Positions 1 to 64,000 of a stretch of 64,000 nucleotides of DNA are shown in pieces (the first letter of the stretch is position 1; each line of letters begins with the position of its first letter). A program made the translations under genes and the position numbers. The notes below the pieces were generated by a model that was not told the DNA's origin, searched no databases, and saw only the letters and a list, made by a program, of their open reading frames with translations. The stretch comes from Desulfosarcina cetonica JCM 12296. GTDB taxonomy: Bacteria; Desulfobacterota; Desulfobacteria; Desulfobacterales; Desulfosarcinaceae. The stretch spans positions 1-64,000 of the forward strand of contig NZ_BBCC01000005.1 of the NCBI RefSeq assembly GCF_001311845.1, in the 5' to 3' direction.

Positions 1-153
1 CCTTGGCATCTCAATAAAGCCAAATCCTTTTGGCCTGCCGGAAAACCTGTCGGTGATAATCTTGACGCTCTCGACATTACCGAATTCAGCAAATACAGAC
101 TTCAAGTGGTCTTCCGTCGTACTGAATGATAAGTTGCCGATGTAAATATTCAT
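1..153 (-). CDS. RRM-type RNA-binding protein (partial)
   Basis: Only the first 51 codons are inside the window, read leftwards from the ATG at 153; the rest runs off the left edge. They match the start of an RNA recognition motif: an RNP2 strand IYIGNLSF near residue 3 and an RNP1 strand KGFGFIEM near residue 42. Small single-RRM proteins (about 80-100 residues) bind single-stranded RNA in the cytoplasm, and some are cold-induced. That fits the cold-shock gene just upstream on the same strand. An AAAGGGA stretch before the ATG can act as the ribosome binding site. The family is clear; the role is inferred. Confidence 0.85.
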   Translation of the reverse strand, partial: MNIYIGNLSFSTTEDHLKSVFAEFGNVESVKIITDRFSGRPKGFGFIEMPR

Positions 154-529
154 GATTCAGTTCCCTTTCATTTCTTCTGTTTTCAGGCTCCAATCGCAAG
201 GCTGTTACCGAAAACGGCCACCCCGTGAAAACCTTATGGTCCCCTTTTGTGAACCGGCTTCATGAGTCTGACGGGATGGGCAACGTTGTCCGGTCTCAGG
301 CGGGACAAGGCACGTCAACTTCTGGCGTTGCGGGTCAATCTCCCACCGCCGTATAAGGTTGCGGATCCCCGCGTTGCTTCCGAGTCTTTGGGAATCCTCA
401 TGAACCTACCCTGCCAATTCACGGGTAGAGGCAATTATCAGAGCGCGTGTTTTTCGATTGGTCTTTCCAACCAAACGGTGCAGCAAGGGCAGGAATTTTT
501 AAAAGTAAAGAAACGAAACGCCAAAAGAT
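154..529. other. intergenic leader, no gene seen
   Basis: This stretch lies between the terminator of the cold-shock gene and the RRM gene and is probably the promoter and leader of the latter. The open frames in it show no recognisable protein and no good ribosome binding site. No clear promoter was picked out. Confidence 0.4.
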
Positions 530-564
530 AAAGGGTATCTCCTATATCCAAAGAGATACCCTTT
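530..564 (-). terminator. intrinsic terminator after the cold-shock gene
   Basis: Two 12-base arms, AAAGGGTATCTC at 530-541 and GAGATACCCTTT at 553-564, are perfect reverse complements around an 11-base loop. The hairpin begins ten bases past the stop codon of the leftward cold-shock gene, so it most likely ends that transcript and separates it from the RRM gene. The downstream T-run is short. Confidence 0.7.
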
Positions 565-574
565 TCGATGCTGG

Positions 575-775
575 TCAGGTTAACGAAACGTTTACTGCGT
601 TGGGACCTTTTTTTCCCTGCTCAATGTCGAACGTAACGCGGTCACCTTCTTTGAGGCTTTTGAAACCGGTCGCGTTGATTGCTGAATGGTGGACGAAGAC
701 GTCGGGTCCGTCTTCCTGTTCGATAAACCCGAATCCTTTTTGATCGCTAAACCATTTAACAATTCCGTTGGCCAT
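575..775 (-). CDS. CspA-family cold-shock protein
   Basis: This is a 66-residue single cold-shock domain, the normal length for the family. It shows the two RNA-binding motifs KGFGFIEQ (RNP1, near residue 13) and VFVHHSAI (RNP2, near residue 26), as well as the usual start ANGIVKWF. Such proteins bind single-stranded RNA and DNA in the cytoplasm and act as RNA chaperones. The start is fixed by a strong AAAGGAGG site just before the ATG. A hairpin terminator follows the stop. Which paralogue it is cannot be told from sequence alone. Confidence 0.95.
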
Positions 776-1141
776 GGCTAATTCCTCCTTTCTAATTAAA
801 TTCTCAAATATTTAGACTGGAGGATGCAACTATGCGAAATTGTTTTTTCCTTCAGAAAAAATGTGCCGGACAGATCCGGTTCTGAGTTGTGAATCGAATA
901 TCATCATCGTTTTCGATAAAGCAAGTAAAATAAAATTCAGTTCTGTAATTCAGTACCCAGTCTTTTCCCAGGTCCAAGCTGATTTTATCAATGGCGGCGT
1001 CAGCCCCTAAAGCCAGTGGGGATACTGCCGATACAGGACAAGTAAGACGGTGGAATTATTTCTTGCCGGCGTCCCAACCTGTGTTCCGAATCGTCAAACA
1101 GCACTGAGTCATGCCAACACGCTTGTTAAGGAGGGCATCCA
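776..1141. other. divergent intergenic region
   Basis: This region separates the leftward cold-shock gene from the rightward chemotaxis receptor. It is AT-rich near the cold-shock side, as expected for a long cold-shock leader, and ends on the right with AAGGAGGG just before the TTG start of the receptor. I see no further gene and no promoter I would place with confidence. Confidence 0.4.
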
Positions 1142-2815
1142 TTGCAGGCTACAAAAATCCGTACCAAATTGTTTGCGACCTTTGGTATTGCCATCACCGG
1201 CATCCTCATCGTTGCGGCAAGTGGCCATCTGGCACTTCAACAAACCATGTCGGTCAGCCAGACAGTAAGGGAAAAAAAATTTAATTTAGCGATCCTGGTT
1301 GAAAAAATTGCGGCGACCAGCAAAATGGTGGTCAATCATCTCAATATCAGTGCGGCTCAGGGAACCGAAGAGGGAGTATCCGAGGCCACCAAGGAAAAAG
1401 CAATCCTCGACGGGCAACTCCAGGCCGGTCTCAAGCTGACCGATGATGAACAGGTCCGAACCCTTTTGCAAAGTTTAATGAAAATGACCGGTGAGGTATT
1501 CGATCTGGGTGCGCAGCGGGTTTCCCTGATCATCGATCAGGACTTTGGCGCCATTCCCGAAGTGACCGCCGCCTATAACAAACAGACCGCGGCTTATCTT
1601 GAAACGTTGGGCAACGTTCAGCAACTGGCGCGCAAGGATCTTGAAAATGCATTGGACGAACTCCGGCAAGACGCCCGCACCAGTACTCACATCGGTATCG
1701 GAGCAGCGGCAGTCGTCATCGTGGTGACCTTCCTGCTTTGCTGGTGGCTGTTTCGGACCATCACGCGTCCCATTGCAGCAGCCATCGACATCACCAAGGC
1801 CGTTGCCGCCGGTGACTTCGACAAAGAGATCCATATTCCCGGATCGCTTGAATTCGCCCGGCTGGGCTACGCCCTGAAAACCATGGCGGATCAGTTGAAA
1901 AGCAATCGTGGCGAGCTCATCGAAAACCGCAAAGCCATCGAACTCAAAGTGAGGGTACAAAACGAAATCCTGGACATGATCAGCGAATCTTCAGAAGAAG
2001 TCGCCTCCCTTTCGGAGAAAAGCTCCGAATCGAGTGGATTTTTATGCCAGAACCTCACCGGTCAATCTGCCGACCTGGAAAGCATCAACACCATCATCCA
2101 GGAAGTCAACACACAGTCTCTGGAAAATGCGCAAAAAGCTACCGAGGCGGCGCAATTGACCGATGAGGCCAGCATGGCTGCCGAAAACGGCAACCGGAAA
2201 ATGGCTACCATGGTCAGCGCCATGGACGGCATCAACCAGTCCAGCCAGGAAATCCTCAAGATTCTCGACGTTCTCCAGGATATTGCCGGGCAGACCAACC
2301 TTCTGGCACTGAATGCCACCATCGAAGCGGCCCGTGCCGGTGAAGCCGGCAAGGGGTTTGCCGTGGTGGCCCAGGAGGTCAAGGATCTGGCCCTGCGTTC
2401 GTCACAGGCGGTCAAGGAAACCGCCGGTCTGCTCCAGAAATCTTCGGCGGAGGTGGAAAATGGCGGCATCGTCGCCGAGCAGACCGCCAATGAACTCACC
2501 GAAATCATGACGCGTGTATCCCGCATTACCGATATCGTTGGCGATATTGCCAACCGTTCCAACGAACAGGCACAAGGCGTCAACCAAGTCAATACACGGC
2601 TTACCCAGGCCAATTCCGGAACCCAGGAAATGATGCGGGTCTCGGAAGAAAATGTGGCCAGTTCCGAAAGGCTGCGCGACCGTTCATCACAATTGGTCAC
2701 CCAGCTTCGACTGAAACTCGAAGAAGCCGACAAAACCGTGGGAAACGTCATCCTGCAGTACGATGATCCCCAGGATGAAACGTTGTGGACCGATTCCGGC
2801 AGCCATTATGTCTGA
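1142..2815 (+). CDS. methyl-accepting chemotaxis protein
   Basis: This 557-residue inner-membrane chemoreceptor has a first membrane segment near residues 12-32, a periplasmic part of about 150 residues without a recognised ligand-binding motif, a second membrane segment near 185-205, a HAMP linker, and a cytoplasmic signalling domain. The hairpin tip reads [20 protein letters not shown] near residue 381, the conserved contact site for CheA and CheW. The start is a TTG at 1142, chosen because AAGGAGGG lies 6-13 bases before it. No ligand can be named. It stands alone, with no che genes beside it. Confidence 0.93.
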
Positions 2816-2838
2816 CCAGGCTAACGGACCTTGTAACG

Positions 2839-3717
2839 CTAAAATATATAAAGCATTCTTAATCCAAAGGTATTTTCCTTTACCCCATTTTCGACTTTAA
2901 TATCCTCACCGTACTGAATAAGGAATTGAAAGTTTGGGGCAGGTTTTAATCCGAGCGTGAGCTGCGCCGTGTGATCATTTTGCTCATCATCTTGTTCGGT
3001 TCCGGCGACAGTTGTCTCACCGCCGTTATGATAGTAATAATCGGCACTGACAAAAAATGAAGCATTGATGTCATAGCTTAAATGCGTTTCAAGGGTATAA
3101 ATCGGGTCCTGTTCCAAGGTTAGATCCGCAGAAGTATAACTTTCATTGTCGGTGAAGAATTCCACGTTACCGACCAAATCAAAGTAAAAATCGCCAAAAC
3201 CTTTTACAAATCCGAACTCTCCCTTGAAGGCCCAACGATTCTTCCCCATATTTAACACGTCATCATTGTCATATTCTCCGATGGGCACCGTAACGAACGG
3301 TGTAATGCCGAACCATGTTTGGGACTCCGGATTGTTGACCAGCCAGAGTGTGGCGGCCAGAACCGGATCAGCCAGACCGGAAGTTGAATACTCAACGCCA
3401 CCGACATCCTGACCGTCCAGCGATGCATCGCCAAATATGATCAATACTTGCGGATCAATCGTAAAAGGGCCGATATTGGTATAAAAAATAGGTCTGAATA
3501 TGCCTAAATTCATCCCCAAATTTGTGTCGCTGCCCACTTTTTCGCCATCACAATAGGCATTGTGTCCGGAAATGTGTTTGTAGTAGATAGCCAGTACATT
3601 CGTGCCCGGTGGCGCCGCAATATAATCCCTTGCATCGTCGTCGGCGCTGGAAATTTCGATCCCGGTTATCAATGAAAAAACAAATATGGTGACGACCATC
3701 AAGCATTTCTTATTCAT
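2839..3717 (-). CDS. outer-membrane transporter-like protein (phenol MetA family)
   Basis: This 292-residue exported protein begins with a signal peptide (residues 1-25, cleavage near SSA). The mature part alternates polar and aromatic residues in the way of outer-membrane beta-barrels and ends in the aromatic LRMLYIF. Segments such as FGITPFVTVPIGEYD and the GLKPAPNFQFLIQYGE near the end match the family named after the phenol-degradation MetA protein (PF13557, by recollection). Such proteins are thought to pass hydrophobic compounds across the outer membrane. An AGGAGG site precedes the ATG. No catabolic gene is adjacent, so the substrate is unknown. Confidence 0.75.
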   Translation of the reverse strand: MNKKCLMVVTIFVFSLITGIEISSADDDARDYIAAPPGTNVLAIYYKHISGHNAYCDGEKVGSDTNLGMNLGIFRPIFYTNIGPFTIDPQVLIIFGDASLDGQDVGGVEYSTSGLADPVLAATLWLVNNPESQTWFGITPFVTVPIGEYDNDDVLNMGKNRWAFKGEFGFVKGFGDFYFDLVGNVEFFTDNESYTSADLTLEQDPIYTLETHLSYDINASFFVSADYYYHNGGETTVAGTEQDDEQNDHTAQLTLGLKPAPNFQFLIQYGEDIKVENGVKENTFGLRMLYIF

Positions 3718-4150
3718 TTTCTTCTCACCCTCCTGTCATGTAAAATAATTTCCGCCTGTTTTATCAACAACATAAGACGCACCATTGCACTTCTTTATCA
3801 CCTCCTTTATGGATAAAAATTAATACGGGATTCTTGCAACTATAATTAGATTAATTTAGTTAGTCCAATTTATTTTTCTAAGTCAAGCAAAATTTATCAG
3901 GGCCGGGTTGTTGTAGAAGATAGAATCTGCAGGAGGGAACGGCGTTGCACGCCACACCGTCATTTACCGGTATGATGATGTACCTTGAGGAAAAGCGCCG
4001 CGCTTCACCCGCTTTCCACGACAAAAGCGGGCGACCCCGCCCCGGGGAGGGGCGGGGCGGGATTGATGCAGGTGTTTTTTGGTGAAGGAGATGGCCGGCT
4101 AAGCGGATGGCCATATCTTAGGCTGGCGGAAATTGATGAACACGTAAAAA
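3718..4150. other. intergenic region with GC-rich inverted repeat
   Basis: This gap holds the promoter side of the transporter-like gene (AT-rich, 3730-3890). Further right is a GC-rich stretch at about 4035-4062 in which CCCGCCCC and GGGGCGGG face each other. The short open frame over the right half has biased, low-complexity composition and no ribosome site, so I do not call it a gene. Confidence 0.35.
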
Positions 4151-5814
4151 TTAGATTCTGAATTGATCGACAATCCCTTTCAGGTTTTCCGACAGTCGCG
4201 ACAACGCCAAAGCGCTGTTCTTCACCTGGGCACTGCCATCGGCCATCTCCCCGGCGGATTGGTTCACGCCGACAATATCCTTGGCAATGTCGACCGACGC
4301 TGTCGAGCTCTGGGCTACATTTTCGCTTACTTCCTGGATGCCCTGCGCCGCCTGATTCACATTGAGGGTAATGTCCGTGGTAGAAACCGACTGTTCTTCG
4401 ACGGCGGAAGCGATTGTCGCTACAATTTCGTTGATCTCTTGGATCACTTTTTCGATCTGGCTGATTTCATTCACCGTGCCGTTGGTCGAACTCTGGATAC
4501 CCTCGATCTTCTCACGGATATCGAGCGTCGCCACAGCCGTCTGCTTCGCCAATTCTTTGATTTCATTGGCGACAACGGCAAACCCTTTGCCGGCTTCGCC
4601 CGCTCTTGCCGCCTCAATGGTCGCGTTGAGGGCCAAAAGATTCGTTTGTTCCGAAATTTCGTTAATTGTTTCGGTGACTTTGCCTACGTCAAAGGCCGCC
4701 TTGCCGAGATTGGCGACCCGGCCGGACACACTTTTGGCATAGTCGACGGCTCGCTCAGTGATCGATCGTCCCTTTTCCGTGTTGTCCGCAATCTCCTTGA
4801 TGGTCGTACTCATCTGTTCGGATGCGGCAGCGACCATCTGGACGTTGGTGGATGCCTGCTCCACCGCCGCCGCCACGCTGTTCATGTTTGCACTCATTTC
4901 TTCTGCGGCGGCTGCCACTTGGTCGGATTGCCCCGACGTCTGTTCCGCACCGGAAGCCATCTGCTGGGCGATGGCCGAAAGCTCTGTCGATGAGGAGGAC
5001 AGTGTCTCAACCCCGCCGACGATCTGGCCCATCATTGACCGTAATTGTTCGACCGTATCGTTCATCGCTTTGCCCATATGGCCGATCTCATCCTCTTGGT
5101 CGACCTCAAGTTTTGCGGTAAGATCGCCTTTGGCCAGCATCTCGGCCAGCTTGACGGTTTTGTCCACCGGCCCGATAATCGAACGAATCATCAAGAAAGC
5201 GGCAAACACGCTGATCACTGAAGCCATCAACGTCAAACCGATGATCATCTCCTCGGCGAAGCTTGCCGACCCTTCAGCTTCCTTTGCCGAGGCGTTGGCC
5301 ATCTTGGTCTGGTAGCGGATAAGCGCCTCGGTGGCACTCAAATAAGTGGATTGGGCCTTTCGAACCACCGTCAGCAGCATTTCCTTGGCCGGTTCATACT
5401 CGCCTTTCTTGATGTGAGCGAGATATCGCTTAATCTGCCCGAGATAACCCGCACGGGCCGCTTCCACTTTCTGAAGGAGATTCTTCCCTTCGTTGTTATG
5501 CGTGTTTTTCATCAGCTCAGTCAGTTTTTCACTGATCAGCGCGTTAGCGTCTTCGATTCTTTTCAGTTCCGCCTGCTGAACATGTTTGTCAGTATTTATG
5601 TATAGATTACGGATGGCCCGGGCGTTGACGTTGATGTTGTTGATAATGAGGTTGGCCTGCTCCACCTTGGCATTCGGTTCGTGGAAAGCTCAGTCACTTT
5701 GCCGTTGAGCTGGCTAATGGCAACGTAGCTGGAGATGCTGTTGACCAGCATCAAAACAAGAAGCAAGCCGAAGGCCAGGATCAATCGAGTCCGAATGGTG
5801 ATATTTTTCAGCAT
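4151..5814 (-). CDS. methyl-accepting chemotaxis protein (frameshifted)
   Basis: This is a second chemoreceptor, read leftwards from the ATG at 5814. The first 48 codons give a basic start and membrane segment ([20 protein letters not shown]). At about 5665-5670 the frame breaks; one added base in CCAAGGTGG would restore it as [10 protein letters not shown]. The rest codes a four-helix-type periplasmic domain, a second membrane segment, HAMP and the signalling tip [20 protein letters not shown]. Apart from the shift the protein is intact, so a sequence error is more likely than decay. The ligand is unknown. It is not in an operon with che genes. Confidence 0.85.
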
Positions 5815-5979
5815 AATTCTACCCTTTCATAAACGTGTAAGGAATATCAGTTGCAATGGATTGGTATTCGGAAGCAGTCTTATCACCAAAATCGTTGGTC
5901 GCCGCTTGAGCAAGACCAGAGCTGGATATTGGCGATATCTCACAAAACTTTAGCGGCAAATGATTAAGATCGATACGAT

Positions 5980-6193
5980 TTAGCGGCAACGATCGAAGGC
6001 AGGCCGCATGGCTGCCTGGTGGGCCAGATGGATATGGATGAGGATGACCAGATCAAACACCGGCAGCCCGGTGGCCGCCTGAACAGTGGCTGCATAAGGT
6101 TGGTAGATTGGTGCATTCGAGAACGAGGCGACCCCCGTCGGGATGGGCGGCGACCAGTTTTTTGGCGGCAATGACCATTTCCTGGCAACACGG
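5980..6193 (-). pseudogene. remnant of an Asp/Glu racemase-family gene (C-terminal part)
   Basis: Leftward reading gives EMVIAAKKLVAAHPDGGRLV then LECTN in one frame, and YAATVQAATGLPVFDLV in another, ending at a stop at 5980. The ECTN...YAA...ATGLPVFD pattern is typical of the C-terminal half of aspartate/glutamate/hydantoin racemase-like proteins. The switch falls at an imperfect 8-base tandem repeat, ACCAATCT/ACCAACCT on the coding strand; removing one copy joins the two parts as CTNLYAATV. The N-terminal half is not found upstream, where the ThDP enzyme ends at 6291. It is therefore a broken remnant. Confidence 0.55.
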
Positions 6194-6290
6194 TTGTCAG
6201 TTCAAGCTGGGTTTTCCACCGGCTTTTTCGACGTCATCCAGGAAGCACGCATCGGGATTGGCACGTTTATAAACCGGTGCCATCCCGCCG

Positions 6291-8008
6291 TCATCGGGAC
6301 GTCTGATGGCCAGCGGCCGCCTGCTGCCAGGAATAAACCGGCGGCAACTGGTCTACCTCGGGCTCACTGACGATATCCACGAAAACGGGGCCGGATTCGG
6401 CGAAAGCTTTTTCCAGGCCGGCGTCCAATTCATCGGGCGTACGGACCCGGATCGCCTTTAATCCGAAGCCCTCGGCCACCCGGGCCGGATCGCCGGCCGT
6501 AAAATCCACGGAGTAGTACTTGGCGCCGCTGTGCAGGCGTTGCAAAGCCTTGATCCAACCGAAGGTGCTGTTGTTGAAGTGCAGCAGCTTGGCCGGAATT
6601 TTCAGCCGCGAGAGGGTCTCCAGTTCACCGGCGGACATTCCCAGGCTGCCATCGCCGAATAGCCCGATCAACTGGGCTCCGGGCCGGGCAAAATGCGCCC
6701 CGACCACCGCCGGGATGGCATATCCCAGTCCGCCGTAGGCCCGTGGGATGATGAACCGCGATCCAGGTTGACTCAGGCGCAGGTAGCAGGTGGTGTAAGG
6801 GGTCGGCGTGCCGGCGTCGGCGATCACGATGCTCTCCTTGTTCAAATACCGGTTCAAGGCACCGATGATACGCTGGGGCTTGAGCGGCTGCCTTCGGCGC
6901 GGAACCCGGCTGCGGTCTGGTCCCAGAAAGCCTGGCGGGCTGCATTCAATTCTTCCATCCAGGCGCCCGGTTGTCGCTGAGGGCCGATTCCCTTGAGCAG
7001 AATGAGGAGGTCTTCCGCCACCAACCGGGCATCGCCGGCAACGCTGAGGGTGTTCTGAAAATTGTTGCCCAGCATCTCCGGATTCAGGTCGATCTGCAGG
7101 ATCTTGCGGTCCGGCCCGGCCTTGGGCATGGACCAATTGATGGTGGAAACGGAGCCCATCTTGCACCCGATGTATAAAAGGACATCGGCTGCCCCGATGG
7201 CCCGGTGCGCATGGGGATGATAACCGTTGTCACCGGTGACGCCCAGAGCCAGGGGGTGGTCGTCGGGGATCAGCCCCTTGCCCGAGATGGTGGTCACCAC
7301 CGGTGCGGCCAGCCACTCGGCCATGGTCTGGATGACCGCTCCGGCCTGGGCATGGTTGGCGCCCCCGCCGGCCACGATCAAAGGCCGCTGAGCACTCGTC
7401 AAGTGGGCGGCCAGCGCCTCCAGCTGTGGCCGTGCGCCACGGGTGCGAAACGCCGGATAGTGCCGACACGCGGCCTCGGCGTAAAGGGTCTCCGGAGCAA
7501 CGCGGCAATTTCCTGTAAGCGCCTCGTTGGGGAAGGCCAGATGCACAGCCCCCGGACGGCCCGACGTGGCGATGCGAAACGCCCGTCGCAGGGTTTCTGG
7601 AATCTTGTCGACGGTCTTCACGACCGCCGAGAATTTAGTGATCGACTGAAACAGCCCCTGGCAGTCCAGCTCGGTAATGGTCTGCTTGCCCTCGCCGGAT
7701 AGGGGAATGTCCGAGGTGATCAAGATGACCGGGATGGAAGAAGCGTTGGCCTCGGCCACACCCGGTACCGAATAGAGCGGCCCGGCACCGCTGGGACATT
7801 CACAAACACCCGGCTTGTGGCTCAGGCGGGCATAGGCGTCGGCCATGAAGGTGGCCGAACGCTCATCCCGGGCCATCACATGGCGAATGGCCGGCCGGGC
7901 ATCGTAAAGGGCCTCATAAAAAGGAATGCTCGTATCGCCCGGCACACCGAAAAGCAGCTCCACGCCATATGCCTTGAGCATTTCCACTATAACTTGAGAA
8001 CCGCGCAT
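6291..8008 (-). CDS. acetolactate-synthase-like ThDP enzyme (frameshifted)
   Basis: This thiamine-diphosphate enzyme of about 570 residues is read leftwards from the ATG at 8008, behind a GGGAGG site. The N-terminal domain has the usual start (VEMLKAYGVELLFGVPGDTS) and the conserved Glu in HVMARDERSATFMADAYAR. The middle domain has PLIVAGGGA. The C-terminal ThDP-binding domain has IGLFGDGSLGMSAGELETLS, the GDG-to-NN cofactor motif ending at FNNSTFGW. The frame breaks near 6885-6895. The family includes acetolactate synthase, sulfopyruvate and phosphonopyruvate decarboxylases and oxalyl-CoA decarboxylase; which of these it is cannot be told. A racemase remnant follows it. Confidence 0.85.
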
Positions 8009-8149
8009 CCTATCCTCCCTATGCCCTCAGTTTTAATATTTAGCGACCCATCTTATAGTATTTTTTTAAAAAAGTTTATAAAAAACGGTATCTTTTTACC
8101 GGATAGCCATCCCCCCCGCCGTTGCACCGGCGGATCATCAAGGGGGAGC

Positions 8150-8230
8150 ATGCCGACCAGGAAAAAGGCAGCCAAGGCGAGAAAAATCGATCTGGCTCAA
8201 AAGGCCTATCAGGGAGTTCGCCAGATAAGG
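8150..8230 (+). pseudogene. possible N-terminal remnant of a GntR-type regulator
   Basis: A good ribosome site (AGGGGGAG) precedes an ATG at 8150. The first 26 codons read MPTRKKAAKARKIDLAQKAY followed by QGVRQI. From memory this resembles the start of GntR-family regulators in this bacterial group, just before the winged helix. The similarity stops at about 8230: no helix-turn-helix follows and the frame runs into the end of the opposite MerR gene. If real, only a stub is left. The length is too small for certainty. Confidence 0.3.
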
Positions 8231-8320
8231 AGAAGTTCACATGACCGATCGCCGCCGATCCGCCGGGGCCTCCTGCGTCTGGGCAGGCGCTGTCAATCTT
8301 CGGCTAAAACGGGACAACCG

Positions 8321-9253
8321 TTAATCAAACAGGCGAAGCATGGCTTGCAAGGTCGTACAGTTAACCCCACCGACGGCCTCGATATGACGGCGATAGAAAC
8401 GGCTGGCCTGCCCGCCCACGGCTATCCGGCATCGGCCGTCCACCATCTCCGACAGCCGGTGCAGTTCATTGATGGTGAAACCGTCATCCACGCGGCAGGT
8501 AATGCTCAGGGCAATCAAGTTGGGTTCAAGCGAGGTGTAGGCGGCGACGATCTCTTCGGCGGGCAGATTGTACCCCAGGATGACCGGCCGCCAGCCGTGA
8601 TCCTGGGCGGCAACCGCCAAGGCCAGTGCACCCAGGTGGCAGCGCTGGCCGGCAGGTGTTGCCACCAGCAGGCAAGGCCGCGCGTCAGCCGTCTCGAACG
8701 TGGGGGTCAACATGTTGTTGAGAAAGGTGTGAACGACAACCGATGCCAGATGCCCATGGACAATCCGGAGGGTTCCCTCGGCCCATTGGCACCCCACGCG
8801 ATTCATCAGCGGTTTGATCACGGTTTCCAGAAGTCCCTGCCGACCAAAACACAATAGTCCCTCGCGCAGTTTTTGGTACAACCGGCTCCCATCCAGCCGA
8901 TGCACGGCCTGCATGCATTGGCTGACCAAATCGATGGACGCACAGTCGGCCGGGGCCGACACCGAATGCATCCGGTTGCCCTCTGACACCAGGCTTGTCC
9001 CCCCATTTTCGAGCAGTGCCGTCAGTCGCTCATGATCGAGCCCGGCAATGGTGGAAATTCTGTGTCCATGGTCCAGCAGCTGTTTGAGCAATGCCAGCCG
9101 CTCAATATCCAGCTGACTGAAAAGCCTGCGGCCGCTGTCCGATCGCTTGGGTTTCACCGCCTTGTAGCGACGTTCCCAGGCCCGAATCACATGAGCGGAG
9201 AGACGCGTTTGCAGGCTAACGTAGCCAATCGAGAATCCTTCTGGTTTTATCAC
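8321..9253 (-). CDS. MerR-family regulator with B12-binding domain (CarH/LitR-like)
   Basis: This regulator of about 310 residues has an N-terminal MerR winged helix (IRAWERRY, then SDSGRRLFSQLDIERLALLK) and a C-terminal cobalamin-binding region: a helical cap around WAEGTLRIVHGH, then QRCHLGALALAV carrying the lower-ligand His, and GYNLPAEEIV. This is the layout of CarH/LitR, where adenosylcobalamin makes the repressor light-sensitive. In the cap the Trp is kept but the Glu of the usual W-(9)-E-H motif is Gly here. I chose the GTG at 9253 because AGGAGG lies just before it. It is divergent from lon. Its ligand and light response are inferred. Confidence 0.85.
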   Translation of the reverse strand: MIKPEGFSIGYVSLQTRLSAHVIRAWERRYKAVKPKRSDSGRRLFSQLDIERLALLKQLLDHGHRISTIAGLDHERLTALLENGGTSLVSEGNRMHSVSAPADCASIDLVSQCMQAVHRLDGSRLYQKLREGLLCFGRQGLLETVIKPLMNRVGCQWAEGTLRIVHGHLASVVVHTFLNNMLTPTFETADARPCLLVATPAGQRCHLGALALAVAAQDHGWRPVILGYNLPAEEIVAAYTSLEPNLIALSITCRVDDGFTINELHRLSEMVDGRCRIAVGGQASRFYRRHIEAVGGVNCTTLQAMLRLFD

Positions 9254-9369
9254 CGCACGACCTCCTGGAATCCGATTTTTCCTGGGAACCGCCACTCGAC
9301 AGGCAGACCGACGATCCGTCTCAAGAATGATACCGGTAACCGTCTCTTAAAAAGAGATGGAGCCTTTAA

Positions 9370-9399
9370 GTCGTTTTGTCAACATTTTGTCTATATAAT
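9370..9399. promoter_or_regulatory. putative operator: 11-bp direct repeats between merR and lon
   Basis: On the minus strand GACAAAATGTT (9391-9381) is followed directly by GACAAAACGAC (9380-9370): two units with an exact 11-bp period, seven identical leading bases. CarH is known to bind 11-bp direct repeats containing ACA, so this is a good candidate site for the neighbouring regulator. It overlaps a leftward TTGACA (complement at 9377-9382) and a rightward TATAAT (9394-9399), so binding here could affect both merR and lon. No -35 well matched to the TATAAT was found. Confidence 0.4.
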
Positions 9400-9552
9400 C
9401 GAGAAGCCCTGAACTGAGAGACTCGCACTGTGAACAGGGATGCTTCAAGGAAGTGGATTGCCTTTGCAGATTTTGTGTTTAAGGTTTGTCTAAGATGATC
9501 TCGCCCCGGCGAGACAGCCCTAACCCCAACGCTAACGATAAGGATGTGACCA

Positions 9553-11976
9553 ATGAATATAGATGCCGAAATGAAGACAAGCGATACGATGGGGCCGCAA
9601 AAAGAGCTATCCGGTAACGAATTCGCCGAGAAGGTGCCGATTCTTCCCGTTCGTGATATGGTAGCGTTTCCCAAGATGAATGTTCCATTCATGATCTCCT
9701 TCACGTCGGCCCCGATGATTGAATCGATAATGGAGACCGACCACATTGTCGGCCTCTTGACCGTCAAGGACCAGGACGCCGAAGACCCGGTTCCGGGCCA
9801 ACTCTACGAAGTGGGAACCGTCGCCAGAATTCTGCATGCCAAGAAAAAGGAAAACGGGGCCATGGTCGCGCTGATGCACGGAATGCACCGATTCAAGGTC
9901 ACCACCTGGCACCCCGGGAATCCATACCTGATGGCGGACGTGGCCTATGCGCCCGAAACCGTGGAGACCGGACTCGAACTGGAAGCCCTGCAGCGCCAGT
10001 TGACCGAGACGGTAAAAGCGGTTCTGACGATGATACCCGATACCCCGAAGGAGGCCATCGAATCGATCCAACGGATCAAGGATCCGCTCCAGTTGGCCTA
10101 CGTCACGGCCCTGAACATCAACCTTCCGCTGGAAAAACGCCAATCGATTCTCGAAATGGACAGCGTGAGCGAGAAAATGCGGGAATTACTGCTGCACCTC
10201 TCCCGTGAAAAGGAAGTCCTCGATATCAGCCGGCGAATTCAATCGGAAGTTCACGAAAAAATGAGTAAATCCCAACGGGACTATGTTCTCAGGCAGCAGC
10301 TCAAGGCCATCAAAGAGGAACTGGGCGAAAGCGATGCGACGCCGGCGCCCGAAGCCGATGTTTACGCCAATCGGCTGCAAGACGCCGACATGCCCGAGGA
10401 AGCACGCAAGGAAGCCGAACGCGAACTGGAACGGATGCAACAAATGTCGCCCCAGTCGGCCGAGTATCCGATCATCAAGACCTACCTGGATTGGCTGATC
10501 GACCTGCCCTGGCAGACCCTTAGCGAAGAGAGCGGTGATATTGCCGCGGCGCGCCGGATTCTTGAAGCGGATCACTACGGCCTGGAGGATGTCAAAACAC
10601 GCCTCGTCGAGTATATGGCGGTTCGTCACCTGGTTCGGGATCGGAAACCGGCTTCGCCCGAACAGGATGAACGGGATGAGAAAAGCGCCATGGGTGTCAT
10701 TCTCTGCTTGGTCGGCCCGCCGGGTGTCGGAAAAACCAGCCTGGGGCGCAGTGTGGCCCGGGCGCTGGGCAGGGAATTTACCCGCATGAGTTTAGGGGGT
10801 GTGCATGACGAAGCGGAAATCCGCGGTCACCGGCGCACTTACATTGGCGCCATGCCCGGCCGCATCATCCAGGCGATCAAACGTGCCGGCACACGCAACC
10901 CGGTGTTCATGCTCGATGAGATCGACAAAGTCGGCCAGGATTGGCGCGGCGATCCCAGCAGCGCGCTGCTGGAAGTGCTGGATCCGGCTCAAAACAGCAG
11001 CTTTCGTGACCATTACCTGGATGTGGATTTCGACCTGAGTGAAGTGATCTTCATCGCCACGGCCAATCAGTTGGATACGATCCCGGGTCCGTTGCGGGAT
11101 CGCATGGAGGTCATTCAACTGGACGGGTACACGGCCCTTGAAAAACTCGAGATCGCCAAACGGCACCTCGTTCCCCGTCAGTTGGCCGCCCATCGTCTGA
11201 AGGACGAAGAGGTGACCTTCATGCAGGATGCCCTGCTCAAAATCATCCACGACTACACCCGTGAAGCCGGCGTGAGGAACCTCGAGCGCCATATTGCCGC
11301 CATCTGTCGCAAAAGCATTGTCCAATTGAGCGAAAACGGGTGGTCCCATGTGCTCGTAACCACGAAAATGGTACGCGACTATCTGAAAAAGGAACGTTTC
11401 GAGTCCGAGCAGACCGAGCCCATCACCCTGCCGGGAATCGCCACCGGCCTGGCGGTAACGTCTGTGGGTGGGGACATCCTTTACATTGAAGCGTCCCGCA
11501 TGCCCGGCAAGGGACGCCTGTCGTTAACCGGCCAACTGGGCGCGGTGATGAAGGAAAGCGCCGAAATCGCCTTCAGTTATGTACGCAGCAAAGCGGACCG
11601 CTTCGGTATCGACGCGGCGGTTTTCGAAAAATCCGATGTACACGTGCATGTGCCGGCCGGCGCCCTGCCCAAGGATGGTCCCTCGGCAGGGGTGGCCATG
11701 ACCATGGCCCTGGTCAGTCTGTTCAGCGGTCGACCGGTGCGTGGCGACGTGGGCATCACCGGTGAAATCACCCTGCGTGGCCGGGTACTGCCGGTAGGCG
11801 GTATTAAAATGAAGGCCCTGGCGGCCCATCGTGCCGGACTGAAGACCGTGGTTCTGCCGAAACGGAACCAGAAAGACCTGGCTGAATTGCCTGAAGAGGT
11901 ACTGGCGGAGGTCGCATTCGTCATGGTGGATCAGATCGATGAAGCCATCACCACGCATTCAATGACCCGCAGATAG
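9553..11976 (+). CDS. lon: ATP-dependent Lon protease
   Basis: This 807-residue cytosolic ATP-dependent serine protease is intact and of normal length. It has the N-terminal substrate-recognition domain (VPILPVRDMVAFP from residue 28), a coiled linker, the AAA+ domain with Walker A GPPGVGKT at 388-395 and Walker B FMLDEIDK, and the C-terminal protease domain with catalytic Ser711 in PKDGPSAG and Lys754 in GGIKMKALAAHRAG. TAAGGATG before the ATG serves as ribosome site. It degrades misfolded and regulatory proteins. The upstream region holds the putative operator of the divergent MerR regulator. Confidence 0.98.
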   Translation: MNIDAEMKTSDTMGPQKELSGNEFAEKVPILPVRDMVAFPKMNVPFMISFTSAPMIESIMETDHIVGLLTVKDQDAEDPVPGQLYEVGTVARILHAKKKENGAMVALMHGMHRFKVTTWHPGNPYLMADVAYAPETVETGLELEALQRQLTETVKAVLTMIPDTPKEAIESIQRIKDPLQLAYVTALNINLPLEKRQSILEMDSVSEKMRELLLHLSREKEVLDISRRIQSEVHEKMSKSQRDYVLRQQLKAIKEELGESDATPAPEADVYANRLQDADMPEEARKEAERELERMQQMSPQSAEYPIIKTYLDWLIDLPWQTLSEESGDIAAARRILEADHYGLEDVKTRLVEYMAVRHLVRDRKPASPEQDERDEKSAMGVILCLVGPPGVGKTSLGRSVARALGREFTRMSLGGVHDEAEIRGHRRTYIGAMPGRIIQAIKRAGTRNPVFMLDEIDKVGQDWRGDPSSALLEVLDPAQNSSFRDHYLDVDFDLSEVIFIATANQLDTIPGPLRDRMEVIQLDGYTALEKLEIAKRHLVPRQLAAHRLKDEEVTFMQDALLKIIHDYTREAGVRNLERHIAAICRKSIVQLSENGWSHVLVTTKMVRDYLKKERFESEQTEPITLPGIATGLAVTSVGGDILYIEASRMPGKGRLSLTGQLGAVMKESAEIAFSYVRSKADRFGIDAAVFEKSDVHVHVPAGALPKDGPSAGVAMTMALVSLFSGRPVRGDVGITGEITLRGRVLPVGGIKMKALAAHRAGLKTVVLPKRNQKDLAELPEEVLAEVAFVMVDQIDEAITTHSMTRR

Positions 11977-12089
11977 CGGCGCCAATGCCGGCCGAACCCG
12001 ACGATGTCGTTTGCTTGAACGGGCAGGGATGCGAGACCGAGTTGGTTACCGCTGCCGGCCTAAAATATGCTCGATGACCTCGTCAATCT

Positions 12090-12140
12090 GCGGTCCTGTC
12101 GATGACGATCAAGCGGTTCAAAACTCATCGACAGGACCGC
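12090..12140. repeat. perfect 16-bp inverted repeat between lon and amt
   Basis: GCGGTCCTGTCGATGA at 12090-12105 and TCATCGACAGGACCGC at 12125-12140 are exact reverse complements around 19 bases. It sits between the convergent ends of lon and the ammonium transporter, where a two-way terminator would be expected. Neither side is followed by a T-run, so it may be a Rho-protecting hairpin or a protein-binding or insertion-related site instead. Confidence 0.6.
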
Positions 12141-12170
12141 ATAAACAAAAAAAACATCTTGCAGAATGGG

Positions 12171-13498
12171 TTAACGCGATTCCGGAAAGATCAAACCGTA
12201 CCCGTTCTCACTGTGCAGGGATTTGTCGAGCCCCTCAAGCTCGCTCTGCTCGTCGATACGGAAACCGACGGTCTTCTCCACCACAACGCAGATGAGAAAG
12301 GTGGCCACGACGGCCAGGGCGACAGTAACGCCCATCCCCTTGAGTTGGACAAGCAGCTGGTCCCAGCAGTTCCAGCCGGCAATGTTCTGCCGGGCGGCCG
12401 TCATCCAACTGTCGCGAATGAAGAAACTGAGCAACAACACCCCCAGGCCGCTGCCGACGCCGTGGATCCCGAAACAATCCAAACTGTCATCGTAACCGAT
12501 TTTCATTTTAATATTCAGGGCCAGGTAGCAGATACCGCTGGACAAAGCGCCCATGACCATGGCTCCGCCGGGCTGAACCACACCGGCGGCCGGTGTAATG
12601 ACCACCAAGCCGGCCAGGATGCCCGATACAAACCCCAAAGAGGTGACCTTGCGAAAGGCGAAAGCTTCGATCAGCATCCAGGTGAGCGCCCCGCTGGCTG
12701 CTGAAACCTGGGTCATGGTCAGCGCCCGCGCGGTGTCAAGGCCGCTCTGAACGGTGGAGCCGGCATTGAAGCCAAACCAGCCGACCCACAAAAGACCGGC
12801 CCCCATCATGGTCATGACCAGGTTGTTGGGGGCATGGTGGATTTGGGATAGCCCTTGCGCGGTCCCAGGAAAAGGGCCACGATGAGCGCACTCACGCCGG
12901 CGGAAACATGGATCACCAGGCCGCCGGCCAGGTCGATCACCCCACTGGCCCCACTGTTGAACAGCCAGCCGTCGGCAGCCCAGATCCAGTGGCACAAGGG
13001 GCAATAGACCAACAGAAACCAAAGCACGATGAAAAGCGTGTATCCCCTGAAATAGACCCGCTCGGCCAGAGCACCGCTGATCAGCGCCGGGGTGATGATG
13101 GCGAATTTTCCCTGGAACATGGCCAGCACATACTCGGGGACACCGTGGGTGATGGTGTCATCGATTCCCCGCAGCAAAAAATAGTCACCGCTCCACCCGA
13201 TAAAGCCGCCCAGAATGCTCTTGCCGAAGGTCAGGGCATAGCCACAGACCACCCACAGCACGCCGATGATGGAAATGGCGACAAAACTGTGCATCATGGT
13301 GCCCAGTACGTTCTTGGTTCGCACCAGGCCGCCGTAAAACATGGCCAGACCGGGTACCATGAGCAGGACCAGGGCCGTTGAAACCAGCATCCAGGCCGTT
13401 GTCCCCGAGTCGACCATCTGCGGGTCCGCACCCAGAACGTTCGTGGAAGGCAACAGCAACGAAAATGTCAAAATTGCAATTCTCGCCAGGGACGTCAT
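12171..13498 (-). CDS. amt: ammonium transporter Amt (frameshifted)
   Basis: This is an inner-membrane ammonium channel of about 440 residues with a signal-like first segment. Family marks include AMFYGGLVRTKNVL, the first pore His in LVIHVSAGVSA and the second in FGIHGVGSGLG. The start is the ATG at 13498, since AAGGAGG lies directly before it; an in-frame TTG further out would put that site inside the gene. The frame breaks near 12840, between GPRKGYPKS and HAPNNLVMTMMGAG, and one base restores it. Usually a PII gene (glnB/glnK) is next to amt; none is seen here. Confidence 0.92.
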
Positions 13499-13783
13499 CA
13501 AACCTCCTTTTTTCAATTATCGTTATGTGTTGGGGAATATGCGGGGCACGCGGGGGGCATGAATTTCAGTCTGATCACACGGCGAAAGACCGAAACTTCT
13601 ACAAAAATGCCGACCGATCATCGGCATGCATACTATATACCTTTTTGTACATCTATTTAACGCGTTGGATTTAATCGATTATTATGATTTTGGCAGGAAA
13701 TGAGGCATAACAAACATACAATTCTGAATGTTTATCGGCGAATTTAATCCAAATTTGTCATTTTGTGTGGACTCACAGCACGA

Positions 13784-15447
13784 TCAGGCAACGCCGAACG
13801 CCGGGTTCCAAAACGTCAGCGGCCCCATGAGCCGCTGGCTGCAAGTGAACAGGACACTGATAAACTGATGGGTGATGAGGGATTGCAGATCTTGGTTGGA
13901 CATCAGGCTCATATAGTCTTCAGGCCCGTCGGTAAAGGGGAAAAGCATGTTGCTCAGACGAACGGGCATCTCCTGCTGGAGGAGGGACATCACGTATCGA
14001 GCAATGGCGGTGTTCATGTCGAAGGCCGGCCACAGGTCGTGCAGGACACCCTCAAGGGTGAAAATCGCCTTTCGGAACAACATCAGGTCGGCGGGAAAAA
14101 CAAATCCTTCCATGGAAAGGGCTTCCAGGAGCCGAAAGGCCTGTTTGACCAGCGGCAAGCGCCCGTTTGCCGGGTCGCGCATCCATCCGATGATCAGGTC
14201 TCGCAAAGATTGCCGCGGCGAAGGCGTGGCAAGGGATGCCTTTAGGGTCAAGGATCGGATGGCATCGCACATCCCGGTCAAATCTTTTTTGAGGATCGCC
14301 TGGATCATACGCACGGTTTTAATCCGGTCACCGCGGTCCAGATGACCGGCCAGGCTCCAATCCACCAAGCCGATGGCCGGATCCGTCGATTCAGGGGTGA
14401 AAACGGCCAGGATGTTGCCGGCGTGGGGGTCGCCGTGGAAAAGGGCCGCGTCACGCGGTGAAAACAGGGGTTTCAAAACGACCGCGGTGAAAAGGGATTC
14501 GGCCGTCCGCTGGCGCTGCGGTTCGCTCAGGTCGGCATCGGCGAGCTTGGGGCCGTCCAGGAAATCCATGGCGGTCATGGCGGCGGTGGACAGGTCCAGA
14601 CACCGTGGAATACGGATTTCCGGCATATCCGCGTAAAAACGGCCGGCCTCTTCCAAAAGGCGCTGTTCGGCGGCCAGATCGATCTCATGGATCATCATCT
14701 CACGGACGTCTTCAAAAATTTCCAGGAACCGAAAGTCCTTGAGCGGATAGCGCGCCCGATGGTCGTGGAAAAAAACGGCGGTTTCTTCCAGGATCACCAA
14801 TTCTTCGTTCAGGTGGCGCCGGATGCCGGGACGCAGCACCTTGAAGACCCCGCGCTGCCGACAACCGTCGGCTGACGGCTGCCAATGGAACGGAATCACG
14901 GCCCCCACGCTGGCCTCGGCCAGGATGGTCGGCGCCACGCAAACCGGCGCCGCTTCGCCCGCAGATCCTAGCTCCACGCGAATCCGGGTCAAAAGTTCAT
15001 CGGAGGGGGTGCCGTAAAGGCCATTTTCCAAATTGACCAGCCACTGCCGGACAACCGGATCGATGTCCGGGTGACGGGCGATGATCTGCCCCAACTTGTG
15101 CAGTGTCGGGAATCGCTGGGCCAGGGCCAGCAACCGTGCCTGGCAACAGGCGTCCGCATCCAGGGTCAGTTGGCTGATCACCAGGTCCAACAGCCGCTGG
15201 CGGCTGATCCGGCTGAGAAAAAATTCGATACCGTCGCGGACCAGCCTCCGGTAAGGGGCATAGGTGTCGGGAATGGCCTGCTCGGGTCGGGTACGCGCCA
15301 CGATCTCCCGGGCCATCTTGGCGCCGAAGGCTCATCGCCCAGGCTATCGGCCAGTTGTGTCAGTTGCCCGCGCAAGGCACTTGGCGACATCATCCCAACA
15401 ACCTGTCTTAACATGGCATCGGAAAGATCAAAGGGGTTCAAGGCCAT
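13784..15447 (-). CDS. UbiB/ABC1-type atypical kinase (frameshifted)
   Basis: This protein of about 555 residues belongs to the ABC1/UbiB family of protein-kinase-like enzymes that support quinone synthesis. Marks are the KxGQ motif (LHKLGQIIARHPDIDP), the Ala-rich loop AEASVGAV, the lysine strand GVFKVLRPG and the catalytic loop LFHGDPHAGN. The first 39 codons from the ATG at 15447 lie in another frame; one base near 15330 joins LADSLGDE to FGAKMAREIV. Its exact role is unclear: many anaerobes carry such kinases without the ubiquinone pathway. It is followed by an AT-rich gap and preceded by tetR on the same strand. Confidence 0.8.
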
Positions 15448-15534
15448 ATGGAATCGCGTTTCCTCTTGTCTAGGGTCGGATGCGTCCGTTGGGAAATCGA
15501 CGGCTCAGCAATTTTTTCGAATGCATCTTGGATG

Positions 15535-16119
15535 TCAGGCGGCAATGGCCCTGACGACAATGAGAATATACTGGTGCATCGCCTCTTCCAGGGAAAAGTC
15601 ACCATCCCGCAGACACCAGTCAAAGACAATCCCGCGGGCCGTAGTAAAAAGAATGCGCTTGAGATCTTCGGCCGATAACTCCGAAATGATTTGGTTCTCC
15701 GCAATTCCCTGAACAATGATATCCCGAAGCATGGTAACCATGACCCGCTCGTCGTTAATGAACAGATTGTTCCGGGTATTGAACAACGCCTTGCTGAAAC
15801 CCAAGCCGTACCGGTTGTAGATTTGTGCCAGAAGGTCGAAGAAGCCGACGATCTGTTCGGTGGCCGTCTTGCCCGCAATCTGCTTGCTTGACATCTTTTC
15901 CTGGAAGAATTTATCCGCCCGATGAAATATTTCCTCTATGATTTCATACTTGTTCCTGTAATGATGATAGAAGGTGCCCACGGAAACGTTCGCTTTCTTG
16001 CAAATCTTCTCGACGGTCAGTTTCTCGAACTCACACTCCTGGACCATTTCAAGAAATGTATCATAGATTATCGCCTTTGTTTTGATGGCCTGAAGTTTTC
16101 GTTTGGTCAATTTTGCCAT
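15535..16119 (-). CDS. TetR-family transcriptional regulator
   Basis: This 194-residue regulator has an N-terminal TetR helix-turn-helix: FEKLTVEKICKKANVSVGTF then YHHYRNKYEII, around residues 31-60. The C-terminal ligand domain is all-helical and not assignable. It lies on the same strand between the fatty-acid-type genes upstream and the UbiB-type kinase downstream, so it may control either, or itself. The ribosome site is weak (AGCAGAACG). TetR proteins next to acyl-CoA genes often sense acyl-CoAs, which is only a suggestion here. Confidence 0.9.
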   Translation of the reverse strand: MAKLTKRKLQAIKTKAIIYDTFLEMVQECEFEKLTVEKICKKANVSVGTFYHHYRNKYEIIEEIFHRADKFFQEKMSSKQIAGKTATEQIVGFFDLLAQIYNRYGLGFSKALFNTRNNLFINDERVMVTMLRDIIVQGIAENQIISELSAEDLKRILFTTARGIVFDWCLRDGDFSLEEAMHQYILIVVRAIAA

Positions 16120-16455
16120 AATCGTTCTGCTATGATTTAATATTTAACCCTTTGTTTGACGAAATGGTTATGTGCCAAGGGTTAGTAACAGATTTGCATT
16201 TAAAGCGCAATTTTCCCACCATCGGCGCTTTATCATGCAATCCTGAAAAACGGGAGGGGAGAAAGAGGGGGAAAGCGTTTTAAGGTCGCGGCAAAAAAAT
16301 GGGCCGAAGCCCTTGCAACGTTTGCGTGCAGAAAGTGGAATGGGCCCCGCTAACCGCGTGGAAAACGCATTGACACGTTTTCCGACGCCGTTAACGGGTA
16401 TGTATACGGATCCACCGGGTCTTGAAACCCAGGATCGCCGCGTCAGTATTGCAGA
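16120..16455. other. intergenic region with inverted repeat at 16144-16184
   Basis: No gene is seen here. Close to the tetR start, TAACCCTT at 16144 and AAGGGTTA near 16184 form an inverted repeat with a loop of about 23 bases; it lies where a TetR self-operator or a small hairpin in the tetR leader would be. The rest is purine-rich on the plus strand (16240-16280) and shows no clear terminator for the upstream gene. Confidence 0.35.
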
Positions 16456-18495
16456 TTATTTACCTTCAAACCGGGGTGGCGGGCCCCCCAGGGAGGTGAG
16501 CCCGGTCAAGGCATCCTGAGTGGAAAAAATGGCTGTCAGGCCGTCAAGCTCAAGCTGAATGCCTTCCGGGATGCTGTTTTTTTGTTCTGCATCGATGAGA
16601 TCATTCACCGCTTTGAGCGCCAGGGGCGCCTTTCTGGAAATCGCTTTTTGGGTGGCCGCGGCCAATGCGGAGGGGACCCCCTCCAGCGGTTTCTTCTCCA
16701 AGAGGGCCACTCGGTTGTCCCCGGTGCAGATCCGCGCCAGATCCGCAAAGCGTTCCGGGATTTCCCGTTTGCGGTACTTGTCGATTTTCCCCGCCTGGCA
16801 GATCGCGTTGATGGCCGGGACCACTTCTTCGGGTGATACCAGTTGGGTAACCACCCCGAGATCAAAGGCATCCTGGGCGGAAATGGTTTTTCCCGTAAAC
16901 ACGTAGTACTTGGCCAACTCCGGCCCCACCTGCCGGGCCAGGCGGAGCATGCCGCCAAGTCCGGGATAAATGCCGATGCCGGTCTCGGGAAACCCCATCA
17001 ACCCCGCCGGCGTGGCCACAATGGCCTGGCAGGCCAGCGCCATCTCGCTGCCCCCGCCCAAGGAGAGGCCGTCCAGCACGGCAATGGTCGGCTTTTGGCA
17101 ATTTTCGATGCGTAGGAAAAGGTCATGCCCCTTGCGGGTGAACGCGACATTATTTTCGATCTGGTCATTCTTGATGTTTTTGACAAAAAAACGGATGTCC
17201 GCGCCGGCGACAAAAGCCTTGCCCGCACCTTGGAAGGCGATGGCCTTGACTTCGGGATCGCTTTCGGCGGCACGGAAAGCCGCATCCAGTTGGCTCACCG
17301 TGACCTCGTTCAGGGCATTCATGGCCTCGGGCCGGTTGATGGTGATAAAGGCGATCCCGCCCTTCACCGTCTGATTCACCACCTTGAATTCAAAAGGCTT
17401 GCCCAGCTCCCGTTGCAGGGTGAGAATTTCCGGCATGGCAAAGTCCGGGTTTTTGTCCGCGATCGCCTTGACCACGGCATAGGCCTTGTCAATACCGATG
17501 CGGTTCATGATCTCGAAAGGACCTTTCTGCCAGCGAAGTCCCACCTTGGCGCCCAGGTCCGTATCCTCCATGCTGGCCACGCCTTCGCTGACCAGGGCGG
17601 CCGCGGCGCCCAGGCAGGCGCCGTAAAGCCGATCCTCGATGACCGGAAACTTGCTCGGGTCCGCCTCGCCGTCAAGTTGCCACGGCGTGCCCGCGTTCAT
17701 CTGCTTCTCCAAAAGCTTCGGAGGGCCGTAAAAGGGCCCCAGTTCCTGACTGAAGGTGGTGGCCGAATGAACGGCAATGGGAATGCCGGTGACATTCATG
17801 AGTTCGAAGGGCCCCATGCCGATCTTGAAGGCCTTTTTGGCGGCTTGTTCCACGGTGGGGATATCGGCCAAGCCCTCTTCCACGACCTTGACCGATTCGG
17901 TCAACAGGGGAACAAAGAAACGGTTGACGGCAAATCCGGGGGCGTCCTGAACCAGAATCGCCGTCTTGCCGTGAAGACGGGCCACGTCCATGGCCCGGTC
18001 GATGGTTTCCTGACTGGTACCCTTGTGGGGAATCACTTCCAGCAGCCTGTTTTTGGCCGGATGGAAAAAATAGTGCATGCCGACAAAGCGGTCCGGCCGG
18101 CCGGTGGCCTGGGCCAGTTCGCCCACATAAAAGCTGGACGTATTGGTAGCCAGGATGGTTTTGGGGCCGCAGATTTTGTCCAGATTGGCGAACAGCCCTT
18201 TTTTCACCCCCTTGTTCTCGAATACCACTTCGATCACCAGGTCGGCATCGGCCAGGGTGTTAAGGTCCGTGGTCCCTTTGATTCGGCCGAGGGTCTGTTC
18301 CATCTTTTCGGGGGTCAGCACTTTTCTCTCGACCCCCTGCGCCAGCAGGGATCGAATGGTGGAGACGCCGCGCGCCACATACGCCTCCTCCATGTCCAGC
18401 ATGATGACGTTCAACCCCTCCTGGGCCAGTTTTTGGGCGATTCCAGACCCCATGTTTCCGGCACCAACGACTCCGATCGTGAGGCTACTTCCCAT
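16456..18495 (-). CDS. 3-hydroxyacyl-CoA dehydrogenase / enoyl-CoA hydratase fusion
   Basis: This two-domain beta-oxidation enzyme of 679 residues hydrates enoyl-CoA and oxidises the 3-hydroxyacyl-CoA with NAD. The dehydrogenase comes first: NAD fold GVVGAGNMGSGIAQKL at residues 8-23 and the His of GMHYFFHPAKN. The hydratase is C-terminal: oxyanion strand KAFVAGADIRFF, and both catalytic Glu positions, in GGGSEMALAC and GFPETGIGIYPGLGG. This order is the reverse of FadB/FadJ. The start at 18495 follows TGGAGGAAAA; an earlier ATG at 18531 has no site. It follows the CoA-transferase gene after 59 bases, probably in one operon. Confidence 0.92.
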   Translation of the reverse strand: MGSSLTIGVVGAGNMGSGIAQKLAQEGLNVIMLDMEEAYVARGVSTIRSLLAQGVERKVLTPEKMEQTLGRIKGTTDLNTLADADLVIEVVFENKGVKKGLFANLDKICGPKTILATNTSSFYVGELAQATGRPDRFVGMHYFFHPAKNRLLEVIPHKGTSQETIDRAMDVARLHGKTAILVQDAPGFAVNRFFVPLLTESVKVVEEGLADIPTVEQAAKKAFKIGMGPFELMNVTGIPIAVHSATTFSQELGPFYGPPKLLEKQMNAGTPWQLDGEADPSKFPVIEDRLYGACLGAAAALVSEGVASMEDTDLGAKVGLRWQKGPFEIMNRIGIDKAYAVVKAIADKNPDFAMPEILTLQRELGKPFEFKVVNQTVKGGIAFITINRPEAMNALNEVTVSQLDAAFRAAESDPEVKAIAFQGAGKAFVAGADIRFFVKNIKNDQIENNVAFTRKGHDLFLRIENCQKPTIAVLDGLSLGGGSEMALACQAIVATPAGLMGFPETGIGIYPGLGGMLRLARQVGPELAKYYVFTGKTISAQDAFDLGVVTQLVSPEEVVPAINAICQAGKIDKYRKREIPERFADLARICTGDNRVALLEKKPLEGVPSALAAATQKAISRKAPLALKAVNDLIDAEQKNSIPEGIQLELDGLTAIFSTQDALTGLTSLGGPPPRFEGK

Positions 18496-18554
18496 TTTTC
18501 CTCCAGACTGCGAATACGTTGCTTGGTTCAATTGACGTCCATCGGCGCCGGCGT

Positions 18555-19901
18555 CTAGTTGAGCATGGGGTCGATAAAGCCCCGGCCCTTCAGCATTTCG
18601 ATCTCCGCTGGGCTGTAGCCCGCGATTTTTTCAAGGATAATGTCCGTGTCCTGGCCAAGGCGAGGGGATCCGCGCCAGACACGCGGCGGTGTTCCGCTCA
18701 TCTTGGGAACGAATCCATAAGCGGTCACTTTTTTGTGCAACGTCTGATCCTCGTATTCGATCCAGTTGCCACGGCGCTTGTAATGCTCGCTGTTGGCCAG
18801 CTCCTTGGCGTTTCTCGGGATACCGCAGGGGACTTTCTTGGATTTGAGAAGCGCTTGGGCCTCCTCGGATGTGCGTGCGCCCATCCACTGGCCGATAAGG
18901 TCATTCAATTCCTTGCCCAAATCGGAGTCCAAGGCCTCCCTGGACGCCCCGGCCTTCTCATGGGGATACTTCTCCACATCGATATCCATCGCCTTGAGGG
19001 CCCGCTCGTACACAAAAGGCCCGAAGGCACCGATATAAAGGTAGCCGTCCTTGGTCCGATACAAATTGGCGGGTTGAAATACGGGCACGCGATTGCCGGC
19101 ACGTTCCTTTACCCGGCCCAGGGTGAAATAATTGACGAAAGTGTCATTCAGGCACTTGCTCATGCACTCGATCTGGGCGACATCAACCACCTGCCCCTTA
19201 CCCGTCTTCTGGGCGTTGATATAGGCCATCATCACCCCATTGGCGCAGAAGATGGCGCTGATGTAATCGTTGATAAACGAGCTGCCGTATCCCGGGGGCG
19301 ATGGTTCGGGAAATCCGTTGATATACATCCAGCCCCCCTCGGCCTGGCCGATGGGATCATAGGAGGGGCGATCGCACTCTTCGGGCACGCCGCCGAACTG
19401 GGGACGCCCGAATCCGCTCAAATGGGCGATGACCAGCTTGGGATTCACCTCGAAAAGCATCTCATCGTTAAGACCGAGCTTTTCCACCCACACCATATTT
19501 TCCATCCACACATCACAATTCCTGATGAGGGAGAAAAAAATCTCCTTGAGTTCCGGAATCCGCATATTGAGTTCCAAGGACAGACTCAATTTGTTTCGAG
19601 CCTCCTGGATCCAGGCGCAACTGATCTTTTCATCCTCGGGGATGTCCGAATCGGCCAGGACAAATTCTCCGTCGCCATTACCATTACCATTGGTAATCAC
19701 CGGAGACTGGCCGCGATAGGGATCGCCCACACCGGGTCGCTCAACGTGAATCACCTCTGCGCCGTAGTCTGCCAGCATGCCGGCGGCAAAGGGGGCCGCC
19801 ACAATGCTACCGGTCATCAAGACCCGCATGCCCGACAGCGGACCGTAGGCAGGAATGATCGCCGGTGCCGGAACGTGCTCTATTGTTTTCCATCTTTCCA
19901 T
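18555..19901 (-). CDS. class III CoA-transferase (CaiB/BaiF family)
   Basis: This 448-residue family III CoA-transferase moves CoA between carboxylic acids. Typical features are the N-terminal strand GMRVLMTGSIVAAPFAAGML, ADYGAEVIHVERPGVGDPYR, and the catalytic Asp in RPSYDPIGQAEGG (about residue 196). The middle part GKGQVVDVAQIECM matches CaiB-like members. The ATG at 19901 has a strong AAGGAGG site. With the fused HAD-ECH gene just downstream it suggests activation and beta-oxidation of an organic acid. The acid is unknown; carnitine-type substrates are one possibility because of the CaiB-like motifs. Confidence 0.88.
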   Translation of the reverse strand: MERWKTIEHVPAPAIIPAYGPLSGMRVLMTGSIVAAPFAAGMLADYGAEVIHVERPGVGDPYRGQSPVITNGNGNGDGEFVLADSDIPEDEKISCAWIQEARNKLSLSLELNMRIPELKEIFFSLIRNCDVWMENMVWVEKLGLNDEMLFEVNPKLVIAHLSGFGRPQFGGVPEECDRPSYDPIGQAEGGWMYINGFPEPSPPGYGSSFINDYISAIFCANGVMMAYINAQKTGKGQVVDVAQIECMSKCLNDTFVNYFTLGRVKERAGNRVPVFQPANLYRTKDGYLYIGAFGPFVYERALKAMDIDVEKYPHEKAGASREALDSDLGKELNDLIGQWMGARTSEEAQALLKSKKVPCGIPRNAKELANSEHYKRRGNWIEYEDQTLHKKVTAYGFVPKMSGTPPRVWRGSPRLGQDTDIILEKIAGYSPAEIEMLKGRGFIDPMLN

Positions 19902-20258
19902 TGAATCCTCCTTTTGCGGAAAAGGAAATCAGGTTACGATTAAACAAATATTCAACGAATTTTTTTCGATGAATATTATTCGGTGAAGTTGCTTCGGTAT
20001 AAAATAAGAGCCGTTCGAAAGTCAAGAAAAAATCCAACTTCGGTATGACAGGTAAAAAGTCGCTGTTTTTCTTGAGTTCCCCGAATTTCTGCCTATTATA
20101 AAAGGGTATTCCATCCCTTGGTGGTTCAGACCATGCTGACAAGGTCATTCCACGGACCATCGACGGTTTCGCCATATTCCACTCAACCATTTTTGGCGGC
20201 ATCGGCAGTGAATCCCATCCGGAACCGCCGGTGCCGCCAACCCGCATAAGGAGCGATC
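19902..20258. other. divergent intergenic region
   Basis: This holds the start regions of the leftward CoA-transferase and the rightward dienelactone hydrolase. The CoA-transferase side is AT-rich (19930-20010) and probably carries its promoter; AAGGAG at 20249 is the ribosome site for the hydrolase. I see no gene, and no operator I could defend. Confidence 0.4.
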
Positions 20259-21047
20259 ATGAAAACACGATTCATCATTTTTTTATCGATCATTTTGGGA
20301 GCCGCCACCATGGCCCAGGCCAAGGTGGTAAATCGTCCCATCGTCTATTCCCATGACGGCGTTACCCTGGAAGGATTTCTGGCCTATGACGACGCGGTCA
20401 GCGGGAAAATGCCCGGAATTCTGGTGGTCCATGAATGGTGGGGCCTGAACGAATACGCCCGTAACCGGGCAGAAAAACTCGCCGCCATGGGGTACGTGGC
20501 CTTTGCATTGGACATGTACGGCAAGGGCAAGGTCACCGATCATCCCGACCAGGCCGGTGCCTGGATGAAAGCGGTCAACAGCAATATGGCCCTATGGCAG
20601 GAACGCGCCATGGCCGGCCTGGAGGTCCTTAAAAAACAGCCCCAGGTCGATGTGACCCGGCTGGCCGCCATCGGTTATTGCTTCGGCGGGGCAACGGTCC
20701 AGGTTTTGGCCTACAGCGGGGCCGACCTGAAAGGCGTGGTCAGCTTTCACGGATCGCTGATGCCGCCGACCGTCGAAAAGGGCCGGCAGACAAAGGCCAA
20801 AATCCTCATCTGCCACGGTGCCATGGATCCCATGAACACCCCCCAAAGCGTGGCCGCCTATATGGAGGCCATGAATGCCACCACCATCGACTGGCAGCTG
20901 GCCGTCTTCGGCAATACGCGCCACAGCTTCACCAACCCCGATGCCGACAAACATAAAATGGCCGCCTTGGCGTATAACGCATCATCCGACCGCCGTTCCT
21001 GGCAGTACATGACCCTCTTTTTTCAGGAACTGTTTCCAACCCGGTAA
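20259..21047 (+). CDS. exported dienelactone hydrolase family protein
   Basis: This 262-residue alpha/beta hydrolase starts with a signal peptide (about residues 1-21, ending AQA), so it acts in the periplasm. The nucleophile elbow is GYCFGG with Cys141, as in dienelactone hydrolases that use a Cys-Asp-His triad. The Asp candidate lies in HGAMDPMNTP and the His in NTRHSFTNPDADKH. GILVVHEWWGLNEYARNRAE carries the oxyanion region. The substrate is unknown; many members hydrolyse esters other than dienelactone. It precedes katG by 115 bases, but katG has its own promoter. Confidence 0.88.
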   Translation: MKTRFIIFLSIILGAATMAQAKVVNRPIVYSHDGVTLEGFLAYDDAVSGKMPGILVVHEWWGLNEYARNRAEKLAAMGYVAFALDMYGKGKVTDHPDQAGAWMKAVNSNMALWQERAMAGLEVLKKQPQVDVTRLAAIGYCFGGATVQVLAYSGADLKGVVSFHGSLMPPTVEKGRQTKAKILICHGAMDPMNTPQSVAAYMEAMNATTIDWQLAVFGNTRHSFTNPDADKHKMAALAYNASSDRRSWQYMTLFFQELFPTR

Positions 21048-21081
21048 CGACCGACCGGCCTTAAGGTTCAATTGAAATGGG

Positions 21082-21129
21082 TTGACAAATCAGTCCTGGA
21101 AGCTATTATTCTATTAATAATCATTATCC
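21082..21129 (+). promoter_or_regulatory. katG promoter with overlapping Fur/PerR-like box
   Basis: TTGACA at 21082-21087 and TATTAT at 21104-21109, 16 bases apart, form a good sigma-70-type promoter. Just downstream, 21112-21129 reads TATTAATAATCATTATCC; its complement GGATAATGATTATTAATA is close to the Fur-family consensus (GATAATGAT repeats) and is also similar to a PerR box. A repressor bound there would block the promoter, fitting peroxide- or iron-controlled katG. Which regulator acts is not shown in the window. Confidence 0.6.
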
Positions 21130-21150
21130 GTAAACATTTTCTATTTATGA

Positions 21151-23908
<2,758 letters not shown>

Positions 23909-23922
<14 letters not shown>

Positions 23923-26257
23923 GGTTTACTTCCTTTAAAGATTTAAGTTCATCCACTATGTTAGGAAACTCATCGATCTTGATCTTCATGTTTTGCACAT
24001 CGAAGTTGTCGGTGTGAAGAAGCAGGTTTCTGCCACAATCCGACAGAAACGGAACCGTGTACTTCAATCCCAGTGTTTCCAATTCTTTCCCGAATTTCCG
24101 AACCGTTTTCATGGGAATCATTTTTTGTAGATCTTCCCATTGGCGCATGAGATCGGAATCGATGATCTCAATGAGTTCACGAAGATTTAAGGCCATTTGA
24201 GGAGCGCTGAAGTCTAAAGCGACTTTTGTGGCGCTGCTTGCAGGGTTGTCTTCCTTTGCTATTTTTAAATATTTGGATAACTCGGAAAAAAGTTGGTCCG
24301 TTTTAAACGGCTTTGAAAGAAAGCCGTCAAACCCTTTTTCAACAAGGGATGCGCTGTGGTCAGGGAAAATAGAAGCGGAAACGGCAATGACGGGAATGGT
24401 CTTTGTCCTTGCGTTCACTTTCAACCGTCCGGTGGCCTCAATACCATCCATTACGGGCATCCAAAGATCCATTAAGATCACGTCGGGCTGATATGCCTCC
24501 GCAATTTTCAAGGCTTCACTGCCATTGCCCGCCGTCAGAAATTCAAGGTTCACCCTTGACAGGATTTCGCTTATCAACTGACTGTTCGACGCAACATCAT
24601 CTACCACCAGTACTTTTGCGCTTTCGAACCGTATGGTTTCATCACCGGATCGTTCTTCAACAGCCGGAATCGCTTTATGGGATATCGCGATATTTCGAAT
24701 CCCGACGCTGAAAGTACTTCCTTTACCGGCCACGCTTCTGACCGAAACGGTCCCGCCCATCATTTCAGCCAGCCGCCTGCAGATGCTGAGTCCCAGACCT
24801 GTTCCCCCGAATTTCGATGAACTCTGACCGGTCTGCTGTTTAAAGGATTCAAAGATACGTTCCGTATCATGTTCCGGGATACCGATACCGGTGTCTTCAA
24901 CGGAGATATCAATATCAAGGAGATCGCCAGCCGTCTTCTGATCGGTTATGCTTACGGTCAACTGAATATGGCCCTTTTCGGTAAATTTAACCGCATTTCC
25001 GACCAGGTTGATAAGAATCTGCCGCAAGCGGATTTCATCGAGGAAAAGAGCCGCCGGAAGTCCGGGATCGACATCGGTGATGAACCGGACATTCTTTTGC
25101 AACGCCTGTTGTGAAAAAATCTGTTCAACTTCATTGATTACGGTTCTTACGTCTGTGGGCGAACAGCTCAGCTCAAGCCTGCCGGCTTCGATCTTGGACA
25201 GATCCAGAATGTCATTGATCAGCCGCAACAGACTTTTCCCCGCGGTCTGAACGGATTCGATATAGCTCTTCTGTTTCGGGTCTTCCACAACGGACGACAG
25301 CAGATCGCTGAAGCCGATCACCGCATTGAGCGGTGTACGGATTTCATGGCTCATGTTGGCCAGAAACTGGCTCTTGGCCATGTTGGCTTCCTCGGCCGCC
25401 TCCTTGGCCTGCTTCAGGGTTTCCTGAAAATGCTTTTGCTCTGTCACATCATATATCAGTAAAAGGAGGTGGGGCTCGCCACGGATCAAGAAGCGGTTCA
25501 TACGGCATTCCATCCACACCTCCCGGCCGAAGCTCGTGACCGTATGCACTTCCTGCTCGCGCTTGGTCCCGGTATCGAGCACCTGTTCGGCCATGGCCAG
25601 CAGGCCTGATGTTCGCCACGATTCGAGGCGGCGGAAGTTTTGGCCGGTCAGTTGATCCTCAGAAGCGTTGACAATTTTTCCAGCTGCCGGATTGGCCATG
25701 ACGCATTGCCCGGAACACCCGTTGTAGGCCACCACGCCCATGGCGGCGGCTTCGAAAATTTTGCGGTTGAGGTCGTTGGCTTCGCGCAGTTCCCGTTCGA
25801 CCTGAAGGCGTTCGGCGCTCTCCTTCAGGAGCTGTGCGTTTTGTTGTTCCAGTTGCTGATGCAGACGGCGCAGGGCCAGGTGGGTTTCAACCCGGGCCAG
25901 CACCTCTTTGGCTTGAAACGGTTTGGTAATGAAATCAACCCCTCCGGCCTCAAACCCACTGACCTTGTCACCGGAATCGTCAAGGGCACTGATAAAGATG
26001 ACCGGGACATCGGCATTTCGGGAACCCGATTTCAGGGTCCGGCAAACTTCATACCCGTCCATATCGGGCATCTTCACGTCCAAAAGGATCAGGTCGGGCG
26101 GTTTGTGGTCTGCGGATCGCAAGGCCAGTTGCCCGCTGGCGGCGGGTCGCACACGATATCCCCGATGACTCAGGATACTGGTCAGCAGTTTGAGGTTGGC
26201 GGGGATATCGTCCACAACCAGAATTTCGGCATCCAGTTGTTGTATTTCGGAGTTCAT
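23909..26257 (-). CDS. hybrid sensor histidine kinase (REC-PAS-HK-REC)
   Basis: This cytosolic hybrid kinase of about 782 residues has, in order: a receiver (Asp60, [14 protein letters not shown]), a coiled linker, a PAS-type sensor (about 170-270), HisKA with His304 in [11 protein letters not shown], HATPase ([13 protein letters not shown]), and a second receiver (Asp597, [13 protein letters not shown]). A C-terminal helical stretch of about 120 residues has no Hpt-type His. There is no membrane segment, so it senses an internal signal or receives phosphate from a partner. I chose the ATG at 26257; a longer frame reaches back into the upstream gene with unlikely sequence. Confidence 0.92.
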
Positions 26258-26282
26258 CAACGCGGCCCTTTCTCGGCATGGC

Positions 26283-28634
26283 TCACCGTGCCTCCTGCTC
26301 CAACAGCGATAGCAGGTGGTCGTACGCCAGGTTCTCGGCAAACTGTTTCAAAATCGCTCCTGTAGCGGCATCTTGGCTGCCGATCTCTTCAACGATCGCC
26401 AGGGTGCGGTCGGTGTCCAATTCCAGGACGGCCCTGGCCAGCTCTTCGCGCAACTCGGCCGGCAGGGTGGCCAGCTGCAAGGTGTGCGGTTCGCTTTCGG
26501 CTTCGGCGGGTCCTGCCGGAGCATCATTTTGATAGCGGTATTCAATATCGAGGTGTTTTGCCAGGATCTGGAAGATCGTCGGCATCCGATAGGGCTTGCG
26601 CACGAATTCATCGCACCCCGCGGCCAGGATCGACTCGCGCTCCTCTTCCATGGCGCTGGCGGTAAGGGCCACGATCCTGACCGTGTCACCGCCCGGCAGC
26701 GCACGGATGCGCCGGGTGGCCTCAGGACCGTCCATGACCGGCATGCGCATGTCCATCCAGATAAAATGCGGCGACCACGCCTTGAAAAGCGCCACCGCCG
26801 CCTCGCCGTTTTCCGCCTGCCGAACGTCAAAGCCCACCTGCTCGAGAAGCCTGACCAGCAGAAGGCGGCTCTCCTTTTTATCATCGGTCACCAGGATACG
26901 CGGGACCGACTGGCCCGCCGCCAATCCGATCACACGGTCCGGCCGCTTCTTGTCCTCGATATCCGCGGCCCGGCCCGGCCGGAGATTGCACGCAAAACGG
27001 AAGCAGCTGCCTTGCCCCGGACAGCCGGTAACGGTGATGTCGCCGTCCATCAGGCGGGCATACTCCCGGCTGATGGACAGTCCCAGGCCGGTGCCGCCCT
27101 GTGTCTGCCGGCCGGTTTCCGTCTGCTCGAAGGCCTGGAATACTTTTTCCAGTTCATCTTCCAAGATGCCCGGGCCGGTGTCCTCGACCTCCACCACCAG
27201 GCGCAGGGTTTCGGCCGCATGGTCTCTGACCGCCACCCGCACGGCAATGCCGCCGCGGTCCGTAAATTTCACGGCATTGCCCAAAAGATTGATCATGATC
27301 TGGCGGAACTTGTTGGCGTCCGCGATCACGTAGCGCGGCAGATCATCGGTTTCAGTGAGATCGAAGGTCAGGTGTTTTTCATCGGTTCTGACCTTGAACA
27401 TGGCGTAAAGGTCTCTGATCATGGCATGAAAATCAAAGGTCCGGGGATCCAGGGTGATCCGTCTGGCCTCGATCTTGGAAATCTCGAGCACATCGTTGAT
27501 CAGCGCCAGCAGGTGCTCGCCGCTGTGGTTGATCGTGCTCAGATACGCCTGTTGCCCGGCGTGAAGGCCGGGATCGCGCTGCATCAGCTGAGAATAGCCT
27601 AAAATGGCGTTAAGGGGGGTACGCAGTTCATGGCTCATGTTGGCCAGAAATTCGCTTTTCGACCGATTGGCGACATCGGCGGCTTCCTTGGCACGGCGCA
27701 ACTCTTCGGTGGCCCGCTTTTCGGCCGTAATGTCCTCGAGGGTCAACACAACCCCGCCGAATTTGTCAGACATGTCAAGAAATTGTGAAAAGGTAAGGTT
27801 ATAGTACTGCTCTTCACCCTGCTCCACGATCTTCTTCTCAAAGCTCAGGTGTTTGTCTTTACCGTCGATAAATGCCTTCAGGTCATCTGTCAGGGAGGGG
27901 ATCAGAGTTTCCAAGGATTTGATGGTCAACCTTTCCGATCCTGGCTGCAGACGATCTTCCATCTGATTTCCTTCCGCGCGTTCTTCGACCGCCTCGCGGT
28001 AATAGTAGGCGCCGGGTGACTCCTGGGCCTTGAAGCGCCGGGCTGCGGAATGGTTCAGATTGAGCAAATTGAGATCCTTATCCAGGATGAAGACCATGTA
28101 GGGATGGCTCTCGAAAATCGTGAGGTAGCGGTTCTTCTCGTTGGTCATCAGTCGATTTCGGATTTGTAGTTCCTCGATCAGCTTGCTTTGGTCGGATTCA
28201 GCCCACTCCACGCATAGGGCGATCTCTACTCGGTCAAAAAAACGTTCGATCAGATTCAGGCAATGCTTCTCAAAAGACGAATCAAATCCGGCATGCCGAA
28301 TGAGATCCTTATAACTTTGCCGGTAGTATTTTAAAAAGCCGAGAAACATGCCCAGGTTCACGCCGCGTTCCCGGTGGCGGCGGGCATGCATGATACCGAA
28401 CTCGGCAATCGGATCATCGGCAAATTTGTCATCCGGATGCAACTCCAAATCAGGATGACGCTCTCCAGTGGCTTCCAAAAGCGTTTTGGAAAGTCCGGAA
28501 ATGGAAGCCCTCCAAGCTTCCCGAAGGGTTGCCGTATACTTCACATATCCACGCGCATGGGCGTACATATGAATTCTATCTATGAGCCATTCTTCATTCT
28601 CGGCAATAAATTTGCGAAAAGATGATATATTCAT
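26283..28634 (-). CDS. hybrid sensor histidine kinase with RsbRD-like N-terminus
   Basis: This 783-residue cytosolic kinase is the first gene of a three-gene phosphorelay unit. Residues 1-150 form a helical domain similar to the RsbR/RsbRD N-terminus ([20 protein letters not shown]). Then come a PAS domain (about 170-310), HisKA with His335 in [14 protein letters not shown], HATPase ([21 protein letters not shown]), a receiver with Asp628 ([13 protein letters not shown]), and a short helical tail. ATAAGGAGGG precedes the ATG. Which signal it senses is unknown. The order in the unit (this kinase, REC-PAS kinase, lone receiver) suggests serial phosphotransfer. Confidence 0.92.
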
Positions 28635-29108
28635 GCGATCCCTCCTTATCGATCACATCGTTAGTCGATTGTCTTGCGCTACATCATTGTTTACACAAAT
28701 GATGCCAAATTAAAAAACAACAACAAATCCAATGCGGTGACCCTGAATGCGGCGCGATGGCTGATGAAATCATTGGGGGTGTGTCTATCATTTCGGCAGG
28801 ATATATGTAGGCCATCTGTTATTATAGGAGATGTCCCGGACCGGTGTTCTCGACGGCCGCCACCAGGCGCAATTCCCCGGCGCCTCGGTGGTGGCGATGA
28901 TTTGACGTATTTCGTCAATGAAAGATCGATGCTTTGTGACAATTCGGATTCCATCCGTTCAAAACAGCTCCGCACGCCTCCATTTATCGCCGCCGGCTAA
29001 CAAATGGCTAACGATGACGTGATACATTCTTCGATCAACGCGCGTGCCGGTCCAGTTCCCAAAACGCGTCAACCGAAAAATTCAAATCACGGATGGAAAT
29101 GATTTCCC
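28635..29108. other. intergenic region, possible kinase fragment
   Basis: No complete gene is seen. On the minus strand around 28905-28845 a frame reads GELRLVAAVENTGPG, close to the ATP-binding-domain piece [13 protein letters not shown] of the neighbouring kinase, so this may be a scrap of a duplicated kinase gene; it is only about 17 codons. The part near 28640-28700 should hold the promoter of the phosphorelay unit. Confidence 0.3.
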
Positions 29109-29411
29109 ATGCATGAAGAAACCGGCGATTGCCAGGCAAACCCCCTCCAGCAGGTCGATCAACTATACTCACAACTGGTCGCCCATTACGGTGATGTGGA
29201 AAATGCCAGGATCCGGGCGGCTTCCAAACTGCTCATCGTGGCATTGGAAAAATTCAAATGTCACGGCGGTCCGGATTGGCTCCGTCTGATCAATGAATAT
29301 CTGGCTCTGGCTGTTGAAGACCCTGGCAAATTCGATCGCATCATCCGATATCAACGCAATTCCGGAAAACCGCGGACATCGCCACCCAAGCGATCTGCCG
29401 CGAAGCCGTGA
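29109..29411 (+). CDS. hypothetical protein, 100 residues
   Basis: I do not recognise this protein. It is predicted soluble and mostly helical, with a plausible core (ARIRAASKLLIVALEKFKCH, then GGPDWLRLINEYLALAVEDP) and a basic, Pro-rich end. There is no signal peptide. The ribosome site is weak, and the ATG at 29109 follows a CCC-rich stretch. It is separate from the pst genes downstream by a hairpin at about 29459-29490. The amphipathic helix pattern makes a real gene likelier than chance, but nothing more can be said. Confidence 0.5.
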   Translation: MHEETGDCQANPLQQVDQLYSQLVAHYGDVENARIRAASKLLIVALEKFKCHGGPDWLRLINEYLALAVEDPGKFDRIIRYQRNSGKPRTSPPKRSAAKP

Positions 29412-29458
29412 CACGGCGCTTCCCCCATCAGCAGGGTGGGCGTCGTTCCGAATCGATA

Positions 29459-29490
29459 AGGCTGGCGGAAAGAAATAATTCCACCAGCCT
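29459..29490 (+). terminator. hairpin before the pst genes
   Basis: AGGCTGGCGG and CCACCAGCCT, with one mismatch, face each other around about 12 bases. The hairpin follows the hypothetical gene and lies some 170 bases before pstS, so it may end transcription there. No T-run follows, so it is a weak call. Confidence 0.35.
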
Positions 29491-29655
29491 AATTATGCAG
29501 AGCCGTTTCTTTTTCTTCCCACGGCTCATCATTTCTTAACAATCCAGGTGTACGCATACGGGTCTTGAAAGGCCTCCCATCGCTGGACCGATGACAGTCG
29601 CGTTTTGCACCATCGCCACGAGAACGCCTTACCCACCCTTAGCGAGGAGATGAAC

Positions 29656-30683
29656 ATGAAATTCAAAACCCTTCTACCGTGCCTGATCTGTTTTGCTGCC
29701 ATTGCCCTGATCGCCGTCCAACCCGCCATGGCCGAAATCAACATCGTCGGTTCGGGTGCCAGCTTTCCGGCCCCGATTTATACCACCTGGTTCAAAGCCT
29801 TCAGCCGCGCCAACAAGGATATTCAGATCAACTATCAATCCAAGGGATCCGGCGCCGGCATCCGTGATTTTCAAAATGGCGTCGTCGATTTCGCCGCCAG
29901 CGATGCCGCCATGACCGATGAGGAGATGGCGCCCGTCACCCGCGGCGTCCAACTGCTGCCCATGACGGCCGGTGAAGTGGTCCTGGCCTACAACCTCGAA
30001 GGCGTCAAAGCGCTGAAACTGCCCCGCGACATCTATCCGGCCATCTTTCTGGGTAAGGTCAAGAAGTGGAACGATCCGGCGATCGTCGCCGCCAATCCCG
30101 GCGTGAGCTGCCCGATACGGACATCACCGTGGTAAGCCGCGCCGACAGCTCGGGCACCACGTTTGTGTTTACCAAGCACCTTTGTGCGATCTCCCCGGAA
30201 TTCAAGGATGGCCCCGGCTTCGGCAAAACCATCAACTGGCCGGGCGCCGCCAAAATGGTCAAGGGTCCGAAAAACGATGGGGTTACCGCGCTGATCAAAC
30301 AGACCCCCGGTGCCATCGGCTACATTGAATACGGCTACGCCCGCATGGCCAACGTCCCCATGGCCAGCCTGCAGAACAAGGACGGCGAATATGTCGCGCC
30401 CGGGCTGGCAGGCGGACAGGCGGCACTGGCACATGCCGAAATTCCGGAAAACATGATCGTGTGGCTGCCGGATCCCGCGGGCAAAGATTCCTATCCCATC
30501 GCCACCTACACCTGGATGATCTTTTACAAGAAATACGACGATTCCCAAAAAGCCGAGGCGTTGAGAAAAATGGTCGGCTACTGTTTGGACGAAGGCCAGA
30601 AGATCGCCGATAAGGCCGGCTATATCCCCCTGCCGGCCAGCGTGGTGGAAAAGGTCCGCAAGGCCTCGATGAACATTCAATAG
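29656..30683 (+). CDS. pstS: phosphate-binding protein PstS (frameshifted)
   Basis: This is the periplasmic phosphate-binding subunit of the Pst ABC transporter, about 342 residues. A signal peptide ends near AMA, then EINIVGSGASFPAPIYTTWF opens the mature protein, with phosphate-contact segments YQSKGSGAGIRDF, DFAASDAAMTDEE and RADSSGTTFVF. The frame breaks near 30105, between AANPGVS and DTDITVVSRADSSG; one base restores it. The ATG at 29656 is chosen because GAGGAG lies 6 bases before it, while the ATG at 29650 touches that site. It is first of five pst genes on one strand. Confidence 0.92.
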
Positions 30684-30772
30684 TCCCTCAATTGAGCCGC
30701 TAGCCGGCCACGTGACCCGGGGTGTCGTGCCATCAAGCAGGCGCGGCACCCGCACGTAACGGAGCACGATCG

Positions 30773-31744
30773 ATGACAATCCCCACATTCTCCGATTTTG
30801 AAAGCACGGCCCCCCTTTCCAAACCGCCGTCGTCCACCGACATTTTTTTCGATAAAACCTTTCGCGGGCTGACCCATGCCTTCACCCTGGGCACCATCCT
30901 GCTTTTGGGATACATCGTCCTTACGATCGGCGGCAAAGCGCTACCGGCCTTCTCCGATTACGGGTTCGGCTTTCTCGCATCCACCACCTGGGACGTGAAC
31001 GCCGGGCAATTCGGCATCCTGCCCGAAATCTGGGGCACCTTGTACAGTTCCATCCTGGCACTGATCATCGGCGGTTTTTTCGGCATCACCATCGCCATCT
31101 TCCTGACCCAGGATTTCCTGCCCTATAAGGTGGAGATGGTGTTGAAAACCATCATCGAACTTCTGGCCGCGATTCCCAGTGTCGTGTATGGCCTGTGGGG
31201 GATTTTCTGCCTGATCCCGCTGATCCGCCCGCTGGCCGATTTTCTTCACGAGAGCCTTGGTTTCATTCCCTTCTTTTCCACCAGCCTGAGCGGCCCGGGC
31301 CTTTTCCCGGCCGCCCTGGTGCTGGCGATCATGATCCTGCCCACCGTCGCCGCAGTATCCCAGGATGCCTTGCGGGCCATTCCGCATAAAACCAAAGAGG
31401 CCGCCTTCGGCATGGGCGCCACCCGCTGGGAGGCCATCTTGCGGGTCATGTTGCCAACGGCCTCGACCGGTATTTTTGGCGCCCTGGTTCTCGGCTTCGG
31501 CCGCGCCCTCGGGGAAACCATGGCGCTGGCCATGCTGGTCGGCAATGCCAACCAGATCAGTCTGTCGCTTTTTTCACCGGCCAACACCCTGGCCGCCCTT
31601 TTGGCCTTGAACTTTCCCGAGGCCGGCAAACTCGAAACACCGGTGCTCATGTATGCCGCCTGCATCCTCTTGCTGATCACCCTGGTGGTCAACATCGCCG
31701 GTTCACTGATCATGGCCAGTACCAGCTCCGGAGTGAAACGATGA
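30773..31744 (+). CDS. pstC: phosphate ABC transporter permease PstC
   Basis: This 323-residue inner-membrane permease of the Pst importer has about six membrane segments and the permease loop EAAFGMGATRWEAILRVMLP that docks on the ATPase PstB. The N-terminal 40 residues are cytosolic. The ATG at 30773 follows GGAGC. Its end overlaps the pstA start (ATGA), so the two are translated together. It forms the membrane channel with PstA. Confidence 0.95.
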   Translation: MTIPTFSDFESTAPLSKPPSSTDIFFDKTFRGLTHAFTLGTILLLGYIVLTIGGKALPAFSDYGFGFLASTTWDVNAGQFGILPEIWGTLYSSILALIIGGFFGITIAIFLTQDFLPYKVEMVLKTIIELLAAIPSVVYGLWGIFCLIPLIRPLADFLHESLGFIPFFSTSLSGPGLFPAALVLAIMILPTVAAVSQDALRAIPHKTKEAAFGMGATRWEAILRVMLPTASTGIFGALVLGFGRALGETMALAMLVGNANQISLSLFSPANTLAALLALNFPEAGKLETPVLMYAACILLLITLVVNIAGSLIMASTSSGVKR

Positions 31745-32626
31745 ACACCCACGCCACCTTGTCAGAAACCATTTCCCTGCCCCATCTCGAGCGGCAACCC
31801 ATGGAACCGCGGGCGCTCAAATCCATCATCTTGAGCGCCATCACCATTGCCGCCGCAATCACTGCCTGTATCCCGCTTTTCTCCGTTCTGATCATGCTGA
31901 TCTACCGCGGCGGCAAACGCCTCAGCCTCGAGATCTTCTACGCCCTGCCGCCCACGGCCTTCGAGATGGGCGGCGGCTTCGGTAATGCCATTTTGGGGAC
32001 GCTGTTCATGGTCGGCCTGGCCTCGCTGATCAGCGTCCTTCGGGGTTCTGGCCGCCATCTATCTGGCCGAGTTGGGCACTTACAGCCGCGTGTCGCAAAT
32101 CGCCCGGTTTTGCGCCAAAACCATGACCGGCCTGCCATCGATCCTGGCCGGCGTGTTCGCCTATGCCGCCGTGGTGTTGACCATGGGCAGCTATTCCGCC
32201 TGGGCCGGCGGCATCGCTCTGTCCCTGTTGATGATTCCCGTGGTCATGCTCACCGCCGAGGAAGCCATCAAGATGGTTCCGCAAGCCATGAAGGATGCGG
32301 CCTTGGGCATGGGCTGCACGCCATCCCAGAGCATGGTCAAAGTGGTGCTGCCGGTCGCCATGCCGGGCATCATCACCGGCGTCGTACTGGCCGTCGCCAG
32401 GGCCGCCGGCGAGACCGCCCCACTTCTGTTCACCGCGCTTTTCAGCGAATACTGGCTGCAGGTCAACCACCCCACCGCGTCGCTGGCCGTATTGATTTAC
32501 AACTACTCCGGCATGCCGTTCGAAAACCAGATCGAACTGGCCTGGACCGCCTCCCTGGTCCTCGTCCTGATGGTGCTGGTGCTGAACATCGTCAGCCGCA
32601 TCATCGGTCGACGGAAACACGTTTAA
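31741..32626 (+). CDS. pstA: phosphate ABC transporter permease PstA (frameshifted)
   Basis: This is the second channel subunit of the Pst importer, about 295 residues. The first 99 codons give a cytosolic start and membrane segments up to GLASLISV; after about 32037 the frame changes and continues as FGVLAAIYLAELGTYSRV. The EAA-type loop is KDAALGMGCTPSQSMVKVVL. Two bases seem to be missing (or one added) at the joint, in a CC-rich spot. The overlap with pstC by 4 bases shows one operon. Confidence 0.92.
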
Positions 32627-32644
32627 CCCAATCTACCCAATGAA

Positions 32645-33484
32645 ATGAGAACGCTTATGGATACCGCCCCCCTCGCAACCAGCGATGCTCCCATCGACGA
32701 CATGGCCCCCGGCGATGTCGTGCTCGACTGTCAGGCAGACCAGATCCACTACGGCGACTTTCTAGCCGTTCGCGACAGCCACGTGCCCATCCGCAAAAAT
32801 CAAATCACCGGTTTCATCGGGCCGTCGGGATGCGGCAAGAGCACGGTACTGAAAAGCATCAACCGCATGAACGACCTCATCCGCGGCTTTCGCTTCAACG
32901 GGCAAGTCCACTTTCACGGAATGGATATCTACGACAAAAAGGTGGACCCGGTGTCCGTGCGGCGCAACATCGGCATGGTGTTCCAGCAGCCCAACCCGTT
33001 TTCCATGTCCATCTATGAAAACGTCGCCTTCGGGTTGCGGCTCAACCGGTTCAGGGGCAATATCGCCAAAAAGGTGGAGAAGGCCTTGCGCGGCGCCGCC
33101 CTTTGGGATGAAGTCAAAAACAAGCTCAAGAACAACGGCCTTTCCCTGTCCGGCGGCCAACAACAGCGTTTGTGTATTGCCCGGGCCATTGCCACCGAGC
33201 CCCAGGTCCTGCTCATGGACGAGCCCTGTTCGGCGCTCGACCCCATTGCCACCCGGCAGATCGAGGAACTGATGGTACAGCTCAAGGAAAGGTACACCGT
33301 GGCCATCGTCACCCACAACATGCAACAGGCCCAGCGGGTGGCCGATCAGACCGCCTTTTTTGCCGTGGACATTTCCAAGGGCGGGCGTACCGGCTACCTC
33401 GTGGAAATGGCGCCGACCGCCCATTTGTTTGAAAACCCGAAGCAAAAATTGACCAAGGAATATCTCCAGGGCGAATTCTCCTGA
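32645..33484 (+). CDS. pstB: phosphate ABC transporter ATPase PstB
   Basis: This 279-residue ATPase drives phosphate uptake. It has Walker [10 protein letters not shown], the Q-loop in [20 protein letters not shown], signature LSGGQQQR and Walker [14 protein letters not shown] followed by the switch His in THNMQQA. It carries an N-terminal extension of about 25 residues. The start may be the ATG at 32645 or the one at 32657; no strong ribosome site decides. It lies between pstA and the second pstS. Confidence 0.96.
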
Positions 33485-33500
33485 TGTGGAGGCGTTTGGT

Positions 33501-34555
33501 ATGAACAAAGCCTATCTTCTATTTGGCGTCATGGTCTTGATGGTGCTAGCGATCAGTGGCGCATCGACCGGGCTGGCCGCCAACACGGCGATCACCGCCG
33601 AAACGGCGGAGCTAGTCGGCGCCGGGGCAACCTTTCCCGCGCCGTTGTATCAGCGCTGGATTCGTGAGTTCGCGCAGGTGTCGGGCGGCTTCCCGATCTT
33701 CTACGACGCGGTCGGCAGCGGCGAAGGCATCGATCGCTTCATATCCGGGAACGTCGATTTCGGTGCCAGCGATGCCGCCATGACGGACGCGCAAATGCAA
33801 CGGGTGGAGCGGGGCGTCAAACTGATTCCGGCGACGGCGGGCATCATCGTCATGGCCTACAACCTTCCCGGCGTGGAATCGTTACACCTCAGCCGCGAGG
33901 TATACAGCGACATTTTTTTGGGCAACATCCGCACCTGGCAGGATGCCCGCATTCAAGCCCTGAATCCAGGCGTTCAGCTGCCGGATTTAAACATTGCAAC
34001 GATTACTCGCAGTGATTCATCCGGCACCACCTGGGCTTTCACCAACCACCTCAATGCAATCAGCGAAACATGGCGCACCACGGCCCGGGGGTCGGGAAAA
34101 AAGTCGACTGGCCGGCCAATGCCATGTCGAGCCGCTACAACGAAGGCGTTGCCGCCAGGATCAAAATTTCCCAAGGCAGCATCGGCTACGTCGAATACGG
34201 TATCGCCAAACGCTCGGGATTGCCCATGGCCAGCTTGGAAAACCGGATGGGACAGTACGTGAGGCCCAGCGATGCCAGCGGGACCGTCAGCCTGGCCAAT
34301 ACATCCGGCCAGATGCCGTCCAACCTGCGGCTGTTCATTCCCGATCCCGACGGCAAGGACACCTATCCGATCGTTACCTATACCTGGCTGCTCGTTTACC
34401 GGTCCTACACGGATCCGATCAAGGCCGAGAAAATCAAGCGCTTCATCGACTGGGGGCTGTCCGAAGGCCAGGCATTCGCTCCGCTATACGGCTATGCCCC
34501 CCTGCCCCAGCCCATTGCCGCGCTGGCGAAGGCCGCATTGGCCGACGTACGGTGA
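33501..34555 (+). CDS. pstS: second PstS-type phosphate-binding protein (frameshifted)
   Basis: This is a periplasmic binding protein of about 350 residues, a diverged paralogue of the pstS at the front of the same operon. The signal peptide (residues 1-28) is followed by ELVGAGATFPAPLYQRWIRE, YDAVGSGEGIDRF, DFGASDAAMTDAQ and RSDSSGTTWAF, which line the phosphate site. The frame breaks near 34075, inside ISETWRTT/HHGPGVGKKVDWP. It follows pstB by 17 bases. Two binding proteins may differ in affinity or feed the same permease. No phoU is seen after it. Confidence 0.9.
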
Positions 34556-34614
34556 TCGGTACGGGTCATCGATAGCCGCTGTGCGCCGCCTTTCAACGAC
34601 AGAGAGAACCGTGA

Positions 34615-35277
34615 ATGCCGTGCCGATTCCGCATAGACACCAACCGGGTCGAACAATCCCTGCGCGCCGTGCAACAGTGCTTCGATCAGATCAACGACAC
34701 CCTGGCGATGCGCCGGGAAGCCCTACAGGATGATATTCTGAACAATATGCTGGCCGGCTACGGCTACGTTAACATGTTGCTGGAACGGGACATCAACCCC
34801 CTGCATCCCAAACAGCTGCACCACTTTCTGGAACTGAACAACATCGTTTTGTGCGGCACCGATCCAAAATCCCGCACGGATTACAGCGGCTATATCGAGA
34901 CAACGAAAACTCGCTTCTACACTCAAGAGCAGTTTTCCATCGCTCACATCCGCGCCTGGACGGAACGGCATAAGAAGGATACCCCCTGGAAGCGGGCCGC
35001 CGGCATCTATATTCTGCAGATCAGCCGGCCGCAGTTGTTCGCGGAAGGCAATCACCGCTCGGGAGCACTCTTGATGAGCTGCATTCTGGTGCGTGCCGGG
35101 ATGCCGCCCTTCGTGCTCAGCGTGGACAACGCCAAGGCCTATTTCGATCCGTCAAGCCTGGCCAAGGAAACCCATAAGAATTTCTTCGGGTTGTACTACA
35201 AGCTGCCAAAGATAAAGAAAAAGTTTTCCCGCTTCCTGGAACGTGAATCAAATGCACGACTGCTGGTGAAATGTTGA
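34615..35277 (+). CDS. Fic-like protein with altered motif
   Basis: This 220-residue protein has a helical N-terminus and then, near residue 145, QLFAEGNHRSGALLMSCILV followed by AGMPPFVLS. This resembles the Fic motif HxFxxGNGRxxR: F, the acidic residue, GN and R are kept, but the catalytic His position is Gln and the second Gly is His. Fic enzymes transfer AMP or related groups to proteins; with the His gone, activity is doubtful or different. No N-terminal inhibitory motif was noticed. It lies just after the pst genes and before a cyclic-nucleotide-binding-domain protein. The family assignment is tentative. Confidence 0.5.
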   Translation: MPCRFRIDTNRVEQSLRAVQQCFDQINDTLAMRREALQDDILNNMLAGYGYVNMLLERDINPLHPKQLHHFLELNNIVLCGTDPKSRTDYSGYIETTKTRFYTQEQFSIAHIRAWTERHKKDTPWKRAAGIYILQISRPQLFAEGNHRSGALLMSCILVRAGMPPFVLSVDNAKAYFDPSSLAKETHKNFFGLYYKLPKIKKKFSRFLERESNARLLVKC

Positions 35278-35304
35278 GAGAAACACCGTTAAGGAGAAAA
35301 TCAT

Positions 35305-35724
35305 ATGCATGGAGAGAGAATGAAAAAAGAGAGGGACTTTTTCCTGAATCTGCTGGGAGAGGGAAAAGAGATTATCCTCAAAAAGGCGGGTGAGACCATC
35401 GTCAATGTCGGCCAGCCGGGAGAATATACTTATCTATTAAAAGCCGGCACGGCCCAAATCGACCTGTTCGGCGGCAAGCACACCGTTGAGATCGGTCCCG
35501 GCAACCTGATCGGTCTGATGGGCTCCATCGACGGGCGCGACTACGAAGACACGACCGTGGCCATCACCGATTGCGAGCTGATCCCCATCGACCGGAAACG
35601 CGCGGAGTACCTTTTCCGCGAGCACCCCACCTTTGCCTTTCACATCATCAAGGTGCTCATCGACCGCTTCTATTTCGCCCTGGATCTGGCAAAACAATAC
35701 TGCCAGGCCGGCGTTTCCATTTGA
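35305..35724 (+). CDS. cyclic-nucleotide-binding-domain protein
   Basis: This 139-residue stand-alone cNMP-binding (CAP-type) beta-roll has IILKKAGETIVNVGQPGEYT, YLLKAGTAQIDLFG, then GPGNLIGLMGSIDGRDYEDT and a C-terminal helix. The usual phosphate-binding Arg-x-Ala-Ser of true cAMP sensors is not present, so it may bind another ligand or none. No helix-turn-helix follows. TTAAGGAGAAAA precedes the ATG. It is 64 bases ahead of the SLC13-type permease, so it may regulate that transporter; this is inference. Confidence 0.8.
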   Translation: MHGERMKKERDFFLNLLGEGKEIILKKAGETIVNVGQPGEYTYLLKAGTAQIDLFGGKHTVEIGPGNLIGLMGSIDGRDYEDTTVAITDCELIPIDRKRAEYLFREHPTFAFHIIKVLIDRFYFALDLAKQYCQAGVSI

Positions 35725-35788
35725 AATGGACATCCCGGCCGCGTTGATCGAAATTTGACATTCTTCGGTTTTATGATAGCGTTATTGC

Positions 35789-38232
35789 ATGCGAATCTCA
35801 AAATGGCTTTTTTGGATTGCATGTCTGTCCGCTTCGGCGGTTGTCATTCTGGGTTTCCCGCTCTCCGCCGATAGGACCTGGAGCGCGTCATCCCCAACGC
35901 TCCCGTCGCCAGGGTCGACGATGGCATCGGACCGTGTTGTTCCTTCCCGGTCGCCCAAATACATCGCCGTGCGCATGAAACAGCCGCTCGACACCCTGAT
36001 TGCCGGCGAGTCCGGCAGTTTCGAACTGGAAGCCCGGCTGACGACGGCAGAAACCGCTCCCGGAAAACCCATGCGATGGGATCGGGAAACAACGGCACCG
36101 CTGGTCATCTATATGGCCGCACCGGAAGCCAGCGGGATTGCCTTTATCGACAGGGTCCACCCGGACAGACCCTATCGCCATATTCTGATCAAATTCGACT
36201 GTCCCCCCGGATCCGATTCAAAGCCCCTGGTGGCAACGGTGGCGTACATCGTCAATGCGAGATCGCATGCCGGCAGCCACTCCTTTTGGATGGACATCTA
36301 CGGCCAACTGGTTGGCGCGGACGGCATCCGGGTCCAAGATGCAGGCGTTTTCCGCCTGCCCTTTGACGTCGACACCCATCTCAAGACCAAAGTGTTGATG
36401 TTGACGATCATCGCGGTTGCCGTTTTTCTCTTTATCGTTGAGTGGGTTCGTGTGGATGTGGTCGCCATCGCAATGATGGTGCTGCTCCCCGAATTGGGGC
36501 TGCTGAATGCACAGGACACATTCAAAGGACTCAGCAGCAATGCCGTCGTGGCCATCATCGGGGTGATGATCATCAGCTACGGGTTGAACCGGGCCGGCCT
36601 GGTCAATCGGATCCTCCAGCCGCTGCTGAAAACCGTCGGCAAGAGCCCGCGACGGTTGACGGTCATTTTCTCCAGCCTGATCGCCGTGATCTCCAGCGTG
36701 ATGCAGAATACCGGTGCCGCCGTGCTTTTTCTGCCCGCCATCCGGCTGGTGACCTCCTACCGGTTGAAAATCCCGATCTCACGCGTGCTCATGCCCATCG
36801 GCATGTCGGCCATCCTGGGCGGCACCCTGACCATGATCGGCACCAGCCCGCTGATTCTGCTGAATGACATTCTTCCGGCGGGGATGCCCAAATTCGCTTT
36901 TCTCGAACTGACGCCCATCGGTCTCGCCCTGGTCGTCGGTGGCATCACCTATCTCGCAACGGTCGGCTTGACGCTGCTCGCCAGGCGACAAGAGAAATCT
37001 TCCGGCTGCAAAAGCAGGTCCGTCGACGACACCGGCGAAGGAATCCTCGACGCCTATCCGTTGATCAAGGGACCCTTCGAAATCCATGTTCCGGAAGACT
37101 TCCGTCCGGCCAGTCTCCCACTGACCGTCACCCAAATCCGGCGGCATTATCTGGTGAACATCGTCGCCTCGGCCAAAACCGACGGCACCTGCAAAGTCGC
37201 CCCACTGCCCGATATGACAATTCAACCGGGTCACAGCCTGTGCGTCTACGGTCCTGAAAAAGCCGTCGCACGCTTCGTGAAGGCATACGGGCTGGAACTG
37301 AAAGAAGGGCCTGAATATTTCAAGAACAATATGTTCAACCCGTCCTTGGCAGGCATCGTCGAAGGTGTGGTATCGCCCCGCTCCAGTCTCATTGGGCAAA
37401 CCATCAAGGGAATTGGCTTTCGCGAAACCTTCGGCCTCAACGCCCTCGCCATTCATCAAGCGCATAAAGCCTATTACCGACAGTTGGCCGATCGACCGCT
37501 CCAGGCCGGCGACGCGGTGCTGTTGCACGGCACCTGGGAACAACTGCACTCCCTTGAAGACCTGCACCGCAACCTGATCATCATCACGCCATTCGAAGAG
37601 GAATTCCACAAGCCCGAAAAATCCGCCTGGGCCGCGATCTGCTTTTTGGTGACCCTGGCTTTGATGATTCTGTCGAGCTTTTACTTCCAAAGCCAGCCGT
37701 ACAATCCGATCCCATTGTCGGTCTGTCTCATGCTGGGCGCCGTGGGCATGGTTCTCACCCGGGTCATATCCATCAACGAGGCTTACCGCGCGGTGGACTG
37801 GCGCACGGTTTTTCTTCTGGGCGGGCTCATCCCCCTGGGAATGGCCATGGGCCAGACCGGTACGGCGGAATGGATCGCCAGGGGCATCGTCGCCGGTCTC
37901 GGCCCCTTGATGAGCCCCCTGCTGCTGCTGGTCCTTCTGGCCACCCTGAGCAGCGGATTCAGCATGGTCATTTCCAATGTGGGGGCCTGCACCTTGCTGA
38001 TACCCTTGGGACTCTCCATGGCCAACCAGGTCGGTGTCGACCCCCGCGTGGCCGCCATTGTCGTGGGCCTCGGGGTATCAAACGCATTCATCCTGCCGAC
38101 CCACCAGGTCAACGCCCTATACATGGGGCCCGGTGACTACCAAACCCGGGATTACATCCGGGTCGGAAGCGGGTTGCCGTCATCTATATCGCCATCCTGG
38201 TTACGATGAGTTATCTCTTCTACCTGAAATGA
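35789..38232 (+). CDS. SLC13-type anion permease with TrkA-C domains (end frameshifted)
   Basis: This inner-membrane anion transporter of about 810 residues has an unusual N-terminal part: a signal-like segment and about 150 extracytoplasmic residues before the first main membrane segment (about residue 190-210). Then come the first transporter half, two TrkA-C-type ligand domains (about 430-600; one around TQIRRHYLVNIVASAKTDGT, one around IKGIGFRETFGLNALAIHQA), and the second half with VISNVGACTLLIPLGLSMAN. Near 38175 the frame shifts; one base restores the last membrane segment VIYIAILVTMSYLFYLK with its stop at 38232. Its substrate (sulfate, dicarboxylate or phosphate) is open. Confidence 0.85.
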
Positions 38233-38428
38233 ACCAGCCAAAACCGCCTGAGCTTGCCGGCCAGATGAGCAAAAACACGCAGATTGGCAGCGCCTGGGCA
38301 ATCGAAAAAAACAGATCATGATTCTCAATTTTTATCATGACATCCGCCTCTGATGACGAACCGGGTACGGCGCGGTCGCCACACCGGTGACCGCGCCAGA
38401 ACCTTTTCGAAAAGATAACCGCACCGCG

Positions 38429-38839
38429 TCAGACAGCTCCATCCTCATCGTGTGATTCGTCTTCTTTTCCGAAATCGCGGTCTTCTTCATCCTTTTTGTC
38501 CCGCTCCGTGGCCAGCACCTTGCCCGACCCGGCATCCACCTTCACCTCCATGATGGATTTGTCCGCGGAGACCACCTCGACCCCATACACCAGAAAGCCG
38601 TTTTCATCCTCAAGCTCGGTCTTCAGCACCTGTCCGTTAACCGCGGCCAAGGCTTTCTGGGTGGCCTGATCCATGGAAATCTTGGCCATGGAAGGAAAAT
38701 CCGCCTCGGCATGCTTATCGACCCGGATCGTGCCGTTACGGACCTCCGAATTGTCCGCGTCCGCATAACTCAACCCGGCCACGGCGATACCGACGATCAA
38801 CACACCACTTCCGATTACAGCGATCCATTTCTTTTTCAC
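38429..38839 (-). CDS. PepSY-domain protein
   Basis: This 136-residue exported protein has a signal peptide or single membrane anchor (residues 5-26, ending SYADA) and a PepSY-type fold: MDQATQKALAAVNGQVLKTE, then GFLVYGVEVVSADKSIMEVK and VDAGSGKVLATE. The tail is very acidic. PepSY domains occur in inhibitors of peptidases and in envelope sensors. The GTG start has AGGAGG before it. It stands alone on its strand. Function is not known beyond a likely role in the envelope. Confidence 0.85.
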   Translation of the reverse strand: MKKKWIAVIGSGVLIVGIAVAGLSYADADNSEVRNGTIRVDKHAEADFPSMAKISMDQATQKALAAVNGQVLKTELEDENGFLVYGVEVVSADKSIMEVKVDAGSGKVLATERDKKDEEDRDFGKEDESHDEDGAV

Positions 38840-38976
38840 GAGAATACCTCCTGTTGTTAGGTTTTTCCGGCAGTTCCATCACCAATCGACCAAGCCGACG
38901 TCCTGCCGTTTGAGCAGCACCATAAACCACAAACATGAAGGGAACATGAACGATCGAGACAACCTCCGATGACACG

Positions 38977-39121
38977 ATGGGAGTGGATATCCAGTTAGAA
39001 CTGATCCGCGTAGACGCCATCGACCGGCGCCTTGTCTTTTGTATTTTTGTCGGCTATCTTACCCGGCATATTTCAACTTGGGCAGCTTTTGATCGGTTGA
39101 TGGTGTCTCGATGGCAGTAAT
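38977..39121 (+). other. intergenic frame resembling an S1-domain end
   Basis: In the gap between the PepSY gene and the repeat protein a short plus-strand frame reads MGVDIQLELIRVDAIDRRLV then F. This looks like the last strands of an S1 RNA-binding domain as found at the end of RNase R. No upstream part is present, and the tail overlaps the end of the opposite gene. It may be a scrap of a lost gene or chance. The rest of 38840-39058 shows nothing. Confidence 0.2.
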
Positions 39122-40137
39122 ACTGGCGTAGTTCAGTACGGCCTCAATGTAGGCAATCGGCAATATGCTTGGATCCACCGGGGCACCCAGCCGATCGAAA
39201 AGGACCTGATAATTCATGAATAATCGGGGGCGTCCCTTCTTGATCTTATTTGACGGAGGAGGCGGAAACCATCTCTCCACCTTTTCGATGGGCGTAAAAA
39301 AAGGAGGGGACGGATCAGATTTTTGCTTCCGTGAAATTGTCCGACAGAAATCGGATAGTTCTCGTTTTCATAGGGTTTGTACATGGAAACAAAATGATGG
39401 ACCGGGCTTAAGGCGTTGGCAACGAATACTTTTCTATACTGCTCCTTCTGCGGATATTTGCGTCCGACCATAAAATTGAGCAGGGCCTCGATCATCGGTA
39501 GGGTTAAATACTCCACCCCCACCGGAAACCCGACCTTGTCGAAAAGCGACTGGGCCCGTTCACGGTATTGGTAATATTCTTGCAGAAAAAGCCTTCTTCT
39601 CTTGGGCAGCGGAGGTCGTATTTTTGGGTGGCAGTCGTAATGTTTCAGAAAATGGAGGATCTTTTCCTTCATTTCCTTTTTAAGACCGGACAGACTGAGC
39701 GGAAAATAGTCACGGCAGGCGTATTCGGAAAGCACGGCCAGCGTGAATCGTTCCCCGGTCGGCCGCGGGCGCCTTGGAGCACTAAAATTATTTTCATAAA
39801 ATTCGTCGTCTGGATTCCTTATTCCGGCCAGGAAATTTGCGACCACTTCCGTTTGCGGCACATTGAGATCCCGTACCGACACAATACAGCCGACCGCCTG
39901 AAAAAACCGCTGCATGCGCCGCATGTAAGCATCGTAGAGATCCCCCCGGGGTTTCGGCATACTCGGCGTTGGGGGTCTGGGAATGACGTTGCGATTGTCG
40001 TAACCGGCATGTAATCGAATCAGCTCGCACAGCGTCTTTTTCGACGCTTTGGTGAAGCTGGGGCGGAAATAGCGATCGTTTCTGTATTCCCTGAAAAGCG
40101 ATTTGACGTGGTTTGCCAGTTGACCGTGGGTAGGCAT
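39059..40137 (-). CDS. uncharacterised protein with three internal repeats (frameshifted)
   Basis: I do not recognise this soluble, basic protein of about 355 residues. It is built of three repeats of roughly 95 residues. Each has a Tyr/Phe-rich start, a helical piece, a PP..P-(K/R)R block followed by L(F/Y), and an end with the pattern G..V....L.(V/L)P..E..(L)[22 protein letters not shown] in repeat 1, [20 protein letters not shown] in 2, [20 protein letters not shown] in 3. A frameshift at an A-run near 39318 separates the third repeat. It starts 16 bases after the CRP/AraC regulator and shares its riboswitch-led transcript. Confidence 0.65.
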
Positions 40138-40153
40138 GGGATTGATCGTGTTT

Positions 40154-40969
40154 CTATCCGTTAACCTGTTTTAAAGCCGTTGCATTGCCGAACACCAAAA
40201 GGCGCTTGGGCGGTTTGCCTTCGATCTCCCGGAAGACCCTCGAAAAATAGGAGGCATCGTTAAAGCCGACGGCAAAACTCGCTTCGGTGATGTTGTATCC
40301 ATTGGCTGCAATCAGCGACTTGGCGGCCTTGATCCGCTGCCGGTTGAGATACTGCTTGAACGACAGGCCCATATGCTGCTTGAACATGCGCGAAAAATGG
40401 TATTTGCTCATGGCCGTTTCTTTGGCCACCATTTCCAGGGTAATCTGTTTTTTATAATTGTGGTGGATGTACTGAATTGCTTTTTTCAGAAATGGCAGAC
40501 GATCGTTCGTGCATCGTTCTTCGCAAACGGCCGGCATGAAGTCCTTGCAGAAAATTTCGTGGCCCCACCTGACCCCCAGGGCCGCCTTGTGATAAAAGTA
40601 CTCTTTTAAAGGCCGATAGATTTCGATGGTGTCGAGAAAGTTTTCCCTGGACTGCAGCAAACCCATGGAGAATTCCGTACAAATGACGCTGGAGGCGGCA
40701 TGGACACCGGTGAGAACCGCAACATCGAAAATCAGGTCTCCCCGTTTCAGATATCCGCACAGCAGTTCTTCCCCGTGTTGGTCAACAACCGTCACTTTGG
40801 CGCTTCCGGAGAGAATCAAGCATAGATAGTCAACCGGTCGTCCCTGCTCGATGAGAAACGTCCCAGCAAGGAAATCTCTCTGCTCGTAGGTCCGTAAAAT
40901 TGACGATAGCTGTTCCGGTTCCAACTGGCGATAGGGGTCCAGCGTCGAAAAAAGCCGGTAAATCTCCAT
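40154..40969 (-). CDS. CRP-like sensor / AraC-type regulator fusion
   Basis: This transcription factor of about 271 residues has an N-terminal cyclic-nucleotide-type beta-roll (FLAGTFLIEQGRPVDYLCLI, then LSGSAKVTVVD) and a C-terminal AraC double helix-turn-helix (ITLEMVAKETAMSKYHFSRM and ITEASFAVGFNDASYFSRVF). This is a swap compared with CRP, whose DNA-binding part is a winged helix. Start: the ATG at 40969 is preferred; an in-frame TTG at 41002 has no better site. It lies directly behind a cobalamin riboswitch and terminator on the same strand, so its level is likely set by B12. Its targets are unknown; the tad genes and the repeat protein are nearest. Confidence 0.88.
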   Translation of the reverse strand: MEIYRLFSTLDPYRQLEPEQLSSILRTYEQRDFLAGTFLIEQGRPVDYLCLILSGSAKVTVVDQHGEELLCGYLKRGDLIFDVAVLTGVHAASSVICTEFSMGLLQSRENFLDTIEIYRPLKEYFYHKAALGVRWGHEIFCKDFMPAVCEERCTNDRLPFLKKAIQYIHHNYKKQITLEMVAKETAMSKYHFSRMFKQHMGLSFKQYLNRQRIKAAKSLIAANGYNITEASFAVGFNDASYFSRVFREIEGKPPKRLLVFGNATALKQVNG

Positions 40970-41026
40970 GGCACCCGAGTTTCTGGCAGCCACTAGTGGC
41001 AAGTGGATGCAGGAATCCGTCCAGGC

Positions 41027-41066
41027 AAAAAAAAACCCTTCGGACAGGTAATTGTCACGAAGGGTT
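41027..41066 (-). terminator. riboswitch terminator before the CRP/AraC gene
   Basis: Arms AACCCTTCG and CGAAGGGTT (41058-41066 and 41034-41042) enclose a smaller GACA/TGTC stem, and nine T residues follow on the minus strand (41035-41027). It is a strong intrinsic terminator placed between the cobalamin riboswitch and the regulator start 58 bases further on, as in transcription-controlling riboswitches. Confidence 0.88.
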
Positions 41067-41131
41067 GCACCCAGCTTCTTGACCCTCGGTATCGGTATGG
41101 CTCCGTCATCCCGCGGAAAACCGACGATATA

Positions 41132-41322
41132 TGGCAGGCAGGTCTTCTGACTTCCGGATCAATCTACCTTTCGCCCCTTCCCGCTTTGCTGATCGCAAAA
41201 CAGTGGTTTCGGCGAAACTCGTCCCCGGTCACAGCGGCGGGACCGCTCCCGATTTTCACGGGATTTCCTATTAAGCCTTTCGGCACCTGGGAAAGCTTTA
41301 ACGTACTCCAACAGGCTTGTCA
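41132..41322 (-). ncRNA. cobalamin riboswitch
   Basis: On the minus strand the conserved parts of the B12 riboswitch occur in order: a GGTGCC-like 5' part (CAGGTGCCGAAAGG), AATAGGAAATCCCGTGAAAATC, GCCGCTGTGACCGGGGACGA, and the B12 box with AAGTCAGAAGACCTGCC close to 41135-41152. Binding of adenosyl- or methylcobalamin normally shuts expression off. A terminator follows. Downstream is a CRP/AraC hybrid regulator, not a B12 synthesis or uptake gene. Confidence 0.92.
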
Positions 41323-41361
41323 ATGACTTCTCTGAAAGGCATGGCGGCGACCCTTCAAACG

Positions 41362-41379
41362 CAAAATAGTGCTATTTTG
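41362..41379. promoter_or_regulatory. palindrome between riboswitch and tad genes
   Basis: CAAAATAG-TG-CTATTTTG is an 18-base near-perfect palindrome with 8-base arms. It lies about 40 bases upstream of the 5' end of the leftward riboswitch transcript and 155 bases ahead of flp, so it is well placed to be an operator for one or both units. The binding protein is unknown; the adjacent CRP/AraC protein is a candidate. Confidence 0.4.
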
Positions 41380-41482
41380 GGCACATTTTTACATGTTTTC
41401 ATATCCACATTGATATAGAAATGGTCTTCTAATCCGACTAATCCAGTCTTGTTAAGAGGCATCCGATTCAACCGTGGGAACC

Positions 41483-41503
41483 CTTTTGCCGTTTAGGCAA
41501 AAG
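41483..41503 (+). promoter_or_regulatory. hairpin in the flp leader
   Basis: CTTTTGCC-GTTTA-GGCAAAAG is a perfect 8-base stem with a 5-base loop, about 30 bases before the flp start. It lies within the leader of the pilin gene, where such hairpins can stabilise the abundant pilin message or modulate it. No T-run follows, so it is not a terminator. Confidence 0.4.
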
Positions 41504-41534
41504 CCCCCCGGTTTTACCTCTTGAAAGGTGAACC

Positions 41535-41744
41535 ATGAAAAAACAGATGATGGCTTTCTGGCAAGATGAATCCGGCGTTACCGCAGTTGAGTATGGTCTC
41601 ATCGCCGGGGTGATGGCCGCTCTCTTGGTGGCGGTGCTGGGGCTGTTCGGCGACAACCTCAAGGAATTGTTCGAGGCCATTTCCGACACGCTTAGCGACG
41701 CGACCAAGCAAGTCAAGACCGGGAACGCGAATACGAATCCCTGA
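41535..41744 (+). CDS. flp: Flp/Fap-type pilin subunit
   Basis: This 69-residue pilin is the main subunit of a Tad-type pilus. A short basic leader is followed by DESGVTAVEYGLIAGVMAAL: the G-V cleavage region, Glu five residues on and Tyr next to it are the Flp hallmarks. One hydrophobic helix follows, then a polar tail. GAAAGGTGAA precedes the ATG. It overlaps the start of the prepilin peptidase by one base. Leader cleavage would be done by the peptidase next door. Confidence 0.95.
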   Translation: MKKQMMAFWQDESGVTAVEYGLIAGVMAALLVAVLGLFGDNLKELFEAISDTLSDATKQVKTGNANTNP

Positions 41745-42253
41745 TGCCGATATTCACCGATCAAGCCGTGAGGCTGGCGTGTTTCACGGTTCTTCTTACA
41801 GCCAGTTATACCGATCTTACCCGCCGGATCATTCCCAATGCGCTGATCGTGGCCGGCAGCCTTGGCGGCCTGGCCTACCATTTACTGGCGACCGCATCCC
41901 CGGTTCACGGTTTGGTAACGGCTGCCTCGGGGGTGCTGGCCGGCGGCCTGCTGCTGTTTCTGCCCTACTTTTTCTCGTGGACGGGTGCAGGGGATGTAAA
42001 GCTCCTCGCCGTATTGGGGGCCTGGCTCGGCCCCGGTGCCGTCATCCTGGTATTTGTATACACGACCTTGGTCGGTGGTCTCATGGCCGCGATCGTAGCG
42101 GTTCGTCACGGACGCAGGCTTCACCGGACACGCTGTCCGAGTGGCGCGGCCACGGTCTGGAAGCGGTCCGAGCTGTCGTCACCGGGCCTGCCCTATGCGT
42201 TGGCCATGGGCGGTGGTTACCTCCTTTACCTGACTTGGGGGAATCCGTTTTGA
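41744..42253 (+). CDS. cpaA: prepilin peptidase (CpaA/TadV)
   Basis: This 169-residue membrane aspartate protease of the A24 family cleaves the leader of Flp pilins and of TadE-type pseudopilins. The two catalytic Asp are in YTDLTRRIIPN (near residue 25) and in the GxGD motif GAGDVKLLAVLGAW (near residue 83). It lacks the methylase domain of PilD, as usual for Tad systems. About five membrane segments. The stop overlaps the TTG start of tadE. Confidence 0.93.
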   Translation: MPIFTDQAVRLACFTVLLTASYTDLTRRIIPNALIVAGSLGGLAYHLLATASPVHGLVTAASGVLAGGLLLFLPYFFSWTGAGDVKLLAVLGAWLGPGAVILVFVYTTLVGGLMAAIVAVRHGRRLHRTRCPSGAATVWKRSELSSPGLPYALAMGGGYLLYLTWGNPF

Positions 42254-42687
42254 AGAACCTTCTCCGGGCGATCGACAATCAAAGGGGGGTTGCCGCCATG
42301 GAATTCGCCCTGGTGGCGCCGGTATTGCTGCTCATCGTGTTCGCCACGATCGAATACGGCTGGTACCTGACCAACTGGCTGGTCACGAACAATGCCGTCA
42401 GTGAAGGGGCCAGGGCGGCGGTCAAGGCCCGCGAGTGGGAAACCGACACGCAAGCCGCCGAGGACCCGGAAGCATTTGCCCGAACGGCCCTGGCGGAAGC
42501 CTTGTGGATCAATAAAAACCTGGATAGCGAATATGTCGAGACGGAAATCCTTCCGGCGGACGCAACCGCGCCCCGACGCATCGAGGTCCGGATCATCGAT
42601 CTGCCATATCGGTCCCTTACCGGCTACCTGGGGAAGACCATGCTGCCACAGACCCTGGCCGCCAAGGCAGTCATGGTGTTTCCGTAA
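42250..42687 (+). CDS. tadE: TadE-family pseudopilin
   Basis: This 145-residue pseudopilin of the Tad machine has RGVAAMEFALVAPVLLLIVF near residue 12, the TadE signature with the cleavage-site Gly and the Glu at +5. The rest is a short extracytoplasmic domain. It starts with a TTG at 42250 that overlaps the cpaA stop; GGGGGAA lies before it. It is needed for pilus assembly, probably as a minor or tip component, and is a likely substrate of the neighbouring peptidase. Confidence 0.9.
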   Translation: MKNLLRAIDNQRGVAAMEFALVAPVLLLIVFATIEYGWYLTNWLVTNNAVSEGARAAVKAREWETDTQAAEDPEAFARTALAEALWINKNLDSEYVETEILPADATAPRRIEVRIIDLPYRSLTGYLGKTMLPQTLAAKAVMVFP

Positions 42688-42755
42688 GCGGGTGATACAG
42701 CATTCAAGATTCGGGTTGTGCATAGAAAGCGAACCATTCTGAACGAGGGGATGCA

Positions 42756-43812
42756 GTGAGAAAAGCACGCGGCATCATCGCCTTGCTTCTGGCATTCAGC
42801 CTGGCGGGGATTTGTGCCTACGCCGTTTACGGCTATTTGAGCAAACCCCGTGCAAAACCGGAAGCGGCACCGGTCAAGGCGGAAAATCCCCCGCCGCCCC
42901 GCCCGAGAAGACATTCAGTCAGCGGATCGAGCCGGGGATGCGGGCCGTCGCCTTGAGCCTGGATGCCGCCGCCGGCATCCCTCGCGAACTGGTCGCCGGA
43001 GACTGGGTGGACGTTTGGCCGTTACCCCGGCTCCCGATCTGCCCGAGGGCCGGATTACGCGGCTGCTGCTGACCGAAGCGCGCATCATGGCCGTGGAAGA
43101 CGCCCCGCAGGCGGGCGCTCGCAAGGCGCGCGAACGATCCGTGACGCTTACGGCAACACCTGCCGACGCGGCCATTCTGGCCACCGTCGATCCGGCGGCC
43201 AAACTGCGGCTGATTCTCCGTAACCCGAACGATGAGGGCCAAGACAAGCTGCCGGCCACGGCATTTGCACCAACCATGGGGATCGGCGCCTTCCGTCCCC
43301 AGCCACGGGATCTGGATACATTCATCGCACCGGGGATGCGGGCCTTTACCCTGGAGGTCTCCCCTACCGACGGTGTGGACGGGATCTTCCGGCCCGGGGA
43401 TCGGGTGGACGTGATCGTCACCTGCCCTTGGGGCAACATCAGCCTCCAGGCTCAGGATAAACCCGGCGAACAGGCCGTACTTCGCGAAACCCACCGGAAT
43501 TCCCGCATCATGCTGCAGGATATCCGCATCGTCGCCACCAACCGCTCGCTGGCATGGGCCCCGGGTCCCAACCCGACGGCGGGCAGGGTCACCCTCGAAG
43601 TCACGCCGGAAGATGCCGAACGGCTGACCGTCCTGGCGGACTCCAAACAAGGCAGGAACATGATCCGGCTCATCAGCCGGAACAGTCGGGATCACCAGCC
43701 GATCGTCACCCCGGGGGCCGAACTGATCGACCTTTTGAGCGAACGCAGGCCATATATGCGCGTCGAGATGATCCGCGGCCCCCTGCGAAAAGATCAGACG
43801 TTTTACCGTTGA
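42756..43812 (+). CDS. cpaB: Flp pilus assembly protein CpaB/RcpC (two frameshifts)
   Basis: This periplasmic pilus assembly protein of about 350 residues has an N-terminal membrane anchor (IIALLLAFSLAGICAYAVYG). Two SAF-like beta-clip segments follow, seen as IEPGMRAVALSLD...GDWVDV and IAPGMRAFTLEVS...GDRVDVIVT. The latter, with the RcpC-type part, runs to the stop at 43812. Frames switch near 42900 and near 43020, each by one base. CpaB proteins work with the secretin CpaC, which follows after 14 bases. Because the shifts lie in C- or G-rich spots, sequence errors are likely. Confidence 0.88.
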
Positions 43813-43826
43813 GCGGAGAACTACGG

Positions 43827-45289
43827 ATGTGCACGTCTATCAAACTGAATCGGATAGGGATACTGATCGTCGTTCTCTTGCTCACATGCCCCGGCGTTCT
43901 GCATGCGGACCCCTGCAGCAAGAATGATCCGGCCCGTTGCCGCATTGACATCGAGCTACACAAATCGTTGGTCAAACGGACGGAACGTCCCATTACCCGG
44001 ATTTCCATCGCCGACCCGGAAATCGCCGATTATCATCTGGTCACCCCCAGCCAGATCCTGTTGATCACCAAGCAGAAACTCGGCACCACCAATCTGATCG
44101 TCTGGTACGATGATGAAACCATCGAGGTGTTCGAAATCCGGGTATTCGTCGCGGGCGATCTGATTCGCACCATCCAGGAGACCCTCCACGCCATTGTTCC
44201 GGAGGCTGACATCCATATCCGCCAAGGTCCCGGCGGACTCATGCTTTTCGGTGACGTGGACGGGCCGGAGACCCTGGATACGGTGCTCAAGGTGGTTTCC
44301 AGCCATGTGAAGGCTTTTACCAACCTGATCCGGATCCGCGGCTCCCAGCAGGTGCAACTCTCGGTACGCATCGCCGAGGTCTCGCGCAGCGGCCTCAAGC
44401 AGATGGGATTGGGATTCCTCACCAACCGGGACTGGTCCATCGGGCTTTTCAATTCCGGCGGTGCCGATGGCTATTCAACGGCCGTTAAGCTGGATGACGT
44501 GGCGGCGCGCTATGTGGACTCGACTCTGGAGCTCTCATCGCCCTTTTCCTCGGCCTTCCAGTTGGCGATCCATTCCCTGAACGATGACTTTTTCGGTATT
44601 CTCAGTGTGCTCAAGCAGCAAAACCTAGCCCGCCTGCTGGCCAGCCCCACCCTGGTCACCATGAGTGGCCAGGAGGCCAGCTTCCTGGTGGGTGGCGAGT
44701 TCCCCGTACCCATGGAGTCGAACGATGGCCAGACCAGCATCGACTACAAGACCTTCGGCATCATGCTGCGCTTCACGCCCATGGTGGTGGCACCGGAAAC
44801 CATCACCATCCAGGTGGAGCCGGAGATCAGCAATGTGGATTACTCTCTGGCGGTGACCTCCGGCGGGGTCAGCGTCCCCGGACTCAAAACGCGACGGGGC
44901 TCCACCACCCTCCAGCTCAAGGACGGCCAGACCTTCGTCATGGCCGGTCTGCTCCAGGAGGATTTGTCCACCGTCAGCAGCAAAATCCCTTTCCTCGGTG
45001 ATATCCCCTACCTGGGCAGTCTGTTCACCAGTAAAGAATTCGAAAAAAAGGAAACCGAACTGATGATCATCGTCACCCCGCGCCTGGTGAGGCCCTCAAC
45101 CCGGACGAAGTTCCCCGGCTGCCGGGAGAAGGAGAGATGGGCGTGGTCGGCGACGCGGATTTTTTTCTTAAGAACCGGACCGCGGTGAAGCCGGATGACG
45201 GTCGGCAACCTGCCAAAGCGACTGAAACCACAGCCGGCCAGGCAGCGACGGCACCCGAGATGATCGGAGGCAGCGGATTTGCCAAGTAA
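43827..45289 (+). CDS. cpaC: Tad secretin CpaC/RcpA (end frameshifted)
   Basis: This outer-membrane secretin of about 487 residues forms the pore for the Flp pilus. The signal peptide ends near LHA; an N-terminal domain with DIELHKSLVKRTERPITRIS and a BON-like part follow; then the secretin core with ASPTLVTMSGQEASFLVGGE and the end VPGLKTRRGSTTLQLKDGQT / KIPFLGDIPYLGSLF / ETELMIIVTPRLV. After LVRP (about 45095) one base restores an acidic tail starting ALNPDEVPRLPGEGEMG and ending at 45289. The next gene starts inside that tail. Confidence 0.92.
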
Positions 45290-46482
45290 CACCCCCATAC
45301 CGCCGCCGGAGGCCAATGGCCGCATCAGCGGCCTGGTGTATACCCGGGATGAAACCCTGGCTCAGGATATCGAACGGGCGGTTCAACCGATCTGCCGCAT
45401 CGAAGCCGCCATCGCGTCGATCCAGGAGATGCTCCAATCCCTTGAGCATAACGATGCCAAAATCTGTTTCGTGCATATCACGGGTGACCAAATCGACGAC
45501 GGCATGGCCCTGGTCCGTCAGCTGCGCCGGTCCCGTCCCGGTCTCGGCGTCTTCATCGTGGCCGATCGCAAGGATCCCGACCTGATCCTCCAGGGCCTGC
45601 GGCTGGGTGTCCTGGATGTCATCATTCCCGGCACGGACGGTGGCGACGGTTTCCTCTCGGCGTTGCAACACGCCCTGGGCCGCCAGGCCACCGAAGGCCG
45701 CAATGGTTTCGTCTACGCGCTCTTCAGCCTCAAGGGTGGCCAGGGGGTCACCACTCTGAGTGTCAACCTGGCCGACCAGATCCAGCTGTTGACCGGCGGC
45801 CGCGTCCTTTTGCTGGATCTCAACCTCTATCTGGGTGATGTGGGCGCCTGGTCAACATCCATCCCGACGTCACTCCCTTCGATCTGATCCGGGACTGGCG
45901 CGCATGGACGAAAACCTGCTTTTCTCCTCCCTGCATCGTCACGCCAGGGGGTTTTATATCCTGCCCTCACCGGCGGTGATCAGCGATGCCGAAAGGATCC
46001 ACCGGGACCAGATCAGTGCCATGATCAAGCTTCTCAAGCGCTATTTTTCCCACATCGTCGTTGATCTGCCCCATGATTTTTCCGAACGGACCCTGGCGGC
46101 CGCGGAGGCGTCGGACCGCCTGATGCTCCTGGTGGAGCCCGACCTGGTATCGGTCAAGAGCGCCCAGCAGGTGCTCAATTTCTTTCAGGAGCTGAATTAC
46201 GGGGACGACCGCATGGCCTTTTTGCTCAACCGCTTGACCAAAAGCAGTGTTCTGCAACCGGAGGACGTGGAAATGGTGCTCAAGCAACCCCTTCTGGCCA
46301 CGGTGGCCAATGACTGGCCGGCCCTGACCCGCGCCGCCCGCAAAGGCGAACCGTTGGGCGTCGCCCATCAACGCCGTCGAATTACCCACGATCTGTATGC
46401 GCTGGCTGCCCGGCTCCTGGGGATGACGCCGCCCGCAGCGCGAACGGGTTGGTTTCACTGGATAATAAACGGTAATCGATGA
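45279..46482 (+). CDS. cpaE: Tad assembly ATPase CpaE/TadZ (two frameshifts)
   Basis: This MinD/ParA-like protein of about 400 residues positions the Tad machine at the cell pole. The N-terminal domain is a receiver-like fold (VYTRDETLAQDIERAVQPIC) without a clear phospho-Asp. The ATPase part has a deviant Walker A, LKGGQGVTTLSVNLA, and RVLLLDLNLYLGDVG. Frames change near 45850 and 45896; between them LVNIHPDVTPFDLIRDW is read in the third frame. It starts with TTG at 45279 inside the end of the secretin gene. Function follows from its place in the locus. Confidence 0.88.
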
Positions 46483-46537
46483 ACGATCTTGGCGGAATCA
46501 ACAAATTGAACCAACAAACCCATTCAACCACCACGTC

Positions 46538-47893
46538 ATGAAACTCAGTGAACGCCTGAAATCCGATGTCTCCTGGGCCGACTACCGGGACAAAATCCAG
46601 GCCCGCGCCACGCTGGACCGGCCCACTTACAACCGGCTGAAGACCCAGGTGCACTTCCGGCTGGTCGAGCAGCTCGACTTCGCCTCACTGACCGAACTGC
46701 CCAAGGAGGCCCTGACCGGTTCGATCCGCGCCAGCCTGGAACAGATCACCACGGCCCATCACCTGCCGCTGAACCAGAAGGAACGCGCCGACCTGATCGC
46801 CGACCTGATGGACGAAATCCTGGGGCTGGGGCCCATCGAAGGGCTGGTTCAGGACGAGACCGTGCAGGACATCCTGGTCAACGGTCATGATCAGGTCTTC
46901 GTGGAGCGACGGGGGATATTGGAAAAAACCGACGTCCAGTTCCGGGACGACGATCACCTCATGCAGGTCATCGACCGCATCGTTTCGGCGGTTGGGCGGC
47001 GGGTAGATGAATCCTCGCCCATGGTGGACGCCCGGCTTCCCGACGGCAGCCGGGTCAACGTCATCATCCCTCCCCTGGCCCTGGTGGGACCGGTGGTCTC
47101 CATCCGCAAATTCGGCCGCCATCCGGTGACCATCGACCAACTGCTCGACAGCCTGGCCCTTACCGACGAGATGAACGCCTTCCTGAAGGCCGCCGTGCGG
47201 ACCAAACTCAACATTCTCATCTCCGGCGGCACCGGCGCTGGAAAAACCACGCTGCTCAACGTCCTTTCCGGTTACATTCCGCTTGCCGAGCGCATCGTCA
47301 CCATCGAGGACAGCGCCGAGCTGCGGCTCAACCAGCCCCACGTGGTGGGATTGGAATCACGGCCGCCCAACATCGAAGGACGGGGCGAGGTGACCCTGAC
47401 CGACCTGGTGAAAAACAGCCTGCGCATGCGCCCCGACCGCATTATCGTGGGCGAGGCCCGCGGCGCCGAGGTGATGGACATGCTCCAGGCCATGAACACC
47501 GGTCACCCCGGTTCCATGAGCACCATTCACGCCAACACTCCCAAGGACGCCCTGTCGCGCATGGAGGTCATGGCCGGCATGGGCACGGCCCTGTTTTCCG
47601 AACGCGCCCTGCGGGGATTGATTGCCAGTGCCATCCACCTCATCGTGCAGCTGGCCCGCCTGCCGGATGGCAGCCGGCGGGTTATGTCCATCTCCGAAGT
47701 CCACGGCATGGCGGATGAAACCGTGGCGGTGGTGCCCCTGGTGGCCTTCGTCCAGGAAGGGGTCGATGACCGCGGCCGCGTCCTGGGGTGTTTCAAGGGC
47801 ACGGGCAAAGCCTCTCTTTTCAGCGACCATATCCGCTCCCACGGACGGGCCCTACCCGAAGGGCTGTTTTCCCGATCCGTTCAGGTGGATTGA
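46538..47893 (+). CDS. cpaF: Tad pilus assembly ATPase CpaF/TadA
   Basis: This 451-residue secretion ATPase powers Flp pilus assembly. It has the N-terminal helical domain, [20 protein letters not shown], Walker [17 protein letters not shown] (near residue 228), the Asp box [20 protein letters not shown], Walker [21 protein letters not shown] and the His box [12 protein letters not shown]. The gene is intact. Its TGA overlaps the ATG of tadB. No clear ribosome site was picked before the ATG at 46538. Confidence 0.97.
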
Positions 47894-48851
47894 TGGGCAT
47901 CTTTCTGGCATCGATCGTTTTCCTGCTGGTTCTGGCATTGATCGGCGGTCTTCAATGGGTTTTCAACGCCATTGGGCGCAGGGAAAAACGGCAACACCTG
48001 CGCGTTTTCTTGAAAAGCCAGGCAGCGCTTCCCACGACGCCGGCGCAGTCAAAGGCGGCTGCGCCAAGCAGGCCGTCCGACAGCCGGTTGCTATGGGGCA
48101 TGGTGGACCTGGTCCGCCTCGAAACCCTGCTGATGGCCGCCGACGTTCCCATATCGGCGCAGCGCATGGCGATTCTGGCCCTATTGCTGGGACTGGCGGG
48201 ATTTTTGCCATCCTGGCCATGGCGCACAATTTCATCGGCGCCCTGCTGGCCATGGGGGCGGTCATCGGCCTGCCCCTGGCGGTCCTGCTTTACCGCCGAC
48301 GCCGGCGGGACGAAGCCTTGGTCCGGCAAATGCCCGATGCCCTGGACATGATCGTGCGCGCCCTCAGGGTGGGACAATCGGTGGACAACGCCCTCAGGGA
48401 AGCCGGACGAAGCATTCCGGCACCGCTGGGCACGGAGATCCAAACTATCTACGAGGAGATGTCGTTGGGGATTCCCTTTACCGCGGCCCTGCAGAATTTC
48501 GAAGCCCGTTTCGCCCGGCTGGCCGATGTGAAGCTCATGACCACGGCCTTTATCATCCAGCGGGAAACCGGCGGCAACCTGACCCGGGTACTGAGCAATC
48601 TCTCCGATCTGATCCGCGATCGTGACACCCTCAAGCGACAGGTTCGCGCCATGACCGCCGAGGGACGGTCATCGGCGGTCATCCTGGGCGTTTTGCCACT
48701 CGCCGTGGGCGCTTTTTTCTGGATGATCCGGCCGGTGTATGTCCAGACGCTCTTCAATCATCCCATCGGCCGCAAAATGCTGCTGGTCGCGATTTTGTTG
48801 GAAACCGCCGGGTTTGTGGTGATGAAGTTGATGACGAGGATCGATACGTGA
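47893..48851 (+). CDS. tadB: Tad inner-membrane protein TadB (frameshifted)
   Basis: This inner-membrane platform protein of about 320 residues is from the T2SSF/TadB family. An N-terminal membrane segment (FLASIVFLLVLALIGG) and a soluble part come first; after about 48205 the frame shifts, and the rest carries DALDMIVRALRVGQSVDNAL and ALREAGRSIPAPLG with the final membrane segments. One base restores continuity (LALLLGLAGIFAILAMAHNF). It partners with TadC to convert ATPase work into pilus growth. The start overlaps the cpaF stop. Confidence 0.9.
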
Positions 48852-49774
48852 GTCCGCCGCTGATCATCGCCGCCATGGTCTTTCTGCTCGTTTTCGGCGG
48901 ATTCATGAGCGCCTATGTTTTCCTGGAGGAGAAATACTGGCGCGCCATCCTGGCCCGCCGGCTGTTCGGCAATTCCCGGGAGGCCGTGGCCATGGTGGAT
49001 CGGCTGCGGACGCCCTGGATGCGCACGGCCCAGCGTCTGGGCCGGGCGGCGATTCCCAAGGACGCGTCCAGCGTGGCCGAAATCCGGCAACTGCTGACCC
49101 ACGGCGGTTTCCGTGGTCCCCAGGCCGTGACGCTCTATTTCGGCCTCCGCATCGGAGCCATGCTGATTCTGGGCGGCCTTTATCTGTTTTTCGCCCTGAT
49201 CACCGGCCATTTGCGCTGGAGCGATGCGGTGGTGGTGTTTCTGCCCCTTGCGGTCGGTTACTACCTGCCGGCCGCCTGGCTGCGGATTCGCATCCGATCC
49301 CGGCAAAAAGAGATCTTCCGCGAACTACCCGACGCCCTTGACCTCGTGCTGATCTGTCTGGAAGCCGGCCTGAACTTTGACCTGTCCCTCTACCGGGTCA
49401 GCCGGGAGTTGAAACGGGTGTCTCCGGTCATGTCGGAAGAGTTCGGCCAATACTTCTTGGAGATCCAAAGCGGCCTGCCGCGCAAGGCCGTGCTGGACAA
49501 TCTGGCGCGACGCAATGGCGTCGAAAGCCTCACCAGCGTGGTAGGGGTCCTGGTGCAATCCATCCGCTTCGGCACCAACATCGCCGAGGCCCTGCGGGTG
49601 CACATCGGTTCCATGCGCACGCGGAGAAGACAGCTGGCCGAGGAACAGGGCGCCAAGATGTCTACCCGGCTCACCTTTCCCATGGTGCTGCTGATTTTGC
49701 CGGCCCTGTTCATCGTCATCATGGGACCGGCCTTGATCAATATTTACGAACGTATTCAAGGCGGAGGCTTTTGA
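48848..49774 (+). CDS. tadC: Tad inner-membrane protein TadC
   Basis: This 308-residue partner of TadB has a similar T2SSF fold: ELPDALDLVLICLEAGLNFD followed by RVSRELKRVSPVMSEEFGQY, with membrane helices at the start and at the end (FPMVLLILPALFIVIMG). It is intact. The GTG start at 48848 overlaps the tadB stop; AGGATCG is a weak site. Its end overlaps the start of tadD. Confidence 0.93.
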   Translation: MSPPLIIAAMVFLLVFGGFMSAYVFLEEKYWRAILARRLFGNSREAVAMVDRLRTPWMRTAQRLGRAAIPKDASSVAEIRQLLTHGGFRGPQAVTLYFGLRIGAMLILGGLYLFFALITGHLRWSDAVVVFLPLAVGYYLPAAWLRIRIRSRQKEIFRELPDALDLVLICLEAGLNFDLSLYRVSRELKRVSPVMSEEFGQYFLEIQSGLPRKAVLDNLARRNGVESLTSVVGVLVQSIRFGTNIAEALRVHIGSMRTRRRQLAEEQGAKMSTRLTFPMVLLILPALFIVIMGPALINIYERIQGGGF

Positions 49775-50583
49775 TGGGCCGTGGTGTCCTTTTCGTGCAG
49801 GTGGGGGTCTGCTGGCTGATGATGGCCGTCTGCCTCGGCGGTTGCGCTGGCCGCTGGGGCCGGGAAACGGCCGCTGTCCGACCGCTGGAAACGCAATCCC
49901 GGCCGGACTGGCGGCCGACCACGACCGAACCCGACTACCTGGCCCTGGCCCGCGATCTGATCCAACAACACCACTATACCGTGGCCCTGCGGCAGCTGGA
50001 CCTGGCCATCCAGGCAGACAAAAACACCGCCGAAGCCCACTACCTGCAAGGGGTGTGTCAACGGGAGACCGGCGACCGGGCCAGCGCCCGGGAGAGTTTC
50101 CAGCAGGCCATCCAGTCGGATCGCGAATATGCACCAGGCCACAACGGCCTGGGAGTCGTCTGGTGCATGGACGGGCAATACGAAGCGGCACGCAAGGCCA
50201 TACAGAAAGCCGTCGCCCTGAACCCAGCCAATCCCGATTTTCTCAACAACCTGGGGGTAGTGGAAATACGCGCCCGTTTGGTCAAATCCGCCTTGACACG
50301 GTTCGAGCAATGCCTGCGCATCGCCCCCGATCATACCCGGGCGAAAAACAACCTCGCCGAATGCCTGGTACGACTGGGGCGGAACCAAGCCGCCCTGGCA
50401 TTTCTGGAGAAGCATTTCCCGCCGGCCGCCGCCTGCAACAATCTGGGGGTCATCTATGAACGGGTCGGTTATCTGTCACAGGCCCAAGGCATGTTCAGAA
50501 AGGCCCTGGACATCGATCCCCATCTGGCCGCGGCCCGGCATAACCTGAACCGCCTGAAAGCCAAGGAGACGCCTCAACCATGA
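49774..50583 (+). CDS. tadD: TadD-like TPR lipoprotein
   Basis: This protein of about 269 residues has a lipoprotein signal (lipobox LGGC near residue 25) followed by several TPR repeats, for example YLALARDLIQQHHYTVALRQ and APGHNGLGVVWCMDGQYEAA. It is likely anchored in a membrane facing the periplasm and, as TadD, helps build the secretin or the pilus. The start overlaps the end of tadC, its end overlaps the next gene by 4 bases. Confidence 0.9.
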   Translation: MGRGVLFVQVGVCWLMMAVCLGGCAGRWGRETAAVRPLETQSRPDWRPTTTEPDYLALARDLIQQHHYTVALRQLDLAIQADKNTAEAHYLQGVCQRETGDRASARESFQQAIQSDREYAPGHNGLGVVWCMDGQYEAARKAIQKAVALNPANPDFLNNLGVVEIRARLVKSALTRFEQCLRIAPDHTRAKNNLAECLVRLGRNQAALAFLEKHFPPAAACNNLGVIYERVGYLSQAQGMFRKALDIDPHLAAARHNLNRLKAKETPQP

Positions 50584-50876
50584 AAGTCAACCCGCTGAAT
50601 CGGCTACGGACAATTCTATGCGACCTGCTTGCCGTTGTCTTGATCTCCGCCTGCAGCGCGCCTCCCCAGCGGCTCGATCCGCATTTCGGTGCCTGCCTGG
50701 AGGCAGGACTGTCGGCCCAGGCCATCAACCCAAACGCGCCGTCGGACCCGACCCCGGCGGACACGATGCCCGGCGACCTGGCCGATCAGATTTACAAGAA
50801 GCGTTACCTCAAGACCATGACCGAAGAGAAAAAGGAGAAGGATAATACGTCCAATCAGTTGAGCGGGCTGGATTAG
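50580..50876 (+). CDS. small lipoprotein in the tad locus
   Basis: This 98-residue protein has a signal peptide with lipobox ISAC (Cys near residue 24) and a short, charged mature part. I do not recognise a domain. Its start overlaps tadD (ATGA) and it sits within the tad operon, so it probably acts with the pilus machine in the envelope. Small lipoproteins at this place occur in other tad loci. Confidence 0.75.
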   Translation: MKVNPLNRLRTILCDLLAVVLISACSAPPQRLDPHFGACLEAGLSAQAINPNAPSDPTPADTMPGDLADQIYKKRYLKTMTEEKKEKDNTSNQLSGLD

Positions 50877-50896
50877 GGTCGGGCTGTAAAAAAGTC

Positions 50897-52321
50897 ATGC
50901 GAACCCACTCATCTCCCCCCACCCATCCGGCAGCGTGGCCGTGGTCGTCGCACTGCTCTTGACCATTCTGTTGGGCGTCATGGCTTTTACCATCGACGCC
51001 GGGTATCTCTACCTGAAAAAAAACCAGTATCAGAATGCCGTGGAGGCGGCGGCCATGGCGGGGGTGGTGGCCTTGTGTGAAAACGGGCAGGGATATGTCG
51101 AAGCCGTGGTCAGGAAAATTGCCGAAGAAAACGGAATTCCCGGGGATAAGGGTGAGCTGACGGTAAATTTTGGATACTACGACGAAACGGACGCGTACTC
51201 GGACTTCTCCAAATACAAAGATTTCGCGAATGAAGAAAACATGCCGGCCGACGAATATGTCAACGCCGTGCATGTGGTCTATTGGAGCGAGGCGCTGTCG
51301 TTGACCGGCATGGGACAGGATGCAAGTATTAGCAGTACAGCAGTGGCCTACCTAAAACGCATCGATATGGTCAGCCTGGACGAGGATGGAGAAATCCAAC
51401 TGGGTCACAACAGCATTTGGAATGATGTGATCTTCTTCAGCAACGGCAATATCAAGTACCCGCAAAGCGCATCTTCCGGCGGCGGCATTTACCATGCGCC
51501 GGAATTCAATGGCTGCCGGTTGCTGGCTGCCGGACAGATCATGTCCTGTCCGGTGGATGTGGTTCCCTATAGCTGGTTCTGGGAAAGAATGGAAGTCCAA
51601 TGGGAATCGGGTACTGCGGAGTCTGGTAACGACATGTGGTCCGGTATGGATCCAATTACGGAGGTCCAGCCGGTAAACGACGATTGCATGGATGAATGGC
51701 GCCAGAAGGCCGACCTCGTTTACACCCCGGATCAGGCCGGTCAGGACAATATTCTTTATTTTAGCGATAATAACCGTTATTATATCGATCCGGCCGGTCA
51801 GCACGGAGTTATCTTTTTTGATGCAGAATCGTCCGCAAACGCCGTTTTGCAAGTCGGCCCTTGGAATAATAGCGGGAATACATCGTCCCACTCCCCAAAC
51901 GTACATCATCGCCGACCTGACCCTGGTGGCCACCTGTTCAATCAAAATCATCAATTACCAAACTACCAGTACCGGATCGGTAAGTCACTTGCTTCATGTG
52001 GGCGGTGAAGGCGAAAATCAGGTCCTGTTCGTATCCGCTCAAAACATTGAAGTATTTCCAATTAGCAGTGGCGATGTCGATTTTGAGGGAACTGTTTTTC
52101 GCACGGGAGGCGATTTCATCCAATATGATGGCGGCGGCGAAGGTGAACGGATACAAAGATTCAGGGTCATTGCCGACGGCAGCATTACCGGGAAATACAT
52201 CACCAGCCTCACTTATATCGGCAGTCAGGGTCTGAACAGCTTAGAAGCCGCCAGTCGCTTCGGACCACCCTGTCCGCCGGTTCTGACCCGCTTGGGGCGA
52301 CTGGAACCCGTGGTACAGTAA
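50897..52321 (+). CDS. tadG: TadG-like pilus protein (frameshifted)
   Basis: This envelope protein of about 470 residues has an N-terminal Tad-type segment GSVAVVVALLLTILLGVMAF followed by TIDAGYLYLKKNQYQNAVEA and AAMAGVVAL, the usual start of TadG-like proteins. The rest is extracytoplasmic and rich in Tyr, Asn, Gly and Ser, without a recognised von Willebrand domain. The start region (ATG at 50897) and the body are in different frames, joined near 50928. A second shift lies near 51890 (WNNSGNTSS/PQTYIIADLTLV). It is the last gene of the tad run. Confidence 0.75.
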
Positions 52322-52417
52322 ACGATGCCAGCCTTGGCTGTAAATGCAATCAACGTTTGAATTGCAGTGGAACGATAAGAGGCCCGTAATCGGCACGATT
52401 GATCTTGATGTTCAGCG

Positions 52418-53371
52418 CTAATGGTGGGGGACGATCGGCAGCGACGTAGTGACATGCAGACGATACGCCTGGCCGGAAAGCAGGGGGTCGATCCTGCAGT
52501 TCAGATCCGTCCGGTCCGGTCCCACGAAAAGGACTTCCAGCGATTTGCCGTCGTTGGCACGGATGATCAGCGTTCCTTTGAATCGACCACTGCCGCGGCA
52601 GGCCGGGCACCGACCGGTCTTAAGCGTCAATTGCGAGGGGTATGCCTCCACGGGCGCTATCAAATGGGCAAACACCGGCACCACGATGTGTTCCCGGCCC
52701 AAATGATCGCTCCGCAAATGGATTCGGCCCCGATATGAACCCAGTGACTTCCGTCGGTTCTCCACGGTCAGACGGTACCGTTTGCTCTCCACGACAGGCG
52801 TCAGGCCCACGGCAACGTTATCACCAAGGTCGTGGGACTCAATGTGCACGCTGAAAGGTTTTTTCGAGCGGGTTTCGATAAGTATCTCCTGCTTGAGGTT
52901 CTGTCCGGCAAACCCATTGAAGAATACCCGATCCGGTGTCAGAGACACCAGAGGCTGAATCCGCGCGCTGACCTGTAATAGAATAACGGGACGCGCCGGG
53001 TCATCACAATTTAACGCCGCTTTGAACGTTCGCTTCCCATGGACTCCGGAGGTACCGATCGTCAGGCACACGTCCTTCATCCCGGCGACGGGGATTTCCA
53101 GTGGGTAGTCCACCCGAGTACAACTGCATCCGGGCTTGACTTTGTGAATGTGCAATGGCTTTCCTCCGGAGTTGCCTATGGCAAAGCAGGCGTTCAACGT
53201 TTCTCCCTCAAGGACCGTTCCCAAATCGACACGGCTCTCGGCCAGCTCCACTCTGGGCGCATGATGATCATCCCCCGCGTACAAAACACATGGCAAAATC
53301 GGATTCGGACCGCTTAGAAGAAGGAAGCACACGGTCAGCCAAAACCGTCGGATCGTTCGGTGACTATTCAT
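52418..53371 (-). CDS. exported DUF1573-type protein
   Basis: This exported protein of about 317 residues has a signal peptide (SHRTIRRFWLTVCFLLLSG) and an N-terminal Ig-like DUF1573 domain: LAESRVDLGTVLEGETLNAC, then KPLHIHKVKPGCSCTRVDYP with the CxC motif. A second Ig-like half and a Cys pair (CPACRGSG) near the end follow. Such domains are beta-sandwiches with unknown roles in the envelope. The ATG at 53371 overlaps the end of the upstream gene by 8 bases; upstream frames reaching to 53704 are unlikely. It forms a unit with the 53364-54038 gene. Confidence 0.78.
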   Translation of the reverse strand: MNSHRTIRRFWLTVCFLLLSGPNPILPCVLYAGDDHHAPRVELAESRVDLGTVLEGETLNACFAIGNSGGKPLHIHKVKPGCSCTRVDYPLEIPVAGMKDVCLTIGTSGVHGKRTFKAALNCDDPARPVILLQVSARIQPLVSLTPDRVFFNGFAGQNLKQEILIETRSKKPFSVHIESHDLGDNVAVGLTPVVESKRYRLTVENRRKSLGSYRGRIHLRSDHLGREHIVVPVFAHLIAPVEAYPSQLTLKTGRCPACRGSGRFKGTLIIRANDGKSLEVLFVGPDRTDLNCRIDPLLSGQAYRLHVTTSLPIVPHH

Positions 53372-54038
53372 ATTGCTGCCTATGATAGACCCGACCACCG
53401 ACCCAAAGGGTGACGGTAACCGTTCCACTATAACCGGTTTCCGTCCGGTACAGGTCGGCATTTTGAGCCATGATGTCCCTATACTCGGTGGAATGGTCCA
53501 CCGGTATGCGTAGCCAGATTTCGCCTTCGGCGGGTTGAATGTTGCCAAATTCACCCGATTCCTGGGCTGGCAGGGTGCCCTGCTTCTGGGCTGCAGTGGC
53601 GCCATCGGCCAACTCTGGATGGGACGCCTCGTACTCCAACTGCCAGACCGGGTTGTGGGTCTGGAGGGAAAGAATGGGAAGGGTGTCGCGAGCCACATCT
53701 TCATAGATTTGGTTGTTAACCAGCTCTAATTCGGCCTGGGCCAGCCGTATCGGATCAATGCGCGCCCAGGAGTTTTCAGGGGGGATGTAACCCGTTTCTG
53801 TTTTCGGGATGTCATCTGCAATCTGCGGTTGCCCGACGACGTCGGTGTCCGAATTCGATATCGGTGATGCTTCGGAAACCTTGCCGGAAACGGGATGAAG
53901 AAAGATGTTTTCTTCATGTGCCTGTTTTACGGGTACTCCCGGATGCGGATCATTCGAAGAATAATGGACGTAAGCGACGAACACTCCCATCACGAGAGCC
54001 GCCACACCAACCAGGATTGCTTTTTGCGTAATCTTCAT
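53364..54038 (-). CDS. hypothetical single-membrane-anchor protein
   Basis: I do not recognise this 224-residue protein. It has an N-terminal membrane segment (AILVGVAALVMGVFVAYVHY), a low-complexity linker rich in Pro, Ser and acidic residues, and a C-terminal part with beta-strand character (EIWLRIPVDHSTEYRDIMAQ, GTVTVTLWVGGRVYHRQ). Ribosome site AAAGGTGA precedes the ATG. It overlaps the DUF1573 gene start, so both are probably made together and act in the envelope. Confidence 0.7.
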   Translation of the reverse strand: MKITQKAILVGVAALVMGVFVAYVHYSSNDPHPGVPVKQAHEENIFLHPVSGKVSEASPISNSDTDVVGQPQIADDIPKTETGYIPPENSWARIDPIRLAQAELELVNNQIYEDVARDTLPILSLQTHNPVWQLEYEASHPELADGATAAQKQGTLPAQESGEFGNIQPAEGEIWLRIPVDHSTEYRDIMAQNADLYRTETGYSGTVTVTLWVGGRVYHRQQYE

Positions 54039-54120
54039 TATTCTATTTCACCTTTGGTTCTGCCAGGTTCGCCAAATCAGGATTACCAACGGATAGGCAA
54101 ACCCTTTTTACCTGAGGATA

Positions 54121-55287
54121 TCATTCAAACGGTACCGTTTCCCTGTAACGGCCCATAAGCATCAGGTAGTCTGCATAACTTGCCGGCCCATCCCCATTAA
54201 AATCCACGGAAGCATCCCATTGAGACGATTCGGGATCGATGGTGGCCAGCAAACGCCAAAACCAGTAATCGCCGACAGCGACAAGGCCGTTGTTGTCTAC
54301 GTCGCAATCACAGGGGTTACCGTAGCCGTCACCGTCCGAATCGGTTTGCAGGATATTCGCCGTTGCCTTGCAGTTGTCCAGGTTGTCGGGAATGAGATCC
54401 CGGTCAGCAATCGGCCCGTTCGGCGTTGTCAATCACCGTTTCGGTACGGCTGGTGACCAAGGTCTGCAACGGGTCGGTGGAGAGCGACGGATCGCCATGT
54501 GCGGTCTGGATCAACAAAGCCGTGGCCGCACCCACAATGGGTGTGGTCGAACTCGTATAAGTCATAGGCGCCACCAGGTCGGGGCGTGTGCGTCCGGCCG
54601 TGTATAAGTCATCCACGGCCGAGCAACCCCGACTGTGGATGCCGTCGGTACGACCCACGGCAATAACATTGAAGACCGATGCCGGCAAGGGACGCATGAT
54701 TGTGGAACTGTTGACCAGGCCCACCGTCTGGATGCATTCGTCTCGGTCCACGGTCCAGTCCAGGCGTCGCAGCAGAACCGACGTCTCCGTGTCGTCATCC
54801 AGGCCCGATCCCACCCAGCTATGGTTCTATGGTTGGCCATGCGGCAGGCAGTCTGGGCCGGCTGGTGGGAATAGCCGGAATAGAGGTATCCGTATAACAT
54901 CCAGTGACCGGCATTATGGACATCAATATCGGTGATGCCGGAAGCCATGGAGACGGAATCGCCGTAGAACAGTTTGACCACGCTGGTGGCATGGCTGGAA
55001 AAAATACCATCCGATGCCCCGTTACAGTCGTTCAGGGTTTCGCCGGAAAAAACAGTGTTATTTGGATCGGGCATCCATGTGTATGCATCATCCACAGTGG
55101 CCGCGGCCTCCACCTGACAAACAGGCAGGCCCGTGCCGTCCGGCAGGTCGTCGCCCAATTCGTCAGCCAACGTCACATAGCCGACGTCGGTTTTCCAGTC
55201 GGCCAGGACAGCCAGGAGAGAAAAAATGGAGGACAGCAACAGAAGTGTTATCGTCGTAAGGAAGCGACCATGACGGTTGTCAAACAT
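54121..55287 (-). pseudogene. S8-type (subtilase-like) exported protease, disrupted
   Basis: Three frames read leftwards make one protein of about 385 residues. A signal segment (TTITLLLLSSIFSLLAVLA) is followed by a subtilase-like part with HATSVVKLFYG (His-site-like), ANHSWVGSG (Asn region), SVFNVIAVGRTDG and RPDLVAPMTYTSSTTPIVGA (Ser region), then a calcium-type tail PDNLDNC...TDSDGDGYGN...DVDNNG. An exact 8-base tandem duplication at 54819-54834 shifts the frame inside ANHSW; another shift lies near 54430. In the Ser region GTSMA is replaced by TSSTT. The first break looks genuine, so it is called disrupted; catalytic ability is doubtful. Confidence 0.6.
54819..54834. repeat. 8-bp tandem duplication inside the protease gene
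   Basis: CTATGGTT occurs twice in a row. Removing one copy restores the frame and the expected protein text ANHSWVGSG, so this is a typical slipped-strand duplication. It could be reversible (phase variation) or fixed. Confidence 0.8.
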
Positions 55288-55390
55288 TTGGTTTTGTCCA
55301 TTCTAAAGAATACTTCTCCCGCCCCCAAACGTGAACCTGCCAGCCTGAACGGCCCGGCAGGCAAAAACAAAGCTCTAAAAGTTCAAATGG

Positions 55391-55995
55391 TTATCGGTCA
55401 TGCCGCCGCAGACCAACCAAGCCAAGCAGTCCAGAGCCCAGCAGCCAGACAGCGGCAGGGACTGGGACGGCAGCAAGGTCAGCCCCTATACTCTCTGGTT
55501 GATAAGTAACTGGCAAACCGTCCTCTACAAATGTCATTGCCTGCCCTGATCGATAAAAAGCTTCGAAATCAGGCAAACCATCATCAACCAACAGCTGCAA
55601 ATCATAGGTAAATGTAAGTGCTGCAACTTGAACTCTGTCATCAAGGACTATATCTGAAGACATAAAATTTAGCGCTTCTATTCCCTGAACATAAGGAGTA
55701 CTATTCTCGAATGTAGAAAAGCTTACCCACCACTGGGCTCTATTTCTTCTCCGCTTAAAAACGAAATACCTTCAGACATGTCGTACAAAATATCAAAAGA
55801 GTAATTCGACAACGTCTCCCCTTCACCAACAATCCAAACATCAATTGTCACTTCCCCAGAAGATGGGTAATAGACGTCGCCATCATTGGACAGAGATATC
55901 CCATCAATGGTTAAATCAACATATGCTGCGTTGATTGGTGAAACTATAAGAAGGGAAAGAAACAGCCCAACAATGATAAATTCTATTTTCTTCAT
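55391..55995 (-). CDS. VPLPA-CTERM sorted protein (frameshifted)
   Basis: This exported protein of about 200 residues has a signal peptide (IEFIIVGLFLSLLIVSPINA), a cohesin-like beta domain (VDLTIDGISLSNDGDVYYPS, VTIDVWIVGEGETLSNYSFD) and a C-terminal sorting tail VPVPAAVWLLGSGLLGLVGL followed by Arg residues. The frame breaks near 55728 in a GGTGGG spot; one base joins EEIEP to QWWVSFSTFENS. TGGAGGAAAA precedes the ATG. The tail marks it for exosortase processing, with release to the surface. The cohesin-like first part is notable beside dockerin-like tails in neighbours. Confidence 0.82.
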
Positions 55996-56082
55996 TTTTC
56001 CTCCACTGGCTGGTTATTACTTTGTTCTGAAATGCATTTGCATCGACTTATATTTTTTTACTATCCATGCATACTATCTTGA

Positions 56083-57636
56083 TTAATAAAATGGAGCATC
56101 TTCGAACCACCGCCCCCTGAAGTTATTGTAATCGCTTATACCGACGGTTCCATCTGAGTCCATGTCAACGATAGGGTCGGTACCCAAAAACTCTGACCTA
56201 AAAATATTATAGTCGGAGATGCCAACAATTCCATCATTGTCAAAATCCGCATCGGCAGCATTCCCCCATCCATCCCCATCCGTATCTTCCTGACCGGCGT
56301 TGGGGGTGAGGTAGGCATTGTCCGCAGCATCCGGAATTCCATCGCCATCGCTGTCCGGCGCGGTATCCGGATAATAGATGGTCAGGCGCGGTGAGACGCC
56401 CGTCAGCCAGTAGTCAGTGGCCGACCCGGGGCTGCCATAGCAGGTACCGTTTGTCTCATAATAGGTGGGGTTCCACATCACGGCCAAGCCGCGGCCCCAG
56501 TTGCCGAACAGTATGCCGGTGGCTGAGTCATCCTGGCAGGGGTCGGGCGCGAAATACCTATACTCGCTGTTGTCGGACTTGTCTCCGTCGGTTACCGGCG
56601 AGGTGCGGGTACCATCGGCAATGTCGTTGACGATACCGGCCCTGATCAAGGCCGCGTAGCCGTTTTCACTCACGCCACCGGTTCCAAAAGCGTCACCACC
56701 GCCGATGTGCAAATTGCCCTCGGCATCCTCGCCCAGATAGGCGGCGCTGATAATGTTACTGGCGACAATCTTGGTATTTCCTTCATACGCGAGCGACGAT
56801 CCGCTCACTGGATCCCACTCCGATGGCCCCCACACCTTCAGTTCCCCGGTACGATTCGTTGGGTAGGTGTAATATCCCAGGCCGGTAATCAGGTTGCCGT
56901 TGCCATCCACCTCCACATCCGAGGAAGCACCAGGAATGCCAAAAATCAGCGGTACACCTACGTGCGTGGAAGGATCGTTGTCCTCGGTGTCGATGGCACC
57001 GACACCGCTTGCAAAGGTGCAATCCGGATCCTCGTCATAGGGCTCGTCACATCCGTCGGGCCACATGCCGCCGTTGATCACGAAGTACTGATTGTCTGCC
57101 CAGTCACCGTCATAGTAAGCGACCTGTTGAAAAAGAGAGACGCCGCCGATGACATTCGTGGGCGCGTTATCACCATCCAGCTCGAAAAGAAGCGGCGGAT
57201 TGGAAACGCTGAGAACGTGGGTGTCGATAATTGCCAGAGGGGCACCGTAACCGATCCCCAGGGCGATCTTGCTGCCGTCCGGCGAAACGTGGATGAAGCT
57301 GGGGTCCATTGTTGTCGGAACCGTAGCCACCAAGTCCCACTGGCTGGAGCCATAAGTTCGTTGCAGGTAGAGATTCTTACCGGTAGCGGCGATCAGGCGG
57401 CCCACGGCTTCGAATTGGCCGTCAATGACGTCCGTGGTACCGTCGGGGAAGAAATCGACGGCCGTGAACCAGCTCGGACCCGCACCTACGTATTGGCCCT
57501 CGACGATTGGGAGGTCCACCACGGCAGTCGTTCCGGCCGGTGTATTGTAATGATCGAAATCCTGCGCGGCGGCAACTATGGGCATGGACGCCACACAAAA
57601 CGCCAGCACCCCTAGCCACTTAAAAATGCGTTTCAT
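56083..57636 (-). CDS. exported beta-propeller-like protein with dockerin-like repeats
   Basis: This 517-residue exported protein has a signal peptide (about 1-24, ending AAA) and a long region with repeated strands of propeller type (LIAATGKNLYLQRTYGSSQW, FIHVSPDGSKIALGIGYGAP). Then come calcium-type repeats DSDGDGIPDAADN and DTDGDGWGNAADADFDNDGI, and two dockerin-like units, GISDYNIFRSEFLG and GISDYNNFRGRWFE. No sorting tail. AAGGAGGA fixes the start. It may bind surface partners through the dockerin-like end. A structured leader precedes it. The enzyme or ligand role is unknown. Confidence 0.8.
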   Translation of the reverse strand: MKRIFKWLGVLAFCVASMPIVAAAQDFDHYNTPAGTTAVVDLPIVEGQYVGAGPSWFTAVDFFPDGTTDVIDGQFEAVGRLIAATGKNLYLQRTYGSSQWDLVATVPTTMDPSFIHVSPDGSKIALGIGYGAPLAIIDTHVLSVSNPPLLFELDGDNAPTNVIGGVSLFQQVAYYDGDWADNQYFVINGGMWPDGCDEPYDEDPDCTFASGVGAIDTEDNDPSTHVGVPLIFGIPGASSDVEVDGNGNLITGLGYYTYPTNRTGELKVWGPSEWDPVSGSSLAYEGNTKIVASNIISAAYLGEDAEGNLHIGGGDAFGTGGVSENGYAALIRAGIVNDIADGTRTSPVTDGDKSDNSEYRYFAPDPCQDDSATGILFGNWGRGLAVMWNPTYYETNGTCYGSPGSATDYWLTGVSPRLTIYYPDTAPDSDGDGIPDAADNAYLTPNAGQEDTDGDGWGNAADADFDNDGIVGISDYNIFRSEFLGTDPIVDMDSDGTVGISDYNNFRGRWFEDAPFY

Positions 57637-57691
57637 AGGTCCTCCTTTTCACTCTTTTCAAGTACGCAACAGGAAAGCCGAACACCCTTGC

Positions 57692-57765
57692 GGCAACCCG
57701 GCGCTCCCTTTTTCGGAATCTCTTGTTTGAAAGCCGCGCCGTACGATGGACGGGGGTGGCTTTCC
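57692..57765 (-). promoter_or_regulatory. structured leader, weak c-di-GMP-I-like candidate
   Basis: The leader of the propeller-like gene contains GGAAAGCCAC (57765-57756) and GCCGGGTTGCC (57702-57692) on the minus strand, the same two blocks, in the same order, as in the better candidate at 61398-61504. Here 53 bases separate them instead of 26, and a GAAAGCC/GGCTTTC hairpin and a GGCGC/GCGCC stem can form. A GNRA-capped P2 is not obvious. It may be a diverged copy or another regulatory RNA. Confidence 0.3.
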
Positions 57766-57845
57766 ACAATTTTTGATGGTGATAAATGAATTTTTTAATC
57801 CACCCATCGTAAATACGCATTTACTATTTTGCGCATTCCCCGTAT

Positions 57846-58711
57846 TTATTTGCGCCGACGCCGCAAACCGACCACCCCAAGCAAGCCGCTGCCCAGCAGC
57901 CAGACCGCCGCCGGCACGGGTACCGGAGCCACATCGGCAAAGGCGTCCACTTCACCGCCGGAAAAGCCCTCGATCCCCTCGACCCTGACATATTGAATCC
58001 AATCATAGCCCGATTCGGCCAGGTCAAAGCCCGTACCGCCGCCGGAGCCGTCATAGAGGGCGATGGCATCGGCGGCGGACATGCCTCCCGCCAAAAGCGT
58101 ATCGGCCAGATCCGGGTCCACCGGCTTGGTGAAATCCGACTCCGTGTCGGTCCACTGCTCGTTTTCGCTGTCCCAGAGATAAGCCTGGGTGGGAAAGGCG
58201 CTGTCGCAGTATGGGCCGCTGTCATAGGTGTACCATTCCTCCCCATCCTGGCTCACCGACACCACAAGCTGCTCGAACCAGGCACCCCCCACCAGCATGT
58301 AATCTTCCATATTGGAAAGATCGCTCACGAAACCGCTCCCGACATAAAACGGGTTGCCGAAAACCAAAAGGTCGATTCCGTATGGGTTCAGCGGATCGTC
58401 CTCAACCTGGTGATCGAATTTCACCGTGACATACTCGCCGGTGTTGAGGGTGGTGATCAGTTTTTCATCGTTCAGCCCCACATTCCAAGCTGGCTCGACG
58501 AGCTTGACCCTACCGGTTGCCGGGTCGAATCCGGAGTTTTTGAAGTTGGTCGAGGGTTTGCCAAGCACCGCGTAAGGATCATTATACAGGAATGACCCCG
58601 TAAGGAGCTGCTGTAATCCACCAGTTCGGTTGCAAAGCTGGAATAGCCGAAGGCCGGGGCGGCCAGCATGACAACGGCCATACACATTAAAATTTGGGTT
58701 ACTGCTTTCAT
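57846..58711 (-). CDS. VPLPA-CTERM sorted protein (frameshifted)
   Basis: This exported protein of about 288 residues is one of a pair of paralogues (the other at 61699-62235). The signal peptide (ILMCMAVVMLAAPAFG) leads to a part with LVDYSSSLTGSFLYNDPYAV (after repair of a shift near 58605), VVSVSQDGEEWYTYDSGPYC, YDWIQYVRVEGIEGFSGGEV and the tail VPVPAAVWLLGSGLLGVVGL. AAGGAG precedes the ATG at 58711. A further in-frame ATG at 58786 would add a second signal-like stretch (AVAAVLIASAFAL); the nearer start is preferred. The fold looks beta-rich; function unknown. Confidence 0.82.
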
Positions 58712-58832
58712 TGAATGTTTCTCCTTAGATATCAACGCAAAAGCAGAAGCTATCAAAACCGCCGCAACTGCAATTTTCTGTTTCATTTCTCGTTCCTTTC
58801 TCATGGACAGCGCATTTGTGAGCCGACTTTAT

Positions 58833-59399
58833 TCACGAGCGTTCTTTTCGCTTCACCCCCATTAACCCCAACAAACTGCTACCCAACAGCCACACAGCGG
58901 CGGGAACGGGGACGGAAGACGTAGCTGCGTCGTCATAATAAGTCCGGAAAACCGCATCATCACCGGCGTAGAACCCGCCCTGATAGTACAATCCGCCATT
59001 CGGGTAAGGATCTCCCAGATAAGGATCTCGCGTGATCATGCCGGTTCCCACAATCTCGAAGACATACGTCTCGCCCACGGCAAGCCATAGGTCGGGATCA
59101 ATATCGAAGAATGTATAGCCGTCCAAGCCAGGGGTCTCATAATCCGTGGTGTAAAGAATGTTTCCGGTTATGGTATCCTCTCTAATATTCAGGTAGGTCG
59201 AGCTGCCACCCAGGTAGGCGATGGCTGCCAAGTTAGACTGAGAAGGGATGAAGCTTTGGCCCATGGGACTAAAGACCGCGATGTTCAGGCCCCCTCCCCC
59301 TTGGGAATTCTCTTGATCGACAATTAGTGCAGCATGACTCCAAGCCGCCGACAAAACAAAGGTGGCAACCACTATAATTGAGAATAGTGCGCGTTTCAT
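58833..59399 (-). CDS. VPLPA-CTERM sorted protein
   Basis: This intact 188-residue exported protein has a signal peptide (ALFSIIVVATFVLSAAWSHA), a beta-type domain with PMGQSFIPSQSNLAAIAYLG and DPDLWLAVGETYVFEIVGTG, and a sorting tail VPVPAAVWLLGSSLLGLMGV then KRKE. The middle resembles domains that wrap choice-of-anchor proteins. GGGAG precedes the ATG. It sits in a row of similar genes on the same strand. Confidence 0.88.
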   Translation of the reverse strand: MKRALFSIIVVATFVLSAAWSHAALIVDQENSQGGGGLNIAVFSPMGQSFIPSQSNLAAIAYLGGSSTYLNIREDTITGNILYTTDYETPGLDGYTFFDIDPDLWLAVGETYVFEIVGTGMITRDPYLGDPYPNGGLYYQGGFYAGDDAVFRTYYDDAATSSVPVPAAVWLLGSSLLGLMGVKRKERS

Positions 59400-59420
59400 T
59401 TTTTATCTCCCTTTCTATCT

Positions 59421-60070
59421 TTAACGTCTTCTTCTCAAACTGGCCAAGCCAAGCAGCCCTGAGCCAAGCAACCAGACAGCAGCCGGCACGGGAACCGGCG
59501 CGGCAGCAAAGGGAATGTCAAGTTGGTCGTCGGCATAATCAGGCAGGGTGCCGAACCACATGATGGCGTTGATACCTTCAAACTGGCCGTCGGCGAGCAG
59601 TTCTTCAGTAATTCCGGCTGTGTTGAAGTCCCACTCGGAGTCTCCCCATGTACCCCATACCAAATCGGGGTCACTGGTGCTGGCCAGGTTCCAGCTACCC
59701 TCCTCGATGTGCATGTGACTTCGTTGTCTTCTTCGTCCCAGTAGCCGATGTTATTAACAAAGGCCCCGCCATAGCCAGTGTCTACGATCAGAATGCCGGC
59801 ATCATTGAAAGCGGTAAGCATGTCCGACTCATAAGCCGTGCCGTCCCAGCGAAAACCGAAGGCATGGGATTCGGATAGAATATCCTTGCCGTTTGCTTCC
59901 TGATCCAACTTATTCCAATCCACCACCAGGATGGTTTCGTTTGCGCCGATACCGGCCCAGGCTTCCACATCCACCCAAGTCCCGTTGAAGTCATAGACCG
60001 CCGCGTGGGCGCCGGTCATCGTGCATAAAATGAAAAAACCAGTCAAAATCATGCGTAGAATCAATTTCAT
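59421..60070 (-). CDS. VPLPA-CTERM sorted protein (frameshifted)
   Basis: This exported protein of about 216 residues has a signal peptide (ILRMILTGFFILCTMTGAHA), the part GANETILVVDWNKLDQEANG and AFGFRWDGTAYESDMLTAFN, and the tail VPVPAAVWLLGSGLLGLASL with four Arg. The frame changes near 59715 (EDNEV/HMHIEEGSW). The segments (I)VDWN and (F)GFRWDG recur in the 62275-63008 protein (VIDWRDG, WGYRWDGEATGADMF), so the two are paralogues. AAAGGAG before the ATG. Confidence 0.85.
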
Positions 60071-60094
60071 GTGGTTATACTTCTCCTTTGTGGT

Positions 60095-60868
60095 CTATTT
60101 ATTTCTTCTGCAAATGCCGATCATCCCCATCAGTCCGCTGCCCAGCAGCCAGACGGCGCCAGGCAAGGGAACCCATGTGGTTGCGGTGTTGTCTGTCGAC
60201 TGCCAATCTTTTAGCAATTGTCTAAAGGCTTGATCTTCAAAAAGGAAAGAAAAATCATAGAGATCCAGAGCCGTATAAACATAGGCATCGAATTCGTCTC
60301 CGGCCCAATCCGTGCCGTCCTCGGTGTTGTTCATGATGAACTGCAATTCCAACCCAAGGTCCGACCACGTGTCGCCAATGATGCCGAAACCAAAATCTTC
60401 CAGGCCTTCGCCCTCGACCAAAGTGCCGGTGGATGTTCTTCCGGAAACAATTGCGTCGAGATAATCTTCATACGCTTGATCGAAAATACCGGCCTCGGAA
60501 TCATACGTAATGGAAAGGGATCCGGATAGCAACGTCAGGCTTTGGCGGCGGATATCCAACGCCAGTGTTGCGTCAAGACTGTATGAGTAGTCTTCGGCAC
60601 TAAGAAAATAACTGCTTCCGGGTATTTCTACAGCCGCATCACCACTATTGGCGGCCGTGATTTGAGCGACGAACCCCAATCCCCATTGATAGGAGACATC
60701 GTAATCCACGATAAGACTGTCCACGGTTATTCGTGGATAGGCAGCATCGAAATCCCCAATCAAGGCGGCATTGGCATCGAAATTGATCAATAAGATAATA
60801 AAGCAACTCAACATTAAAACAGCAGTGCTTCTAATAATTCTAACTTTTGTTACATTCATTTTCATCAT
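60095..60868 (-). CDS. VPLPA-CTERM sorted protein behind tandem riboswitches
   Basis: This intact 257-residue exported protein has a signal-like segment (STAVLMLSCFIILLINFDAN), a beta-rich middle (SLIVDYDVSYQWGLGFVAQI, LALDIRRQSLTLLSGSLSIT) and the tail VPLPGAVWLLGSGLMGMIGI then CRRNK. I do not recognise the middle domain. Upstream on the same strand lie a terminator, a cobalamin riboswitch and a c-di-GMP-I-like RNA, so expression may respond to B12 and possibly to a cyclic dinucleotide. The start may be either of two neighbouring ATG codons at 60868 and 60865; GGGAG lies just before. Confidence 0.85.
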   Translation of the reverse strand: MMKMNVTKVRIIRSTAVLMLSCFIILLINFDANAALIGDFDAAYPRITVDSLIVDYDVSYQWGLGFVAQITAANSGDAAVEIPGSSYFLSAEDYSYSLDATLALDIRRQSLTLLSGSLSITYDSEAGIFDQAYEDYLDAIVSGRTSTGTLVEGEGLEDFGFGIIGDTWSDLGLELQFIMNNTEDGTDWAGDEFDAYVYTALDLYDFSFLFEDQAFRQLLKDWQSTDNTATTWVPLPGAVWLLGSGLMGMIGICRRNK

Positions 60869-60995
60869 CTCCCGATTGCCTGTAAACGGGATTCAGGAAC
60901 ATCCCCCTTTTGCTATAGTTAACGTGAGTTCCAAACGATTCCGATCTTCGCTTTTTTTTCACCTCCCCTCTTTTACGATTTCACCGATCCGGGCA

Positions 60996-61035
60996 AAATA
61001 AAAATCCCGGACCGACAGACGCATCGATCCGGGGA
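60996..61035 (-). terminator. terminator of the second cobalamin riboswitch
   Basis: ATCCCCGGATC and GGTCCGGGAT (with small mismatch) enclose about 13 bases and are followed on the minus strand by TTTTATTTT. It lies 70 bases after the B12 box and 128 before the VPLPA-CTERM start, the normal place for a riboswitch terminator. Confidence 0.7.
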
Positions 61036-61104
61036 TCTTCCGTTTTTCTTAACAAGAAGTAGATCTTCCGGTGCCGACCCCGATCCACGGGGGTATGCGG
61101 CCTT

Positions 61105-61310
61105 TCAGGCAGGTCTTCTGACTTCCCCGCCCGCCCGGCGGCCTTCCCGTCACAAGAAGACAGTGGCGTATGATACCAGGCGGTACTCTCCGAATCGGTT
61201 TGACGGGGCATGAACACCCTTTGCGTCAAAACGATTCCGAGCGGGGTTACAGCGGCGGGCCCGTCCCTGATTTGCACAGGGTTCCCTTTTAAAGTCATGG
61301 GGCATGTTAT
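61105..61310 (-). ncRNA. cobalamin riboswitch
   Basis: On the minus strand: TAAAAGGGAACCCTGTGCAAAT, GGGCCCGCCGCTGTAACCCC, a variable arm, and the B12 box with AAGTCAGAAGACCTGCCTG at 61124-61106. All core blocks of the class are present and in order. It faces a VPLPA-CTERM surface protein gene and not a known B12 gene; a terminator follows. Confidence 0.92.
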
Positions 61311-61397
61311 CGCGAGAAGAAGTGCGCGTTTGGCGACCGATCTCCCATGTATCCCCTGACTACCCAAAAGTGATGGTGAATCTCAAAAGCCAAAGAA

Positions 61398-61504
61398 CAA
61401 AAAAAAAGCCGGGTGACCTTTTCAGGGCAACCCGGCGTTCCTTTTGACGAGAGGTAGGATCCGTGGCTTTCCGGCCTCCGGTTACCCGGAGTGTGGCGTT
61501 TACC
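61398..61504 (-). ncRNA. c-di-GMP-I (GEMM)-like riboswitch with overlapping terminator
   Basis: Minus-strand order: GGTAAAC (61504-61498), a 6-bp stem CTCCGG/CCGGAG capped by the GNRA loop GTAA (61491-61476), GGAAAGCCACGG (from 61472), and GCCGGGTTGCC (61435-61425). GGTAA(A)C pairs with GTTGCC as helix P1. GCCGGGT can instead pair with ACCCGGC (61413-61407) to make a terminator followed by nine T. The two pairings exclude each other, as in a transcriptional switch. The 3' blocks match GEMM; the usual GGGACGC before AAAGCC is GGCCGG here, so ligand type is uncertain. Confidence 0.55.
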
Positions 61505-61655
61505 TGTTTGTTACGGGTAGGTTCTCGTTTTGTGTATACTTGACTTGCTTTATAAAAGATTGTAATTCCTTGCGGGAAACCGGAACTTCGTTGCGTTTTT
61601 TCTCACAATCCTGATGTTGACTGATGATAAGCGCTACGCTGACGCCGCCGGCCAT
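61500..61655 (-). CDS. possible small membrane protein
   Basis: A 51-codon frame reads MAGGVSVALIISQHQDCEKK then RNEVPVSRKELQSFIKQVKY and ends TQNENLPVTNR. It has one hydrophobic segment that continues upstream (PRFVRLLLPLAMAGG), but no ribosome site before the ATG, and the frame has no better start after the preceding stop. It may be a real small membrane peptide, the end of a broken gene, or chance. It ends within the first bases of the c-di-GMP-I-like RNA. Confidence 0.3.
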   Translation of the reverse strand: MAGGVSVALIISQHQDCEKKRNEVPVSRKELQSFIKQVKYTQNENLPVTNR

Positions 61656-61698
61656 TGCCAAAGGAAGAAGTAGCCGGACGAAACGCGGGGCAATCGTT

Positions 61699-62235
61699 TT
61701 AAGATGTCATCCTTCGGCGGCTGCCTATCACGCCCAGCAAACCGCTGCCCAGCAGCCAAACGGCGGCAGGCACCGGCACCGGTGCCACGTCGGCAAATGC
61801 ATCAATCTCGCCAGCCAGTGATGCAGCGGCATTCCCCTCCACTTTGATATATTGAATCCATTCAAATCCGGATTCATCGAGATCGAAACCGGTACCGCCG
61901 GCGGATCCGGCATACAGCAACATGGCTTCGTAAGACGACCGTCCAGCAAAATCGGATTTTGTCAGGCTGGGATCCACCGGAAGGGTATAGTCGTTCTTGG
62001 TGGTGGTCCAGCCGTTACCGGTTTCGTCGAAAAGATTCGGGTCCCACACCCAGGGATTCGTGGGATAGGCGGTATCCCCGTATGGACCGTTTTCATAGGT
62101 GTACCAGGTTTCACCATCCTGGCTGACAGAAATCAGCAAGGGCTCTGCCATGGCACTTCCCGTCGTCAGAGTATACTCCCGGTGATCGGTATCGTCGTAG
62201 ACAAACCCGATTAACGGAATCGTCTGTATTCTCAT
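61699..62235 (-). CDS. VPLPA-CTERM protein lacking its signal peptide
   Basis: This 178-residue protein is a shortened paralogue of the 57846-58711 protein: LLISVSQDGETWYTYENGPY, FEWIQYIKVEGNAAASLAGE, IDAFADVAPVPVPAAVWLLG and SGLLGVIG match it closely. The first about 110 residues of the relative, signal peptide included, are missing, yet a good AAAGGAG site lies before the ATG at 62235. A deletion between the start and the middle of the gene would explain this. Without export the sorting tail could not work, so the gene may be dead or the N-terminus is lost by assembly. Confidence 0.75.
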   Translation of the reverse strand: MRIQTIPLIGFVYDDTDHREYTLTTGSAMAEPLLISVSQDGETWYTYENGPYGDTAYPTNPWVWDPNLFDETGNGWTTTKNDYTLPVDPSLTKSDFAGRSSYEAMLLYAGSAGGTGFDLDESGFEWIQYIKVEGNAAASLAGEIDAFADVAPVPVPAAVWLLGSGLLGVIGSRRRMTS

Positions 62236-62274
62236 TTGAATATTCTCCTTTCCGTTTCCTGGGCCGATTGCGTT

Positions 62275-63008
62275 TCACGATTTCATTTTCCGACGGATGC
62301 CGATGATTCCCATCAAGCCGCTGCCGAACAGCCAAACCGCCCCGGGGATGGGAACAGCAGACTGAGCCGCCACAGGTGTAATCGGTGCCGATCCATCCCC
62401 ATAACCGGCGGTTCCACTGAAGCTCCAGCCGTCCCAGGAACCGTCAGACAACACCCTGGCCGAAATTCCATAACCGGAGTAGGCCCAGTCAGACCCGCTG
62501 TCGCTCACCCAGTAGCTCCAATAGCCGGAGTACCAGCCTTCCACGTAGTGATCACCCTCGTCCGAGGGAGCGCCGTCTTCTCCAGGGTATTCTCCGGCTT
62601 CGTAGCCGAAACCGTCGTTATCCAGGTCATAGCCGATGCCCGACACGGTGTATGCGCCACCGAAAGACTCCCACCATACTAACTTTCCATACAGCCTGGC
62701 GTCGTCGCCGTATAAACCGCCGACATAAGGGCCGCCGGTGGCGGTTCCGCTGCCGACGATGGCCGCAAACATATCCGCACCGGTAGCTTCGCCGTCCCAG
62801 CGATATCCCCAGACCAGCGACTCGGGTTCCTTGCCGTCCCGCCAGTCGATCACCAGAGCGGCTTGATTCTCGCCTTCGCCCACCCAGTAGGTGATGTTGT
62901 CGAAATCAAAGTCCGTGTAAGGGCTGGCCTCGGCGGAAGCTGCGTCATCAGCAGGATTAAGAAAACAAGCCCGTAAACAAAAAAGGTTAACAAACGGTTT
63001 CTTTTCAT
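62275..63008 (-). CDS. VPLPA-CTERM sorted protein (frameshifted start)
   Basis: This exported protein of about 244 residues starts at the ATG at 63008, where GGAGG lies 7 bases before. The signal segment (LLTFFVYGLVFLILLM) is in one frame; near 62945 one base joins it to AASAEASPYTDFDFDNITYW. The body has QAALVIDWRDGKEPESLVWG and YRWDGEATGADMF, then a Tyr/Trp/Gly-rich part, and the tail VPIPGAVWLFGSGLMGIIGI then RRKMKS. It is a paralogue of the 59421-60070 protein. First gene of the leftward VPLPA-CTERM row. Confidence 0.83.
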
Positions 63009-63231
63009 GAGCCATCCTCCTTCTTTTGTGTGTTTGGAGTTAAATCTGGGATGAAAAATGTAAAGAAAAGTTGAGAATTTGTTATAGACGATATCGCTCA
63101 ACGATGATTGAATTTTTTTGCGCTTAACGTGCACTTTGTTGCGTTTGTCAATGGTGGCGGAAGAGGAGAGACGTCTTAGGAAATGATGACATCCGAAAGG
63201 AAGACAGGAAGTGAAAGACGGTGAGTAAAAA

Positions 63232-63960
63232 TCACAGCTTGCGTGGTGGCTGACGAAAGGACAATGAGCAGGATGGGGAGAAGAGGACTTCGAACCCATC
63301 GGCATAGTCCGATCGCCGCTTAGGATGGAACCCGTCGATCGCCCTGAGCTGAACACCGATGAAGCCCTGGCGGATCAGTTCGCCCTGCCGTTCGATGTTT
63401 GTCAGGCGGACGGCGATGGATTCATTTGTTGTCTCACCACCACCGAAGGGTCGGGTGAGGTCCTGGTAGACGATGTAGCGCAGTTTTCCGTTATACTTTC
63501 GTTTCAACTGCCGGATGGTGAAGCCGCTTTGCAAAAGAATCTTGATGTTCCAGTAATTATAAGGCGATACGGTTGCGCAGAGGTGGATATGACGCTGCAA
63601 TTGCCGGATGCGCGCAATGGCCTTGACGTTCATTCGCCAGCCCAGTGAATTGCCCCGGAAATCGGGGTGCACACAAATCATCTGCAAATTGGCGACCTGT
63701 TTCAGCGCATCGGCGGATTCCAGTCCGATGTCATACCCCAGGTTCCATTCGCGGTCGTCCACATCCGGGAAATAGACGTTACGAAAGGCGATGAGCCGGT
63801 TTTGCACGAAAACACCGAGGATGAACCCTTGGGCAGCGATATGGCGCGCCATGAATGGCCGGGAAAAGGCTTCCAGCAGATCTTTCTGGCTCAAACGGTC
63901 AATGATGACCGCCTGAAGGGCCATGATCTGCGGCAGGTCGCTTTCGGCCAAATAGCGCAT
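63232..63960 (-). CDS. GNAT-like acetyltransferase (start may lie outside the window)
   Basis: This protein of 242 residues has a GNAT-type core: MRYLAESDLPQIMALQAVII at the start, LQMICVHPDFRGNSLGWRMN as the acetyl-CoA-binding strand-loop, then YNYWNIKILLQSGFTIRQL. The donor loop is RGNSLG instead of the usual Q/R-x-x-G-x-G/A. A C-terminal extension of about 75 residues is not recognised. The frame stays open to the right edge, so the true start may be further upstream. Substrate unknown. Its stop lies about 220 bases before the VPLPA-CTERM row. Confidence 0.7.
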   Translation of the reverse strand: MRYLAESDLPQIMALQAVIIDRLSQKDLLEAFSRPFMARHIAAQGFILGVFVQNRLIAFRNVYFPDVDDREWNLGYDIGLESADALKQVANLQMICVHPDFRGNSLGWRMNVKAIARIRQLQRHIHLCATVSPYNYWNIKILLQSGFTIRQLKRKYNGKLRYIVYQDLTRPFGGGETTNESIAVRLTNIERQGELIRQGFIGVQLRAIDGFHPKRRSDYADGFEVLFSPSCSLSFRQPPRKL

Positions 63961-64000
63961 TTCAAATGCGGCGTCCGCCGCACCAAGCGCCGTCGGCCAT

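Follow-up and report, generated by a model that had tools for sequence, protein, structure and literature searches.

Leaders in which a riboswitch for adenosylcobalamin (AdoCbl) is paired with one for a cyclic dinucleotide have been described before. A published survey contains two AdoCbl/c-di-GMP-I tandems and one AdoCbl/c-AMP-GMP tandem, with the AdoCbl riboswitch first (Sherlock and Breaker 2022, PMC9481103). The table of that survey, in the portion available, has no row ordered c-di-GMP-I then AdoCbl; one further c-di-GMP-I riboswitch is placed ~320 nt upstream of an AdoCbl riboswitch, its role being given as unclear (PMC9481103). The Desulfobacca acetoxidans tandems carry terminators after their AdoCbl aptamers and are predicted to be turned OFF by AdoCbl and ON by c-di-GMP; their target, conductive pili, is tentative (PMC9481103). 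The metE SAM-I/AdoCbl tandem also places two independent riboswitches in one leader and uses cobalamin as an OFF input (PMC9481103).

Surface proteins for corrinoid capture are known from Bacteroides. The BtuG, BtuH and BtuJ (DUF4465) loci encode surface corrinoid binders controlled by cobalamin riboswitches (PMC12751083, PMC8941943, PMC13398666). BtuJ1 and BtuJ2 belong to the DUF4465 family (PMC12751083), and B12 binding has been reported for eight distantly related members of this family (PMC13398666). In Methylophaga nitratireducenticrescens GP59, a c-di-GMP riboswitch is found beside PEP/VPLPA-CTERM genes, whereas the cobalamin riboswitches belong to the cobalamin synthesis cluster and not to these leaders (PMC12530212, in the sections available). 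The available part of PMC12452182 yielded no c-di-GMP-I/cobalamin pair. A link between such tandems and DUF4465 was not found among the openly available main texts searched.

The locus described here lies in a 64,000-nt stretch of Desulfosarcina cetonica JCM 12296 (contig NZ_BBCC01000005.1), referred to as the window. It shares with the D. acetoxidans tandems both riboswitch classes, the terminator after the cobalamin aptamer and the predicted truth table. It differs from them in order, as c-di-GMP-I comes first in the window and in two relatives (genomes G022 and G014), and in target, which is a run of VPLPA-type surface-protein genes tied to DUF4465 loci; the published order occurs at two other loci, L196 and L248 (comparison with the accessible text of PMC9481103). 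The metE tandem differs more widely, being a NOR gate over a metabolic gene that operates without a second messenger (PMC9481103). The Bacteroides proteins are lipoproteins rather than bearers of exosortase-type tails, and no c-di-GMP input is noted for them in the portions of those papers available (PMC12751083, PMC8941943, PMC13398666). Moreover, whereas the Bacteroides corrinoid-uptake loci include DUF4465, the window operon lacks this family, which its sister loci do carry. An earlier note on this DNA, made from the sequence alone, had known of no described pair of this kind. That claim does not stand, as AdoCbl/c-di-GMP-I tandems are published in the opposite order (PMC9481103); what is new is the order c-di-GMP-I to cobalamin and a newly supported target, a likely purpose of the pair.

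Both RNAs of the leader are firmly identified. A search of the whole window with Rfam models at gathering thresholds places a c-di-GMP-I riboswitch (RF01051) at 61507-61423 on the minus strand (52.3 bits against a threshold of 35, E 2.4e-7) and a cobalamin riboswitch (RF00174) at 61332-61091 on the same strand (64.1 bits against 31.5, E 1.6e-13). Apart from these two, Rfam matches the window only at 41305-41120 (-), where it places another cobalamin riboswitch. At E <=0.001 the genome (7.09 Mb) holds 12 cobalamin matches and 10 c-di-GMP-I matches, one of the latter scoring below the Rfam threshold, and contig C5 is the sole contig on which the Rfam lists show both. From these counts, ~0.003 pairs would be expected by chance within 400 nt in the same order and orientation. 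The pair is real, above chance and conserved in three species. The suggestion in the earlier note of a GEMM-like RNA followed by a cobalamin riboswitch is thus borne out, both scores lying above threshold, and the covariance-model search that it had proposed returned significant matches for both families.

The c-di-GMP-I aptamer (61423-61507, minus strand) is supported by Rfam, alignment and covariation, and its binding bases are of the c-di-GMP type. In an alignment of 26 related aptamers that we selected, bases G11, A38 and C81 are identical in all 26; we take these to be the ligand contacts G20, A47 and C92 of the c-di-GMP-I riboswitch. Both-sided changes are seen at 13 of 18 consensus pairs of these chosen aptamers. 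Our own c-di-GMP-I model, which includes the window sequence, scores the window aptamer at 78.6 bits. The G11 position is presumably the specificity site at which the c-AMP-GMP variant differs. In that cGAMP riboswitch variant, A replaces G at the specificity base (PMC9481103). The base is G in the window and in 26/26 chosen aptamers, so that cGAMP is an unlikely ligand. The Rfam variant c-di-GMP-I-GGC fits the G022 aptamer better than the standard model. A change of ligand on this account was rejected: at a position that is A in the window and G022, the consensus of the variant reads G. What GGC stands for in this name is a guess on our part.

Folding past the aptamer reveals intrinsic terminator 1 (61399-61436, minus strand), which consists of a hairpin at 61436-61408 followed by T9 at 61407-61399. 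The hairpin takes the 3' strand of the aptamer as its 5' arm, as expected from the mutual exclusion of P1 and terminator proposed for this RNA earlier. Terminators that overlap the aptamer in this way were found in 14 of 28 leaders tested, and in all seven leaders tied to dual-switch or DUF4465 loci (window, G022, G014, L196, L243, L248 and L241). This sharing of one strand by aptamer and terminator predicts a first switch that is ON with c-di-GMP.

For the cobalamin aptamer, the Rfam match covers less than the full structure. Comparison with G022 and G014 identifies a P1 helix of eight paired positions, two of them G-U, formed by strands 61370-61363 and 61109-61102. All eight pairs are kept in both relatives with some bases changed, and the aptamer accordingly extends over 61102-61370 (-). 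The extent read originally (61310-61105) was therefore too small, although the riboswitch and its own terminator were correctly recognized. The predicted expression platform comprises terminator 2 with its T-rich tail (60995-61034, minus strand; hairpin ~61034-61006) and a candidate antiterminator strand, UCGGGG (61078-61083, minus strand), which can pair with the 5' arm of terminator 2. Duplex energies for this pairing are -10.0 kcal/mol in the window, -12.6 in G022 and -10.7 in G014. Terminator 2, the candidate antiterminator helix of 5-6 pairs and the GGCACCGG element are present in all three leaders, a number of orthologues too small for strong covariation on the cobalamin platform. The GGCACCGG element may make an L5-L13 contact. 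The cobalamin score of the window tandem is the lowest of the 12 in its genome. The G022 aptamer (L208 16183-16546, minus strand) has a large insertion between its conserved halves, is matched by Rfam only as two sub-threshold pieces (31.1 and 24.9 bits) and, given the insertion, may be non-functional.

Whether the two RNAs act together depends on whether they share a transcript. The window has 37 nt between the terminator 1 hairpin and cobalamin P1, G022 has 26 nt, and G014 has 156 nt, including 48 N. A promoter scan of 61720-60850 detected no promoter-like site between the RNAs and no sigma-70 consensus promoter upstream of the c-di-GMP aptamer; the sole minus-strand site (60886-60858) spans the start codon, and 0.5 such sites are expected by chance. 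Upstream of the tandem, a 37-bp block (61558-61594, minus strand), putatively part of a promoter or an activator site, is kept in all three species. It occurs with <=6 mismatches solely before the three tandems among the loci compared, and in none of 20 shuffles of the window. A possible -10-like hexamer, TATACA (61533-61538, minus strand), lies 19 nt past the block, and at the same distance G014 has TATAAG and G022 has TACAAG. The conserved unit thus consists of upstream block, c-di-GMP-I riboswitch, terminator, cobalamin riboswitch and terminator. The gene before it differs: the window has a VPLPA-type gene there (62235-61699), which stops 192 nt short of the aptamer, G014 has an ORF whose tail is similar, and G022 has a transposase. 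The short gap, the lack of a detected promoter between the RNAs and the conservation of the unit behind differing upstream genes make a single transcript most likely. The earlier note had raised this arrangement together with control by combined signals, had named a promoter between the RNAs as evidence to the contrary and had recommended a comparison with relatives. The scan found no such promoter, the relatives keep arrangement and block (with the G022 cobalamin aptamer interrupted), and combined-signal control is a likely reading.

Among 30 genomes of the family, 121 c-di-GMP-I matches were obtained at E <=0.001, and at least three of these (window, G022 and G014, all one genus) have a cobalamin riboswitch next within ~400 nt. 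The window's own genome was scored from Rfam match lists; outside it cobalamin regexes were used, which recover 17/20 and 10/12 Rfam-known loci and so give counts that are lower bounds. Among the matches listed, the tandem was not found in 10 of the 13 genomes of the genus, by a regex that is not fully sensitive. A candidate in G024 was rejected as a tandem: its c-di-GMP-I and cobalamin riboswitches are 685 nt apart, with an open frame of 157 codons between them. A scan of genome contigs for aptamer cores gave nine stretches, two of which contain both families by Rfam. One of these, L193, is apparently the G014 locus and not an additional tandem. The other, L196 (isolate Zod_Metabat.1317), has the order cobalamin, cobalamin, c-di-GMP-I; it apparently comes from G540, as protein tail and aptamer length match, and is counted once. 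The other seven stretches have no cobalamin riboswitch by Rfam, and some of them end at contig ends. In G574 (L248), a cobalamin riboswitch (by regex and by eye) and a terminator are followed by c-di-GMP-I, a second terminator and a DUF4465 gene. Dual switches are thus known from five genomes, with c-di-GMP-I first in the window, G022 and G014 and cobalamin first in G540 and G574. That both orders occur, and in different families, suggests a repeated origin of the dual switch.

Four of the five dual-switch loci, all but the window, carry DUF4465, with a match to the PF14717 domain in G014, L196, G022 and G574. In G014 the gene directly after the tandem encodes a DUF4465 protein (E 9.4e-54) with a VPLPA-type tail. 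The gene after the L196 pair is likewise DUF4465 (E 1.6e-49), has an exosortase-type tail and matches PDB 9hmu, a named DUF4465 protein (E 1.8e-21). In G022, tandem and DUF4465 gene share a strand, the gene following ~7 kb further downstream in a gene run whose products mostly have VPLPA-type tails or repeats by eye; an exosortase candidate recognized there by eye (L209 6022-7101) has no Pfam match. Within the family, DUF4465 was found in 2 of the 30 genomes, G014 and G022, both of which bear the tandem. Of 389 genomes of the order, 34 have a DUF4465 match, as do 8 of 394 in a phylum sample; two matching genomes are in both sets.

Of 36 DUF4465 loci, 25 have a cobalamin riboswitch no more than 1.5 kb from the gene (20 by Rfam, five by regex pairs that recover 16/20 and 8/12 Rfam-known riboswitches). 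A VPLPA-type tail was detected by regex in 10. At up to the same distance, our own model finds c-di-GMP-I at 3 of the 10 tailed loci (G014, G574 and G540) and at 0 of the other 26, a count that excludes one weak L226 match (12 bits, E 0.42). Wider stretches, taken around chosen loci only, add the G022 tandem on the same strand as DUF4465, a c-di-GMP-I riboswitch heading a gene run that includes DUF4465 in G345, and one directly before DUF4465 in G319, which is outside the 36 loci. The regex found no cobalamin motif in the G319 and G345 stretches, a weak negative. These data fit a rule in which a cobalamin switch accompanies a B12-binding domain, c-di-GMP-I accompanies an exosortase-type tail, and the pair would arise where both meet. 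Against a strict form of the rule, 7 of the 10 tagged DUF4465 loci have no c-di-GMP-I within 1.5 kb. Two loci, L243 (5165-5086, minus strand) and L241 (3786-3865, plus strand), have c-di-GMP-I riboswitches with overlapping terminators heading a DUF4465 gene or gene run and no cobalamin motif by regex, which would correspond to the other half of the gate alone. Among the 26 DUF4465 proteins without a VPLPA tail, 23 contain CFI or CFV in their last 40 residues. This ending is perhaps another C-terminal signal for sorting or anchoring, of the kind named CFI-box-CTERM.

The gene run putatively controlled by the leader starts at 60868 and proceeds on the minus strand to ~52.4 kb. Gene 1 (60095-60868) encodes a 257-aa protein whose tail, VPLPGAVWLLGSG, is clearly of the VPLPA type by eye, as the first reading had it; its TIGR03370 score of 17.3 bits, however, falls below the 25.35 cut-off, so that a formal VPLPA-CTERM assignment does not follow. 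The protein has no clear family match and no PDB sequence match, and the one full-length relative found is a paralogue in the same genome. Gene 2 (59421-60070) is split over two frames; its match is a neighbour of the DUF4465 operon in G345. Gene 3 (58833-59399) is a VPLPA-CTERM gene above the cut-off (26.4 bits). It is followed by a VPLPA-type surface protein (57846-58685), which matches a gene next to the DUF4465 operon of G345 at 52%, and by a 517-aa protein (56083-57636) with C-terminal calcium-binding-like repeats, which has a match of 52% within the DUF4465 locus of G068 and matches of 34% in G022 and G319. A PDB sequence search with the latter returned calcium-binding-like repeats and one weak surface-layer protein match; the frame at 62275-63015 had no PDB sequence match. 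Further genes (52418-55995), several of them frame-split, have matches in G022, G068 and G319 and include a DUF1573 protein (53704-52418). AlphaFold models made without an alignment were uninformative (mean pLDDT 36.1 for 60095-60868 and 33.0 for 56083-57636). Frame-split genes lie on the minus strand at 59.4-60.1, 55.4-56.0 and 54.1-55.3 kb, their pieces having been searched separately; the splits may represent operon decay or an assembly fault.

DUF4465 itself (PF14717) has no match in gene 1 or in the window's genome, which is 86.8% complete. The neighbourhood is nonetheless shared. When reading-frame pieces of the window were stripped of their tails, 14 of 71 matched the chosen loci: 11 lie at 52.4-63.0 kb, one is the regulator described below, and two are frames within the RNA leader and were discounted. 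Matches to G345 (42 to 76%) involve 62278-63039, 61702-62274, 59424-60094 and 57849-58724, and three matched pieces hit genes that precede the c-di-GMP-I site there. The piece 56086-57648 matches G068 (52%), G022 and G319 (34%) and also G014; 54124-55302 matches G022, 53367-54047 matches G068 and G319, and 52421-53725 matches G319, where the matched genes are on the other strand and run away from DUF4465. The regulator piece (40157-41158) matches G068 and L196. Genes 1 and 3 (60868-60095 and 59399-58833), stripped of their tails, have no match among the chosen loci. All the matched loci (G345, G068, G022, G319, G014 and L196) carry DUF4465. Judged by this homology, the DUF4465 loci and the window operon are versions of one module, and the operon may, by association, serve corrinoid capture.

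The cobalamin riboswitch at 41305-41120 (-) scores 105.2 bits, more than that of the tandem, and precedes a gene for a cNMP-binding/AraC-type regulator (40154-41002, minus strand). Relatives of this protein in L196 (by Rfam) and L240 (by regex) also follow cobalamin motifs, and the protein may therefore be a B12-responsive regulator of these loci. Adjoining it on the plus strand (41744-50583) is a Tad-type pilus-like run, so labelled by eye, in which Pfam identifies a prepilin-type peptidase, a secretin and a T2SSE ATPase. Across the genome, 5 of the 10 c-di-GMP-I sites (on contigs C2, C3, C5, C19 and C35) precede an ORF with a VPLPA-CTERM match, some of these matches being weak; they perhaps mark a c-di-GMP-controlled set of surface proteins.

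The main reading, to which we assign a probability of roughly 70%, is that the leader (61594-60995, minus strand) is a two-input gate, c-di-GMP AND NOT B12, acting on one transcript over a surface operon that is most likely part of a corrinoid-capturing layer. Transcription would begin upstream of 61507, so that the c-di-GMP-I riboswitch is made first. With c-di-GMP bound, the aptamer would retain its 3' strand, terminator 1 would be blocked and transcription would continue. With adenosylcobalamin bound to the second aptamer, terminator 2 would form and transcription would stop. Expression of the genes from 60868 down would then require high c-di-GMP together with low B12 (A AND NOT B). Their products, surface proteins with exosortase-type tails, would most likely form a corrinoid-capturing surface layer of the attached state. 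The gate logic is likely, and the role in B12 capture is plausible.

Three other explanations have to be set against this gate. The leader might hold two independent units. The c-di-GMP-I hairpin would then act on the upstream VPLPA gene, as its attenuator or 3' end, and control of 60868 onwards would fall to the cobalamin riboswitch alone, transcribed from a promoter of its own. The upstream gene does end only 192 nt before the aptamer, and a hairpin as strong as that with T9 could terminate its transcript, as the earlier note had also considered; cobalamin-only control, moreover, looks common for DUF4465, cobalamin riboswitches being near 25 of 36 loci and c-di-GMP-I near 3 of 36 (<=1.5 kb). 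But 37 nt leaves scant room for a promoter, the c-di-GMP aptamer has retained its binding bases, and the 37-bp block is kept in 3/3 leaders even where the upstream gene is a transposase. That persistence argues against a hairpin that simply ends the upstream transcript, and we regard independent units as quite improbable. Decay of the leader to a relic with one or both switches dead is more improbable still. It would agree with the low rank of the cobalamin score, the split genes downstream and the insertion in the G022 aptamer. Against it, the window and both relatives have retained the binding-site bases, the P1 helix, the pairing of the antiterminator and the two terminators.

The remaining alternative accepts the shared transcript and disputes its purpose. 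In this view B12 would report on the general state of the cell, such as that of its one-carbon metabolism, and the operon would encode ordinary adhesins or matrix proteins. Gene 1 is indeed not DUF4465, a family not found in the genome, and c-di-GMP-I before PEP/VPLPA-CTERM genes is a wider theme, seen at half of the sites here and in Methylophaga (PMC12530212, in the part available). Yet DUF4465, a family shown to bind B12, is in four of the five dual-switch loci, genes of the operon are common to DUF4465 loci in other families of the order, and the regulator at 41.3-40.2 kb stands behind a cobalamin riboswitch, as in L196 and L240. On balance, an operon unrelated to B12 is rather unlikely, and the gate over a corrinoid-capturing layer is preferred.

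A broader generalization can be offered as a conjecture, with the odds against it. The c-di-GMP AND NOT B12 gate may have been assembled repeatedly, in both orders, wherever a corrinoid-capturing layer is displayed by exosortase. This would account for the D. acetoxidans tandems, and the window operon, with gate and sister genes yet no DUF4465, would hold new, non-DUF4465 families of extracellular corrinoid-binding proteins. For a pair of riboswitches whose link to conductive pili was tentative in the published survey, the gate proposed here would offer an explanation open to testing. It also suggests that environmental bacteria may capture corrinoids with proteins anchored at the surface, and it nominates protein families that may bind corrinoids.
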